Source: FCB group bacterium (GTDB lineage: Bacteria; Fidelibacterota; Marinisomatia; SCGC-AAA003-L08; JACNLC01). Taken from it: a stretch of DNA of 40,897 nucleotides. The stretch lies in the NCBI GenBank assembly GCA_013152375.1, contig JAADGM010000038.1, forward strand, positions 1 to 40,897, written 5' to 3'. Below are positions 1-40,897 of the stretch, piece by piece. A program made the position numbers and the translations under genes. Within the stretch, counting starts at the first letter, position 1; each line of letters opens with the position of its first letter. A model generated the notes under the pieces. It was not told the origin of the DNA. It ran no database searches and saw nothing but the letters and a program-made list of their open reading frames with translations.

Positions 1-51
1 TTTGCGCCTGGGCGGCATTCACATCCGTCCAAAATGTTTATGGGGTAGTCT

Positions 52-119
52 GTGCCGCTCCGCCGGAGCTCAGGGGGCCTGAGTAGCTGCCGTTACAAAG
101 CTGCCGTCCCTCCGGGACT
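52..119. repeat. Direct repeat copy A (68 bp)
   Basis: This unit starts with GTGCCGCTCC and ends with GTCCCTCCGGGACT. It aligns along its length with copy B at 234-300. The last third, from CGTTACAAAGCT onward, is nearly identical in both copies. The tail contains the short palindrome AGTCCCGGAGGGACT when read on the minus strand. The word set resembles dispersed intergenic repeats known from Bacteroidetes/FCB genomes; that link is from memory, not a search. Confidence 0.65.
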
Positions 120-191
120 CCCCCTTCGTCCAACTTGCATCAGCCCCATTGGGGCGCAACCTCTGTAGAAATGCAATACACATCATCAAGC

Positions 192-252
192 AGCTCTGTA
201 GGAGCGATACCTTCATCCAGCCCGTGCAGAGCCGTGCCGCTCCTACGGAGCT
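192..252. repeat. Inverted repeat, 15-bp arms
   Basis: The left arm AGCTCTGTAGGAGCG (192-206) and the right arm CGCTCCTACGGAGCT (238-252) are reverse complements with one mismatch (T versus C) around a 31-nt loop. TGTAGAAA lies about 30 bp upstream at 163-170. GAGCTCTGTAGGAGCG-like and TGTAGAAA words are, as I recall, typical of an abundant dispersed repeat of Bacteroidetes-type genomes. No T-tract follows, so this is not a simple Rho-independent terminator. Confidence 0.6.
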
Positions 253-300
253 CTGGGGTTAGCCCAGCTCTCGTTACAAAGCTAGCGTCCCTCCGGGACT
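234..300. repeat. Direct repeat copy B (67 bp)
   Basis: This is the second copy of the unit at 52-119. It shares GTGCCGCTCC, CGGAGCTC, CGTTACAAAGCT and CGTCCCTCCGGGACT with copy A, and the differences fall in the middle. Its first 19 bases also form the right arm of the inverted repeat at 192-252, so the family has a composite structure. It ends 13 bp from the stop codon of the neighbouring gene. Confidence 0.65.
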
Positions 301-312
301 TTATCCCTTTGT

Positions 313-837
313 CTAATCTCTCGTTATGGAAGGATGATAGGGCCTCAACGCCCGGGGACTGCCTAAAATTTCTTTGAACAGAATCGCTTTTTGCAGGCTT
401 CCGGCGCTTTGCAGGTCATAGATCAATCCCGAGGCCACTGTTTCAGACGGCTCCTCGTAATAATGTGCGTCCCGGGTGAGATTGATATCTGTATGGTGAG
501 AGGGGCTTTTACCAGGGGTTTTTCGATCTGAAGCCATCGATTTTGGCTGGACCGGGACGGTCTGGACCGGAGACGGCTTTGAGAGTGGCATATCCTCCAC
601 ATCTTCCATGGAAAAGGCGGGCATCTCCATGGGGGTCGGTTTTTCTCCCCTGGCCGATTCTTCAAATTGTTTTCCCAGATCCCGTAGCAGCTGCGAAATC
701 CCGGAGGGTTTGCGAAGGGGGGGAGTCCCCCCCTTTTTGCGCCCCCTTTTTTGTTTTTTTGAACTGCCGAGAAAGCTGAGCACGACCCAGATGATCATCA
801 CCAGCAGGCCGATGTTCATGTCAGCGTATTGAATCAT
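313..837 (-). CDS. Small membrane-anchored protein of the nfeD-floA operon
   Basis: A 174-aa protein with one N-terminal hydrophobic segment (about residues 8-24), a Lys/Arg-rich stretch after it ([11 protein letters not shown]) and a long polar, Pro/Ser-rich linker. The last 30 residues form a more ordered block ([20 protein letters not shown]). This suggests an inner-membrane anchor with a cytosolic tail. Its ATG overlaps the floA stop as ATGA, so translation is probably coupled to floA and a shared function with the flotillin is likely. I do not recognise a named family. The terminal [15 protein letters not shown] block recurs, as I remember, in hypothetical proteins of FCB bacteria. The linker is probably disordered. 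Confidence 0.75.
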
Positions 838-1850
838 TGTATTTTAGGTTTATCTGACGAGCTGCCCTGATCTTTTTTACCACTGCCCGAGATGGATTCC
901 CTCATATTGGTATCGGACTGGATGTTTTTCATCGTGTAGTAATCCATGACCCCTAAATTGCCTTCGCGGAAGGCCTGCGCCATGGCAATCGGGACCTCTG
1001 CCTCGGCCTCTACGACCTTTGCGCGCATCTCTTCAACGCGGGCCCTCATTTCCTGCTCTGCGGCTACAGCCATGGCTCTGCGGCTCTCAGCCTTTGCCTG
1101 GGCAACTTTTTTATCGGCTTCAGCCTGGTCCGTCTCGAGCATGGCACCCACATTGCTGCCCACATCCACATCCGCTATGTCGATAGACAGGATGGCATAG
1201 GCCGTACCGGCGTCAAGCCCCTTGTTCAGGACGGTCTTGGAAATTTCGTCCGGATTCTCCAAAACATCTTTATACGAAGGGGCAGATCCGATGGCGGAGA
1301 CTATGCCCTCTCCCACTCTGGCAATTACGGTTTCATCCGTTGCGCCGCCAACTAACTGCGCAATATTGGTTCTCACCGTCACCCTGGCTTTTGCCATCAG
1401 TTGAATGCCATCTTTGGCGATAGCGGACACTTTACCCTCTGTGGGGCAATCAATTACTTTGGGATAAACGCTGGTTTGCACCGCCTCCTTAACATCACGC
1501 CCTGCAAGATCAATGGCTGTGGCGGTTTTGAAATCCAGCTCAATGTTGGCTTTATCAGCGGCGATGAGGGCATCCACGACTCTGGGGATACTTCCCGAAG
1601 CCAGATAATGCGTTTCCAGGTCCTCGGAAGAGACAAAATCGAGGCCTGCCCGATGGAGGTTGATGATCCCGTCCACAATAAGCTTGGGAGAGATTTTACG
1701 AAATCTCATGATGATCAGCTTGAGCATCCCGATTTTGCCCCAGCCTATTGAAACACCCGTTTGAAACCAGAGACCTACGGGTACGAAGTGGAGAAAAACG
1801 CCAATGGCGATGATAATTAAAATGGGTATTACGAACATAAATGCATCCAT
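834..1850 (-). CDS. floA: Flotillin-like protein FloA
   Basis: A 338-aa flotillin/SPFH-type scaffold of functional membrane microdomains. A hydrophobic hairpin segment (residues about 3-25) anchors it to the inner membrane. A short [15 protein letters not shown] region and the SPFH-like core follow (to about residue 240). The C-terminal third is a charged Ala/Glu/Lys/Arg coiled coil ([20 protein letters not shown]). Length and layout match Bacillus YqfA/FloA. GGGAG lies 6 nt before the ATG. It follows the NfeD protease gene, the classical partner, and overlaps the next gene by ATGA. FloA oligomers usually organise membrane complexes rather than catalyse a reaction. Confidence 0.93.
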
Positions 1851-1893
1851 GATGACTCCCTTGTTTTATTCTGTTAATAATTTCGTCTGAAAC

Positions 1894-3267
1894 TCAATCC
1901 GGCTTCTTCGCTTCACCACCGCGAACGGCTGTAACGATGAGCTGATTTTCATCAATTCCTTTAACTTCGATCTGAACACCCCTGACCAGGTACTCTCCCA
2001 TAGTCATAACCTGAAAGCGCTCACCGTTGATCTCCGCCGTGCCGGCCGGGCGCAGGTCGGATGTTGCAACGCCTGACTGCCCGATAAGTTTTTCATAACC
2101 TTGAGAAATACTGTAACCCTGGGATTTTTTCTGAGGTGTGTAGGGAACAGCCCGTTGGTAAAACCGGCTCCGGACCAGGAATTTGAAAAAGAAAACCCCG
2201 GCAATCACACCTCCGACGATGCCGATATTCAGTCCGTAAAGCGCTCCCCGGGTTTCTTCCGGTCCGGGATGTGCCCCCAGTAACATCTGATACATGCTCC
2301 ACAGGATCAGAAGTCCGCCGGCAATGCCGGTAATTCCGAAACCGGGGATGACGAAAATTTCCAGCAGCACCAGCAGCACACCGAAGGCCAGCAGGATAAT
2401 CTCAGAAATATCTGCCAGACCGACCAACAGGTGAGACCCAAAAAAGAGGGCCAGCAGCAACAGACCCGCCGCTCCGGGGAATCCAAAACCGGGTGATTTT
2501 ATTTCAAAAAGCAATCCCAGAAAACCCAGCGTCATGAGCAGGGGGGCTACAGTCGGACTGGTGAGAAAACGCACCAGTTTTTCAGACCAGGAAGAGCGCA
2601 TTTTAACCATGCGGGCTTCCGACTCACCGAGAAACAGCAGTAATTGATCGAGTGTTTCTATCTCCCGGTCTGCGATACCGAGCTCTAAGGCAGTTTTGGT
2701 GGAGAGTGTGATCAGTTTTCCACTTTTAAATCCCTCGATGTCGTCGGCCCTCAGGGTATCCCCATGTACACTGATCTGATAATCTATGGACAATTCTTCA
2801 TCTACCATGGCGGCTGCGATTTCTCGCGACCGGCCGTTAGCCTCCGCCGTCGAGGCCATCTCTTCCCGCATGTAAGAGATCACTTTTTCAGAGGTTTTCT
2901 TTCCGCTTTGATCCACTGCAGTGGCAGCTCCGATAGTGGCGCCGCTGGTCATATAAATGGAGTCGCAGGAGAGAGATATGAGCGAACCGGCTGATATGGC
3001 CCTGCGATTGATGAAGGCGATAGTCGGGACCTTACTGCTCAGGATAGCATCCTTAATGCGGGTAGCGGCATCCACCCGGCCGCCGAATGTATCCACGTCA
3101 AAAATGATGACCTTTGCATCATTCTCTTCAGCTTCAGATATCCCGCGCTCAATGAAATAGGGGAGTCCCATGTCAATATCGCCTTGCAGCGGAATGTAAT
3201 ATACGGGTTGCGTTCCTGAAACGAGGAGGGATATAAATAGAATTAAAGGGATAAACTTCTTTTTCAT
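1894..3267 (-). CDS. nfeD: NfeD-family membrane serine protease (ClpP-class)
   Basis: A 457-aa long-form NfeD protein. It has a signal/anchor segment (residues 1-18), a ClpP-like Ser-Lys protease domain (about 20-215), several membrane segments (about 245-370) and a C-terminal OB-fold NfeD domain (about 390-450, with SGVATSDLRPAGTAEINGE). The likely nucleophile is Ser92 in RRAISAGS, and a general-base Lys lies in SGKKTSEK near residue 124-128, by analogy with Pyrococcus PH1510. Known relatives cleave stomatin/flotillin-type partners, and floA is next in the operon, 43 nt downstream. No clear Shine-Dalgarno is seen; instead a small hairpin (ATAGCA..TGCTAT, 3269-3287) sits just before the ATG. 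Confidence 0.9.
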   Translation of the reverse strand: MKKKFIPLILFISLLVSGTQPVYYIPLQGDIDMGLPYFIERGISEAEENDAKVIIFDVDTFGGRVDAATRIKDAILSSKVPTIAFINRRAISAGSLISLSCDSIYMTSGATIGAATAVDQSGKKTSEKVISYMREEMASTAEANGRSREIAAAMVDEELSIDYQISVHGDTLRADDIEGFKSGKLITLSTKTALELGIADREIETLDQLLLFLGESEARMVKMRSSWSEKLVRFLTSPTVAPLLMTLGFLGLLFEIKSPGFGFPGAAGLLLLALFFGSHLLVGLADISEIILLAFGVLLVLLEIFVIPGFGITGIAGGLLILWSMYQMLLGAHPGPEETRGALYGLNIGIVGGVIAGVFFFKFLVRSRFYQRAVPYTPQKKSQGYSISQGYEKLIGQSGVATSDLRPAGTAEINGERFQVMTMGEYLVRGVQIEVKGIDENQLIVTAVRGGEAKKPD

Positions 3268-3268
3268 G

Positions 3269-3287
3269 ATAGCAAAATTACTGCTAT
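3269..3287 (-). promoter_or_regulatory. Short hairpin abutting the nfeD start
   Basis: On the minus strand ATAGCA and TGCTAT form a 6-bp stem with a 7-nt loop ending two bases before the nfeD ATG, where a ribosome-binding site is normally expected and none is visible. It might modulate initiation, but a stem this short can arise by chance. Confidence 0.2.
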
Positions 3288-3318
3288 ATACCCCTGGGAG
3301 ACAAATTAGTTCCGGTGT

Positions 3319-4395
3319 TCACTGGCCTGTGCCGGCGGCGTCATCGCTAAGCTCCCGACCGAAATATTTTTTTCGAAACCACAGTGAAACATTCACCAGG
3401 CCGATTAGCACAGGGACCTCCACCAGAGGGCCGATCACAGCGGCAAAGGCCTCGCCGGAGTTGATCCCGAAGACGGATACTGCAACCGCGATGGCCAGCT
3501 CAAAATTATTGCTGGCCGCAGTAAAGGAAAGCGTGGCGGACTTGGAATAGTCCGCACCGATTTTGCGGCTTAAAAAGAATGAGACTACGAACATAATTAC
3601 AAAGTAGAGGAACAGGGGTAATGCGATCCGAAGGACATCCAGCGGAATTTTTACGATAAATTCACCTTTCAGGGAAAACATCACGATAATCGTGAACAAG
3701 AGAGCGATCAGCGTAATGGGGCTTATCTTCGGAATGAACACTTTGTGATACCAATCCCTGTTTTTAATTTTAATGAGGGCAAAGCGAGTGATAATACCGG
3801 CTAAGAACGGAATTCCGAGATATATGGCGACACTTTCGGCAATTTGGCCGATACTCACATCCACAGTCGAGCCCTTAAGGCCAAACCAGGTTGGCAATAT
3901 AGTGATGAAGACATAGGCATAAACTGAGAAGAACAAAACCTGAAAAATCGAATTGAAGGCCACCAGGCCTGCGGCATATTCCGTATCCCCTTTGGCCAGT
4001 TCGTTCCAGACAATGACCATGGCAATGCAGCGTGCCAGGCCGATCATGATCAAACCAAACATATAATCAGGATATCCCCTGAGAAAGATTATGGCCAGTA
4101 CAAACATCAATATGGGACCGATGATCCAGTTTTGAACCAGAGAAAGCAGCAGAATTTTCCAATTGCGGAAAACCTGCCCCAGATCTTCATAGTGTACCTT
4201 TGCCAGGGGCGGGTACATCATCAGGATCAAGCCGATGGCAATGGGAATATTTGTCGTTCCAACTTGAAAGACATTCCAGAAATCAGCGATGCCGGGGAAA
4301 AAATATCCTGAGAATACGCCGATGAACATAGCCAGGAAAATCCAAAGGGTCAGAAAACGATCCAGGAAGGATAGGTTTTTACCGGGAGATGACAT
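3319..4395 (-). CDS. arsB: ACR3-type arsenite efflux permease
   Basis: An approximately 358-aa integral membrane protein of the ACR3 branch of the BART superfamily, with about ten hydrophobic segments. The signature [13 protein letters not shown] carries the conserved Cys used for As(III) transport, and [15 protein letters not shown] in the second half is the matching conserved helix. It expels arsenite (perhaps antimonite) from the cytoplasm using the proton motive force. The track starts at 4410, but AAGGA lies 5 nt before the internal ATG at 4395, which gives MSSPGKN and is preferred. It is last in the metal island; no arsC or arsR is visible nearby, so reduction and regulation must be encoded elsewhere. 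Confidence 0.92.
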
Positions 4396-4541
4396 ATTTG
4401 TCCTTATCATTAATTTATTGATTTAATATTTTTCCACATAACCGATAGATCAAAAACGAGATTTCACCAAACAGGCCCGGGATTCAGGGGTCTGCCAAAA
4501 TATTTAAACGATGGTACATCGAATTTATCCCCATGGGGTTG

Positions 4542-5132
4542 TCAGGTCAGCGATAAAATCGTAAAATACCTGTTCACCCTTCTCCTGTAATCTGAAAAAG
4601 TGTCCCCATGAACCGACTGGAGGTATTTTTCCTCTTCTTTTATCATGGCATGAAAAGTAAAGACAAGGGCCAGATACAGCACTATCAGGAGAATAGAGGG
4701 GAATATCAGACAATAACCGAAAATCAGAATGTCATAAGATAAAAAGTACGGGTTGCGGCTGAATCGGTAAATGCCGTCGGTTATTAAATCCGTTTTTTGG
4801 TCGTATTTGATCCCCACTCTCCATGAACTTTTCATTGCGGACAGCGCCAGCAGGCCTAAAATAAACCCGATGGTAACAAATAAGAATCCAGCCGCCTTGA
4901 CGGCTTTAAATGCGGATATATCAAGTTCAAGAATCCATTTTGGGTCGAGAACTGTTAAGCGCAAAAAAATGAGACTGTAAATTGACGTTGATAACAGCAC
5001 CGATATCGTCAACCTGACGGATTTCCCTTTAATCGATTTATTGGTTGATAGATATGTCTTAATATTTCGGGCAAAAAATGCCAGAATAAAAAATATCAGG
5101 ATGAGCCCTAAATATATATTTTTTGCATCCAT
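4542..5132 (-). CDS. ICMT/PEMT-like membrane methyltransferase family protein
   Basis: A 196-aa protein with about five membrane segments. The C-terminal half has the isoprenylcysteine carboxyl methyltransferase (ICMT/PEMT) pattern: LITDGIYRFSRNPYFLSY (about residues 116-133), then KEEEKYLQSVHGDTFSDYRRRV (split across about 167-188), the SAM-binding and active-site region of this fold. Bacterial members are SAM-dependent methyltransferases whose substrate is mostly unknown; prenylcysteine is not expected in bacteria. The gene sits between merTP and the arsenite pump on the same strand, 74 nt after merTP, so a role in metal tolerance is an inference from context. Its ribosome-binding site is weak. 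Confidence 0.8.
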   Translation of the reverse strand: MDAKNIYLGLILIFFILAFFARNIKTYLSTNKSIKGKSVRLTISVLLSTSIYSLIFLRLTVLDPKWILELDISAFKAVKAAGFLFVTIGFILGLLALSAMKSSWRVGIKYDQKTDLITDGIYRFSRNPYFLSYDILIFGYCLIFPSILLIVLYLALVFTFHAMIKEEEKYLQSVHGDTFSDYRRRVNRYFTILSLT

Positions 5133-5206
5133 CTAATAAAACTTATTCCCTGTTAGTTATTTTATGCGCTTTTAATAAATTTTTACAGCCGACAAGATCG
5201 TCCGGC

Positions 5207-5836
5207 CTAATTCACAGGAACATGTCCCGGGACTAATACCGATTTAATTGTGAATCCTTTCGATTTTATAACGCCTTCTATATCAGTTATATTTATTCTG
5301 GAATTATCAAACTTGATCACCGTAGTTCCCTTTTTAAAAGAAGTTTTAACGGCAATAATCCCATTTAACTGATTGACTGAATAGTTTATATTTTCTTCGC
5401 AGCCAGCACAGGATAACCCCTCAATGTAAAGTTCGATTGATTCAATATTTGCTTTTTCAACAATCATTATCGCTTTTTCCGTGACCTGATCGAATTGTTT
5501 CGGGAGATAAGAAATTGAGGTCATTACAACAACGAAAATCGCTACCAGCCAAACATAAAGTTTCGATTTTATGAATGATTTTTTCTCTGTATCACACCCT
5601 CCGGGGCACCGGCCTTCTTTTTGGGGTTTGTAAACCTGATAAAAAGCCAGACCTAAAGATAAAAACGATACGGTCAATAAATATGGCCTTAAAGTGCTCA
5701 ACCAGGAGAAATAAACAGAACTCCCACTCACTCCGGCCAAACCTGTCAAAAGTATTGGTCCCCAACAGCAGAGTTTTAAAGAAACCGCTGAGATGATGGC
5801 TGTTCCAACGGGGGTTGTCCTGCGAAAGTTTATCAT
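5207..5836 (-). CDS. merT: MerTP: mercuric-ion transporter MerT fused to MerP/HMA domain
   Basis: A 209-aa protein. The N-terminal MerT-like part (residues 1-120) has three membrane segments. It carries the vicinal pair LKLCCWGP in the first and a cytoplasmic pair (RCPGGC, about residues 77-82). The C-terminal heavy-metal-associated domain (about 135-200) has GLSCAGCEENI, the MerP-type CxxC. The fusion imports Hg(II) by handing it from the HMA domain to the membrane cysteines. GAGGT lies 6-7 nt before the ATG. Import is normally paired with MerA reductase, which is not visible here. Some Bacteroidetes carry the same MerTP next to a CDF protein; the real metal could be other than mercury. Confidence 0.9.
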   Translation of the reverse strand: MINFRRTTPVGTAIISAVSLKLCCWGPILLTGLAGVSGSSVYFSWLSTLRPYLLTVSFLSLGLAFYQVYKPQKEGRCPGGCDTEKKSFIKSKLYVWLVAIFVVVMTSISYLPKQFDQVTEKAIMIVEKANIESIELYIEGLSCAGCEENINYSVNQLNGIIAVKTSFKKGTTVIKFDNSRINITDIEGVIKSKGFTIKSVLVPGHVPVN

Positions 5837-5849
5837 TATTCAACCTCAC

Positions 5850-6026
5850 TTATAAATCCTGAACCGGGATGATGACCGGAATATTCCCATCCCTGGTTTT
5901 CGAAAAGCTGTGCATCTTATATTCCATCGAACCCGAAGGGTACACAGACTCTTGGATCCAATAATAACGGCCATTTACCTCAGTATGCCACAACCTGCAG
6001 ATTGCAGGGGGAATAGTTTTTCTCAT
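5850..6026 (-). CDS. 58-aa protein of unknown function, coupled to CDF transporter
   Basis: This ORF is below the cut-off of the supplied track. The ATG (6026-6024) overlaps the TGA of the upstream CDF gene as ATGA, and the TAA (5850-5852) lies 13 nt before the merTP start. The product begins MRKTIPPAICRLWHTEVN and ends PVIIPVQDL. It has one Cys, many aromatic residues and no membrane segment. Codon choice looks like that of the neighbours. I recognise no family. The exact ATGA junction on one side and the tight fit on the other argue that it is translated. A chance ORF in a 186-nt gap cannot be excluded. Confidence 0.55.
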   Translation of the reverse strand: MRKTIPPAICRLWHTEVNGRYYWIQESVYPSGSMEYKMHSFSKTRDGNIPVIIPVQDL

Positions 6027-6817
6027 TTGCCAAGTTTTAAGATTTTTAACGCACCCTGGATTACGAACAAAAATACGATTGTACCCACAATCAGATCAGG
6101 GCGGTTGGAGTCAAGCCAGTGCACAAGCAGTCCGGCTGTGATCACACCCAAATTGATAATCACATCATTTGAGGTGAAAACCAAACTGGCTTTAATGTGA
6201 GCTTCTGCTTTGCTTTTAGATTTTTGCATCAGATACAGGCAAATTCCGTTCGCTATCAGGGCTAAAACAGAAACGATTATCATGGTTGAAAAATCCGGAA
6301 TTCTTTCCACTCCGAAAAACCGCCTAATGACTTCTGCAAATCCGATTACTGCCAATATTATTTGAAAATATCCGGCCAGTCTGGCAACCCTTTTCTTTAG
6401 CAGCAGAGTTCCGCCGACTGCAAAAAGACTGATCCCGTAAACGAAAGAGTCTGCCAGCATATCCAGGCTGTCGGCAATCAGCCCCATCGATTTTGCAACC
6501 AACCCGGTTGTTATTTCTATCAGAAAAAAAGCGAAATTAATTATAAGAACGGTCCAAAGCAGTTTTTGCTGATTTTTGTTTTCTGTCGTTTCAGCTGCTT
6601 CAACCTCTTCGGTGATCAATTTTTTTCCGCCAAGATTCAGCTCAAGAATGGAATGTTCAATTTGTTCAATTTGTCCGCTGTGCAAGATTATCAGTTTCCG
6701 GTCAGGAATATCAAATTCTAGGCCATGAATACTTGCAATACCCTCCAACTTGAGGCGGATTAAATGCTCTTCAGCCGGGCAGTCCATTTTTGTAATTTCA
6801 AAGGTTGTCTTGTGCAT
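6023..6817 (-). CDS. CDF-family cation transporter with N-terminal HMA-like domain
   Basis: A 264-aa protein. Residues 1-65 form an HMA-like ferredoxin fold with the variant motif KMDCPAEEHLIRLKL, which has one Cys in place of CxxC. A cation-diffusion-facilitator membrane domain with six helices follows. The intramembrane site is ADSLDMLADS in helix 2 and TSNDVIINLG in helix 5. Family members export divalent cations such as Zn, Co or Cd by proton antiport. Proteins with the MDCPxEE head occur, as I recall, beside merTP in Bacteroidetes. It is first in the island. An AGGAGG lies 32 nt upstream of the ATG, oddly far, with no start codon at the normal spacing. Confidence 0.85.
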   Translation of the reverse strand: MHKTTFEITKMDCPAEEHLIRLKLEGIASIHGLEFDIPDRKLIILHSGQIEQIEHSILELNLGGKKLITEEVEAAETTENKNQQKLLWTVLIINFAFFLIEITTGLVAKSMGLIADSLDMLADSFVYGISLFAVGGTLLLKKRVARLAGYFQIILAVIGFAEVIRRFFGVERIPDFSTMIIVSVLALIANGICLYLMQKSKSKAEAHIKASLVFTSNDVIINLGVITAGLLVHWLDSNRPDLIVGTIVFLFVIQGALKILKLGK

Positions 6818-7135
6818 GCTTTTTTGCGATTTCAGTGCGTTAAGGGAAACCTCCTGAAATCAGAAATTCATCTGTATCGTATAATCTATCATTTTACGGT
6901 TACTAAAATAAGTACCGGAATCCTCCAAGAAATTACCTCTGTCAGCGAACGTGAACAAATGATACATTTGCTTTGTTGACTCATCAAGAGGAACAAAATT
7001 AATCAGCTGCCATGATTTTCGCAGGGGCAAAATCGCCACGATCCGGAAAACCACCCCCGTGCTTCCAATAAAAAATTAACTCAAAACGTGTTGCGGGATA
7101 ACGGTAAATTTAACCTTTAGAAAAAATCTTATAGA
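6818..7135. other. Divergent intergenic region, possible gene remnant
   Basis: These 318 bases lie between the CDF gene (-) and lpxL (+) and should hold both promoters, although no clear -35/-10 pair is seen. The minus strand carries an open frame (about 7075-6860) whose product ends DYTIQMNF, with the terminal Phe and alternating pattern of a last outer-membrane beta strand. It lacks an ATG start and may be the 3' end of a lost beta-barrel gene of the metal island. The lpxL start has only a weak ribosome-binding site. Confidence 0.35.
6850..6855 (-). promoter_or_regulatory. Perfect AGGAGG with no start codon at normal spacing
   Basis: On the minus strand AGGAGG is followed by TTTCCCTTAACGCACTG, which has no ATG, GTG or TTG within 15 nt. 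The annotated CDF start lies 32 nt further on. Either it is a fossil of a decayed start or it belongs to the broken frame described in this intergenic region. Confidence 0.3.
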
Positions 7136-8008
7136 ATGAAACTTAATTTCAGAGAAGAACTCACCTTTGTCCTTCTGCACCTCATAAGCAGGTTCATCGG
7201 GTTATTACCACGGCGGGCAGGGCTGGCTCTGGGAAGTGCCCTGGGGAGACTGGTTTGGCATATTATCCCCTTGCGGCAGGAGACCAGCCTAAAAAATCTT
7301 GCCATTGCTTTCCCCGGGAACAGCTTGGAGGAGAACCGGAAACTTCTGAAAAAAACCTATAAACATTTTGGCAAAGCACTTATCGATATGATGCGCATTC
7401 CCCGGATCACCTTAAAATCACTTCCTGAAATTATAAGATTTAAGGACGGAGGGTTAGAACTGCTCAGAAAAGAGGGGAAAGGGATCATCCTGTCCGGACA
7501 TCTGGGAAACTGGGAGATGATTCTGCCTGCCATGGGGCTGAATAAGTTACCCTTTACAGGAGTTGCCCTGGTCCAGAAAAACCGCGGTTCCAGTGAATTC
7601 TTCAGATGGCTTCGAGAATGCACAGGTACAAAAATCCTATTCAAACGCAAAGATTCAACCCGGCAGATGGTTGAAGTTTTAAGGGATGGCTTTCTGGGAT
7701 TGGCCAGTGACCAGTACGCCGGTAAAAACGGTATTAAAATCGATTTCTTCGGCCGGGAAACCTCTGCACCGGCAGGTGCGGCAGCCTTCCATCTGAAAAC
7801 CGGAGCGACGGTTTTCTTTATGGTTTGTATTCTTCAGTCTGATGCGACCTATGAGATTGACGTAAAAAAAATGGTTTTTAAGGATCTTCCGGAGGACCAA
7901 TCCCAGGCGATCATGGAGATCAACAGCGCTTATCATCGGGAGCTTGAAGCGGCAATCCTCAGGCACCCCGAACAGTATTTCTGGTTTCATCGCAAGTGGA
8001 GGAACTGA
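7136..8008 (+). CDS. lpxL: Lipid A lauroyl/myristoyl-type acyltransferase
   Basis: A 290-aa LpxL/HtrB-family enzyme that transfers an acyl chain from acyl-ACP onto Kdo-lipid A at the inner face of the inner membrane. The HX4E catalytic motif is SGHLGNWE (about residues 122-129). A later conserved region is LASDQYAGKNG, and the protein ends with PEQYFWFHRKWRN, typical of the family. A hydrophobic N-terminus gives membrane association. It opens a tightly packed plus-strand operon: its TGA overlaps the ATG of tsaC (TGATG). Which acyl chain it adds cannot be told; a single paralogue is visible here. Confidence 0.93.
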   Translation: MKLNFREELTFVLLHLISRFIGLLPRRAGLALGSALGRLVWHIIPLRQETSLKNLAIAFPGNSLEENRKLLKKTYKHFGKALIDMMRIPRITLKSLPEIIRFKDGGLELLRKEGKGIILSGHLGNWEMILPAMGLNKLPFTGVALVQKNRGSSEFFRWLRECTGTKILFKRKDSTRQMVEVLRDGFLGLASDQYAGKNGIKIDFFGRETSAPAGAAAFHLKTGATVFFMVCILQSDATYEIDVKKMVFKDLPEDQSQAIMEINSAYHRELEAAILRHPEQYFWFHRKWRN

Positions 8009-8589
8009 TGCTCTACCCTGCCGCAGATATCAACCTTGAATTTGCCGCCACAATTCTGGGAGAAGGGGACATTATCATCTATCCCACGGACACACTCTAC
8101 GGTTTTGGGGTTGATGCAACCAATGCCCGGGCAGTGGAACGTCTTGATGCCTTGAAACAGAGGGCCAGGCCCCTTAGTATTGTACTGTCTGCCGTCGGAG
8201 AAATCGACAAATATGCGGAAATTCCGCCCGAACACAAAACGCTCCTTAAAAAGCTGTTACCAGGACCCTATACCGTCCTGCTGCCGAAAAAAGACAGTGC
8301 TGTCGTTTCTGCCGTAACCCGGGAATCCCCCCTCATAGGTATCCGCATCCCGGCACATCCTTTTCCCACAAGTCTGGTTGCAATGTTCGGCAGGCCTATC
8401 ACGACAACCAGCATCAATCGGCACGGAGAAAACCCGAGTCTGACCCTGGAGGAGATCATCACCGCCTATCCTCAGATCCTGACCTTTAAGGATGGTGAGG
8501 CGATTGCGCAGAAGGGTTCAACCATTGTGGATCTTTCCGGCGAGATCCCCCTTTTGATACGCCGCGGAGCAGGAGCATTCCCCTTATGA
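8008..8589 (+). CDS. tsaC: L-threonylcarbamoyladenylate synthase (Sua5/YrdC/TsaC)
   Basis: A 193-aa YrdC-domain enzyme that makes threonylcarbamoyl-AMP from Thr, bicarbonate and ATP for t6A37 tRNA modification. The core motif is IIYPTDTLYGFG. KQRARPLSIVL follows, then SINRHGENPSLT and the C-terminal STIVDLSG. It is the short form without the Sua5 C-terminal domain. The track begins at a GTG (7996), but GGAGG lies 5 nt before the ATG at 8008, which also overlaps the lpxL stop, so 8008 is chosen. Its place among LPS genes looks like operon packing rather than function. Its last codons overlap the msbA start as ATGA. Confidence 0.93.
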   Translation: MLYPAADINLEFAATILGEGDIIIYPTDTLYGFGVDATNARAVERLDALKQRARPLSIVLSAVGEIDKYAEIPPEHKTLLKKLLPGPYTVLLPKKDSAVVSAVTRESPLIGIRIPAHPFPTSLVAMFGRPITTTSINRHGENPSLTLEEIITAYPQILTFKDGEAIAQKGSTIVDLSGEIPLLIRRGAGAFPL

Positions 8590-10430
8590 GCACCTATGCC
8601 CGGATTTTACGTTATGTAAAGCCTTACAAAGGTTTCGTCGTCGTGGCCCTGCTATCTTCTTTATTTTTTGTCACCATGAATTCATCTTCAGTCTGGATGG
8701 TGGGGTCACTCATCAGCAAGATCATGACACCCGCAGCCGAGATCGTCACGGATGTGGCTCCCCCAACCCCACCGGCCTTGTCGTTAAACGATAAACTGAA
8801 GGGTTTTACCGATTTCCTGATCGGTCACGGTGACCAGGCCAGTCAACTGGCGCGGCTTTGCCTGGTGTTATTGATCGTATTTCTGTTGAAGAATATTTTT
8901 TATTACATCAATAAGGTCACATTGGATTGGGTTCAAAATCGCTGGATAACGGATCTTCGGCAGGATCTTTTCACACATATTCACGCCCTGCCCCTGTCCT
9001 TTTTTGACCGGAATAAGTCCGCGGAACTTCAGTCCATCATGATTCGGGATGTGGATGTGATGCGCAGTGCCTTTACGCAGACAATTCAGAAACTCATCAT
9101 TGAGCCCGTGAATCTGCTGGCATTTATAACCCTGCTGTTCATCATCAGCGTAAAGATGACGCTCATCACATTGCTGATTATACCGGTCTCGGCCGTGGTC
9201 ATCGTGAAACTTGGTCAGAGCATACGGCGAAAGGCCCGGCGTTCCAGTATACAGATCGCCGGTGTAATGAATGTATTGCAGGAAACTCTGGCGGGGATGC
9301 GTATCGTCAAGGCCTTTTCCATGGAAAAGACCGAAATCAGGAAATTCAGCATTGAAAACAATAAATTTTTTAAACTCATCTTCAGACAGACGCGGATGAG
9401 GTCGATGAGTACGCCGATCAATGAGATCATCGGAGTTTCTATCGGAGTTGTCCTGCTGTGGGTTGGCGGTATGGATGTTCTCTCGGGCAAGGGTCTGGGG
9501 GGGGATGATTTCATGCGCTATATCATACTGCTCTTTGCCATGCTGCAGCCGGCCAAATCACTTGGGAATGTAAATTCCCAGATCCAGGCGGCTCTGGCCT
9601 CAGCAGACAGGGTCTTCAACATTCTCGATACGGATGCAACCCTCAAGGAAATTGCAAACCCCGTTCCCATCTCCCGGTTCACCGGAGTCATCGAATTTAA
9701 GGACGTTTCCTTTAAATATGAGTCCAGTGCGGTCCATTCGCTCAGCCATGTAGATGCCGCCATCCATAAGGGTGAGATTGTTGCTCTGGTGGGATTGAGC
9801 GGGGCCGGCAAGACGACCTTCGTGGATCTCATTCCGCGATTTTATGATGTGACCTCAGGCTCTATCACTATCGATGGGATTGATATCCGAAAACTTTCTC
9901 TTTCTTCGCTGAGGGGACTCATGGGGATTGTAACCCAGGAAACCATTCTGTTCAACGATACTATCGGCAATAACATCGCCTACGGCTCTCCTGATAAAAC
10001 ACCGGATCAGATTCGCAGAGCTGCCCGGATGGCCAATGCACTTGAGTTCATTGAGCAATTACCCGAGAAATTTGATACTCCTGCGGGAGAAAAGGGAGCT
10101 CGTCTGTCAGGCGGCGAAAAACAGCGGATCGCCATCGCCCGGGCTATATTGAAAGATCCTGAAATCCTGATCCTCGATGAAGCCACATCCGCCCTGGATA
10201 GTGAGGCGGAGCGAAAAGTACAGGAAGCAATCGATCTGCTGGTGAAAGATCGTACTGTCATTGTCATAGCGCATCGACTGTCCACCATTATCAAATCCGA
10301 TAAGATCATAGTTCTTGATAAAGGCATCATTGTGGAACAGGGTACACACAGCGAACTGTTGTCATTGAAGGGTAAATACCGCCAGCTTTATGATCTCCAA
10401 TTTAAAGATGAAATCGATGACAAAGGTTGA
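8586..10430 (+). CDS. msbA: MsbA-type ABC transporter (lipid A flippase/exporter)
   Basis: A 614-aa half-transporter with an N-terminal six-helix ABC transmembrane domain (about residues 15-340) and a C-terminal ATPase domain. The ATPase motifs are Walker A GLSGAGKTT (about 404), signature LSGGEKQR (about 507), Walker B ILILDEATSALD and H-loop IAHRLST. It works as a homodimer that flips core-lipid A across the inner membrane. It sits directly after lpxL and tsaC (ATGA overlap) and before glycan-decoration genes, so lipid A is the likely substrate, although a decorated glycolipid could also be moved. There is an insertion of about 30 residues rich in Pro/Ala/Val between the first two helices (EIVTDVAPPTPPALS). 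Confidence 0.9.
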   Translation: MSTYARILRYVKPYKGFVVVALLSSLFFVTMNSSSVWMVGSLISKIMTPAAEIVTDVAPPTPPALSLNDKLKGFTDFLIGHGDQASQLARLCLVLLIVFLLKNIFYYINKVTLDWVQNRWITDLRQDLFTHIHALPLSFFDRNKSAELQSIMIRDVDVMRSAFTQTIQKLIIEPVNLLAFITLLFIISVKMTLITLLIIPVSAVVIVKLGQSIRRKARRSSIQIAGVMNVLQETLAGMRIVKAFSMEKTEIRKFSIENNKFFKLIFRQTRMRSMSTPINEIIGVSIGVVLLWVGGMDVLSGKGLGGDDFMRYIILLFAMLQPAKSLGNVNSQIQAALASADRVFNILDTDATLKEIANPVPISRFTGVIEFKDVSFKYESSAVHSLSHVDAAIHKGEIVALVGLSGAGKTTFVDLIPRFYDVTSGSITIDGIDIRKLSLSSLRGLMGIVTQETILFNDTIGNNIAYGSPDKTPDQIRRAARMANALEFIEQLPEKFDTPAGEKGARLSGGEKQRIAIARAILKDPEILILDEATSALDSEAERKVQEAIDLLVKDRTVIVIAHRLSTIIKSDKIIVLDKGIIVEQGTHSELLSLKGKYRQLYDLQFKDEIDDKG

Positions 10431-11481
10431 TTTTGTATGGTCATCGGTAAAAGATTATGCTAATCTGTTGCCGCTTTATCAACATGTCAAAACTCTGAAC
10501 TGGGAAAGTGAGTTCTATAAAATCCACCGGCATTCGTTTAGAAACCGAAACGTACTGAAGAAGATCGGATCCACCATCATCATAGCATTTGATCAGCCTT
10601 TGAACCGGTTACGGAAGTCAGGCTGGGAAGGCAGCTTCATCTATGTGGAACATGGTTTGGGTCCTGTCAAGTATTACACCTATAAATATGATTTCTTTTA
10701 TGAGGCCTCGCTGCTGTTTTTTCCGGGTCCGGTTTTTCAGCGTAAGATGGCAGCGATCGACCCGAATTTTGACAGGGGACTCCTGGGTGGACTGCCCCGT
10801 ATTGATAATCTCGTCAATTCAGAGATTGACCGCGAAGAGTTATGTAATCGATACGGCTTGGAGCCGGAGTTACCGGTTATCCTTTTTGCACCAACCTGGG
10901 GTGGGAAATACGGTGCGGACTTCGGGATTCGAAATGCCCGCTATCTGCAGGGGCTCCCGAATGTGATCATCGCCCCGCACCCGTCAGATTATCGGATTGC
11001 CCGTAAATACGGGGGCGTTATTCCCGAAAAAAAGGGTGACATAAACCCGCTGATCAGATTGGCGGATGTGGTAGTCAGCGATGTTTCCTCTATCCTTGCG
11101 GAAGCGGCAATCCTTGATACACCCGTGGTACAGATCGAATTACCGGCTTATCCGGGGTGTTTTCCGGAAAGGGAAAAAAGAAAGACAGGAATTAGGATAT
11201 CAGAGGCTCTCCTCCGTACTGAAGAGCAGACAGACAGGATAAGGCGTCCTTTCAAAATTGCCTATCTCGATGAAGACTGGGTGATGGGACACACGTGTAA
11301 ACCCGAGGATCTGCAGGCCACGGTTGAACAGGCGCTGCAGAATCCCGGGGAGTTTTCAGCTGCCCGGAAATACTGGGCACAGCAAAGCTGCTGGAAAGCT
11401 GATGGCCGGACCTGTATCCGTATGGCAAAAATGATTTCACACCATCTTAATACGGGTGAAATAAAACAGGTGGAGAATTGA
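10417..11481 (+). CDS. CDP-glycerol glycerophosphotransferase-family enzyme (TagB/TagF-like)
   Basis: An approximately 354-aa GT-B-fold enzyme of the CDP-glycerol:poly(glycerophosphate) transferase family. The motifs are ILFAPTWGG (about residue 156), IIAPHPSD (about 184) and ADVVVSDVSSILAEAAILD (about 215-233), the nucleotide-binding and catalytic His region of TagF/TagB relatives. It probably moves an alditol phosphate (glycerol- or ribitol-phosphate) from a CDP carrier to a surface glycan or core oligosaccharide. The track start at 10390 lies inside msbA; ATGs at 10408 and 10417 are alternatives without good ribosome-binding sites, and 10417 gives the shortest overlap. A cytidylyltransferase gene follows immediately, which fits supply of a CDP donor. 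Confidence 0.8.
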   Translation: MTKVDFVWSSVKDYANLLPLYQHVKTLNWESEFYKIHRHSFRNRNVLKKIGSTIIIAFDQPLNRLRKSGWEGSFIYVEHGLGPVKYYTYKYDFFYEASLLFFPGPVFQRKMAAIDPNFDRGLLGGLPRIDNLVNSEIDREELCNRYGLEPELPVILFAPTWGGKYGADFGIRNARYLQGLPNVIIAPHPSDYRIARKYGGVIPEKKGDINPLIRLADVVVSDVSSILAEAAILDTPVVQIELPAYPGCFPEREKRKTGIRISEALLRTEEQTDRIRRPFKIAYLDEDWVMGHTCKPEDLQATVEQALQNPGEFSAARKYWAQQSCWKADGRTCIRMAKMISHHLNTGEIKQVEN

Positions 11482-12173
11482 TGGCGGTGACAGGGATCAT
11501 TCTTGCCGGCGGCAACTCACGGCGTTTTGGCGGCGATACGCCCAAGCAGTTTCAAATGCTCGGAGGAAAACGTGTACTTGAGTATTCGGTTCTGAGCTTC
11601 ACACGCAATCCTCAGATTAATGATATCATCATCGTCGTCCCTGAGAACTGGCTGCCAATAATTCAAAAGGAGTTTACAGAGGCCCTGGTTGTACCCGGTG
11701 GGCAATCGCGAAAAGCCTCTTCGCTGAGAGGTCTTCAGGCCTGTTCGGATAAGACGACAAAAGTGCTGATCCATGATGCCGCCAGGATGTTTGTCGATGC
11801 AGATATCATCCAACGCTGCCTGGATGCACTGGAAAATTCGGCAGCTGTGGCTACAATTTGGCCTGTTAAAGACACGATTGCCGAGGTCGAAAGCGATCAA
11901 TTGCTGCAGATACCGGAACGGTCAAGGCTTTTTGCTCAACAAACACCACAGGGTTTTGATTATCAGACAATATTAAAAGCCCACCGTACGAGTTCAGGAC
12001 CCGCGACCGATGATATTCAGCTCGTGTTAAAACTGGGATACCCCTGTACAACGGTGCCCGGTTCCGAGCTCAACTATAAAATAACCACCAGACTGGATCT
12101 CAAGATCGCCGCAGGGCTGCTGAATGACCCGGAAGTTGTCAGGATCTTCGACTGGTATCAGGATAAGGACTAA
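11481..12173 (+). CDS. IspD/TarI-family cytidylyltransferase
   Basis: A 230-aa enzyme that couples CTP to a polyol phosphate. GIILAGGNSRRFGGDTPKQF is the P-loop signature, with IHDAARMFV, LFAQQTPQGFDY, a TDD in GPATDDIQLV and the end ELNYKITTRLDLKIA. IspD (MEP-cytidylyltransferase) and TarI/Bcs1 (ribitol-5-phosphate cytidylyltransferase) share all of these. dxr at 22217 shows the MEP pathway exists here, so IspD is possible. The neighbour upstream is a CDP-alditol transferase, which favours TarI. The ATG at 11481, with GGAG 5 nt upstream and TGATG overlap, is preferred over the TTG of the track. Confidence 0.85.
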   Translation: MAVTGIILAGGNSRRFGGDTPKQFQMLGGKRVLEYSVLSFTRNPQINDIIIVVPENWLPIIQKEFTEALVVPGGQSRKASSLRGLQACSDKTTKVLIHDAARMFVDADIIQRCLDALENSAAVATIWPVKDTIAEVESDQLLQIPERSRLFAQQTPQGFDYQTILKAHRTSSGPATDDIQLVLKLGYPCTTVPGSELNYKITTRLDLKIAAGLLNDPEVVRIFDWYQDKD

Positions 12174-12174
12174 C

Positions 12175-12846
12175 ATGCGCGCTATTATTTTAGCAGCGGG
12201 GATCGGTTCAAGACTGGGAAAACCCCATCCCAAACCCCTCACCAGACTTGCCAGCGGTGAAACCATACTCGAAAGACAGATTGACCGTCTGACGCGGTTT
12301 CTGACCCTGGATGATATCATCCTTGTTGTTGGATACAAAAAGGACCTAATCATGGAGAGATTTCCCAGACTTACCTATGTCTATAATAATTTTTATGACA
12401 CCACGAATACCGCCTCCAGTCTGCTGGCAGGCTTGCGCAAAGTACGGAACGAAGATGTTCTCTGGCTGAATGGTGATGTCGTATTCGAGCAGGAAGCGCT
12501 TGAGCGTATCCTGGCGGCGAAAGTATCCGCTGTGGCGGTGAATACCGATTCGGTGGGCGATGAGGAAATTAAATATACACTGAATGAAGAAGGTGCGATA
12601 CTGGACCTTTCAAAAACTGTGAAGAACGGTCTCGGTGAAGCTGTTGGGATAAACCTTGTCAGGGCGGCTGATCTGTCGCGGCTGGTAGCCGGCCTCGAAC
12701 GATGCGAAGCTAACGATTACTTCGAGCGGGGGATAGAAATCGCAGCCCGGGAAGGTTTAAAGATGTTCCCGGTATATATTAATAATTTACTTTGTATGGA
12801 AATTGACTTCGAAGAAGACTTGAAGAATGTTAACGATAGATTATAG
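12175..12846 (+). CDS. LicC-like nucleotidyltransferase (choline-P/polyol-P cytidylyltransferase type)
   Basis: A 223-aa GT-A-like nucleotidyltransferase. MRAIILAAGIGSRLG is the NTP loop, KPLTRL the conserved Lys region, NNFYDTTNTASSL and WLNGDVVFE the metal and substrate region, IKYTLNEEGAI, LSKTV and GEAVGINL the lid, and MEIDFEEDL the last metal site. This pattern matches LicC, PntC and inositol-phosphate cytidylyltransferases more than hexose-1-phosphate enzymes. It would make CDP-choline or a related CDP-alcohol for the LicD-like protein encoded next. AAGGA lies 5 nt before the ATG at 12175; the track start at 12124 is inside the previous gene. No choline kinase (licA) is visible. Confidence 0.8.
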   Translation: MRAIILAAGIGSRLGKPHPKPLTRLASGETILERQIDRLTRFLTLDDIILVVGYKKDLIMERFPRLTYVYNNFYDTTNTASSLLAGLRKVRNEDVLWLNGDVVFEQEALERILAAKVSAVAVNTDSVGDEEIKYTLNEEGAILDLSKTVKNGLGEAVGINLVRAADLSRLVAGLERCEANDYFERGIEIAAREGLKMFPVYINNLLCMEIDFEEDLKNVNDRL

Positions 12847-12861
12847 GACGGGAAATTAGTA

Positions 12862-14019
12862 GTGGTACAGCCTGACGCGCGGCATTACCAGATTCATATC
12901 CGCCAGGTAGGAAAAATGGAAGACTTCAGCAATATCATAGAGATCATCACCGAAATCTGTCGATGTTTACGGGTTACAAAAATCCCCCATGTCATTGGCG
13001 GGGAAACACTGGCGGGCCTGACTGAAAACAACCTGACAAAATATGCCAATAACATCACTTTTTATATCATCGATGTTACACCGGCAAAGCTCTTCTTGTT
13101 ATCCATTCTGCTGCTTCGTCACAGGATTTTATTCAAGGTCAAAATAATTGACGGCAGCATTGTTTATAAGCTCCGCAAGAAACCATCCGTGACGAAAAAG
13201 AATCCCGAGTATTATTTGCTGCATCCCCTGAAGACCCGGGGGGATCTGCTGCAGGGGAAAATCGGTAATCGGGAAATCCGTTTCGACAGATCAGATATAA
13301 ACGCCCAAAGCGTCAGTGAGGTTTACCTTGACGGATGTACTTTCCCAGTGCCGGAGAACCCAAAAGCCTTCGTTCGGAAATATAATCAGAACCTCTTTGC
13401 ATCTTTCTATAAACGTTATGATATATATCTCGACGGGGACTCTGAAATAAAGGCCGTCACGCTGCTTGAAAAAATTGCAGATGTTATTGAAACAGAAAAA
13501 TGTGAGTACTGGCTTGACGGGGGAACCTTGTTAGGTGCCGTTCGGGATGGCAAACTCATTCCCTGGGATCACGATTTAGACCTGGGACTGAAGTACAAAA
13601 GTGATGAACAGATCCGTAGTCTCATCACGGCCCTGAAAAAGAAATTTTATGTTCGCGTGCTGCCGTTTTCCCGAAAAACCCATATCTGGCAATTAGGGAA
13701 GTACAGGGTGCTGAAAGTGTATCCCAGAAAATTCAGATTCGGCCGGGATAAACTCTGTGCCGATATTTTTATATTTTACAGAGGGACTTTGGATCAAACC
13801 CGGGAGATCGTCTATAAATATGGTGTATGGGATCAGAATGCAGTTCACAACCACCAGGTTCTGGATACACTTTCGACCCTCACCTTTTATGGCAGAGAAT
13901 ATTCTGTTCCCGGACAGCCGGAGAAATTTCTCCAGGCTAAATACGGTAAGGACTGGCGGACACCCAGGAAAGATTGGCACGTCAGCCTCGATGATAAAAC
14001 TTTGACCAGAGCATCCTGA
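12862..14019 (+). CDS. LicD-like phosphotransferase with a degenerate first repeat
   Basis: A 385-aa protein. The C-terminal half (about residues 210-375) has the LicD/fukutin-type nucleotidyltransferase core, YWLDGGTLLGAVRDGKLIP and WDHDLDLGL, with the metal-binding DxD. It likely transfers phosphocholine or a similar phospho-alcohol onto a sugar. The N-terminal half (about 20-185) repeats the layout in decayed form: VIGGETLAG aligns with LDGGTLLG, but the WDHDLD stretch has become KYANNITFY without acids. Later FPVPENPKAFVRKYNQNLF parallels YSVPGQPEKFLQAKYGKDW. The start is GTG (12862) with a weak upstream AGGAC; an ATG at 12916 behind AGGA is an alternative. It follows licC directly. Confidence 0.8.
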   Translation: MVQPDARHYQIHIRQVGKMEDFSNIIEIITEICRCLRVTKIPHVIGGETLAGLTENNLTKYANNITFYIIDVTPAKLFLLSILLLRHRILFKVKIIDGSIVYKLRKKPSVTKKNPEYYLLHPLKTRGDLLQGKIGNREIRFDRSDINAQSVSEVYLDGCTFPVPENPKAFVRKYNQNLFASFYKRYDIYLDGDSEIKAVTLLEKIADVIETEKCEYWLDGGTLLGAVRDGKLIPWDHDLDLGLKYKSDEQIRSLITALKKKFYVRVLPFSRKTHIWQLGKYRVLKVYPRKFRFGRDKLCADIFIFYRGTLDQTREIVYKYGVWDQNAVHNHQVLDTLSTLTFYGREYSVPGQPEKFLQAKYGKDWRTPRKDWHVSLDDKTLTRAS

Positions 14020-14026
14020 GGAGGTG

Positions 14027-14620
14027 ATGAAGAAATCAATTCTCATCCTGGGGAATGGAGAGTCCGTTTTAAAATATGAGTTTGGAAGTGCTATAGATGA
14101 CTTCCCTACGGTAGGACGGATTAATAACTATACAACCATCGGTTTTGAAAAATACATTGGCTCAAAGACGGATATCTGGTTCAACGGCGCCAATCAAACA
14201 CTCAAAAAACGTCCCCATAAACCGGGGAGAATTGTCGTTCTGATCCCTCCTGCAGTTTTGGTCCATAAGGGCGATGCCATTCACCCCCGGATCATGAAAA
14301 GGCTGGAGGTCGAGTCAACACAGTATGAGCTCGTTCCACTTGCTGACATGGAGCGATTTGCCAGGAAAAGCGGTGTGGCCCGTCCGACGACCGGTTTGGC
14401 GGCTATTCTCTGGGCACTGGAACATTATGACGAGGTGACCATCCACGGGTTTGACTTTTTCATTTCATCTAAAGGACATTACAATGATTCGCCTCTCACA
14501 AGGTGGCTCATTCGCAGAGGTATCCTGAAAAAAGCTAAAAAACATGATCTGTCCGGCGAAAAGATTTTTGTAGAAGCTCTCCTGAAGTCCGGGGAGCTGT
14601 ACTTGCTGGGTTCACCGTAA
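14027..14620 (+). CDS. GT29-like sialyltransferase
   Basis: A 197-aa protein with the four sialylmotif regions in order. The L-like region has ILILGNGESVL, IDDFPTVGRINNY and YIGSKTDIWF. The S-like region is RPTTGLAAI..ALEHYDEVTIHGFDFF. Motif III is GHYND, and the VS-like end is HDLSGEKIFVEALLKSG with the His and Glu. It would transfer a nonulosonic acid from its CMP derivative to a glycan acceptor. It has no N-terminal membrane anchor, unlike the animal Golgi enzymes, and is shorter. Bacterial GT42 is a more remote alternative. The next gene makes CMP-sugar. AGGAGGTG lies close to the ATG at 14027; the track uses GTG 14024. Confidence 0.75.
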   Translation: MKKSILILGNGESVLKYEFGSAIDDFPTVGRINNYTTIGFEKYIGSKTDIWFNGANQTLKKRPHKPGRIVVLIPPAVLVHKGDAIHPRIMKRLEVESTQYELVPLADMERFARKSGVARPTTGLAAILWALEHYDEVTIHGFDFFISSKGHYNDSPLTRWLIRRGILKKAKKHDLSGEKIFVEALLKSGELYLLGSP

Positions 14621-14680
14621 GGCATTTCAACCGTCTAAGCGTCAGCAGACTATTGGACTGAAACGAGAAATCCGGTCAGA

Positions 14681-14711
14681 AACTCCTCGACTGATACATG
14701 TAAAAGGAGTT
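14681..14711 (+). promoter_or_regulatory. Inverted repeat in the 139-nt gap before neuA
   Basis: AACTCCT (14681-14687) and AGGAGTT (14705-14711) are perfect 7-bp arms around a 17-nt loop. The right arm contains an AGGAG with no start codon at proper spacing. The gap is the largest within the plus-strand glycan operon up to this point and may hold an internal promoter; nothing more definite is seen. Confidence 0.25.
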
Positions 14712-14759
14712 AAAATCAGCAAATCAGCTGACAACTTACACACAAACACAGAGTAAATT

Positions 14760-15443
14760 ATGAAAATATTAGCATTTATCCCCGCCAGGGGTGGCAGTAA
14801 AGGGGTGCCGGGTAAGAATATCAGGGAGTTTGCAGGCAAGCCCCTCATCGTTCACAGTATCGAACAGGCGTTGGAAACGCCGATGATAGATGAAGTTGTT
14901 CTGTCCACGGACGACCGCAAGATCGCCGTTATTGCCCAAAATGCCGGAGCCCGTGTAATTGAACGCCCGGCCGAGATTTCAGGGGACACGGCCAGTACCG
15001 AAAGTGCCATTGCACACGCTATTTCCGTATTCAAATCGGAAGATGCATCGCCGGATATTCTCGTACTCATGCAGGCCACGAGTCCCCTCAGGCCTCCTAA
15101 CGCTCTGACGGCTGCCCTGGAAAAATTTATCCTGCATCGCTTTGATTCCCTGGTTACCCTGACACCCACCCACCGCTTTTTATGGGGTATATCCGGAGAA
15201 AAAGCAGTACCACGGTATGATTTTATGAATCGTCCCCGGCGCCAGGATATTAAAACAGAAGATGCAACTTATGTAGAGACAGGCTCTTTTTATATCTTTA
15301 CGCGTCGCCATTTTGAAACCACAGGGAACCGTCTGGGAGGTGAGATCGGGTATTATATCCTCCCGGAAGAATACGGCTATGAGATTGATACTATAACAGA
15401 TTTTCTGATGTTGGAGGCTATTCATAAAAATATCTCCGCCTGA
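14760..15443 (+). CDS. neuA: CMP-nonulosonate (sialic acid-type) cytidylyltransferase
   Basis: A 227-aa NeuA/PseF-type enzyme that couples CTP with a nonulosonic acid to give the CMP-activated donor. FIPARGGSKGVPGKNI is the nucleotide loop. LSTDDRKIA, MQATSPLRPP, YVETGSFYIFTR and YEIDTITDF follow, all family landmarks. It is the short form lacking the C-terminal domain of animal enzymes; a separate KdsC-like gene sits downstream. KdsB (CMP-Kdo synthetase) lacks the RGGSKGVPGKN form, so a sialic-type sugar is favoured. The ATG has only a weak ribosome-binding site. Product specificity (Neu5Ac, KDN, legionaminate) cannot be read from the sequence. Confidence 0.9.
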   Translation: MKILAFIPARGGSKGVPGKNIREFAGKPLIVHSIEQALETPMIDEVVLSTDDRKIAVIAQNAGARVIERPAEISGDTASTESAIAHAISVFKSEDASPDILVLMQATSPLRPPNALTAALEKFILHRFDSLVTLTPTHRFLWGISGEKAVPRYDFMNRPRRQDIKTEDATYVETGSFYIFTRRHFETTGNRLGGEIGYYILPEEYGYEIDTITDFLMLEAIHKNISA

Positions 15444-15450
15444 TTTCCCG

Positions 15451-17406
15451 ATGCGGGTAACGAGAATTCCATTGCCTGTGCAATTTTACGTTACCCTGGC
15501 GGGTTTTGCTGTCATTATTCTGCTGATAAATTGTTGGCGGATGGTATTTCTGTTAAGCCAGCTCTCCGAACTGAAAATAGAATATCTGACGACTTATGCA
15601 GCGGCCTTTTGGGTTGGTTTTCCCCTTGACGCCGTCATTGCCGGGTATTTCATTCTCCCGGTTTTCCTCACGATTTACTGGCCGTGGATCGGATGGCATT
15701 CAAAACGATATCCCCGGTTTTTCAGATCGTACATGGCCCTTGTGTTTGCGATCATTTCATTTCTTCAGCTGGCGGATATTTCCTTTTTTTCAGAATTCGG
15801 CACTCATTTGAATCTGCTTGCCGTCCAGCACAATGCCACACAGCAGGATACACTTCGCTATATTTGGCACAATTATCCCGTGGTTTGGTATGTTGTGGTT
15901 ATTGTGCTGGTATCGTTGGGTCTCTCTTTACTGCTGGGGAAAATTATCCGAAAACTGCCTGATACAGTTGCGAAATGGGGGTGGAACACAGCCTCAATCC
16001 TGGCCGGTCTGATCCTGCTTTTCACTGCAGTGAGGGGTGGCTGGCAGGAACGGCCTGTGGATTGGGGAATTGCCATGTTCAGTGATCATGCTCCCGCAAA
16101 TCAAATTGCCCTTAACCCCATTTTTTTCCTGGGCCGTTCAGTCCTTGAGCTGTCTTCTGAAAAAAATCTGGATCAACAGCTGACTTACTACGACCTTTCC
16201 GAGGCTATTGCCGAAACCCGGGAATTACTGAACGACGGCAGTATAAAATTTACCGATGATCATACGCTCAGCAGGGTCTTCGTCAACCCAGCGAAGCCCA
16301 TATCACCCAATATTGTACTGGTGATCATGGAGTCTCAGGTAGGGGAATTTTGCGGCTTCATCAATCCGGAAATGAAAGCTGTCACGCCAAACCTTGACAC
16401 CCTGGCGGAAAAAGGGCTCATGTTCAGAAACTGTTTTGCCAACGGCAAACGGTCTGCTTACGGCATTAGTTCACTGCTTTGCTCCTGGCCTGTAATACCG
16501 GGATTTCCCCTCATTTCTCAGATTGAATCTGCACGAAGGATCACCACGGCCGGCACGATTTTTAAAACGCTGGGATACGAAACCTGTTTTCTGTATGGAG
16601 GAGATGCGGACTTTGATAATATGAAAGGGTTCGTCACCGCAAATGGATTTGATCGTGTTATCGAGAGGGATGCATTCCCGGCCTTTACACCGGGTACTAC
16701 CTGGGGGGTCTTCGATCATTTCGTATTTGCAAAAGCCCTTTCATTGCTGGACGAAGCTTCGGCGCCGTTATTTTTGACCCTGTTCACAACGACGAATCAC
16801 CAGCCTTTTATCGTACCGGAGGAATATGAACCTTTCATCCCGGAATTGCCAAAATCAACTTACCGTGAAGGTAAACCCTTGCGGACCATGTCCTATGTGG
16901 ATAGGGTGATCGGTGAATTCATGGCGAAAGGAAAGGATCATCCCTGGTTTGAAAATACGCTGTTCATCTTCATTTCGGACCATGGACTCTCGGTCCACAG
17001 GGAAATTTTTGAAGATCCCCGTAATGCCAATATTCCCTTTCTGATGTATGGCCCGTCGATCATCAAAACACCCCGGGTGGTGGATTCGGTCGTCAGCCAG
17101 GTGGATGTTCTTCCACAGATTCTTTCGCTGATCGGCTACCCGAGTGAATTTTCAGTATTCGGCAGGAATGCACTTGCTGATGAAAAGGGCTTTGCCTGTC
17201 GCGTGACAAATGATCACGTACTTTGGGTAGAAAAGGAATTGCTTTATGAAGAAAATCTGGGACAGAACAGCAGACTTTTTCAGTACAAATCACTTTATCA
17301 GGCGCCCTACCAGGAAATCCCCGCCACAGATCCACGATTTCAGGATGTCCAAAAACGCTGCAGATCCTATCTGCAATCTGCCTTTTTTCTGTTCAAGGAA
17401 AGATAA
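15451..17406 (+). CDS. LTA synthase/MdoB-like membrane sulfatase-fold phosphotransferase
   Basis: A 651-aa protein with five N-terminal membrane helices (about residues 12-33, 49-77, 91-113, 143-162, 177-193) and a periplasmic sulfatase-fold domain (about 285-600). The motifs are IVLVIMESQ (metal Glu), NGKRSAYGISS where LtaS has its nucleophilic Thr (here probably Ser), TTNHQPF and FISDHG. Relatives move phosphoglycerol from phosphatidylglycerol to lipoteichoic acid (LtaS) or to periplasmic glucans (OpgB/MdoB). In this diderm LPS locus it may add phosphoglycerol or phosphoethanolamine to the surface glycan. No Shine-Dalgarno is seen and the ATG lies 7 nt after the neuA stop. Confidence 0.85.
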   Translation: MRVTRIPLPVQFYVTLAGFAVIILLINCWRMVFLLSQLSELKIEYLTTYAAAFWVGFPLDAVIAGYFILPVFLTIYWPWIGWHSKRYPRFFRSYMALVFAIISFLQLADISFFSEFGTHLNLLAVQHNATQQDTLRYIWHNYPVVWYVVVIVLVSLGLSLLLGKIIRKLPDTVAKWGWNTASILAGLILLFTAVRGGWQERPVDWGIAMFSDHAPANQIALNPIFFLGRSVLELSSEKNLDQQLTYYDLSEAIAETRELLNDGSIKFTDDHTLSRVFVNPAKPISPNIVLVIMESQVGEFCGFINPEMKAVTPNLDTLAEKGLMFRNCFANGKRSAYGISSLLCSWPVIPGFPLISQIESARRITTAGTIFKTLGYETCFLYGGDADFDNMKGFVTANGFDRVIERDAFPAFTPGTTWGVFDHFVFAKALSLLDEASAPLFLTLFTTTNHQPFIVPEEYEPFIPELPKSTYREGKPLRTMSYVDRVIGEFMAKGKDHPWFENTLFIFISDHGLSVHREIFEDPRNANIPFLMYGPSIIKTPRVVDSVVSQVDVLPQILSLIGYPSEFSVFGRNALADEKGFACRVTNDHVLWVEKELLYEENLGQNSRLFQYKSLYQAPYQEIPATDPRFQDVQKRCRSYLQSAFFLFKER

Positions 17407-17534
17407 AGGTTTCCAGGTGTTTCACGTCAGGTATTTTCCGATTTCATGGAATTCATGGTTTACTATTGCCCCAACAGAATTAATTTTCAGCCAACTATTA
17501 AAAGGAATTTCATGACATTGAGGAGCGCAGAGCA

Positions 17535-18590
17535 ATGAGGACTATAAAAATTGGTGACAGAATTATTGGCGACGATCATCCGGCACTGGTAATTGCTGAA
17601 ATTGGCATCAATCACCAGGGCGATATTGAAATTGCAAAACAGTTGATCCAGCAGGCCCAGATCTGCGGGGCTGATGCAGTCAAATTTCAGAAAAGAACCA
17701 TCTCCCGAATTCTCACCCGGGCAGGTCTCGATGCGCTCTACGATAACCCGAATAGTTTTGGCAGGACCTATGAAGAACACAAAATCGCTCTGGAACTCTC
17801 AGAACGGGATTATGCTGAACTTCAGCAGCTGGCAAATGATTTGGGGCTGATGTTCATAGCCTCAGGCTGGGATGAGCAAAGCATAGACTTCCTGGATGAA
17901 TTAGGGGTCCCTTTTTTCAAGATGGCTTCGGCGGACCTGACGAATCATCCTCTGCTTGAATACACTGCAAAGAAGGGAAAAGCCATGGTCCTGTCAACCG
18001 GCATGGCGGACCTGACGATGGTGAGAGAGGCCTATGCCTTAGTGAGTGAATACAGTGATCAAATTGCCATTTTGCAATGTACTTCAACCTATCCTTCTTC
18101 TTTTGAGGAAATAAACCTGAACGTTATTAAGACCTATCTTGAAGAATTCCCCAATGCAGTCATCGGGTACTCCGGCCATGAGCTGGGGATTGCCATTCCG
18201 CCGGTGGCCGTTGCACTGGGAGCCCGCATCATCGAGCGGCATTTTACGCTGGACAGAACCATGAAAGGAGGGGACCACGCGGCCTCTCTGGAACCGCCCG
18301 GATTTTCAAAAATGGTCCGGGACATCCACCATGTTGAGCTGGCAATGGGAGTGGGTGACAAGCAGGTTCAGGAATCTGAAAAACCTATTTTCGTAAAACT
18401 GGCAAAGAGCCTTGTGTCACTGGTGGAAATAAAAAAAGGGGAAATAATTACACGGGAAATGTTGACGACCAAAGGACCGGGTACGGGCATCTCTCCCGTG
18501 AAGATGGATCTTGTTGTGGGCAAAAAAGCCCTAAAAAATGTCCCGGCAGATACTGTTCTGAAAAATGATGACATCGACTGGGCATCTTAA
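17535..18590 (+). CDS. neuB: Sialic acid synthase, NANS-like (9-phosphate type) subfamily
   Basis: A 351-aa enzyme condensing PEP with a mannose-type sugar to a nonulosonic acid. The TIM-barrel NeuB domain (about residues 15-275) has IAEIGINHQGD, DAVKFQKR, VPFFKMASADL, STGM, IGYSGHE and ERHFTLDRTMKGGDHAASLEP. A C-terminal SAF/antifreeze-like domain (about 290-348) follows. GRTYEEHKIALELSERDY, ASGWDEQS and LEYTAKKGKAMVLSTGM resemble human NANS, which uses 6-phosphorylated sugars, more than E. coli NeuB. A phosphatase gene follows, as a 9-phosphate route needs. GAGGAG lies 9 nt before the ATG; a 128-nt gap upstream could hold a promoter. Confidence 0.9.
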   Translation: MRTIKIGDRIIGDDHPALVIAEIGINHQGDIEIAKQLIQQAQICGADAVKFQKRTISRILTRAGLDALYDNPNSFGRTYEEHKIALELSERDYAELQQLANDLGLMFIASGWDEQSIDFLDELGVPFFKMASADLTNHPLLEYTAKKGKAMVLSTGMADLTMVREAYALVSEYSDQIAILQCTSTYPSSFEEINLNVIKTYLEEFPNAVIGYSGHELGIAIPPVAVALGARIIERHFTLDRTMKGGDHAASLEPPGFSKMVRDIHHVELAMGVGDKQVQESEKPIFVKLAKSLVSLVEIKKGEIITREMLTTKGPGTGISPVKMDLVVGKKALKNVPADTVLKNDDIDWAS

Positions 18591-18606
18591 CCCGGAGGCC
18601 AATTAA

Positions 18607-19122
18607 ATGTCAAAATCAACCCAGGAGAAACCCTCTTCCAGATTAGCCTCAACCATTAAACTGGTCGGTACGGATATCGATGGCGTCTGGACGGATGCAA
18701 AAATGTACTATACCGCCGACGGAGATTTTATGAAGGCCTTCTCAACCTATGACGGAGCGGGAGTTCAACTTCTCAGGGACAACGGAATTGAGGTTGTCAT
18801 CCTCACAGGAGAAAACTCTCCCATTGTCAGCAGAAGGGCGGAAAAGCTCGGGATCACCAGAGTTTGGCTGGGCGAAAAACAAAAGCTGAAGCGGATGCGT
18901 TATATCTGCCAGCAAATGAATATCGGGATGGATGAAGTCGCTTACATAGGTGATGATATCAATGACCTTGCCCTGCTGAAAGAGGTGGGGTTTTCTGCGC
19001 TGCCCCCCAACAGTCCTATTCAACATCGGTTTACACCGGATTATGTGACCCTGAGACGAGGGGGTGAGGGAGCCTTCAGAGATTTTGTTGAAGAAATTCT
19101 TAGTTCCACTTTTAAAAGCTGA
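18607..19122 (+). CDS. KdsC-like HAD phosphatase (nonulosonate-9-P or Kdo-8-P)
   Basis: A 171-aa cap-less HAD phosphatase of the KdsC subfamily. Motif I is GTDIDGVWTDAKMYY with the nucleophile and acid Asp. STYDGAGVQLLRDNGIEVVILTGENS holds motif II, a Lys-containing EKQKLKRM motif III and YIGDDINDLALL motif IV. These enzymes form tetramers and remove phosphate from Kdo-8-phosphate (KdsC) or KDN-9-phosphate/Neu5Ac-9-phosphate. The location directly after a NANS-like synthase and directly before waaA leaves both roles open, and one enzyme might serve both. GGAGG lies 8 nt before the ATG. Confidence 0.85.
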   Translation: MSKSTQEKPSSRLASTIKLVGTDIDGVWTDAKMYYTADGDFMKAFSTYDGAGVQLLRDNGIEVVILTGENSPIVSRRAEKLGITRVWLGEKQKLKRMRYICQQMNIGMDEVAYIGDDINDLALLKEVGFSALPPNSPIQHRFTPDYVTLRRGGEGAFRDFVEEILSSTFKS

Positions 19123-19148
19123 CTCTGTCAGGGTGACCGGTATCATCA

Positions 19149-20426
19149 ATGCTTTTCTATATTTTTTATACATTTCTGTCCCCGGTTTTTGCCATCCTGC
19201 TGGTAGTATCAGCACTGTTTAATCGGAAAATTCGTCTTCACCTGTGGCACCAGTCCGCAACTTTAGCAAGGGCTGCAGCCGTAGTCAGAAAAAACCGGAA
19301 TAAAAAACAGGTCGTGATTTTTCATGCGGCCTCAGCCGGGGAATTTGAGCAGCTCAAACCCATTCTTGAAGCGTTGGATCGGGGGAAATATCTGCTCGTA
19401 CAGACCTTTTTTTCACCGACAATCTATCAAAAAGCGTCCGGATCAAAATTATTCGACGTCTGTCTTTATCATCCCTTCGATCTGCCCTGGTCTGCTGCAA
19501 GGTTTTTTCGACTGTTAAAACCGGACTATTATATTCTCACCCGTCATGATATCTGGCCTCATCATGTGCATCAGGCGAAGAAAAGGGGCATCAAGACTGT
19601 ACTGATCAATGCGAATCTGCATCTTAAATCCGCCCGTCTGCACCCCCTCCTGCTGTCCCTTAACCGTTGGCTTTTTCATCATTTTGACCTCATCACAACC
19701 GGCTCACAAAGACTTCGGGAGAATCTTTCCGGGCTATGTTCGACAGAAAAGGTTTTCGTGACGGGCGATACGCGATTTGACCAGGTGATCCGCCGCGCAG
19801 AAGCACAGCAGGATAAATTGCTGTCCGAAAATTTTATTTCAAAGAATAATATGATCTTTGGGAGTATAATTACATCTGACCATCCTTTGATTTTTGGAGC
19901 GCTTAGCGTCTTTTATCCCGACGGGTCAAAAACACTCATTGAACGGGAGCAACGTCTTATTCTGGTTCCTCACGAGGTCGATGAATCTACGCTGCTCGTC
20001 ATAGAAGCAAAACTAAAGGAACTGAAGTTCACCCCTCGGCGTTACAGCAAACTCATGAAAACAACAGATACACATGTACTTCTCGTTGACGAAACCGGTA
20101 TCCTGCCCGACCTTTACCGCTATGCATCGCTGGCCTATATCGGTGCCGGATTCGGTGCCGGCGTCCATTCGGTACTGGAGCCGGCAGTTTATGGAACCGT
20201 TGTCTCCTTCGGTCCCAATATCCACATACTGGATGAAGCAATTTCGATGTTCGAGTTGGGAATCGGCAGGATGGTGTACACGGCCGAAGATCTTGCAGAC
20301 TTTATGCATCTTTTGACAGATAAAGAAAAACAAAAGGAATTATCTGAGCAAACTCGTAAGTTTGTACTGGACAACAGTGGTGTCACTTCCCATCTGATCA
20401 ATCTTATTTTTGGAGCATCAGTCTGA
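19149..20426 (+). CDS. waaA: 3-deoxy-D-manno-octulosonic acid (Kdo) transferase
   Basis: A 425-aa GT30 enzyme that adds Kdo from CMP-Kdo to lipid IVA at the inner membrane. It has an N-terminal membrane helix (residues 1-24), the catalytic Glu in HAASAGEFEQL (about 60-70) and the C-terminal donor-binding end ETGILPDLYRYASLAYIGAG plus SVLEPAVYG. Its length and layout match KdtA/WaaA. The ILTRHDIWPHHV block replaces the more usual ETELWPN, as happens in FCB homologues. The stop overlaps the next start (TGATG). No kdsA or kdsB is visible in the window. It ends the sugar-decoration block and links it to LPS. Confidence 0.93.
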   Translation: MLFYIFYTFLSPVFAILLVVSALFNRKIRLHLWHQSATLARAAAVVRKNRNKKQVVIFHAASAGEFEQLKPILEALDRGKYLLVQTFFSPTIYQKASGSKLFDVCLYHPFDLPWSAARFFRLLKPDYYILTRHDIWPHHVHQAKKRGIKTVLINANLHLKSARLHPLLLSLNRWLFHHFDLITTGSQRLRENLSGLCSTEKVFVTGDTRFDQVIRRAEAQQDKLLSENFISKNNMIFGSIITSDHPLIFGALSVFYPDGSKTLIEREQRLILVPHEVDESTLLVIEAKLKELKFTPRRYSKLMKTTDTHVLLVDETGILPDLYRYASLAYIGAGFGAGVHSVLEPAVYGTVVSFGPNIHILDEAISMFELGIGRMVYTAEDLADFMHLLTDKEKQKELSEQTRKFVLDNSGVTSHLINLIFGASV

Positions 20427-21208
20427 TGCGTTTCAGCGGGATTTTACTATTCAGCCTGCTTACCAACCTGACAGCGATCTTTGGTCAACAGGATTCCACC
20501 TATACGAGTGAAAAACTGCTGTTTTCAGCAGGATTTCGCTGGTTCTCTGCCGGTGAAGCATCTATGATAATGAAGAAAGATACACTCGGTGGGGAAGTTG
20601 TTTTACAGATGATATCTGAAACGCGTTCAAATTCACTGCTTGACCGCTTTTACCGTGTCAGAGATAAGATCAGCGTCTGGATCGATCCGCGTGATTACAG
20701 TCTGCTGAAAATGGTGAAGAATATTCATGAGGGAAAATACAGACGTAAACATACGGCGGTCATTGACACGCTGAATAACCTGGCAGTTTCTGAAAAAGGA
20801 AGCGTAGCTTTTAAAGGCCGGTTATACGATCCCTTCACCATCATTTATGCCCTGCGGAATGAAAACCTGCTGGTAGGGAAGACGTTTCACTATTCTTCTT
20901 ATGATAATGGTAAGGTGAAAGAGATCTATGTAGTGGTGTCGGAAAAACAACGCATGGCCGTCCCCGCCGGGATTTACAATTGTTTTGTTATTTACCCTGC
21001 CTCGGAAAACGGGAAACCACTGTTAAAAAACAAGGGACAGATGAAAGTCTGGATTTCAGACGATCAAAGCAAACTGCCCATCAGGATTGAACAGAAAACG
21101 AGCGTCGGCTCCATGTTGCTGGAATTAAAAGAAGTGGTTTATACGACCTTAAAAGAGCCGGGATATATCATTGAACATGACCAGGAAGAACAGGGCGAGG
21201 AGGAATAA
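20426..21208 (+). CDS. DUF3108 secreted protein
   Basis: A 260-aa protein with a signal peptide (about residues 1-20, MRFSGILLFSLLTNLTAIFG) and a DUF3108 beta-rich domain: LLFSAGFRWFSAGEASMIM, YDPFTIIYALRNENLLVGK, VPAGIYNCFVIYPAS and KVWISDDQSKLPIRIE. It is expected in the periplasm or at the outer membrane; the biochemical function of the family is not known to me. It follows waaA by TGATG overlap. The last 20 residues form an acidic tail (EHDQEEQGEEE) encoded in the 60 bases that overlap, antisense, with the end of rseP; the conserved domain stops before this tail. Confidence 0.85.
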   Translation: MRFSGILLFSLLTNLTAIFGQQDSTYTSEKLLFSAGFRWFSAGEASMIMKKDTLGGEVVLQMISETRSNSLLDRFYRVRDKISVWIDPRDYSLLKMVKNIHEGKYRRKHTAVIDTLNNLAVSEKGSVAFKGRLYDPFTIIYALRNENLLVGKTFHYSSYDNGKVKEIYVVVSEKQRMAVPAGIYNCFVIYPASENGKPLLKNKGQMKVWISDDQSKLPIRIEQKTSVGSMLLELKEVVYTTLKEPGYIIEHDQEEQGEEE

Positions 21209-22213
21209 CATCCCCGCCTGAAGGATGCCCAATTTGACCTTTGTCGATAATTTTCTCCTGATCACCGCCTCAATCACCGAAACGATAATATGACCGCCAT
21301 CCAGCCCCGGGATGGGCAGTATATTCAACAAAGCCAGATTAACACTGATAATCGCCATAAAGTTAAATAATGCTATGAGCCCCGCGCGTGCCGATTCTCC
21401 GGCCATTTTGGCGATCATGACGGGTCCGCCGATTTCACTCAGCTCCGCCTTTCCGGTAAAGATCATTTTAACGGAACTGAAGGTGATCCGCAACCAGTAA
21501 CCGGTCCGCGAAAACCCCTCAATGATGGATTCTCCAAAAGTAGCGGAATGAACGATGATATTCGGGCCGATACCAATCATTCCAAGTTCCTGAATTTCAC
21601 CGTCCACCGGCATTTTGTTGGCGACCGTCAAAACAGAATCACTGTGGTCAAGGTCATTCCGACGCCAGGTTAGTTTGATGAGGACGCGGGGCAATTGATG
21701 AACAATTCTTGTCATATCCTCCCAGGTATTGACTGCTTCATCGTTGATGGCAAGGATTTGGTCACCCTCTTTTAATCCCAGACTGTCGGCTGGATAATCG
21801 GGAATAACTGAGCCGACGATCGGCCGGTCATCGGCAACGCCAATTCCCATCTTGAAGGTGATGATCGTGAAAATCACAACCGCCAGGATGAGATTCATCA
21901 GCACACCTGCAGAAGCGAAAAAGATCTGCTGGAAAAAGTTCTTTGATTGATATTCATAGTCCGCATTTTCCGTAGATGCATCCATGCTTTCGTCGATAAT
22001 GCCAGACACTTTCACATAGCCTCCAAGGGGAAATAGACCAATTCCGTATTCGGTTTCGCCGATCTGTTTTTTAATCCCCAGGCCAAACAGATTAAAGCCC
22101 ATATAGAATTTTTCAACCTTCATACCGACGGATTTAGCGGCAATAAAATGTCCGAATTCATGTACGAAAACCAGTACCCCCAGCAGGAAAATAAATGAAA
22201 AAAGTGTGACCAA
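21149..22213 (-). CDS. rseP: RseP-family site-2 intramembrane metalloprotease
   Basis: A 354-aa S2P-type protease with four membrane segments. HEFGHFIAA near residue 19 gives the zinc-binding HExxH, and PIPGLDGGHI near 300 the third ligand. A single PDZ domain lies between (PDYPADSLGLKEGDQILAINDE, about 140-200). It probably cleaves anti-sigma factors or signal-peptide remnants. The family-typical end (FNDISRLF) shows the stop at 21149 is genuine. The start is TTG behind AAGGA at 6-nt spacing, and no ATG is available. dxr lies 3 nt upstream. The gene overlaps the convergent DUF3108 gene by 60 bp. Confidence 0.93.
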   Translation of the reverse strand: MVTLFSFIFLLGVLVFVHEFGHFIAAKSVGMKVEKFYMGFNLFGLGIKKQIGETEYGIGLFPLGGYVKVSGIIDESMDASTENADYEYQSKNFFQQIFFASAGVLMNLILAVVIFTIITFKMGIGVADDRPIVGSVIPDYPADSLGLKEGDQILAINDEAVNTWEDMTRIVHQLPRVLIKLTWRRNDLDHSDSVLTVANKMPVDGEIQELGMIGIGPNIIVHSATFGESIIEGFSRTGYWLRITFSSVKMIFTGKAELSEIGGPVMIAKMAGESARAGLIALFNFMAIISVNLALLNILPIPGLDGGHIIVSVIEAVIRRKLSTKVKLGILQAGMLFLLALFFLVMFNDISRLF

Positions 22214-22216
22214 AAT

Positions 22217-23368
22217 TTATCCTTTTATTAGTTTTTGAACTTTCTTATATGCCCACTCTGCAGCCAGATCAATATCTTCAAGGGAGGGGTTCATGACGGT
22301 TTCATGCCGGTCGATGACACTTTCAATGATTTCAGGAATACCTGTAAATCCGATTTTATCCTCCAGAAATGCCGTGACGGCAAGATCGTTGGCAACATTC
22401 AGCACTGCCGGAAGGGTCCCTCCGGTCTGCAGGGCATCATAGGCCAGGCGAATGCAGGGGAATTTCTTCAGATCCGGCTCTTCAAACTGCAGGGAACCGA
22501 TCTTCACAAAATCGATACGTTCCCAATCTGCCGGAAGATGATCCGGGTATGCAAGGGCGTACTGAATGGGGATTTTCATGTCAGGAACCCCCAGCTGAGC
22601 CTTCACCGAGCCGTCTGCAAACTCCACCATGGAATGAATAACAGATTGGGGATGAACGACGATATCGATCCGGTCAGCAGGCAATCCGAAGAGCCAATGA
22701 GCTTCAATTACTTCGAGTCCCTTGTTCATCATCGTGGCGGAATCAATAGTGATCTTGGCGCCCATATTCCAGTTGGGATGTTGGAGGGCCCGGGCTTTAG
22801 TAATGCTGCTGAAAGCGGATAATGGCAGCGTTCTGAAAGGACCCCCGGATCCGGTAAGGATCAGTCGTCGAATTTGTGAACTCTTTTCACCCCGCAGACA
22901 CTGCCAGATTGCACTGTGCTCGCTGTCAATGGGGAAAAGTTCAACATCATGCTGCGCCATCAGATCCTGAATTACCGCACCGGCCATAACGAGGCTCTCT
23001 TTATTGGACAGCGCAACATTCACACCCGCTGTTACGGCGTTAATCGTGGGCTGCATTCCGGCTGCTCCCACCAACCCGTTGACGAGCAGGTCGATATCAT
23101 CTCTGCCCGCCAGGTCCAGCAGGCCCTGACGGCCGGTGAGAATTTCGATTTTCTTATTTGAAAGCAGAGCGTATAGATCGTCCTTCAGTTCAGATTCCAG
23201 AATGCAGATGGTTTTGGCATTAAAGGCTGCAGCCTGCCTGGCAAGCAGTTCAATATTTCTCCGGGCACTGAGACCTACGACAGAGAATTCATCCTGAAAC
23301 CGTTTTACGACTTCGAGAGACTGGGTCCCAATGGACCCGGTTGAACCCAGAATTGTCAGCTTTTTCAT
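22217..23368 (-). CDS. dxr: 1-deoxy-D-xylulose-5-phosphate reductoisomerase
   Basis: A 383-aa DXR/IspC, the NADPH-dependent enzyme making MEP in the non-mevalonate isoprenoid pathway. The N-terminal Rossmann motif is GSTGSIGTQSLEVV. ALSNKESLVMAG, PIDSEHSAIWQCL (metal Asp/Glu), TGSGGPFR (flexible loop) and HPNWNMGAKITIDSATMMNK complete the active site, and the C-terminal helical domain is present at normal length. The start overlaps the stop of the upstream gene as ATGA. Its product eventually feeds UppS, encoded at the head of the same operon. Confidence 0.96.
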   Translation of the reverse strand: MKKLTILGSTGSIGTQSLEVVKRFQDEFSVVGLSARRNIELLARQAAAFNAKTICILESELKDDLYALLSNKKIEILTGRQGLLDLAGRDDIDLLVNGLVGAAGMQPTINAVTAGVNVALSNKESLVMAGAVIQDLMAQHDVELFPIDSEHSAIWQCLRGEKSSQIRRLILTGSGGPFRTLPLSAFSSITKARALQHPNWNMGAKITIDSATMMNKGLEVIEAHWLFGLPADRIDIVVHPQSVIHSMVEFADGSVKAQLGVPDMKIPIQYALAYPDHLPADWERIDFVKIGSLQFEEPDLKKFPCIRLAYDALQTGGTLPAVLNVANDLAVTAFLEDKIGFTGIPEIIESVIDRHETVMNPSLEDIDLAAEWAYKKVQKLIKG

Positions 23369-23985
23369 AAGGCGGCTGACAGTATCATGAGCGGGTGCAG
23401 GCGAGTATTAAGATTCGTTGGAATATCCGTACCCACTTGAAGGAAAACCCCCCGGGCCAGTTTTTTCATCAGATAAATATGAAATTGATTGACCTGCCAA
23501 TTTGTATCGAAAAGTCTCTGCCAGTCAAATTTGATATCATAATGTTTTGCCGGGATACTGCCGGAAATCTGCAGATTAAAATAGCGGTAATCCCCTGAAT
23601 CTCCAAACCTCATACGGTGCATCCCGAACCCGAGGGTAGTTGAATATTGTTTGAGGAGTATATTTTCAGGAAGATAGGACAATCCCGTATTGAGATAAAG
23701 AACCAAATCACCGGTGCTGCTGAAAGGCTGCAAAGCTCCAAAGATCCCGAGATTGGGGGACACCCAGTACGTGCCTGCCAGCCCGGGTTGAGCAGCCCTG
23801 GAATGTGAAAAAACAGAAAAGCTCAATTCAGAAAATTCTTGGGGAGTATCAACGAGAATACTGTAGGACTCGGCAATTCTGGCCTCGTGGCCGCTACCGG
23901 CGGGCAGGAATGAAATCAGACAGATGAATACACTCCAGGCTGCGGTTCCCCTAAGATCAGATAATTCCACGATCACTTTTTTCAA
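23365..23985 (-). CDS. Small outer-membrane-like protein of unknown function
   Basis: A 206-aa protein with a hydrophobic segment near the N-terminus (about residues 15-30, WSVFICLISFLPAGSG) that looks like a signal peptide. Alternating hydrophobic/polar stretches follow (FSELSFSVFSHS, YRYFNLQISGSI, FHIYLMKKLARGVFLQVGTD), suggesting beta strands of a small barrel or lipocalin-like protein. I do not recognise the family. The first 9 codons overlap the lpxA end by 29 nt, which places the ATG inside lpxA; no better start is seen. It is coupled to dxr by ATGA. Its position among Lpx and Bam genes hints at an outer-membrane role. Confidence 0.7.
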   Translation of the reverse strand: MKKVIVELSDLRGTAAWSVFICLISFLPAGSGHEARIAESYSILVDTPQEFSELSFSVFSHSRAAQPGLAGTYWVSPNLGIFGALQPFSSTGDLVLYLNTGLSYLPENILLKQYSTTLGFGMHRMRFGDSGDYRYFNLQISGSIPAKHYDIKFDWQRLFDTNWQVNQFHIYLMKKLARGVFLQVGTDIPTNLNTRLHPLMILSAAL

Positions 23986-24721
23986 TGAAAGTGATAATCT
24001 TGATGAGTTCGGGAGTCATTTCCATTTCAGCCCGGATCTCCTTCAGTGCCTGGGTAACATTGAGATCTGATCTGTAGATACGGGCATAGGCCCTCTTGAT
24101 CTGAGTACGCGTATCCTTGTCAAAACCCCTTCGCCGGAGACCAATGGCATTGATCCCTGCATATTCCATGGGTTCTCCTGATGCCAGAATGTAAGGGGGT
24201 ATATCCTGTACGACTCTGTAGGCTCCCCCCACGAAGGCATGCTCTCCGATCCTGCAAAATTGATGTACGGGCGTGTGGCCGCCGATAGAAACATGATAGC
24301 CGATTTCAACATGTCCTCCCAGGGAAATGCCGTTTGCCAGAATAACTTTATCATCAATGTCACAGTCATGTCCCACATGGACATACGCCATGATGAGGCA
24401 ATCCTTACCGATAGTTGTTTTGCCCCGGGCGTTCGTACCGCGGTTTAATGTGCAGTATTCCCGCAATGTTGTGTTGTCTCCAATTTCCAGGGTAGTCATC
24501 TCTCCGCCAAACTTCAGATCCTGGGGGATCTCACCCAGAATGGCCCCCTGAAAAACACGGCAATTATCGCCGAGGATCGTCCCTTCCTTGATCACAACGT
24601 GGGAGGCAATTTGGCAATTATCGCCGATTTTTGTATTTTTTTCAATGATTGTAAATGGTCCCACTGAGGTGCCGTGACCTAGTTTTGCGGAGGGATCAAT
24701 AATAGCCGTTGCGTGTATCAA
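23957..24721 (-). CDS. lpxA: UDP-N-acetylglucosamine O-acyltransferase
   Basis: A 254-aa LpxA, the first enzyme of lipid A synthesis, which moves a 3-hydroxyacyl chain from ACP to UDP-GlcNAc. The left-handed beta helix of hexapeptide repeats spans residues about 1-185. The catalytic-His region is VHVGHDCDIDD, and GGHTPVHQFCRIGEHAFVGG holds later conserved residues. The C-terminal helical domain has ALKEIRAEM. The start is TTG; two adjacent TTG codons follow the fabZ stop and the second (24721) gives the family-typical MIHATAIID. It directly follows lpxC-fabZ in the same operon. Confidence 0.95.
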   Translation of the reverse strand: MIHATAIIDPSAKLGHGTSVGPFTIIEKNTKIGDNCQIASHVVIKEGTILGDNCRVFQGAILGEIPQDLKFGGEMTTLEIGDNTTLREYCTLNRGTNARGKTTIGKDCLIMAYVHVGHDCDIDDKVILANGISLGGHVEIGYHVSIGGHTPVHQFCRIGEHAFVGGAYRVVQDIPPYILASGEPMEYAGINAIGLRRRGFDKDTRTQIKRAYARIYRSDLNVTQALKEIRAEMEMTPELIKIITFIEKSDRGII

Positions 24722-24724
24722 CAA

Positions 24725-26143
24725 TTACTCTCTTTTATCAACAACCGAAGCCATCATCTCCGCCTCAGCCACGACCTGATCGTCAACGTAGGCTTTACCG
24801 GCAATGCGGCAGGTATTCATTCTGAACTTAAGGAGCTCGACTTCGAAATAAACCTGGTCACCGGGAATGATGGTCTTGCGAAAACGGGCATTCTTAATGG
24901 CAGTAAAATACATTAATTTCGTCTCCGGATTGGATATCGAATTCAGGATCAGAAAACCACCAGCCTGAGCCATTGCCTCGACAATCAGCACGCCGGGCAT
25001 TACCGGCTGGCCGGGGAAATGCCCCTGGAAAAAGGGCTCGTTAATGGTGACATTTTTCAAGGCATGAACAAGTTTTCCCGGTTCAACGTCCAGTACACGA
25101 TCGATCAGCAGAAAAGGATATCGGTGCGGCAGGATCTGCAGGATGGCATGGATGTCAAACTTGGCTTTTGTGTCCGCCTGGCGGCGTTTTTTGTCCAAAA
25201 TCTTTTTCTGATAAACTTTTTTTATATTCCTGACAAGTTCCACATTTGCCGCATGTCCGCTGCGGGCAGCGATCACATGTCCCCGGATGGGCATCCCCAG
25301 CAGGGCCAGATCACCGATGAGATCGAGCACTTTGTGTCGTACCGGTTCATTCGAAAATCGAAGTTTTACACCGTTGAGCATACCATTTTCGCCGGTGAAG
25401 ATATCCGATTTGATCTTGAACATTTTTCGGATGGTCTCAAGTTCATCTTCACGAACTTCCCGATCGAGAAAAACCAGGGCATTATCGATACCACCACCCT
25501 GTATGAGCCCCAGTTCCTTAAGCTCTTTTATTTCTGAAAAGAAGCAAAAAGTTCTTGCCGGAGCGATCATGTGGACGAAATCCTCTTCCAGAGAATATAT
25601 GGCCGTATATTGCGTTCCCAGTGATTTAAAGTGATAATCCGTCATAAACGTAATTCGGAAACGATCCGACGGAAGTACATGAATATCCACACCTCTTTCA
25701 GGTTCGCTGTAGGTGATGGTTCTGTCAATGATGAGTTCTTCACGGTGTGCGTTTTGTTCTTCAATTCCAGCTGCAATCAACAAATCCACAAAGGGTTTGG
25801 CGCTGCCGTCCATAACCGGCGGTTCTTTGTTGGTCATTTCGATGAGAACATTATCTATTTGCAATCCGCTAACGGCTGCAAGGACATGCTCAACGGTATG
25901 GATCCGATTGCCGTTTTGACCAATCGTTGTTCCTCTGGAAATGTCGATCACATGATCGATATCAGCCAGGATCTCCGGACAATCCGGAAGATCCTTACGT
26001 TCGAAGCGGATTCCCGTATTGGGTGCTGCGGGCTTAAAAATGATTGTGGATTCGACACCGGTGTGAAGTCCGACCCCGCTGATGCTCATCTCTTTACGGA
26101 TGGTCCTCTGATATTTGGAGTGTTGATAGGTCTTGTCCGACAC
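24725..26143 (-). CDS. lpxC: Bifunctional LpxC-FabZ: UDP-acyl-GlcN deacetylase / 3-hydroxyacyl-ACP dehydratase
   Basis: A 472-aa fusion. Residues about 10-300 are LpxC, the zinc deacetylase that commits to lipid A, with [38 protein letters not shown] and [17 protein letters not shown] (zinc ligands His, His, Asp and the catalytic His). Residues about 325-472 are FabZ, which dehydrates 3-hydroxyacyl-ACP, with [14 protein letters not shown] and [18 protein letters not shown] (catalytic His and Glu). The fusion is known from Bacteroidetes and relatives and joins two enzymes competing for hydroxyacyl-ACP flux. The start is GTG with AGGAG 5 nt upstream, 2 nt after the lpxD stop. Confidence 0.96.
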
Positions 26144-26145
26144 CC

Positions 26146-27171
26146 TTACTCCTTTCCCGTACCTTTAATGATCTGTGCTTCCAGCGTGCGAATGCGTTTC
26201 ATGAGTTCCGGCAGGCGATTAATGATCACATCCTGCCTCAGCCGGGACTTGTGATCCCTTGCAGGAATACCGGAAACGAACGATCCCGGTTTCAGTGAAT
26301 TGAACACTGCAGTCTTCGAGGCAATAACACAGCGGTCGCCGATGGTAATATGATCCACAATCCCCACCTGTCCCGCTATGGTAACATAGTCACCGATCGT
26401 CGTACTTCCTGCAACTCCCAATTGAGCTGCGAAGAGGCAATGTTTACCAATACTCGCATTGTGCCCGATCTGTATCAGATTGTCCAGCTTTGTACCGTCT
26501 CCGATAATGGTATCTTTAAAAGTGCCTCTGTCGATTGTACAATTGGCTCCAATCCAGACATCGTTGCCGATTCTCACCGTGCCGATCTGTGGGATTTTCC
26601 GATGTTTACCCTCCACGGTTACCCAGCCAAATCCGTCCGCCCCGATGACCGTACCGGCATCAATCGTGACATTATTCCCCACGATCACTCCGTCGTACAG
26701 TGTGACATTGGCATGTATAGTAACGTTTTTCCCCAATATACATTTTGATCCCACATAGGAACCGGAACCGATATAACACCCATCACCTGCGATGACACCA
26801 TCAGCAACAACCGCCAAAGGAGCGATAGTCACATGGTCGCCCAGGGATGCTTTGCCGATGCTGGCTTTTTTATCCACGCCTGACGGATATTCAGGTCTTT
26901 CACTGAACATTTCCAGAACTCGGGCAAAACCGTAAACGGGATTTCCGACTTTTATAAGGGTCTTCCCGTTAGCAGGTAAATCAAAATCAGAATTGACGAT
27001 GACGACCGAAACCCTGGAGGTGTTGAAGTACCTGAAATAAGACGGGCCGGAAAGAAATGAAATTTTTCCATCTACGCCATTTTCGAGTTCACAGACGCCG
27101 TTGACCACAAGGTCCGGATCACCAACAATCTCTCCTTTGAGAGATTCCGCGATTTGTGAAACAGTTATCAA
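26146..27171 (-). CDS. lpxD: UDP-3-O-(3-hydroxyacyl)glucosamine N-acyltransferase
   Basis: A 341-aa LpxD, the third step of lipid A synthesis. The N-terminal uridine-binding domain (about residues 1-95) begins [17 protein letters not shown]. The left-handed beta helix of hexapeptide repeats runs to about residue 310 and contains DGFGWV and [18 protein letters not shown], with the catalytic His region. The C-terminal helix ([16 protein letters not shown]) completes the trimer. The start is TTG behind a weak AAAG; no ATG is near. It lies 3 nt after skp and 2 nt before lpxC-fabZ. Confidence 0.95.
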
Positions 27172-27174
27172 TCT

Positions 27175-27702
27175 TTATTCATTTGTGCCTGGGACAGAGG
27201 CCTTTCTAAGTTCTTCCAGCACAGCTTCTGTCATGTCATGAGAATCCAAAGCGTAAACAATTGCACCGGAATTTGCATCCAAAATGTAATCATATCCGCG
27301 TTCAGCACCAACTACTTTTATGGCGGCGTCAATTTTTGCAAGAATGGGTTTCAGCAGCTCGTTTTGTTTCTTATAGATTTCGCCGTTAGGGCCGAATTTT
27401 TCCATCTGATAATTCTGTACGCGCGTTTCGAGGTCGTTGATTTCATTCTGTTTTTCAACCCTTTTGGATTCGCTGTACAACAAGCGCTGTTTTTCAAAAT
27501 TTGCTTTCAGGCTGTCTAGTTTTTGAGTCAGTTGGTTAAATTGTACTTCAAGGGCACGCTGTTCTTTTTCAAGTTCAGCCTGAACCGGAGGTACTTCCGA
27601 ATACTGGCTCATGATTGCATTGGAGTCAATGTATCCAATCTTCATTTCTGCCAGCAAGACAACCGGCAAAGCAATACACAGTATGATTAAGATCCGTTTC
27701 AT
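27175..27702 (-). CDS. skp: Skp/OmpH-family periplasmic chaperone
   Basis: A 175-aa protein with a signal peptide (about residues 1-18, MKRILIILCIALPVVLLA). The OmpH domain begins KIGYIDSNAIMSQYSE, followed by a long charged coiled coil (about 35-110, EKEQRALEVQFNQLTQKLDS) forming the tentacles. The compact end holds ILDANSGAIVYA. It forms a trimer that binds unfolded outer-membrane proteins in the periplasm and hands them to BamA, the gene just upstream in the operon. A GGAG motif is present but about 14 nt from the ATG, longer than usual. Confidence 0.92.
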   Translation of the reverse strand: MKRILIILCIALPVVLLAEMKIGYIDSNAIMSQYSEVPPVQAELEKEQRALEVQFNQLTQKLDSLKANFEKQRLLYSESKRVEKQNEINDLETRVQNYQMEKFGPNGEIYKKQNELLKPILAKIDAAIKVVGAERGYDYILDANSGAIVYALDSHDMTEAVLEELRKASVPGTNE

Positions 27703-27728
27703 AGTATTTACTTTTTCTCCTTATTTAG

Positions 27729-30152
27729 TTAAAAAGGCATTCCAAATAACAGATGATAGTTCCAACCCTGTGGTTTTTTATCCACATCGTAAATGGTATC
27801 ATCAAATCCATATCCCATATCAAATCCCAGCATACCAAGCATCGGCATATACATCCGAATTCCCATGCCGGCCGAGCGGTAGAGTTTGAAAGGATCTACC
27901 GAATTAAAATTCTCCCAGACGTTGCCCGCTTCCCCGAAAACCAGTCCGTAAACAGTGGGGCTTTCAGAAAAAGGAAATCTAAGTTCCAGCGAATATTTCA
28001 GCAGGACGTTACCGCCACGGGGACTGAAAGTACCGATGGGTCCAATCGTATTATCATCATAACCGCGCAGCATTTCACCATAGGGTATCCCGCTGCCGCC
28101 AAGTAAAAAACGTGCGCTGGGCGGTATAACGGACCGCTGACTTCCGGAAACGTGAATCTCCTTAATTACCCCTGCTTTCAGTTTCTGATGGAGTACGAAT
28201 TTACCAACAGTGGGATTAAACCAGTCAAAGGTAAATTCATGCTTATGATAATCTTCGTCGCCCCCGAGGATAGAACCGGAAAAAGTGGTTGTCCAGCTAA
28301 ACAGGGACCCATCAGTTGGAAATTCGGGGTGGTTTCTGCTGTCCCGGGTGACATTTTGTGTAATCGATCGCCCGGAGGTGATGAAATAAGGTCTTCCGTC
28401 AGAACCGACCTTAATCAGGCTTTCGATACCGGTTCCGAAATATTCTGTAAGGTCGGACTGGCTCGAGGCATAATAACTTGTGTTAGAGGCCCTCAGAACC
28501 CAGGAGCCCCGGAAATAGCGGTCCGGCCATTTAAATCGCCGCCCCACACGCAGGGATCCACCTGAGTTATTGATATCAAAGGGATAATAATTCCCCTGTC
28601 CCTGTCCGCGTTCAGAGTAATACAGAGAGACACCGAAAAGATTCGGCGTATCAAAAACCCAGGGGTTTGTAAATCCCAGGGATAAAGACTGGTAGCTGGC
28701 GACATTTGACGAGTTCGTATAGTAATAGTTCGATGAATTCTGGCTGCCGGACCCAATTCCTCTTTGATAATTAAACGAAAGGTTTTCTCCTCTGCCCCTG
28801 AAGTTCCGCAGCTCAATTCCACCGCCACCGGTAAAACCGTAAGTTTTATTATAGCTCAGAGAGAAATTTGCCCGGTCAGCACTTTTCTCTTTGACATCAA
28901 TCGTGATGTCAATCTGGTCCTCACTTACCGGCAGAACATTTGGCACAACCGTTTCAAAATAGTCCAGCATGATGATATCTCTGTAGCTGTCCAGCAGCTT
29001 CTTGCGGTTGAATATTTCTCCCGGCACAACCCTCAACTCGCGACGGATCACATTTTCGTGAGTTCGGTCATTGCCGGAGATGAGAATTTTTCTGATTTTG
29101 ACAATCTGGTTTTCGGTAATAAGGAAGTGAACATCAAGAGAATCTTCGCCAATGGGCGTGATCTCTGGGGTTAACTGGAAATAGAAATATCCCTCATCCA
29201 TATAGAGCGGATTAACCCGTTCAGATAAAGCCGTTTGAAATTGTTCTTCGTTGTACACGTCTCCTTTATAGATATCCAGGCGGGCAGACAATTCTTCGTC
29301 GGAGTGAATGATGTTGCCTTCCCAGGTGATATTGCGGAAATAATATTTGGGGCCTTCGTACAGGTCCAGATTAATGGCGAGACCCTTATGATCCTCGCGG
29401 GGAGCGACCTCATCCTTTAGAATTCTGAAGTCCCGGAACCCTTTCCGGCGGTAAAAACTTTTTAATTTACCTTTATCTTCATCGTATTTTGTTTCATCAA
29501 ACTTACCCCGCCAAGGCAGGTAGATATGCCAGGGTTTTGTACTTTTGAACTGACGTAAAAGTCTATAATCGGAAAATTCTTCATTGCCAGAAAAGTTAAT
29601 CTCCTTTATTTTCATTTTTTTGTGTTCTTTAATTGTGAAAACAAGAATACGGGAGAATTTTAAATCACCTTTAACAAGTTCGGTACTAATTTCAACATCA
29701 TGATAGTGACGGTCATGATATTCTTCCCGGATTTTTTTCTCCGCCAGAAAAACGTCATAATCCGAGATGATCTGGCCCGGAATGAGGCCAATGGCATCTT
29801 TAAGAGTGGTGTTTGACAGTTTTTTATTGCCGTTAAATTTAACTTCGGCAAGAATCGGCAATTCCTCTACGACGATCCGGAGACTGACACCTTCGTCGGT
29901 TTCTTCGTCAACGTAAACTTCCAGATTTCCAAAGCGGTTCAGTTTCCAAAGTGTTTTAAGACTCTTCTGAATATCTTCCATATCAATCTCTCGGCCGACG
30001 TAAAGTCTGGAGCTGCGGATGATATCTTCAGCAGATAGTCTCTCATTCCCCTCAACTTTTACAGCTGTGATCTTAACTTTTTGCACCTGCCCAAGACCGG
30101 TTGTGACCAGAATGAGAAAGAGCCAGGCTATATTGAGATACTTAGTCAACAA
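27729..30152 (-). CDS. bamA: Outer-membrane protein assembly factor BamA
   Basis: An 807-aa Omp85 protein with a signal peptide (about residues 1-21). Five POTRA domains lie at about 24-420, with boundaries suggested by VKVEGNERLSAEDI, VKFNGNKKLSNTTL, INFSGNEEFSDYRL, ITWEGNIIHSDEEL and ILISGNDRTHENVI. A 16-strand beta barrel from about 430 contains the LRGYDDN motif of loop 6 and ends with Phe (FGMPF) as the barrel-end signal. It inserts outer-membrane proteins. The start is one of two adjacent TTG codons (30152/30149); an in-frame stop just upstream rules out an earlier ATG. It overlaps the uppS end by 11 nt. Confidence 0.96.
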   Translation of the reverse strand: MLTKYLNIAWLFLILVTTGLGQVQKVKITAVKVEGNERLSAEDIIRSSRLYVGREIDMEDIQKSLKTLWKLNRFGNLEVYVDEETDEGVSLRIVVEELPILAEVKFNGNKKLSNTTLKDAIGLIPGQIISDYDVFLAEKKIREEYHDRHYHDVEISTELVKGDLKFSRILVFTIKEHKKMKIKEINFSGNEEFSDYRLLRQFKSTKPWHIYLPWRGKFDETKYDEDKGKLKSFYRRKGFRDFRILKDEVAPREDHKGLAINLDLYEGPKYYFRNITWEGNIIHSDEELSARLDIYKGDVYNEEQFQTALSERVNPLYMDEGYFYFQLTPEITPIGEDSLDVHFLITENQIVKIRKILISGNDRTHENVIRRELRVVPGEIFNRKKLLDSYRDIIMLDYFETVVPNVLPVSEDQIDITIDVKEKSADRANFSLSYNKTYGFTGGGGIELRNFRGRGENLSFNYQRGIGSGSQNSSNYYYTNSSNVASYQSLSLGFTNPWVFDTPNLFGVSLYYSERGQGQGNYYPFDINNSGGSLRVGRRFKWPDRYFRGSWVLRASNTSYYASSQSDLTEYFGTGIESLIKVGSDGRPYFITSGRSITQNVTRDSRNHPEFPTDGSLFSWTTTFSGSILGGDEDYHKHEFTFDWFNPTVGKFVLHQKLKAGVIKEIHVSGSQRSVIPPSARFLLGGSGIPYGEMLRGYDDNTIGPIGTFSPRGGNVLLKYSLELRFPFSESPTVYGLVFGEAGNVWENFNSVDPFKLYRSAGMGIRMYMPMLGMLGFDMGYGFDDTIYDVDKKPQGWNYHLLFGMPF

Positions 30153-30873
30153 CCTGTTCGCTTATTTTACCGAATCTTCTCTCGCGGCATTGGAAATCTT
30201 CAATAGCTTTAACGAGATCCCTTTTTGAAAAGGAAGGCCAGTATGTTTCTGTGAAATATAGCTCTGTGTAGGCCAACTGCCATAATAGAAAGTTGCTGAC
30301 GCGGAACTCTCCTCCTGTTCTGATCAACAAGTCAGGATCCGGTAGGTCGCTTGTATAGAGATGTGATGCGATTAGATTCTTATCGATTTGGTTCAGCCGC
30401 AGACTGCCGGATTTATATGCTTCGGCAATTTGCTTAACCGCTTTAGAAATTTCCTGACGGCTTCCATAATTAAATGCAAGATTCAGAACGAGTCCGGTAT
30501 TGTTTGCGGTATATTCCATTCCCCCTTTAAGTTCAGTCAGTACCGAATCCGGTAATTGTTCAAAATCTCCAATGGCCATGAACCGGACATTATTTTTATT
30601 CAGGTTTTCGATTTCTTCGTGCAGAGAGCGGATGAAAAGATTCATCAGGGCGTTGACTTCCCGCTTTGGGCGTTTCCAGTTTTCTGCTGAAAAGGTGTAC
30701 ATCGTGAGAAATTTTACTCCAAGTTCTCCGCTGGCCCGGGTAACTCTCCTGACAGCCCGCACACCTTCCTGATGTCCCGCGATACGAGGCAGCCCCCGGG
30801 ATTTTGCCCACCGCCCATTACCATCCATGATAATTGCAATGTGTTTTGGAATACTGTTAGTATCTAATTTAAT
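30142..30873 (-). CDS. uppS: Undecaprenyl diphosphate synthase with a non-canonical start
   Basis: A cis-prenyltransferase making the C55 carrier for peptidoglycan and LPS sugars. MDGNGRWAKSRG with the catalytic Asp, TMYTFSAENWKRP, LAFNYGSRQEI and PDLLIRTGGEFRVSNFLLWQ are the family motifs. The track starts at the ATG of MDGNGRWA (30828), but the conserved strand before it is encoded in frame: SIPKHIAII precedes MDG. Back to the in-frame TAA (30907-30909) there is no ATG, GTG, TTG or CTG. The ATT at 30873 gives (M)KLDTNSIPKH and 243 residues, a usual length; ATT at 30882 is an alternative. No good Shine-Dalgarno is seen. A base error could also explain it. Confidence 0.85.
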   Translation of the reverse strand: MKLDTNSIPKHIAIIMDGNGRWAKSRGLPRIAGHQEGVRAVRRVTRASGELGVKFLTMYTFSAENWKRPKREVNALMNLFIRSLHEEIENLNKNNVRFMAIGDFEQLPDSVLTELKGGMEYTANNTGLVLNLAFNYGSRQEISKAVKQIAEAYKSGSLRLNQIDKNLIASHLYTSDLPDPDLLIRTGGEFRVSNFLLWQLAYTELYFTETYWPSFSKRDLVKAIEDFQCRERRFGKISEQVVD

Positions 30874-31104
30874 ATTTTGAATAGCTCTAAATGACGAATA
30901 TGTTAATTATTTAGCCCGGTAAATTACCCATAAATAACCTAAATTATTCATTCTAATGTTGCCGGGAACTTTCACCTCAGAAAGGGTGCCTTCTGCGCTG
31001 GAATGCCATTTGGTCTTTTCAATGGATAGGTTCGATAAGGTTATACGTAACTGCGTTGTGAAACATCCCACAGCATACGTTCCCTAACGGCCTGTGTTCC
31101 CGAA

Positions 31105-32163
31105 TTATCCTTCCACCAGCTGCAGGATCTGATCTTTTATTTTGGAGTAAATAGCCGAAATAGGTGACTCCGGGTACTGCAAAACATAAGGGTGACCAGT
31201 ATCCGTTGAGAGGGCAATTTCGGGGGTCAGATAAATCTTCCCCAAAAGCGGAACATCCAGACGCTGACTTTCATCCTGGCCGCCTCTGCCGGGAAAAATT
31301 TCCGTTATTTCATTGCATTTCGGGCACAAAAAATGGGTCATATTCTCGACGATTCCCAAGACGGGAACATTAACCTTTCTGAACATATCGGCGCCCTTTT
31401 TCACATCCAAAACAGCCAGTTTCTGCGGTGTCGTGACGATGACGGCTCCGGAGAGGGAAAATTTCTGTACCAGCGTCAGCTGCACATCTCCGGTTCCCGG
31501 AGGAAGATCCAGAATGAGGTAATCCAGATCCTCCCAGAGGACATCCTCAAAGAATTGTTCCGTCATCCGTGCTACCAGGGGACCTCTCCAGATAGTCGGA
31601 GCAGAATTCCCACTGATGAAACCGAAAGACATCAATTGCATACCGTATTTTTTTAGGGGAATGATCTTTTTCTCACTGGTGACTTTTGGGGTTTCCCCTA
31701 TTCCCACAACCATTGGCAAACTGGGGCCGTAAATGTCCAGGTCCAGGATTCCGACTTTTCGACCGAGGCTCAAGCTGGCGGCAAGATTAACGGCAACAGT
31801 CGATTTTCCCACACCTCCTTTACCACTTGCGACGGCGATGACATGTTTCACTCCCGGTAATTTCCTGGGTGTCGCTGAGGAAGGATCATTTTGGTTTGGA
31901 GCGGGCGTGTTCCCGGCGGACCGGGGTGCATCGAAAGACAGTCTGACGGACTTAAAATCACCTTTAGATTTGAGGGTTTCCTGAATCTTCCTGACCAATT
32001 CCTTTATGACATGTTCTTTTTCGCTGCCGATGGCCAGTGTGATCTCTACTTCGTCTTCCTGCACGGACAGGGCTTTGATCATCCCGAAGGACACAATATC
32101 CCGGGAAAAGCCCGGATATTTTATCGTTTTGAGGATTTCCAGTATGGATTCTTCTCGCGTCAT
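31105..32163 (-). CDS. apbC: Mrp/ApbC-family Fe-S cluster carrier ATPase
   Basis: An approximately 352-aa protein. The N-terminal MIP18/DUF59 domain (about residues 1-75) is joined by a Pro/Ser linker to a ParA/NBP35-type P-loop ATPase. ATPase motifs are SGKGGVGKSTVAVNLAA (deviant Walker A), DLDIYGPS, LDLPPGTGDVQLTL and CPKC, the pair that bridges a Fe-S cluster between subunits. It loads Fe-S clusters onto apoproteins in the cytosol. The track uses TTG 32178, but AAGGA lies 4 nt before the ATG at 32163, which is preferred. A ferredoxin gene lies upstream on the same strand, a plausible client. Confidence 0.92.
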   Translation of the reverse strand: MTREESILEILKTIKYPGFSRDIVSFGMIKALSVQEDEVEITLAIGSEKEHVIKELVRKIQETLKSKGDFKSVRLSFDAPRSAGNTPAPNQNDPSSATPRKLPGVKHVIAVASGKGGVGKSTVAVNLAASLSLGRKVGILDLDIYGPSLPMVVGIGETPKVTSEKKIIPLKKYGMQLMSFGFISGNSAPTIWRGPLVARMTEQFFEDVLWEDLDYLILDLPPGTGDVQLTLVQKFSLSGAVIVTTPQKLAVLDVKKGADMFRKVNVPVLGIVENMTHFLCPKCNEITEIFPGRGGQDESQRLDVPLLGKIYLTPEIALSTDTGHPYVLQYPESPISAIYSKIKDQILQLVEG

Positions 32164-32265
32164 AACATCCTTAATCAATTGCTTAATTACAATGCAAACG
32201 GCTACCCGACAGAGGCCGGACAGCCGTTTGTAGATTGAATTTGATCTTACGTATCGACGGGGTTA

Positions 32266-32547
32266 TCAGCCGTCGTAGTCAACTCCGAAATGCTCGTAGT
32301 TTTTCTTAATCCAGTGTTTCCATTCATCTGGAACGGCATCTTCTTCAAAAATGGCCTCTACAGGACATTCAGGCTCGCAGGCTCCGCAGTCAATGCATTC
32401 TTCCGGATTAATATAAAGCGTATGACCCGTGGGATCATCACCTTTTTCCCAGCTGTCATCATCAGGGTGAATACAATCAACAGGGCATACTTCAACACAG
32501 GCCGTATCGCAAGTACCAAAACAAGGTTCACAAATAATGTAAGCCAT
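32266..32547 (-). CDS. 7Fe-type ferredoxin
   Basis: A 93-aa cytosolic electron carrier. The N-terminal cluster region is YIICEPCFGTCDTACVEVCP and the second is EECIDCGACEPECPVEAIF. The pattern and the C-terminal helix (VPDEWKHWIKKNYEHFG) match Thermus/Azotobacter-type ferredoxins with one [3Fe-4S] and one [4Fe-4S] cluster. Extra Cys residues in the first motif could allow a second [4Fe-4S] cluster. AAGGAGATG lies just before the ATG. Two perfect palindromes in the upstream 85 bp might be operators. Confidence 0.93.
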   Translation of the reverse strand: MAYIICEPCFGTCDTACVEVCPVDCIHPDDDSWEKGDDPTGHTLYINPEECIDCGACEPECPVEAIFEEDAVPDEWKHWIKKNYEHFGVDYDG

Positions 32548-32565
32548 TTACATCTCCTTATGATC

Positions 32566-32580
32566 GAAAATTAAATTTTC
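32566..32580 (-). promoter_or_regulatory. Palindrome upstream of the ferredoxin gene
   Basis: GAAAATTAAATTTTC is a perfect 7+1+7 palindrome ending 18 bp before the ferredoxin ATG, just upstream of its Shine-Dalgarno. It could be an operator or part of the leader; AT-rich palindromes also arise by chance. Confidence 0.25.
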
Positions 32581-32619
32581 ATTTTAGTATTAAAAATCGG
32601 TCTAAAAACCGACCGGAAA

Positions 32620-32632
32620 AGTTACGGTAACT
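32620..32632 (-). promoter_or_regulatory. Second palindrome upstream of the ferredoxin gene
   Basis: AGTTACGGTAACT is a perfect 6+1+6 palindrome about 73 bp upstream of the ferredoxin start, at a promoter-like distance. The half-site AGTTAC is not one I can assign to a known regulator. Confidence 0.25.
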
Positions 32633-32806
32633 CATAAGGACCCCCAAATAAAAAACCGGCTGATATAATAATTTAATCCTACTTATCATTCGCTTTGCCG
32701 GACGGGATGGTTTGGTTTAATCCCCGGGCTTTATGCTTATCTTATAATAGATTAGTTAACCTGTTTTGGAAATATAGTGCTAAAGTCAGAGTTCTTTGAT
32801 GCAAGT

Positions 32807-33604
32807 TCAGTATTCCAAACTTATTATATATCCCTGGTGTTTACGCAGATTCAGAACCCGGTTGTCATCGAAATAAAGATACTGACCTCGAATACCGGAT
32901 AGTAACCCAGCTATTTCTGAGCATTTATCAAATCCCGTACTTTTAATTTTGGTTGGATACTCACTCACCGGATATAGGATTTCCGTGACATCCGAGTCCC
33001 TGGTGATGAAGTTTCGGAATTTTGGCGGAAGTTTAGCAGCAAGTTCCCGCTTTTTAAAAGTCAGGTCGATGTCTGAAGCGCAAACATTTTTCAACATACG
33101 CTGCCAGAATGTTTTATCCGGGGTGTGTTTCTTCAGCGCGACTTCGATCTGACCGGCTGTAGTGCGGTTGTGGGTCTTTGCTATCGTTATGGTTTTCCAG
33201 GCGCCCTGGTCAATCCAGCGGGTGGGGATTTGAGAACTGCGTGTGACACCCACTTTCACATGACTTGTCAAGGCCAGGTAAACAATGTGCTCCTGCAGAC
33301 AGTGAAGTTCAGACCAGGCCATATCCCTTGATTCACCGAGGTGTGCCCTGCACAGTTCGGGCCGGAGAATACACTCAGAAGCTTCAGGGGCATTTAAAAA
33401 ACAGGGGTAACACAGTCCCTGAAAGAAGGAGCGGTTGGTTTTTCTCCCGCAGACGATGCAGCGAATTTCACCGGCCCATTCCAGCACAATATAATGACCG
33501 ATGAGATTATTCATATTGATGAGAGAATCATCCAGGGACAGGTGATATTCTACAGGACGCTTGAGTTGCGACTCCATTTTGAGCAATAGACCGGAGTGTT
33601 TCAT
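32807..33604 (-). CDS. DUF2797 domain protein
   Basis: A 265-aa soluble protein of the DUF2797 family. A zinc-finger-like first half has CIVCGRKTNRSFFQGLCYPC and later SECILRPELCRAH with a further Cys and His. The second half has VKVGVTRSSQIPTRWIDQGA, reminiscent of a GIY-YIG-type fold, and LAKTHNR/IEVALKKH-like helices. The family function is not known to me; metal-bound nucleic-acid handling is a guess. It stands alone between the ferredoxin gene and the divergent topA gene, with gaps of more than 250 bp on both sides. Confidence 0.85.
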   Translation of the reverse strand: MKHSGLLLKMESQLKRPVEYHLSLDDSLINMNNLIGHYIVLEWAGEIRCIVCGRKTNRSFFQGLCYPCFLNAPEASECILRPELCRAHLGESRDMAWSELHCLQEHIVYLALTSHVKVGVTRSSQIPTRWIDQGAWKTITIAKTHNRTTAGQIEVALKKHTPDKTFWQRMLKNVCASDIDLTFKKRELAAKLPPKFRNFITRDSDVTEILYPVSEYPTKIKSTGFDKCSEIAGLLSGIRGQYLYFDDNRVLNLRKHQGYIISLEY

Positions 33605-33931
33605 AGTTTAAATTACAGGGATATGACCCCGTCTCACAAGAGCCTCTGAACTTTTCAGGTCACAGGCCAGACAGTTCGTCTGAATATGTCTAATCCCACT
33701 ATTTCCGGCAACTGCCGGACTACGTCTGACCAGAGGATTTGGTTAATTCCCCGGAGCTCGCCCTGAATCCTGGGTCCAGAGCTTTCCCCGGGGCTAAAGA
33801 CAATTTATCGGCAAAATGAATCTGAAATAAATATGGCGGGAGGTTCTCATTAGCAATAACATTTTCCCGCAATCTGTTAAGAATTTACTTTTGTTCTTAG
33901 TGAACGCCGGGGCATAAATTCGCCTCTTGTA
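33605..33931. other. Divergent intergenic region between DUF2797 and topA
   Basis: These 327 bases should hold the promoters of the minus-strand DUF2797 gene and the plus-strand topA-glyS unit. I see no ORF of note and no RNA gene. A compact hairpin CCGGCAACTGCCGG (33705-33718) and short GTCTGAA/AGACAG words lie in the first half. The 60 bases before topA are AT-rich, but the ATG has no visible Shine-Dalgarno. Confidence 0.4.
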
Positions 33932-36427
33932 ATGAGCAATAATATGAAAAATTTAATCATCGTAGAGTCTCCATCGAAAACCAAAACGTTGAAAAAATTC
34001 CTTGGGGATGCTTTCGACATCAAAGCCTCAGTGGGCCATATACGGGATCTTCCTCAGAAGGACCTGGGAATCGATACGGAGCACGGTTTTAAACCGACTT
34101 ATGTCGTCTCACCGGATAAAAAAAAGGTCATTAGGGATATCAGGGCCAGTCTGAAAGAGGTGGATATGCTGTATCTGGCAACCGACCCGGACAGGGAAGG
34201 AGAAGCCATATCCTGGCATTTACTTGAAGTCCTGAAGCCTCAGATCCCCGTCAAACGACTTGTGTTTAATGAAATTACCAAAGCGGCAATTCTTGAAGCT
34301 TTCGAACATACGAGAGATATCGACACCAATCTCGTGGCGGCTCAGGAAACCCGCAGGATCATGGACCGTCTTTTCGGGTTTCCGGTTTCCAAGGTGCTCT
34401 GGTATAATGTTAAAGGAGGATTGTCCGCCGGCCGCGTACAAAGTCCGGCCATTAAACTCATTGTTGATCGGGAGAAACTGCGCTCCCAATTTAAAGCCAG
34501 CGAGTATTGGGGAATCGAAGGAGAATTTCTTGCCGGGGATGAGCCTTTTAAGGCAGAGCTTGTTGAACTTGAGCAGAAACGTGTCGCCTCCGGTAAGGAT
34601 TTTAACAAAAATACGGGAGCTCTTTCGGCGTCCGATACAATTGTTATCGATGAGCAACTTGCGAAACGAACCGCAGAAAAATTTTTAGAGCGAAAATGGG
34701 CCGTTTCCAATATTGAAGAAAAGCCCATCACTTCAAATCCTTACCCTCCGTTCATCACTTCGACTCTCCAGCAGGAAGGTGTGCGGAAACTCCATATTAG
34801 TTCCCGGCAGGTAATGCGGTCGGCGCAGCATCTTTATGAAAACGGATATATTACTTACATCCGTACAGATTCGGTGCATCTGTCAAATGAGGCAGTTCAG
34901 GCGGCGCGGAAGGCCATTGCTGATCTGTATGGCGAGCAATATCTGTCGGACAAACCCAGAATTTATAAGAGCAAAGTAAAAAACGCCCAGGAAGCACATG
35001 AGGCCATCAGGCCCGCCGGGAGTAAATTCCGTTCACCGGAGGAGCTGAAGACAGAACTTACGGGCAAGGACTGGCAGCTGTATGATCTCATCTGGAAACG
35101 CTCAATCGCCTGTCAGATGGCCTCGGCAAAATTACTGCAGACCACAGTGAAAATCTCAGGCGGGGATGCGGTTTTCAGGGTGAGGGGAAGAGTTATTCAA
35201 TTTCAGGGCTACTTTAAGGCCTATGTCAAGAGCAGGGAAAAAGAGGCAAAACTCGAGGATCGTGAAAAATTACTTCCTACATTGAAGGAAGGGCAGGAAC
35301 TTGACTGTGGGCAGATGACACCGGTGCAACATTTCACAAAACCGACAGCTCGTTACACAGAGGCTTCATTGATCAAAGAGATGGAGTCTCTGGGAATCGG
35401 CCGTCCATCAACCTATGCCTCAATCATGGATACTATTCAGACCAGGGGCTATGTTAAAAAAGTAAACGGAGCGCTGGTCCCGACCTTTACTGCCTATGCA
35501 GTTGTACAGTTTTTGGAGCGTCATTTCAGAGATCTTGTGGATCTTCAGTTTACAGCAAATCTGGAGGAATCTCTGGATGGGATCTCCCGGGCGGAGCTGG
35601 ATGCCGGATCTTTTCTGGACCATTTTTATTTTGGTGAAGGGGAACATCCCGGTCTGAAAAATTTGACCGATCAGGAATTTGATAAACAGCAATCCCGGTT
35701 GATCATGACCGTAGAAGATGCCCAGGGTAATCCGGTCCAGCTGCGCATCGGGCGCTACGGAATTTATTTGCAAAACGGTGAGACCAATGCCACACTTCCT
35801 GAGGATTTTATACCGAGTGAACTTAAACCGGAGAAAATCACCGAACTGTTACAGAAAAAAAATATGGAACCGAAACAGTTTCCTCCCTTGCCGGGCAGTG
35901 ATGAGCCCATCCTGTTAAAAACGGGTCGATTCGGTCCGTACCTTCAGTGTGGTAAGAAAATGAAATCTCTGCTGCCAGGGATGACCGTAGAAGAGGTGAC
36001 GGGAACTATTGCTCAGAAAATCATTGCCCTGCCACGAAATCTGGGAGACTATAAGGGCGACCCTGTCATGGCGGATATTGGCAGGTATGGACCTTATATC
36101 AAATGTGGAAAAGTGAATCGCAAGGTGGAGCCTCCTCTAAATCTGCTGGAACTGACTCTGCAGGAGGCTGTTGGCCTGCTGGAAAGTTCTCCCGCAAAAA
36201 GGTCCTCCACAGTAATTCGGGAACTGGGTGAAGATAAAACAAACGGCAAGCCCATAGTTTTAAAAAAGGGTCGCTATGGGCCGTATGTCACAGACGGGGA
36301 GGTTAATGCCACGCTGCCGAGGAATTTAACCCCCGAAGAATTAACCCTTGGGGAAGCTCAACAACTTATCATCGACAAACGGGCCAAAGGCCCCGTCAAA
36401 CGAAAGACCTATAAAAGGAAAAAATAA
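33932..36427 (+). CDS. topA: DNA topoisomerase I (type IA)
   Basis: An 831-aa enzyme relaxing negative supercoils. The N-terminal Toprim domain has LIIVESPSKTKTLKKFLG and ATDPDREGEAISWHL. The nucleophilic Tyr lies in ITYIRTDSVHLS (about residue 310), and ESLGIGRPSTYASIM is a later core motif. Instead of the C-terminal zinc ribbons of E. coli TopA it ends with four copies of a short repeat (GRYGIYLQNGE, GRFGPYLQCGK, GRYGPYIKCGK, GRYGPYVTDGE), then a basic tail (KRKTYKRKK). The ATG at 33932 lacks a Shine-Dalgarno; an ATG at 33944 is possible. The stop overlaps the glyS start (TAATG). Confidence 0.96.
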   Translation: MSNNMKNLIIVESPSKTKTLKKFLGDAFDIKASVGHIRDLPQKDLGIDTEHGFKPTYVVSPDKKKVIRDIRASLKEVDMLYLATDPDREGEAISWHLLEVLKPQIPVKRLVFNEITKAAILEAFEHTRDIDTNLVAAQETRRIMDRLFGFPVSKVLWYNVKGGLSAGRVQSPAIKLIVDREKLRSQFKASEYWGIEGEFLAGDEPFKAELVELEQKRVASGKDFNKNTGALSASDTIVIDEQLAKRTAEKFLERKWAVSNIEEKPITSNPYPPFITSTLQQEGVRKLHISSRQVMRSAQHLYENGYITYIRTDSVHLSNEAVQAARKAIADLYGEQYLSDKPRIYKSKVKNAQEAHEAIRPAGSKFRSPEELKTELTGKDWQLYDLIWKRSIACQMASAKLLQTTVKISGGDAVFRVRGRVIQFQGYFKAYVKSREKEAKLEDREKLLPTLKEGQELDCGQMTPVQHFTKPTARYTEASLIKEMESLGIGRPSTYASIMDTIQTRGYVKKVNGALVPTFTAYAVVQFLERHFRDLVDLQFTANLEESLDGISRAELDAGSFLDHFYFGEGEHPGLKNLTDQEFDKQQSRLIMTVEDAQGNPVQLRIGRYGIYLQNGETNATLPEDFIPSELKPEKITELLQKKNMEPKQFPPLPGSDEPILLKTGRFGPYLQCGKKMKSLLPGMTVEEVTGTIAQKIIALPRNLGDYKGDPVMADIGRYGPYIKCGKVNRKVEPPLNLLELTLQEAVGLLESSPAKRSSTVIRELGEDKTNGKPIVLKKGRYGPYVTDGEVNATLPRNLTPEELTLGEAQQLIIDKRAKGPVKRKTYKRKK

Positions 36428-37893
36428 TGGCCAATCTGAAAAGTACAGGCACAATTCTGGAAACGCTCACATCCCTGTCTAAACAACGGGGATTTATTTT
36501 TCAAAGCAGCGAGATTTACGGCGGATTGGGCTCAACGTGGGATTATGGCCCTCTTGGCGTTGAGCTAAAGAGAAATATCAAAAACCATTGGTGGCAGGAA
36601 ATGGTCACCAGCCGTGAAAATGTTGTGGGGATGGACGCTGCTATCCTGATGCATCCCAGAGTCTGGGAAGCCAGCGGGCATGTGGAGAACTTCCATGATC
36701 CACTCGTAGACAATAAAGACTCCAAAAAACGTTACCGCCTTGATCATCTCCTGGGTGAACAAGCTCCTGAGGTGCTTGAGGAGCTGGGTGCGGCGCTTCT
36801 CAAAAAGGGACAATCCTTTGCCAATGCAGAAGAGCAGATCCAAAGCCTGGTGACAAAGCTCATTGACCTCGGGGAACGCAGTGGAGAGCTCATGAAAACC
36901 GCTGGAGTACGGGATCCCTTCAACAATGAGGTTGGGGACTGGACAGACCTCAGACAATTTAATCTCATGTTTAAAACACACATGGGTCCCGTTGCGGACT
37001 CCGGCTCGGCAGTATATCTGCGTCCGGAGACGGCGCAGGGGATATTTGTTAACTTCGCCAATGTGCAATCCACGTCTCGTCAGAAACTGCCTTTCGGAAT
37101 TGCCCAGCTCGGTAAAGCGTTCAGGAATGAGATTACCACGGGTAATTTTATCTTCAGAACGCGGGAATTTGAACAGATGGAAATGGAGTTCTTCTGTCGA
37201 CCCGATGAAACAGGTAAATGGCTGGAATACTGGTCTCAGGAACGTTTGAACTGGTTTAAATCCCTTGGGATCACGTCGGAAAAACTTCGGTTGAGACCAC
37301 ATGGCCAGGATGAGCTGGCGCATTATTCCAGTGCATGTTACGATGTGGAGTATGAATTTGATTTTGGCTGGTCGGAACTGGAAGGCATTGCAGACCGGGG
37401 TACTTTCGATCTGGATCGTCATGCAGAATTTAGCGGTAAACGACTTTCGTATTTTGATCAGGCAAATAACCAGCACATCATTCCAGCTGTTGTAGAAGCT
37501 TCAGCTGGAGTTGACAGGGCCGTCCTGACAGTTCTGGCAGATGCCTACACAGAAGAAGAGGTCAAGGGTGAAAAAAGGAATATTCTGAAATTATCGCCTA
37601 AGATCGCCCCGATAACGGTAGCTGTATTTCCCCTTTTCAACAAACTCGGCATGCCTGAGAAAGCCCGTCAAATCGTAGCAGATCTGCGAGGAGAATTCAG
37701 TGCTTTCTTCGATGCAGGAGGCTCAATCGGGCGTCGATATCGTCGGCAGGATGAAGCCGGGACGCCATTCGGAATCACCGTCGATCATCAAACTCTGGAA
37801 GATAACACCGTAACGTTACGGGACAGAGATACCATGGAGCAGGTCAGAATATCAGCCGATCAGGCGAGAAATGCCATCCGTGATAAACTATAG
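36427..37893 (+). CDS. glyS: Glycyl-tRNA synthetase, homodimeric type
   Basis: A 488-aa class II synthetase of the alpha2 type found in Firmicutes, archaea and eukaryotes, not the alpha2beta2 GlyQ/GlyS type. Landmarks are IYGGLGSTWDYGPLGVELK near residue 31, MGPVADSGSAVYLRPETAQG, FRNEITTGNFIFRTREFEQ (motif 2), ASAGVDRAVL (motif 3) and a C-terminal anticodon-binding domain (PITVAVFPLFNK). It charges tRNA-Gly in the cytosol. Its ATG overlaps the topA stop, so the two are co-transcribed. A 188-nt gap follows. Confidence 0.96.
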   Translation: MANLKSTGTILETLTSLSKQRGFIFQSSEIYGGLGSTWDYGPLGVELKRNIKNHWWQEMVTSRENVVGMDAAILMHPRVWEASGHVENFHDPLVDNKDSKKRYRLDHLLGEQAPEVLEELGAALLKKGQSFANAEEQIQSLVTKLIDLGERSGELMKTAGVRDPFNNEVGDWTDLRQFNLMFKTHMGPVADSGSAVYLRPETAQGIFVNFANVQSTSRQKLPFGIAQLGKAFRNEITTGNFIFRTREFEQMEMEFFCRPDETGKWLEYWSQERLNWFKSLGITSEKLRLRPHGQDELAHYSSACYDVEYEFDFGWSELEGIADRGTFDLDRHAEFSGKRLSYFDQANNQHIIPAVVEASAGVDRAVLTVLADAYTEEEVKGEKRNILKLSPKIAPITVAVFPLFNKLGMPEKARQIVADLRGEFSAFFDAGGSIGRRYRRQDEAGTPFGITVDHQTLEDNTVTLRDRDTMEQVRISADQARNAIRDKL

Positions 37894-37959
37894 ACCGGCA
37901 GGTTGCCCCAATTTCATACCCTACCCTAATTGCTTTTGAAAATTCATTCCTAAGCACCG

Positions 37960-37977
37960 AATTTATTTGAATAAATT
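37960..37977 (+). promoter_or_regulatory. AT-rich inverted repeat between glyS and the DUF2892 gene
   Basis: AATTTATT and AATAAATT are perfect 8-bp arms around TG. It lies 67 bp after glyS and 105 bp before the DUF2892 start. It has no GC in the stem, so it is a poor terminator; an operator or a weak cruciform is possible. Confidence 0.25.
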
Positions 37978-38081
37978 GTTGTTTTGGGGATATTCATCGC
38001 TGTAGTGTAAATTTCCCATACCTGGAAATCATATTTGCGGGTTTTTAATGTTTTCCGATTTTAAATCAATGGAAGGAGTAA

Positions 38082-38273
38082 ATGATGATAAAAAATGTCG
38101 GTAGTTCAGATAAACTGATTCGTTACCTGTTAGGTCTCGTTATTCTGGGCTTTGGATATTATTATAAAAGTTGGTGGGGTCTTGTTGGAATCATCCCCAT
38201 CGGAACGGCATTGATGGGCTGGTGCCCGGCTTATCTGCCTTTCAAACTCAGTACAAACAAAAAAGAGGATTAA
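38082..38273 (+). CDS. DUF2892 small inner-membrane protein
   Basis: A 63-aa protein of the DUF2892 (YgaP-like membrane) family. KNVGSSDKLIRYLLGLVILG opens the protein and two membrane helices follow (about residues 14-28 and 31-46, split by KSWW). GTALMGWCPAYLPF is the conserved end with one Cys. Family members often accompany rhodanese or sulfur-handling domains; the role of the stand-alone form is unknown. GGAAGGAG lies 5 nt before the first ATG. It ends about 90 nt before the bidirectional terminator and looks monocistronic. Confidence 0.9.
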   Translation: MMIKNVGSSDKLIRYLLGLVILGFGYYYKSWWGLVGIIPIGTALMGWCPAYLPFKLSTNKKED

Positions 38274-38359
38274 TTTTATAGTATCGAACAGGAAAATCAA
38301 CCCTTCCGTCAGTATGTGATTTTCCTGTGATACCTGTAAACAACTAAATCAAATCAACC

Positions 38360-38397
38360 AATAAAAAAGGCTGCCCAAACAGGCAGCCTTTTTTATT
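38360..38397. terminator. Bidirectional Rho-independent terminator
   Basis: GGCTGCC (38369-38375) and GGCAGCC (38382-38388) form a 7-bp GC-rich stem with loop CAAACA. It is flanked by six A on the left and six T on the right, so the stem extends to 16 bp and works in both directions. It separates the convergent DUF2892 gene (+) from the multiheme cytochrome gene (-). Confidence 0.92.
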
Positions 38398-38413
38398 GAT
38401 AAAGAATATATTA

Positions 38414-40897
38414 CTACTTTACCAGCATTACTTTCTGTTTCAATGAAACATTGTCAGAAGTCATGCTGATCAGGTAAACACCACTGGAGTAATTTTCGGC
38501 ATCCCAGACGATCTGGTGATTTCCTGCGCTTAGGTCTTCATTCATTAAGACCGCAACTTCGTGTCCGAGCATATCGTGAACCCGAATCTGAACATGAGAT
38601 TCTTTCGGCAGACCAAAAGATATGGTCGTGACCGGATTGAATGGATTCGGATATGCAGGATTCAGGACATAAGTGTCAGGAATTACGGAGGTATTCACCG
38701 CAACGCCATTACCATGCCAGTCAGCCACAATGCCCGATTCTATCGTCATTGAACCCTCGAAACTGAATAATGCGGTACTCAGTAAGGGGGAGCCATCTGT
38801 CGAATAGAGCAGGATTGTATTATCAGAGGACTGAATTTCCCAGCCGTCACTCACATTGGAAGTAACAATGGAGAAATTACCGGTAACGTTCAGTTGAACA
38901 CCTGCCACTTTACCGTCAACCGTAAGCTCGACCTGGTTTGATTCAATCATGATCTGGGCTGATTTTACCGGTTCACCTTTATCGATACGACCGCCCAGGA
39001 TCAGGTCGATAATGGTAACGATATCAAGAATGTCAACGGAACCGTTTCCGTCCACATCAGCAGCTGCGATCTGTTCATCCGTGAAGGTCTGAGTCCCAAG
39101 GATATAACCGACGATTTGGACAACATCGAGAATATCCAGTGAGCAGCTGTTATCCACATCACCGGGAACTGCTTCACCCTGGTTCCACCATTCACCGCAG
39201 GGACCATAATATTCCATCAGAGCTTCTGCCAGAGCGACATCTTCAGGTTCTGCCCAATCGGTGAGTGACAGATCTGCGCCCGTACCAAAGATTGGGTCAG
39301 CGCCATTTTCAAATTCTCTGTGACAACTTACAGCACAGGAATTTGGCATCGCATAATCCAGGGTCTTCGAAGGAGGAATAGGCTCGAAAGTATGTGAATG
39401 GATATCATATGCAACTGCAGATTTGGCCACTTTCGGCATGTGACATTTAGTACATCTGCTGGGTCCGTTCACAGGATCATAGGGATGATGCGTGTGTTCT
39501 GAAACGATTGCACCGATGGCCTCAATATTGTTATCATACTCGGCCACCATCTCTTTTGAGATATCCGCAAAATCTCCGTGTGTGGAGTGACAGGCCAGGC
39601 AGAGGGTATTGTTGTCAGGTTCGGTTGCAATGATGAGACCGTCTTCATCGATTTCTTCAACGACCTGGTGTTCTCCGCCGCCATGTGGATCGTGACATTC
39701 GTAACATCTGACTTCATGATAAGCAAAGGTAGGCTTACTTGATTCATAAAAATCATAGTACTGCTGATGATGTTTCTTTGAGGTTTGCTTTTCACCTTCA
39801 ATTTGTCCATCACCCCAGAAGCCACCATGGTTGATGTAGTAGTCACCCCAGACATCGCCAACTTCCCAGTCGTGCATATCACCTTCAACATCGTTAAAGG
39901 GATAGGAAAGTGTCTCGTTGGGGAAGCTTTTACCCCGTGAGTGACAGAAGCCGCAGAGGTCGTTAGACTGCTGAGCGGTAAGGTCACTCGGGTTCACGAT
40001 ACCAGCGGGATCGCCAAAGTGATCACCACCGGGGCCGTGACAACGTTCACAACTGGTGTTGATCAGATCGGGAGCGCCATCACCATCGATATCATAAGTG
40101 GTAATTCCCATATCAGCCGCAGATGCATCAGGTGCATCAGCTACCCATTCTCCATCTGCCGTTTGGCTCACGTCGGTATAGGTGAAGTGACAGCCAACAC
40201 AGCCCTTTTCGAAGGAACGACTGTTACCGGCAATGTCTGCCGCGGTTGTCGCTGATCCGTAAATGGGCATATCAGCGTCATCATACCAGGCATCTGCATG
40301 GTAGGTCACATATTCATTTGTGGTCTCGTTGAACTGTACCGGAGAGACATAGTGACCGAAAGATTCAGATCCATCAGCCAGCGGGACTTTCAGCACATAG
40401 CGCTGTTTATACAAACCGCTTCCGCCATACGTCAGGGCTACCGGGTAAGTCAGTTCACCCATGGTGATGGTGTATGTATCTGTACCGGCATCGTAACCCA
40501 ATACCGGAGCATTAGCACCATATTGAGCAAATGCATCGACGGTTGACAGATCCAGGCCGTCCATGAAGTCATCGACACCATTTCCATCGACATCAGCAAT
40601 GATACCGTAGAGGTCCTGCATCGAATTCTCTCCTTTTGGTACGGTGAATCCGTTAGCATGTAAGGTTGTCCTCCAACCTGATTTATCAGGATGACAGGAA
40701 AGACAGGTTTCAGGTCCGACGTATGTATTGGCATCAGCAGGTGCATGGATCATTGCAGCAAAGCCCACGAGTTCTTCCACAGTTTTATCTGGAATATCGT
40801 CATCAGGATCATCGTTATGACAGGCCAGACAGGTATGCTGTAAGTCCAGAGAAGCTTCTCTGCCGTCCTCGTCTCTCACGTATGAACCATCTTCCGT
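38414..40897 (-). CDS. T9SS-secreted multiheme c-type cytochrome with dockerin (5'-partial)
   Basis: The frame stays open to the window edge, so the N-terminus and signal peptide are missing; the GTG at 40879 is not a real start. The visible 827 residues hold eight CxxCH haem sites (CLACH, CLSCH, CVGCH, CERCH, CGFCH, CYECH, CLACH, CTKCH) and one CxxxCH (CAVSCH), with a CHMPK..DIHSHTF region typical of multihaem cytochromes. A dockerin type I pair follows (VDNSCSLDILDVVQIVG and ADVDGNGSVDILDIVTIID), then a beta domain and a T9SS type A sorting domain (NPFNPVTTISFGLP to the end). Extra DxDGxG loops (ADVDGNGVDDF, YDIDGDGAPDL) lie among the haems. It is probably a cell-surface redox protein. Confidence 0.9.
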   Translation of the reverse strand, partial: TEDGSYVRDEDGREASLDLQHTCLACHNDDPDDDIPDKTVEELVGFAAMIHAPADANTYVGPETCLSCHPDKSGWRTTLHANGFTVPKGENSMQDLYGIIADVDGNGVDDFMDGLDLSTVDAFAQYGANAPVLGYDAGTDTYTITMGELTYPVALTYGGSGLYKQRYVLKVPLADGSESFGHYVSPVQFNETTNEYVTYHADAWYDDADMPIYGSATTAADIAGNSRSFEKGCVGCHFTYTDVSQTADGEWVADAPDASAADMGITTYDIDGDGAPDLINTSCERCHGPGGDHFGDPAGIVNPSDLTAQQSNDLCGFCHSRGKSFPNETLSYPFNDVEGDMHDWEVGDVWGDYYINHGGFWGDGQIEGEKQTSKKHHQQYYDFYESSKPTFAYHEVRCYECHDPHGGGEHQVVEEIDEDGLIIATEPDNNTLCLACHSTHGDFADISKEMVAEYDNNIEAIGAIVSEHTHHPYDPVNGPSRCTKCHMPKVAKSAVAYDIHSHTFEPIPPSKTLDYAMPNSCAVSCHREFENGADPIFGTGADLSLTDWAEPEDVALAEALMEYYGPCGEWWNQGEAVPGDVDNSCSLDILDVVQIVGYILGTQTFTDEQIAAADVDGNGSVDILDIVTIIDLILGGRIDKGEPVKSAQIMIESNQVELTVDGKVAGVQLNVTGNFSIVTSNVSDGWEIQSSDNTILLYSTDGSPLLSTALFSFEGSMTIESGIVADWHGNGVAVNTSVIPDTYVLNPAYPNPFNPVTTISFGLPKESHVQIRVHDMLGHEVAVLMNEDLSAGNHQIVWDAENYSSGVYLISMTSDNVSLKQKVMLVK

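What the first reader, a model, noticed from the sequence alone, without database searches (positions are those of the whole stretch)
14027..19122. Eukaryote-like nonulosonate pathway with a bacterial GT29-like sialyltransferase
Seen: a GT29-like enzyme with all four sialylmotif regions, NeuA, a synthase resembling human NANS (GRTYEEHK, ASGWDEQS, TAKKGKAMV) and a KdsC-like phosphatase in one run between msbA and waaA. Known: NANS acts on 6-phosphorylated sugars and needs a 9-phosphatase; Bacteroides makes KDN by a comparable set. No NeuC is present. Inference: KDN (from mannose-6-phosphate) or Neu5Ac is made by a 9-phosphate route and put on LPS. A complete NANS-type plus GT29-type set in this kind of bacterium would be unusual.
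Basis: partly seen in the sequence, partly recalled or inferred. Interest (0 to 1): 0.82.

Follow-up and report, generated by a model that had tools for sequence, protein, structure and literature searches.

The report
KDN sugar pathway replacing Kdo
A group of marine bacteria carries an animal-like set of genes for making and attaching KDN (a sialic-acid-like sugar) beside its endotoxin genes, and because the usual sugar Kdo cannot be made by the relatives tested, KDN has probably taken over Kdo's place in their outer membrane.

Summary
The window is from a Candidatus Neomarinimicrobiota (Fidelibacterota) MAG. ORF 14027-14620 is a true GT29 protein: Pfam E 5e-15; all 30 significant PDB fold matches are mammalian GT29 sialyltransferases. 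The synthase groups with human NANS (47% identity) rather than NeuB, SpsE or PseI. The phosphatase passes NCBIfam's KDN-9-phosphate phosphatase cut-off. Neither NeuC nor NanE was found. A 9-phosphate route to CMP-KDN is well supported; Neu5Ac is not.

Two things change the reading. (1) Bacterial GT29 and bacterial KDN routes are already published, and this cluster is conserved across the phylum. (2) GT29 is optional: 13 related clusters lack it but keep the synthase, nearly always with the phosphatase and WaaA. KdsA is missing in all 14 Fidelibacterota tested (up to 100% complete), and KdsB in all 5 tested. Yet the five genomes searched for GT30 each have exactly one, in the KDN operon, while lipid A genes lie in this window. 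NeuA, NeuB, phosphatase and WaaA moved together into a Flavobacterium.

Best reading: WaaA uses CMP-KDN in place of CMP-Kdo. GT29 is an accessory KDN transferase, tied to a LicD/glycerophosphotransferase module. Chemistry is untested.

The parts
7136..8008 (+). LpxL/HtrB-like lipid A acyltransferase, start of the LPS run
   Evidence: NCBIfam PRK08419 118.5 bits, below its cut-off of 248
8586..10430 (+). MsbA-like ABC transporter (lipid A flippase), by inspection; conserved upstream of the cluster
   Evidence: ORF list; synteny
10390..11481 (+). Glyphos_transf family protein, GT29-associated module
   Evidence: PF04464 3.3e-12; found only in clusters that have GT29
11478..12173 (+). IspD-type cytidylyltransferase
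   Evidence: TIGR00453 190.2 bits, cut-off 181.3
12175..12846 (+). LicC-like sugar/choline-phosphate nucleotidyltransferase (ORF opens at 12124; likely start 12175)
   Evidence: NTP_transf_3 2e-19
12862..14019 (+). LicD family phosphotransferase
   Evidence: PF04991 1.1e-14
14027..14620 (+). GT29 CMP-nonulosonate transferase; motif L about 14042-14185, S about 14381-14461, III 14477-14482, VS 14543-14560
   Evidence: Pfam; alignment A1; AlphaFold2 pLDDT 89; Foldseek PDB
14760..15443 (+). CMP-nonulosonate (probably CMP-KDN) synthetase, NeuA/CMAS type
   Evidence: PF02348 1.6e-25; best PDB matches PpNeuA 9t4z and CMAS 1qwj
15451..17406 (+). Membrane phosphoglycerol/phosphoethanolamine-transferase-like protein (sulfatase fold)
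   Evidence: PF00884 3.1e-40
17535..18590 (+). NANS-type synthase, proposed KDN-9-phosphate synthase
   Evidence: PF03102 plus SAF; identity table; tree
18607..19122 (+). KDN-9-phosphate phosphatase (KdsC-family HAD)
   Evidence: NF058599 184.3 bits, cut-off 180; best PDB 3e81; specificity-site E and K kept
19149..20426 (+). GT30 (WaaA-like) transferase, the only GT30 in the genome; proposed KDN:lipid A transferase
   Evidence: PF04413 1.2e-36; tree
23957..24724 (-). LpxA (shows that lipid A is made)
   Evidence: PRK05289 347.5 bits, cut-off 226
24725..26143 (-). LpxC-FabZ fusion
   Evidence: PRK13188 618.1 bits, cut-off 465

Best explanation
The operon makes CMP-KDN by a 9-phosphate route. 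A NANS-type synthase (17535-18590) joins mannose-6-phosphate and PEP to KDN-9-phosphate. The HAD (18607-19122) removes the phosphate, and NeuA (14760-15443) makes CMP-KDN. In lineages without CMP-Kdo, the GT30 enzyme next door (19149-20426) uses CMP-KDN to put KDN on lipid A, so that KDN replaces Kdo as the inner-core ulosonate. The GT29 enzyme (14027-14620) is an accessory CMP-KDN transferase that adds a further KDN to the inner core, in lineages that also carry the LicD/Glyphos module for phosphodiester decorations. Shown here: family memberships, gene linkage, absence of KdsA, KdsB, NeuC and NanE in the genomes tested, and co-transfer. Inferred: substrates, products and linkages.
For: GT29. 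NANS-type: 47% identity to human NANS (recalled sequence) against 31% to Nm NeuB and 33% to SpsE, on one side of a 100/99 split. Phosphatase passes the KDN-9-P model, while the genome's other two KdsC-family HADs score 107-111 on it, and it keeps the E56/K67 pair of BT1713 where the lpt-operon KdsC has R and E. Only a WecB-type epimerase (wecB 286.7, NeuC 63.7 bits), none at all in G180 and G181, no NanE in 5 genomes. KdsA model: no hit over cut-off in 14 Fidelibacterota (completeness 77-100%); the subthreshold hits checked are DAHP synthases. The only other CTP_transf_3 hit in the own genome is GlmU-like. One GT30 per genome in 5 of 5. KdsC-WaaA gap at most 66 bp in 28 of 29 clusters; 13 clusters keep the synthase without GT29. 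WaaA of Flavobacteriaceae and Cloacimonadota clusters nests in the Fidelibacterota clade, away from Bacteroides WaaA; NeuA, NeuB, HAD and WaaA of the Flavobacterium all match G177 best. LpxA and LpxC-FabZ in the window.
Against: A second KdsC-family HAD sits in the canonical lpt operon (pyrG-HAD-LptC-LptB), as expected of a Kdo maker. KdsB was tested in only 5 genomes and KdsD in none. No Fidelibacterota without the cluster was tested for KdsA, so the anti-correlation lacks its other arm. One Flavobacterium with the cassette has KdsA. Some clusters (G171, G174) have GT29, NeuA, HAD and WaaA but no cluster-type synthase. GT30 enzymes are known only with CMP-Kdo (own knowledge). No biochemistry or glycan analysis of this phylum was found.
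Confidence: 0.57

Rival explanations
1. One reading: CMP-KDN made by the 9-phosphate route is used by GT29 alone to cap an ordinary Kdo-based LPS core; WaaA is a normal Kdo transferase that happens to lie next door.
For: GT29 is adjacent to or overlaps NeuA in most genomes that have both. WaaA is a GT30. A KdsC is kept in the lpt operon.
Against: No KdsA in 14 genomes and no KdsB in 5. The synthase stays in the cluster, nearly always with HAD and WaaA, in 13 clusters without GT29. WaaA co-travels with the pathway between phyla.
Confidence: 0.18
2. The NANS-type synthase has been repurposed to make Kdo-8-phosphate from arabinose-5-phosphate, so the operon is a non-orthologous replacement for kdsA, kdsC and kdsB and the LPS is still Kdo-based.
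For: Missing kdsA and kdsB together with a single WaaA in the operon; the HAD belongs to the KdsC family.
Against: The HAD prefers the KDN-9-P model and keeps its specificity residues. NeuA is of CMAS/NeuA type with weaker KdsB scores. NANS-type enzymes use hexose-6-phosphates, and the P. parvum enzyme makes no Kdo from Ara-5-P (PMC6200933). No arabinose-5-P isomerase beside the lpt KdsC in the stretches checked.
Confidence: 0.12
3. The product is Neu5Ac made from ManNAc-6-phosphate, as in animals.
For: Human NANS accepts both ManNAc-6-P and Man-6-P (Km table in PMC6200933).
Against: No NeuC in the own genome, no NanE in 5 genomes, and no epimerase of either kind in G180 and G181, which carry the whole cluster. 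No ManNAc kinase was sought. The phosphatase scores as KDN-9-P type.
Confidence: 0.08
4. The GT29 homologue no longer transfers a nonulosonate, or uses another nucleotide sugar.
For: It is short (198 aa), has no cysteines for the animal disulfide, and is only about 18% identical to solved GT29s.
Against: Motif H, E, N and TG residues are invariant in 20 relatives, and it is linked to the CMP-nonulosonate synthetase gene across three or more phyla.
Confidence: 0.05

Closest known systems
Bacteroides thetaiotaomicron KDN pathway (BT1713 phosphatase, BT1714 synthase, CMP-KDN synthetase)
   Same: Synthase, KdsC-family 9-phosphatase and cytidylyltransferase as one set; the phosphatase is the closest solved relative (3e81)
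   Different: There KDN was speculated to go into capsule (PMC9000132); here GT29 and the sole GT30 are in the operon. That Bacteroides keeps Kdo is own knowledge
Animal sialylation machinery (NANS, NANP, CMAS, GT29)
   Same: NANS-type synthase, 9-phosphate intermediate, CMAS-like NeuA, GT29 transferase
   Different: Phosphatase is KdsC-type, not NANP; GT29 is soluble, short and cysteine-free; no GNE; acceptor is bacterial
Bacterial GT29 of Petit et al. 2018 (PMC5811610; alpha-, gamma-, epsilon-Proteobacteria)
   Same: Four sialylmotifs, no transmembrane segment, no disulfide cysteines
   Different: New phylum, with an operon context that names a donor sugar; Petit et al. could not predict function in bacteria
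Prymnesium parvum KDN pathway (PMC6200933)
   Same: Man-6-P-specific KDN-9-P synthase and CMP-KDN synthetase; 9-phosphate logic
   Different: Alga; no KdsC-type phosphatase found there; no LPS
WaaA/KdtA Kdo transferase (GT30; A. aeolicus 2xci)
   Same: Same family, place in LPS operon, SxGE motif
   Different: No Kdo pathway found for it to draw on; linked to a CMP-KDN pathway instead

Membership tests
GT29 sialyltransferase | Profile match above the curated cut-off | tested here: met
   56.1 bits, cut-off 23; no GT42 model among hits up to E 0.1
GT29 sialyltransferase | Four sialylmotifs with invariant N, TG, HY and HxxxxE | tested here: met
   Invariant in A1
GT29 sialyltransferase | GT29 fold | tested here: met
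   All 30 PDB matches at E<=1e-3 are mammalian GT29
GT29 sialyltransferase | Transfer of a nonulosonate from its CMP donor | not testable with these tools
   Inferred from linkage to NeuA
GT29 sialyltransferase | Conserved L-S disulfide cysteines (feature of animal members only) | tested here: not met
   No cysteine in the sequence; also absent in the bacterial GT29 of PMC5811610
NANS-type sugar-9-phosphate synthase | Groups with NANS apart from NeuB, SpsE and PseI | tested here: met
   100/99 split, human NANS nearest outside the cluster clade at 47%; NANS sequence recalled, only the C-terminus checked by its match to 1wvo
NANS-type sugar-9-phosphate synthase | Uses a hexose-6-phosphate | not testable with these tools
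   Assay needed
KDN-9-phosphate phosphatase (NF058599) | Equivalog cut-off | tested here: met
   184.3 against 180; several orthologues score 155-171, below it
KDN-9-phosphate phosphatase (NF058599) | E56 and K67 of BT1713 kept | tested here: met
   E69 and K80 nearly invariant; R and E in the lpt-operon KdsC
NeuC-dependent Neu5Ac route | Hydrolysing UDP-GlcNAc 2-epimerase in the genome | tested here: not met
   WecB type only
WaaA Kdo transferase | GT30 N-terminal domain | tested here: met
   PF04413 1.2e-36
WaaA Kdo transferase | A CMP-Kdo supply (KdsA, KdsB) in the genome | tested here: not met
WaaA Kdo transferase | Kdo transfer to lipid IVA | not testable with these tools
   Assay needed

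The most novel reading that the evidence does not exclude
In much of the phylum Fidelibacterota, KDN, a nine-carbon sialic acid, has replaced Kdo as the sugar that joins lipid A to the core. A GT30 enzyme takes CMP-KDN, and the pathway has spread as a cassette to other phyla.
Probability: 0.5. Interest if true: 0.87.

Novelty: new variant of a known kind. Interest (0 to 1): 0.74.

Why it matters
Kdo is regarded as a near-universal and usually essential part of lipopolysaccharide, and its loss with lipid A still made would need a substitute. A marine phylum that uses a sialic acid instead would change what is taken as the LPS minimum, would give a bacterial use (and perhaps origin) for animal-type sialylation enzymes (NANS plus GT29), and would supply small soluble GT29 enzymes with a predictable donor. 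Every step can be tested with recombinant proteins.

Tried and rejected
GT42 or another transferase family for 14027-14620: no such hit. The HAD as the genome's ordinary KdsC: a separate one is in the lpt operon and the scores differ. The weak PF02348 hits as KdsB: the own-genome one is GlmU, the G180 one GlmU-like by eye. The weak KdsA hits: the five checked are DAHP synthases. GT29 on plasmids: none; on phages: one weak hit. Papers on Marinimicrobia LPS/Kdo or on KDN with WaaA: none to the point. Plasmid search for a Bacteroides KDN synthase as reference: not found among listed rows.
Full report
Origin. The window lies on contig C140 of a 2.6 Mb, 89% complete genome. Named relatives are mostly Candidatus Neomarinimicrobiota (Fidelibacterota) MAGs. 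Lipid A genes are in the same window: LpxA and an LpxC-FabZ fusion pass their curated cut-offs, and an LpxL-like acyltransferase opens the run. The organism is therefore expected to make lipid A.

The transferase. ORF 14027-14620 has no NCBIfam match but a Pfam GT29 match at 4.8e-15. In an alignment of 20 relatives the invariant residues are those of the sialylmotifs: N11 and R32-N34 (L), T123-G124 and G142 (S), H152-Y153 (III), H174-x4-E179 (VS). The AlphaFold2 model (mean pLDDT 89, pTM 0.87) matches 30 PDB chains at E<=1e-3, and every one is a mammalian GT29 enzyme. It has no cysteine, as reported for other bacterial GT29 proteins by Petit et al. 2018 (PMC5811610). That paper already reported GT29 in alpha-, gamma- and epsilon-Proteobacteria without being able to predict their function. 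A bacterial GT29 is therefore not new in itself.

The synthase. It is 59-92% identical to its counterparts in related clusters. The next nearest of those compared is human NANS at 47% over 341 residues, against 31% for Neisseria NeuB and 33% for B. subtilis SpsE. In a maximum-likelihood tree the cluster synthases and NANS lie together on one side of a branch with 100/99 support, with NeuB, SpsE and PseI on the other. Several reference branches are long, so the exact sister group is not claimed.

The phosphatase and the cytidylyltransferase. The HAD scores 184.3 bits on NCBIfam's KDN-9-phosphate phosphatase model (cut-off 180). The genome's two other KdsC-family proteins score 111 and 107. Its best solved relative is the Bacteroides enzyme 3e81, whose PDB set includes variants with E56 and K67 replaced. 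Both residues are kept in the window protein and nearly invariant in relatives, while the lpt-operon KdsC has R and E there. That these residues set the specificity is my recollection of the literature, not read here. NeuA matches PpNeuA 9t4z and the animal CMAS 1qwj before the bacterial NeuA structures, and KdsB only weakly.

Which sugar? The own genome has a non-hydrolysing WecB-type epimerase (286.7 bits on wecB, 63.7 on NeuC) and no NanE. G180 and G181 carry the whole cluster and have no epimerase of this superfamily. No source of ManNAc or ManNAc-6-phosphate is therefore evident, and mannose-6-phosphate is the likely substrate, as in B. thetaiotaomicron and Prymnesium parvum (PMC6200933). 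Phosphomannose isomerase and sugar kinases were not searched.

What the neighbourhood says. Gene order msbA - Glyphos - IspD - LicC - LicD - GT29 - NeuA - (LtaS-like) - synthase - HAD - WaaA recurs, with losses, across the phylum and in one Cloacimonadota MAG; a shorter set occurs in two Flavobacteriaceae MAGs. GT29 itself is in 32 of 245 Fidelibacterota genomes, 2 of 125 genomes of the Cloacimonadota search and 2 of 400 of the Flavobacteriaceae search. In 33 clusters, 13 lack GT29; all 13 keep the synthase, and none of them has the Glyphos, LicD or LicC genes (0 of 13, against 13, 11 and 9 of 20 with GT29; Fisher p 1.6e-4 for Glyphos; genomes are related, so p is only a guide). The HAD and WaaA genes lie within 66 bp of each other, often overlapping, in 28 of 29 clusters that show both. 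GT29 is thus an accessory of a decoration module, and the core of the unit is synthase-HAD-WaaA with NeuA.

Where is Kdo? The KdsA model finds nothing over its cut-off in 14 Fidelibacterota genomes, including one 100%, one 98% and two 95% complete. The subthreshold hits that I scanned are DAHP synthases. The model does ring over its cut-off in 4 control genomes and in one cassette-bearing Flavobacterium. In the five closest genomes the CTP_transf_3 hits are NeuA, further cytidylyltransferase-like genes in G179, and a GlmU-like protein, identified as GlmU in the own genome; no KdsB was recognised. Yet each of these five genomes has exactly one GT30, the one in the KDN operon. The WaaA of the Flavobacteriaceae and Cloacimonadota clusters nests inside the Fidelibacterota cluster clade and not with Bacteroides WaaA, and in the Flavobacterium NeuA, synthase, HAD and WaaA all have their best match in the same genome, G177. 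WaaA thus travels with the CMP-KDN pathway.

Conclusion. CMP-KDN synthesis by a 9-phosphate route is well supported (about 0.8). That GT29 is a CMP-nonulosonate transferase is likely (about 0.85). That WaaA takes CMP-KDN, so that KDN replaces Kdo, follows from what is missing and what is linked (about 0.55-0.6) and needs the tests listed.

Noticed in passing
L108 (G000:C147) 1983-3896; also L125 (G179:C95): A second module in the same genome: KdsC-family HAD, GmhA-like SIS isomerase and a NANS-side synthase without SAF domain, among sulfotransferases and glycosyltransferases; it might join PEP to a heptose phosphate.
   Followed up: partly
L045 303-2306: Helicobacter mesocricetorum has a 668-aa protein whose N-terminus looks like a GT2 glycosyltransferase and whose C-terminus matches GT29.
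   Followed up: no
L168 8947-10110, L170 4214-5338, L173 9578-10720: In several GT29-less clusters a Sortilin/BNR-repeat protein sits directly upstream of the synthase; BNR repeats are also typical of sialidases.
   Followed up: no
L174 2392-3153 (G244): A GT-D-fold-like protein lies directly upstream of NeuA in a GT29-less cluster, perhaps an alternative transferase.
   Followed up: no
G171 (L182) and G174 (L181): Clusters with GT29, NeuA, HAD and WaaA but no cluster-type synthase; G171 has only a divergent NeuB-family gene elsewhere in the genome.
   Followed up: no
window 38414-40879: Large protein with many CxxCH motifs (multihaem cytochrome-like) and a C-terminal sorting-signal-like region, seen by eye in the ORF list.
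   Followed up: no
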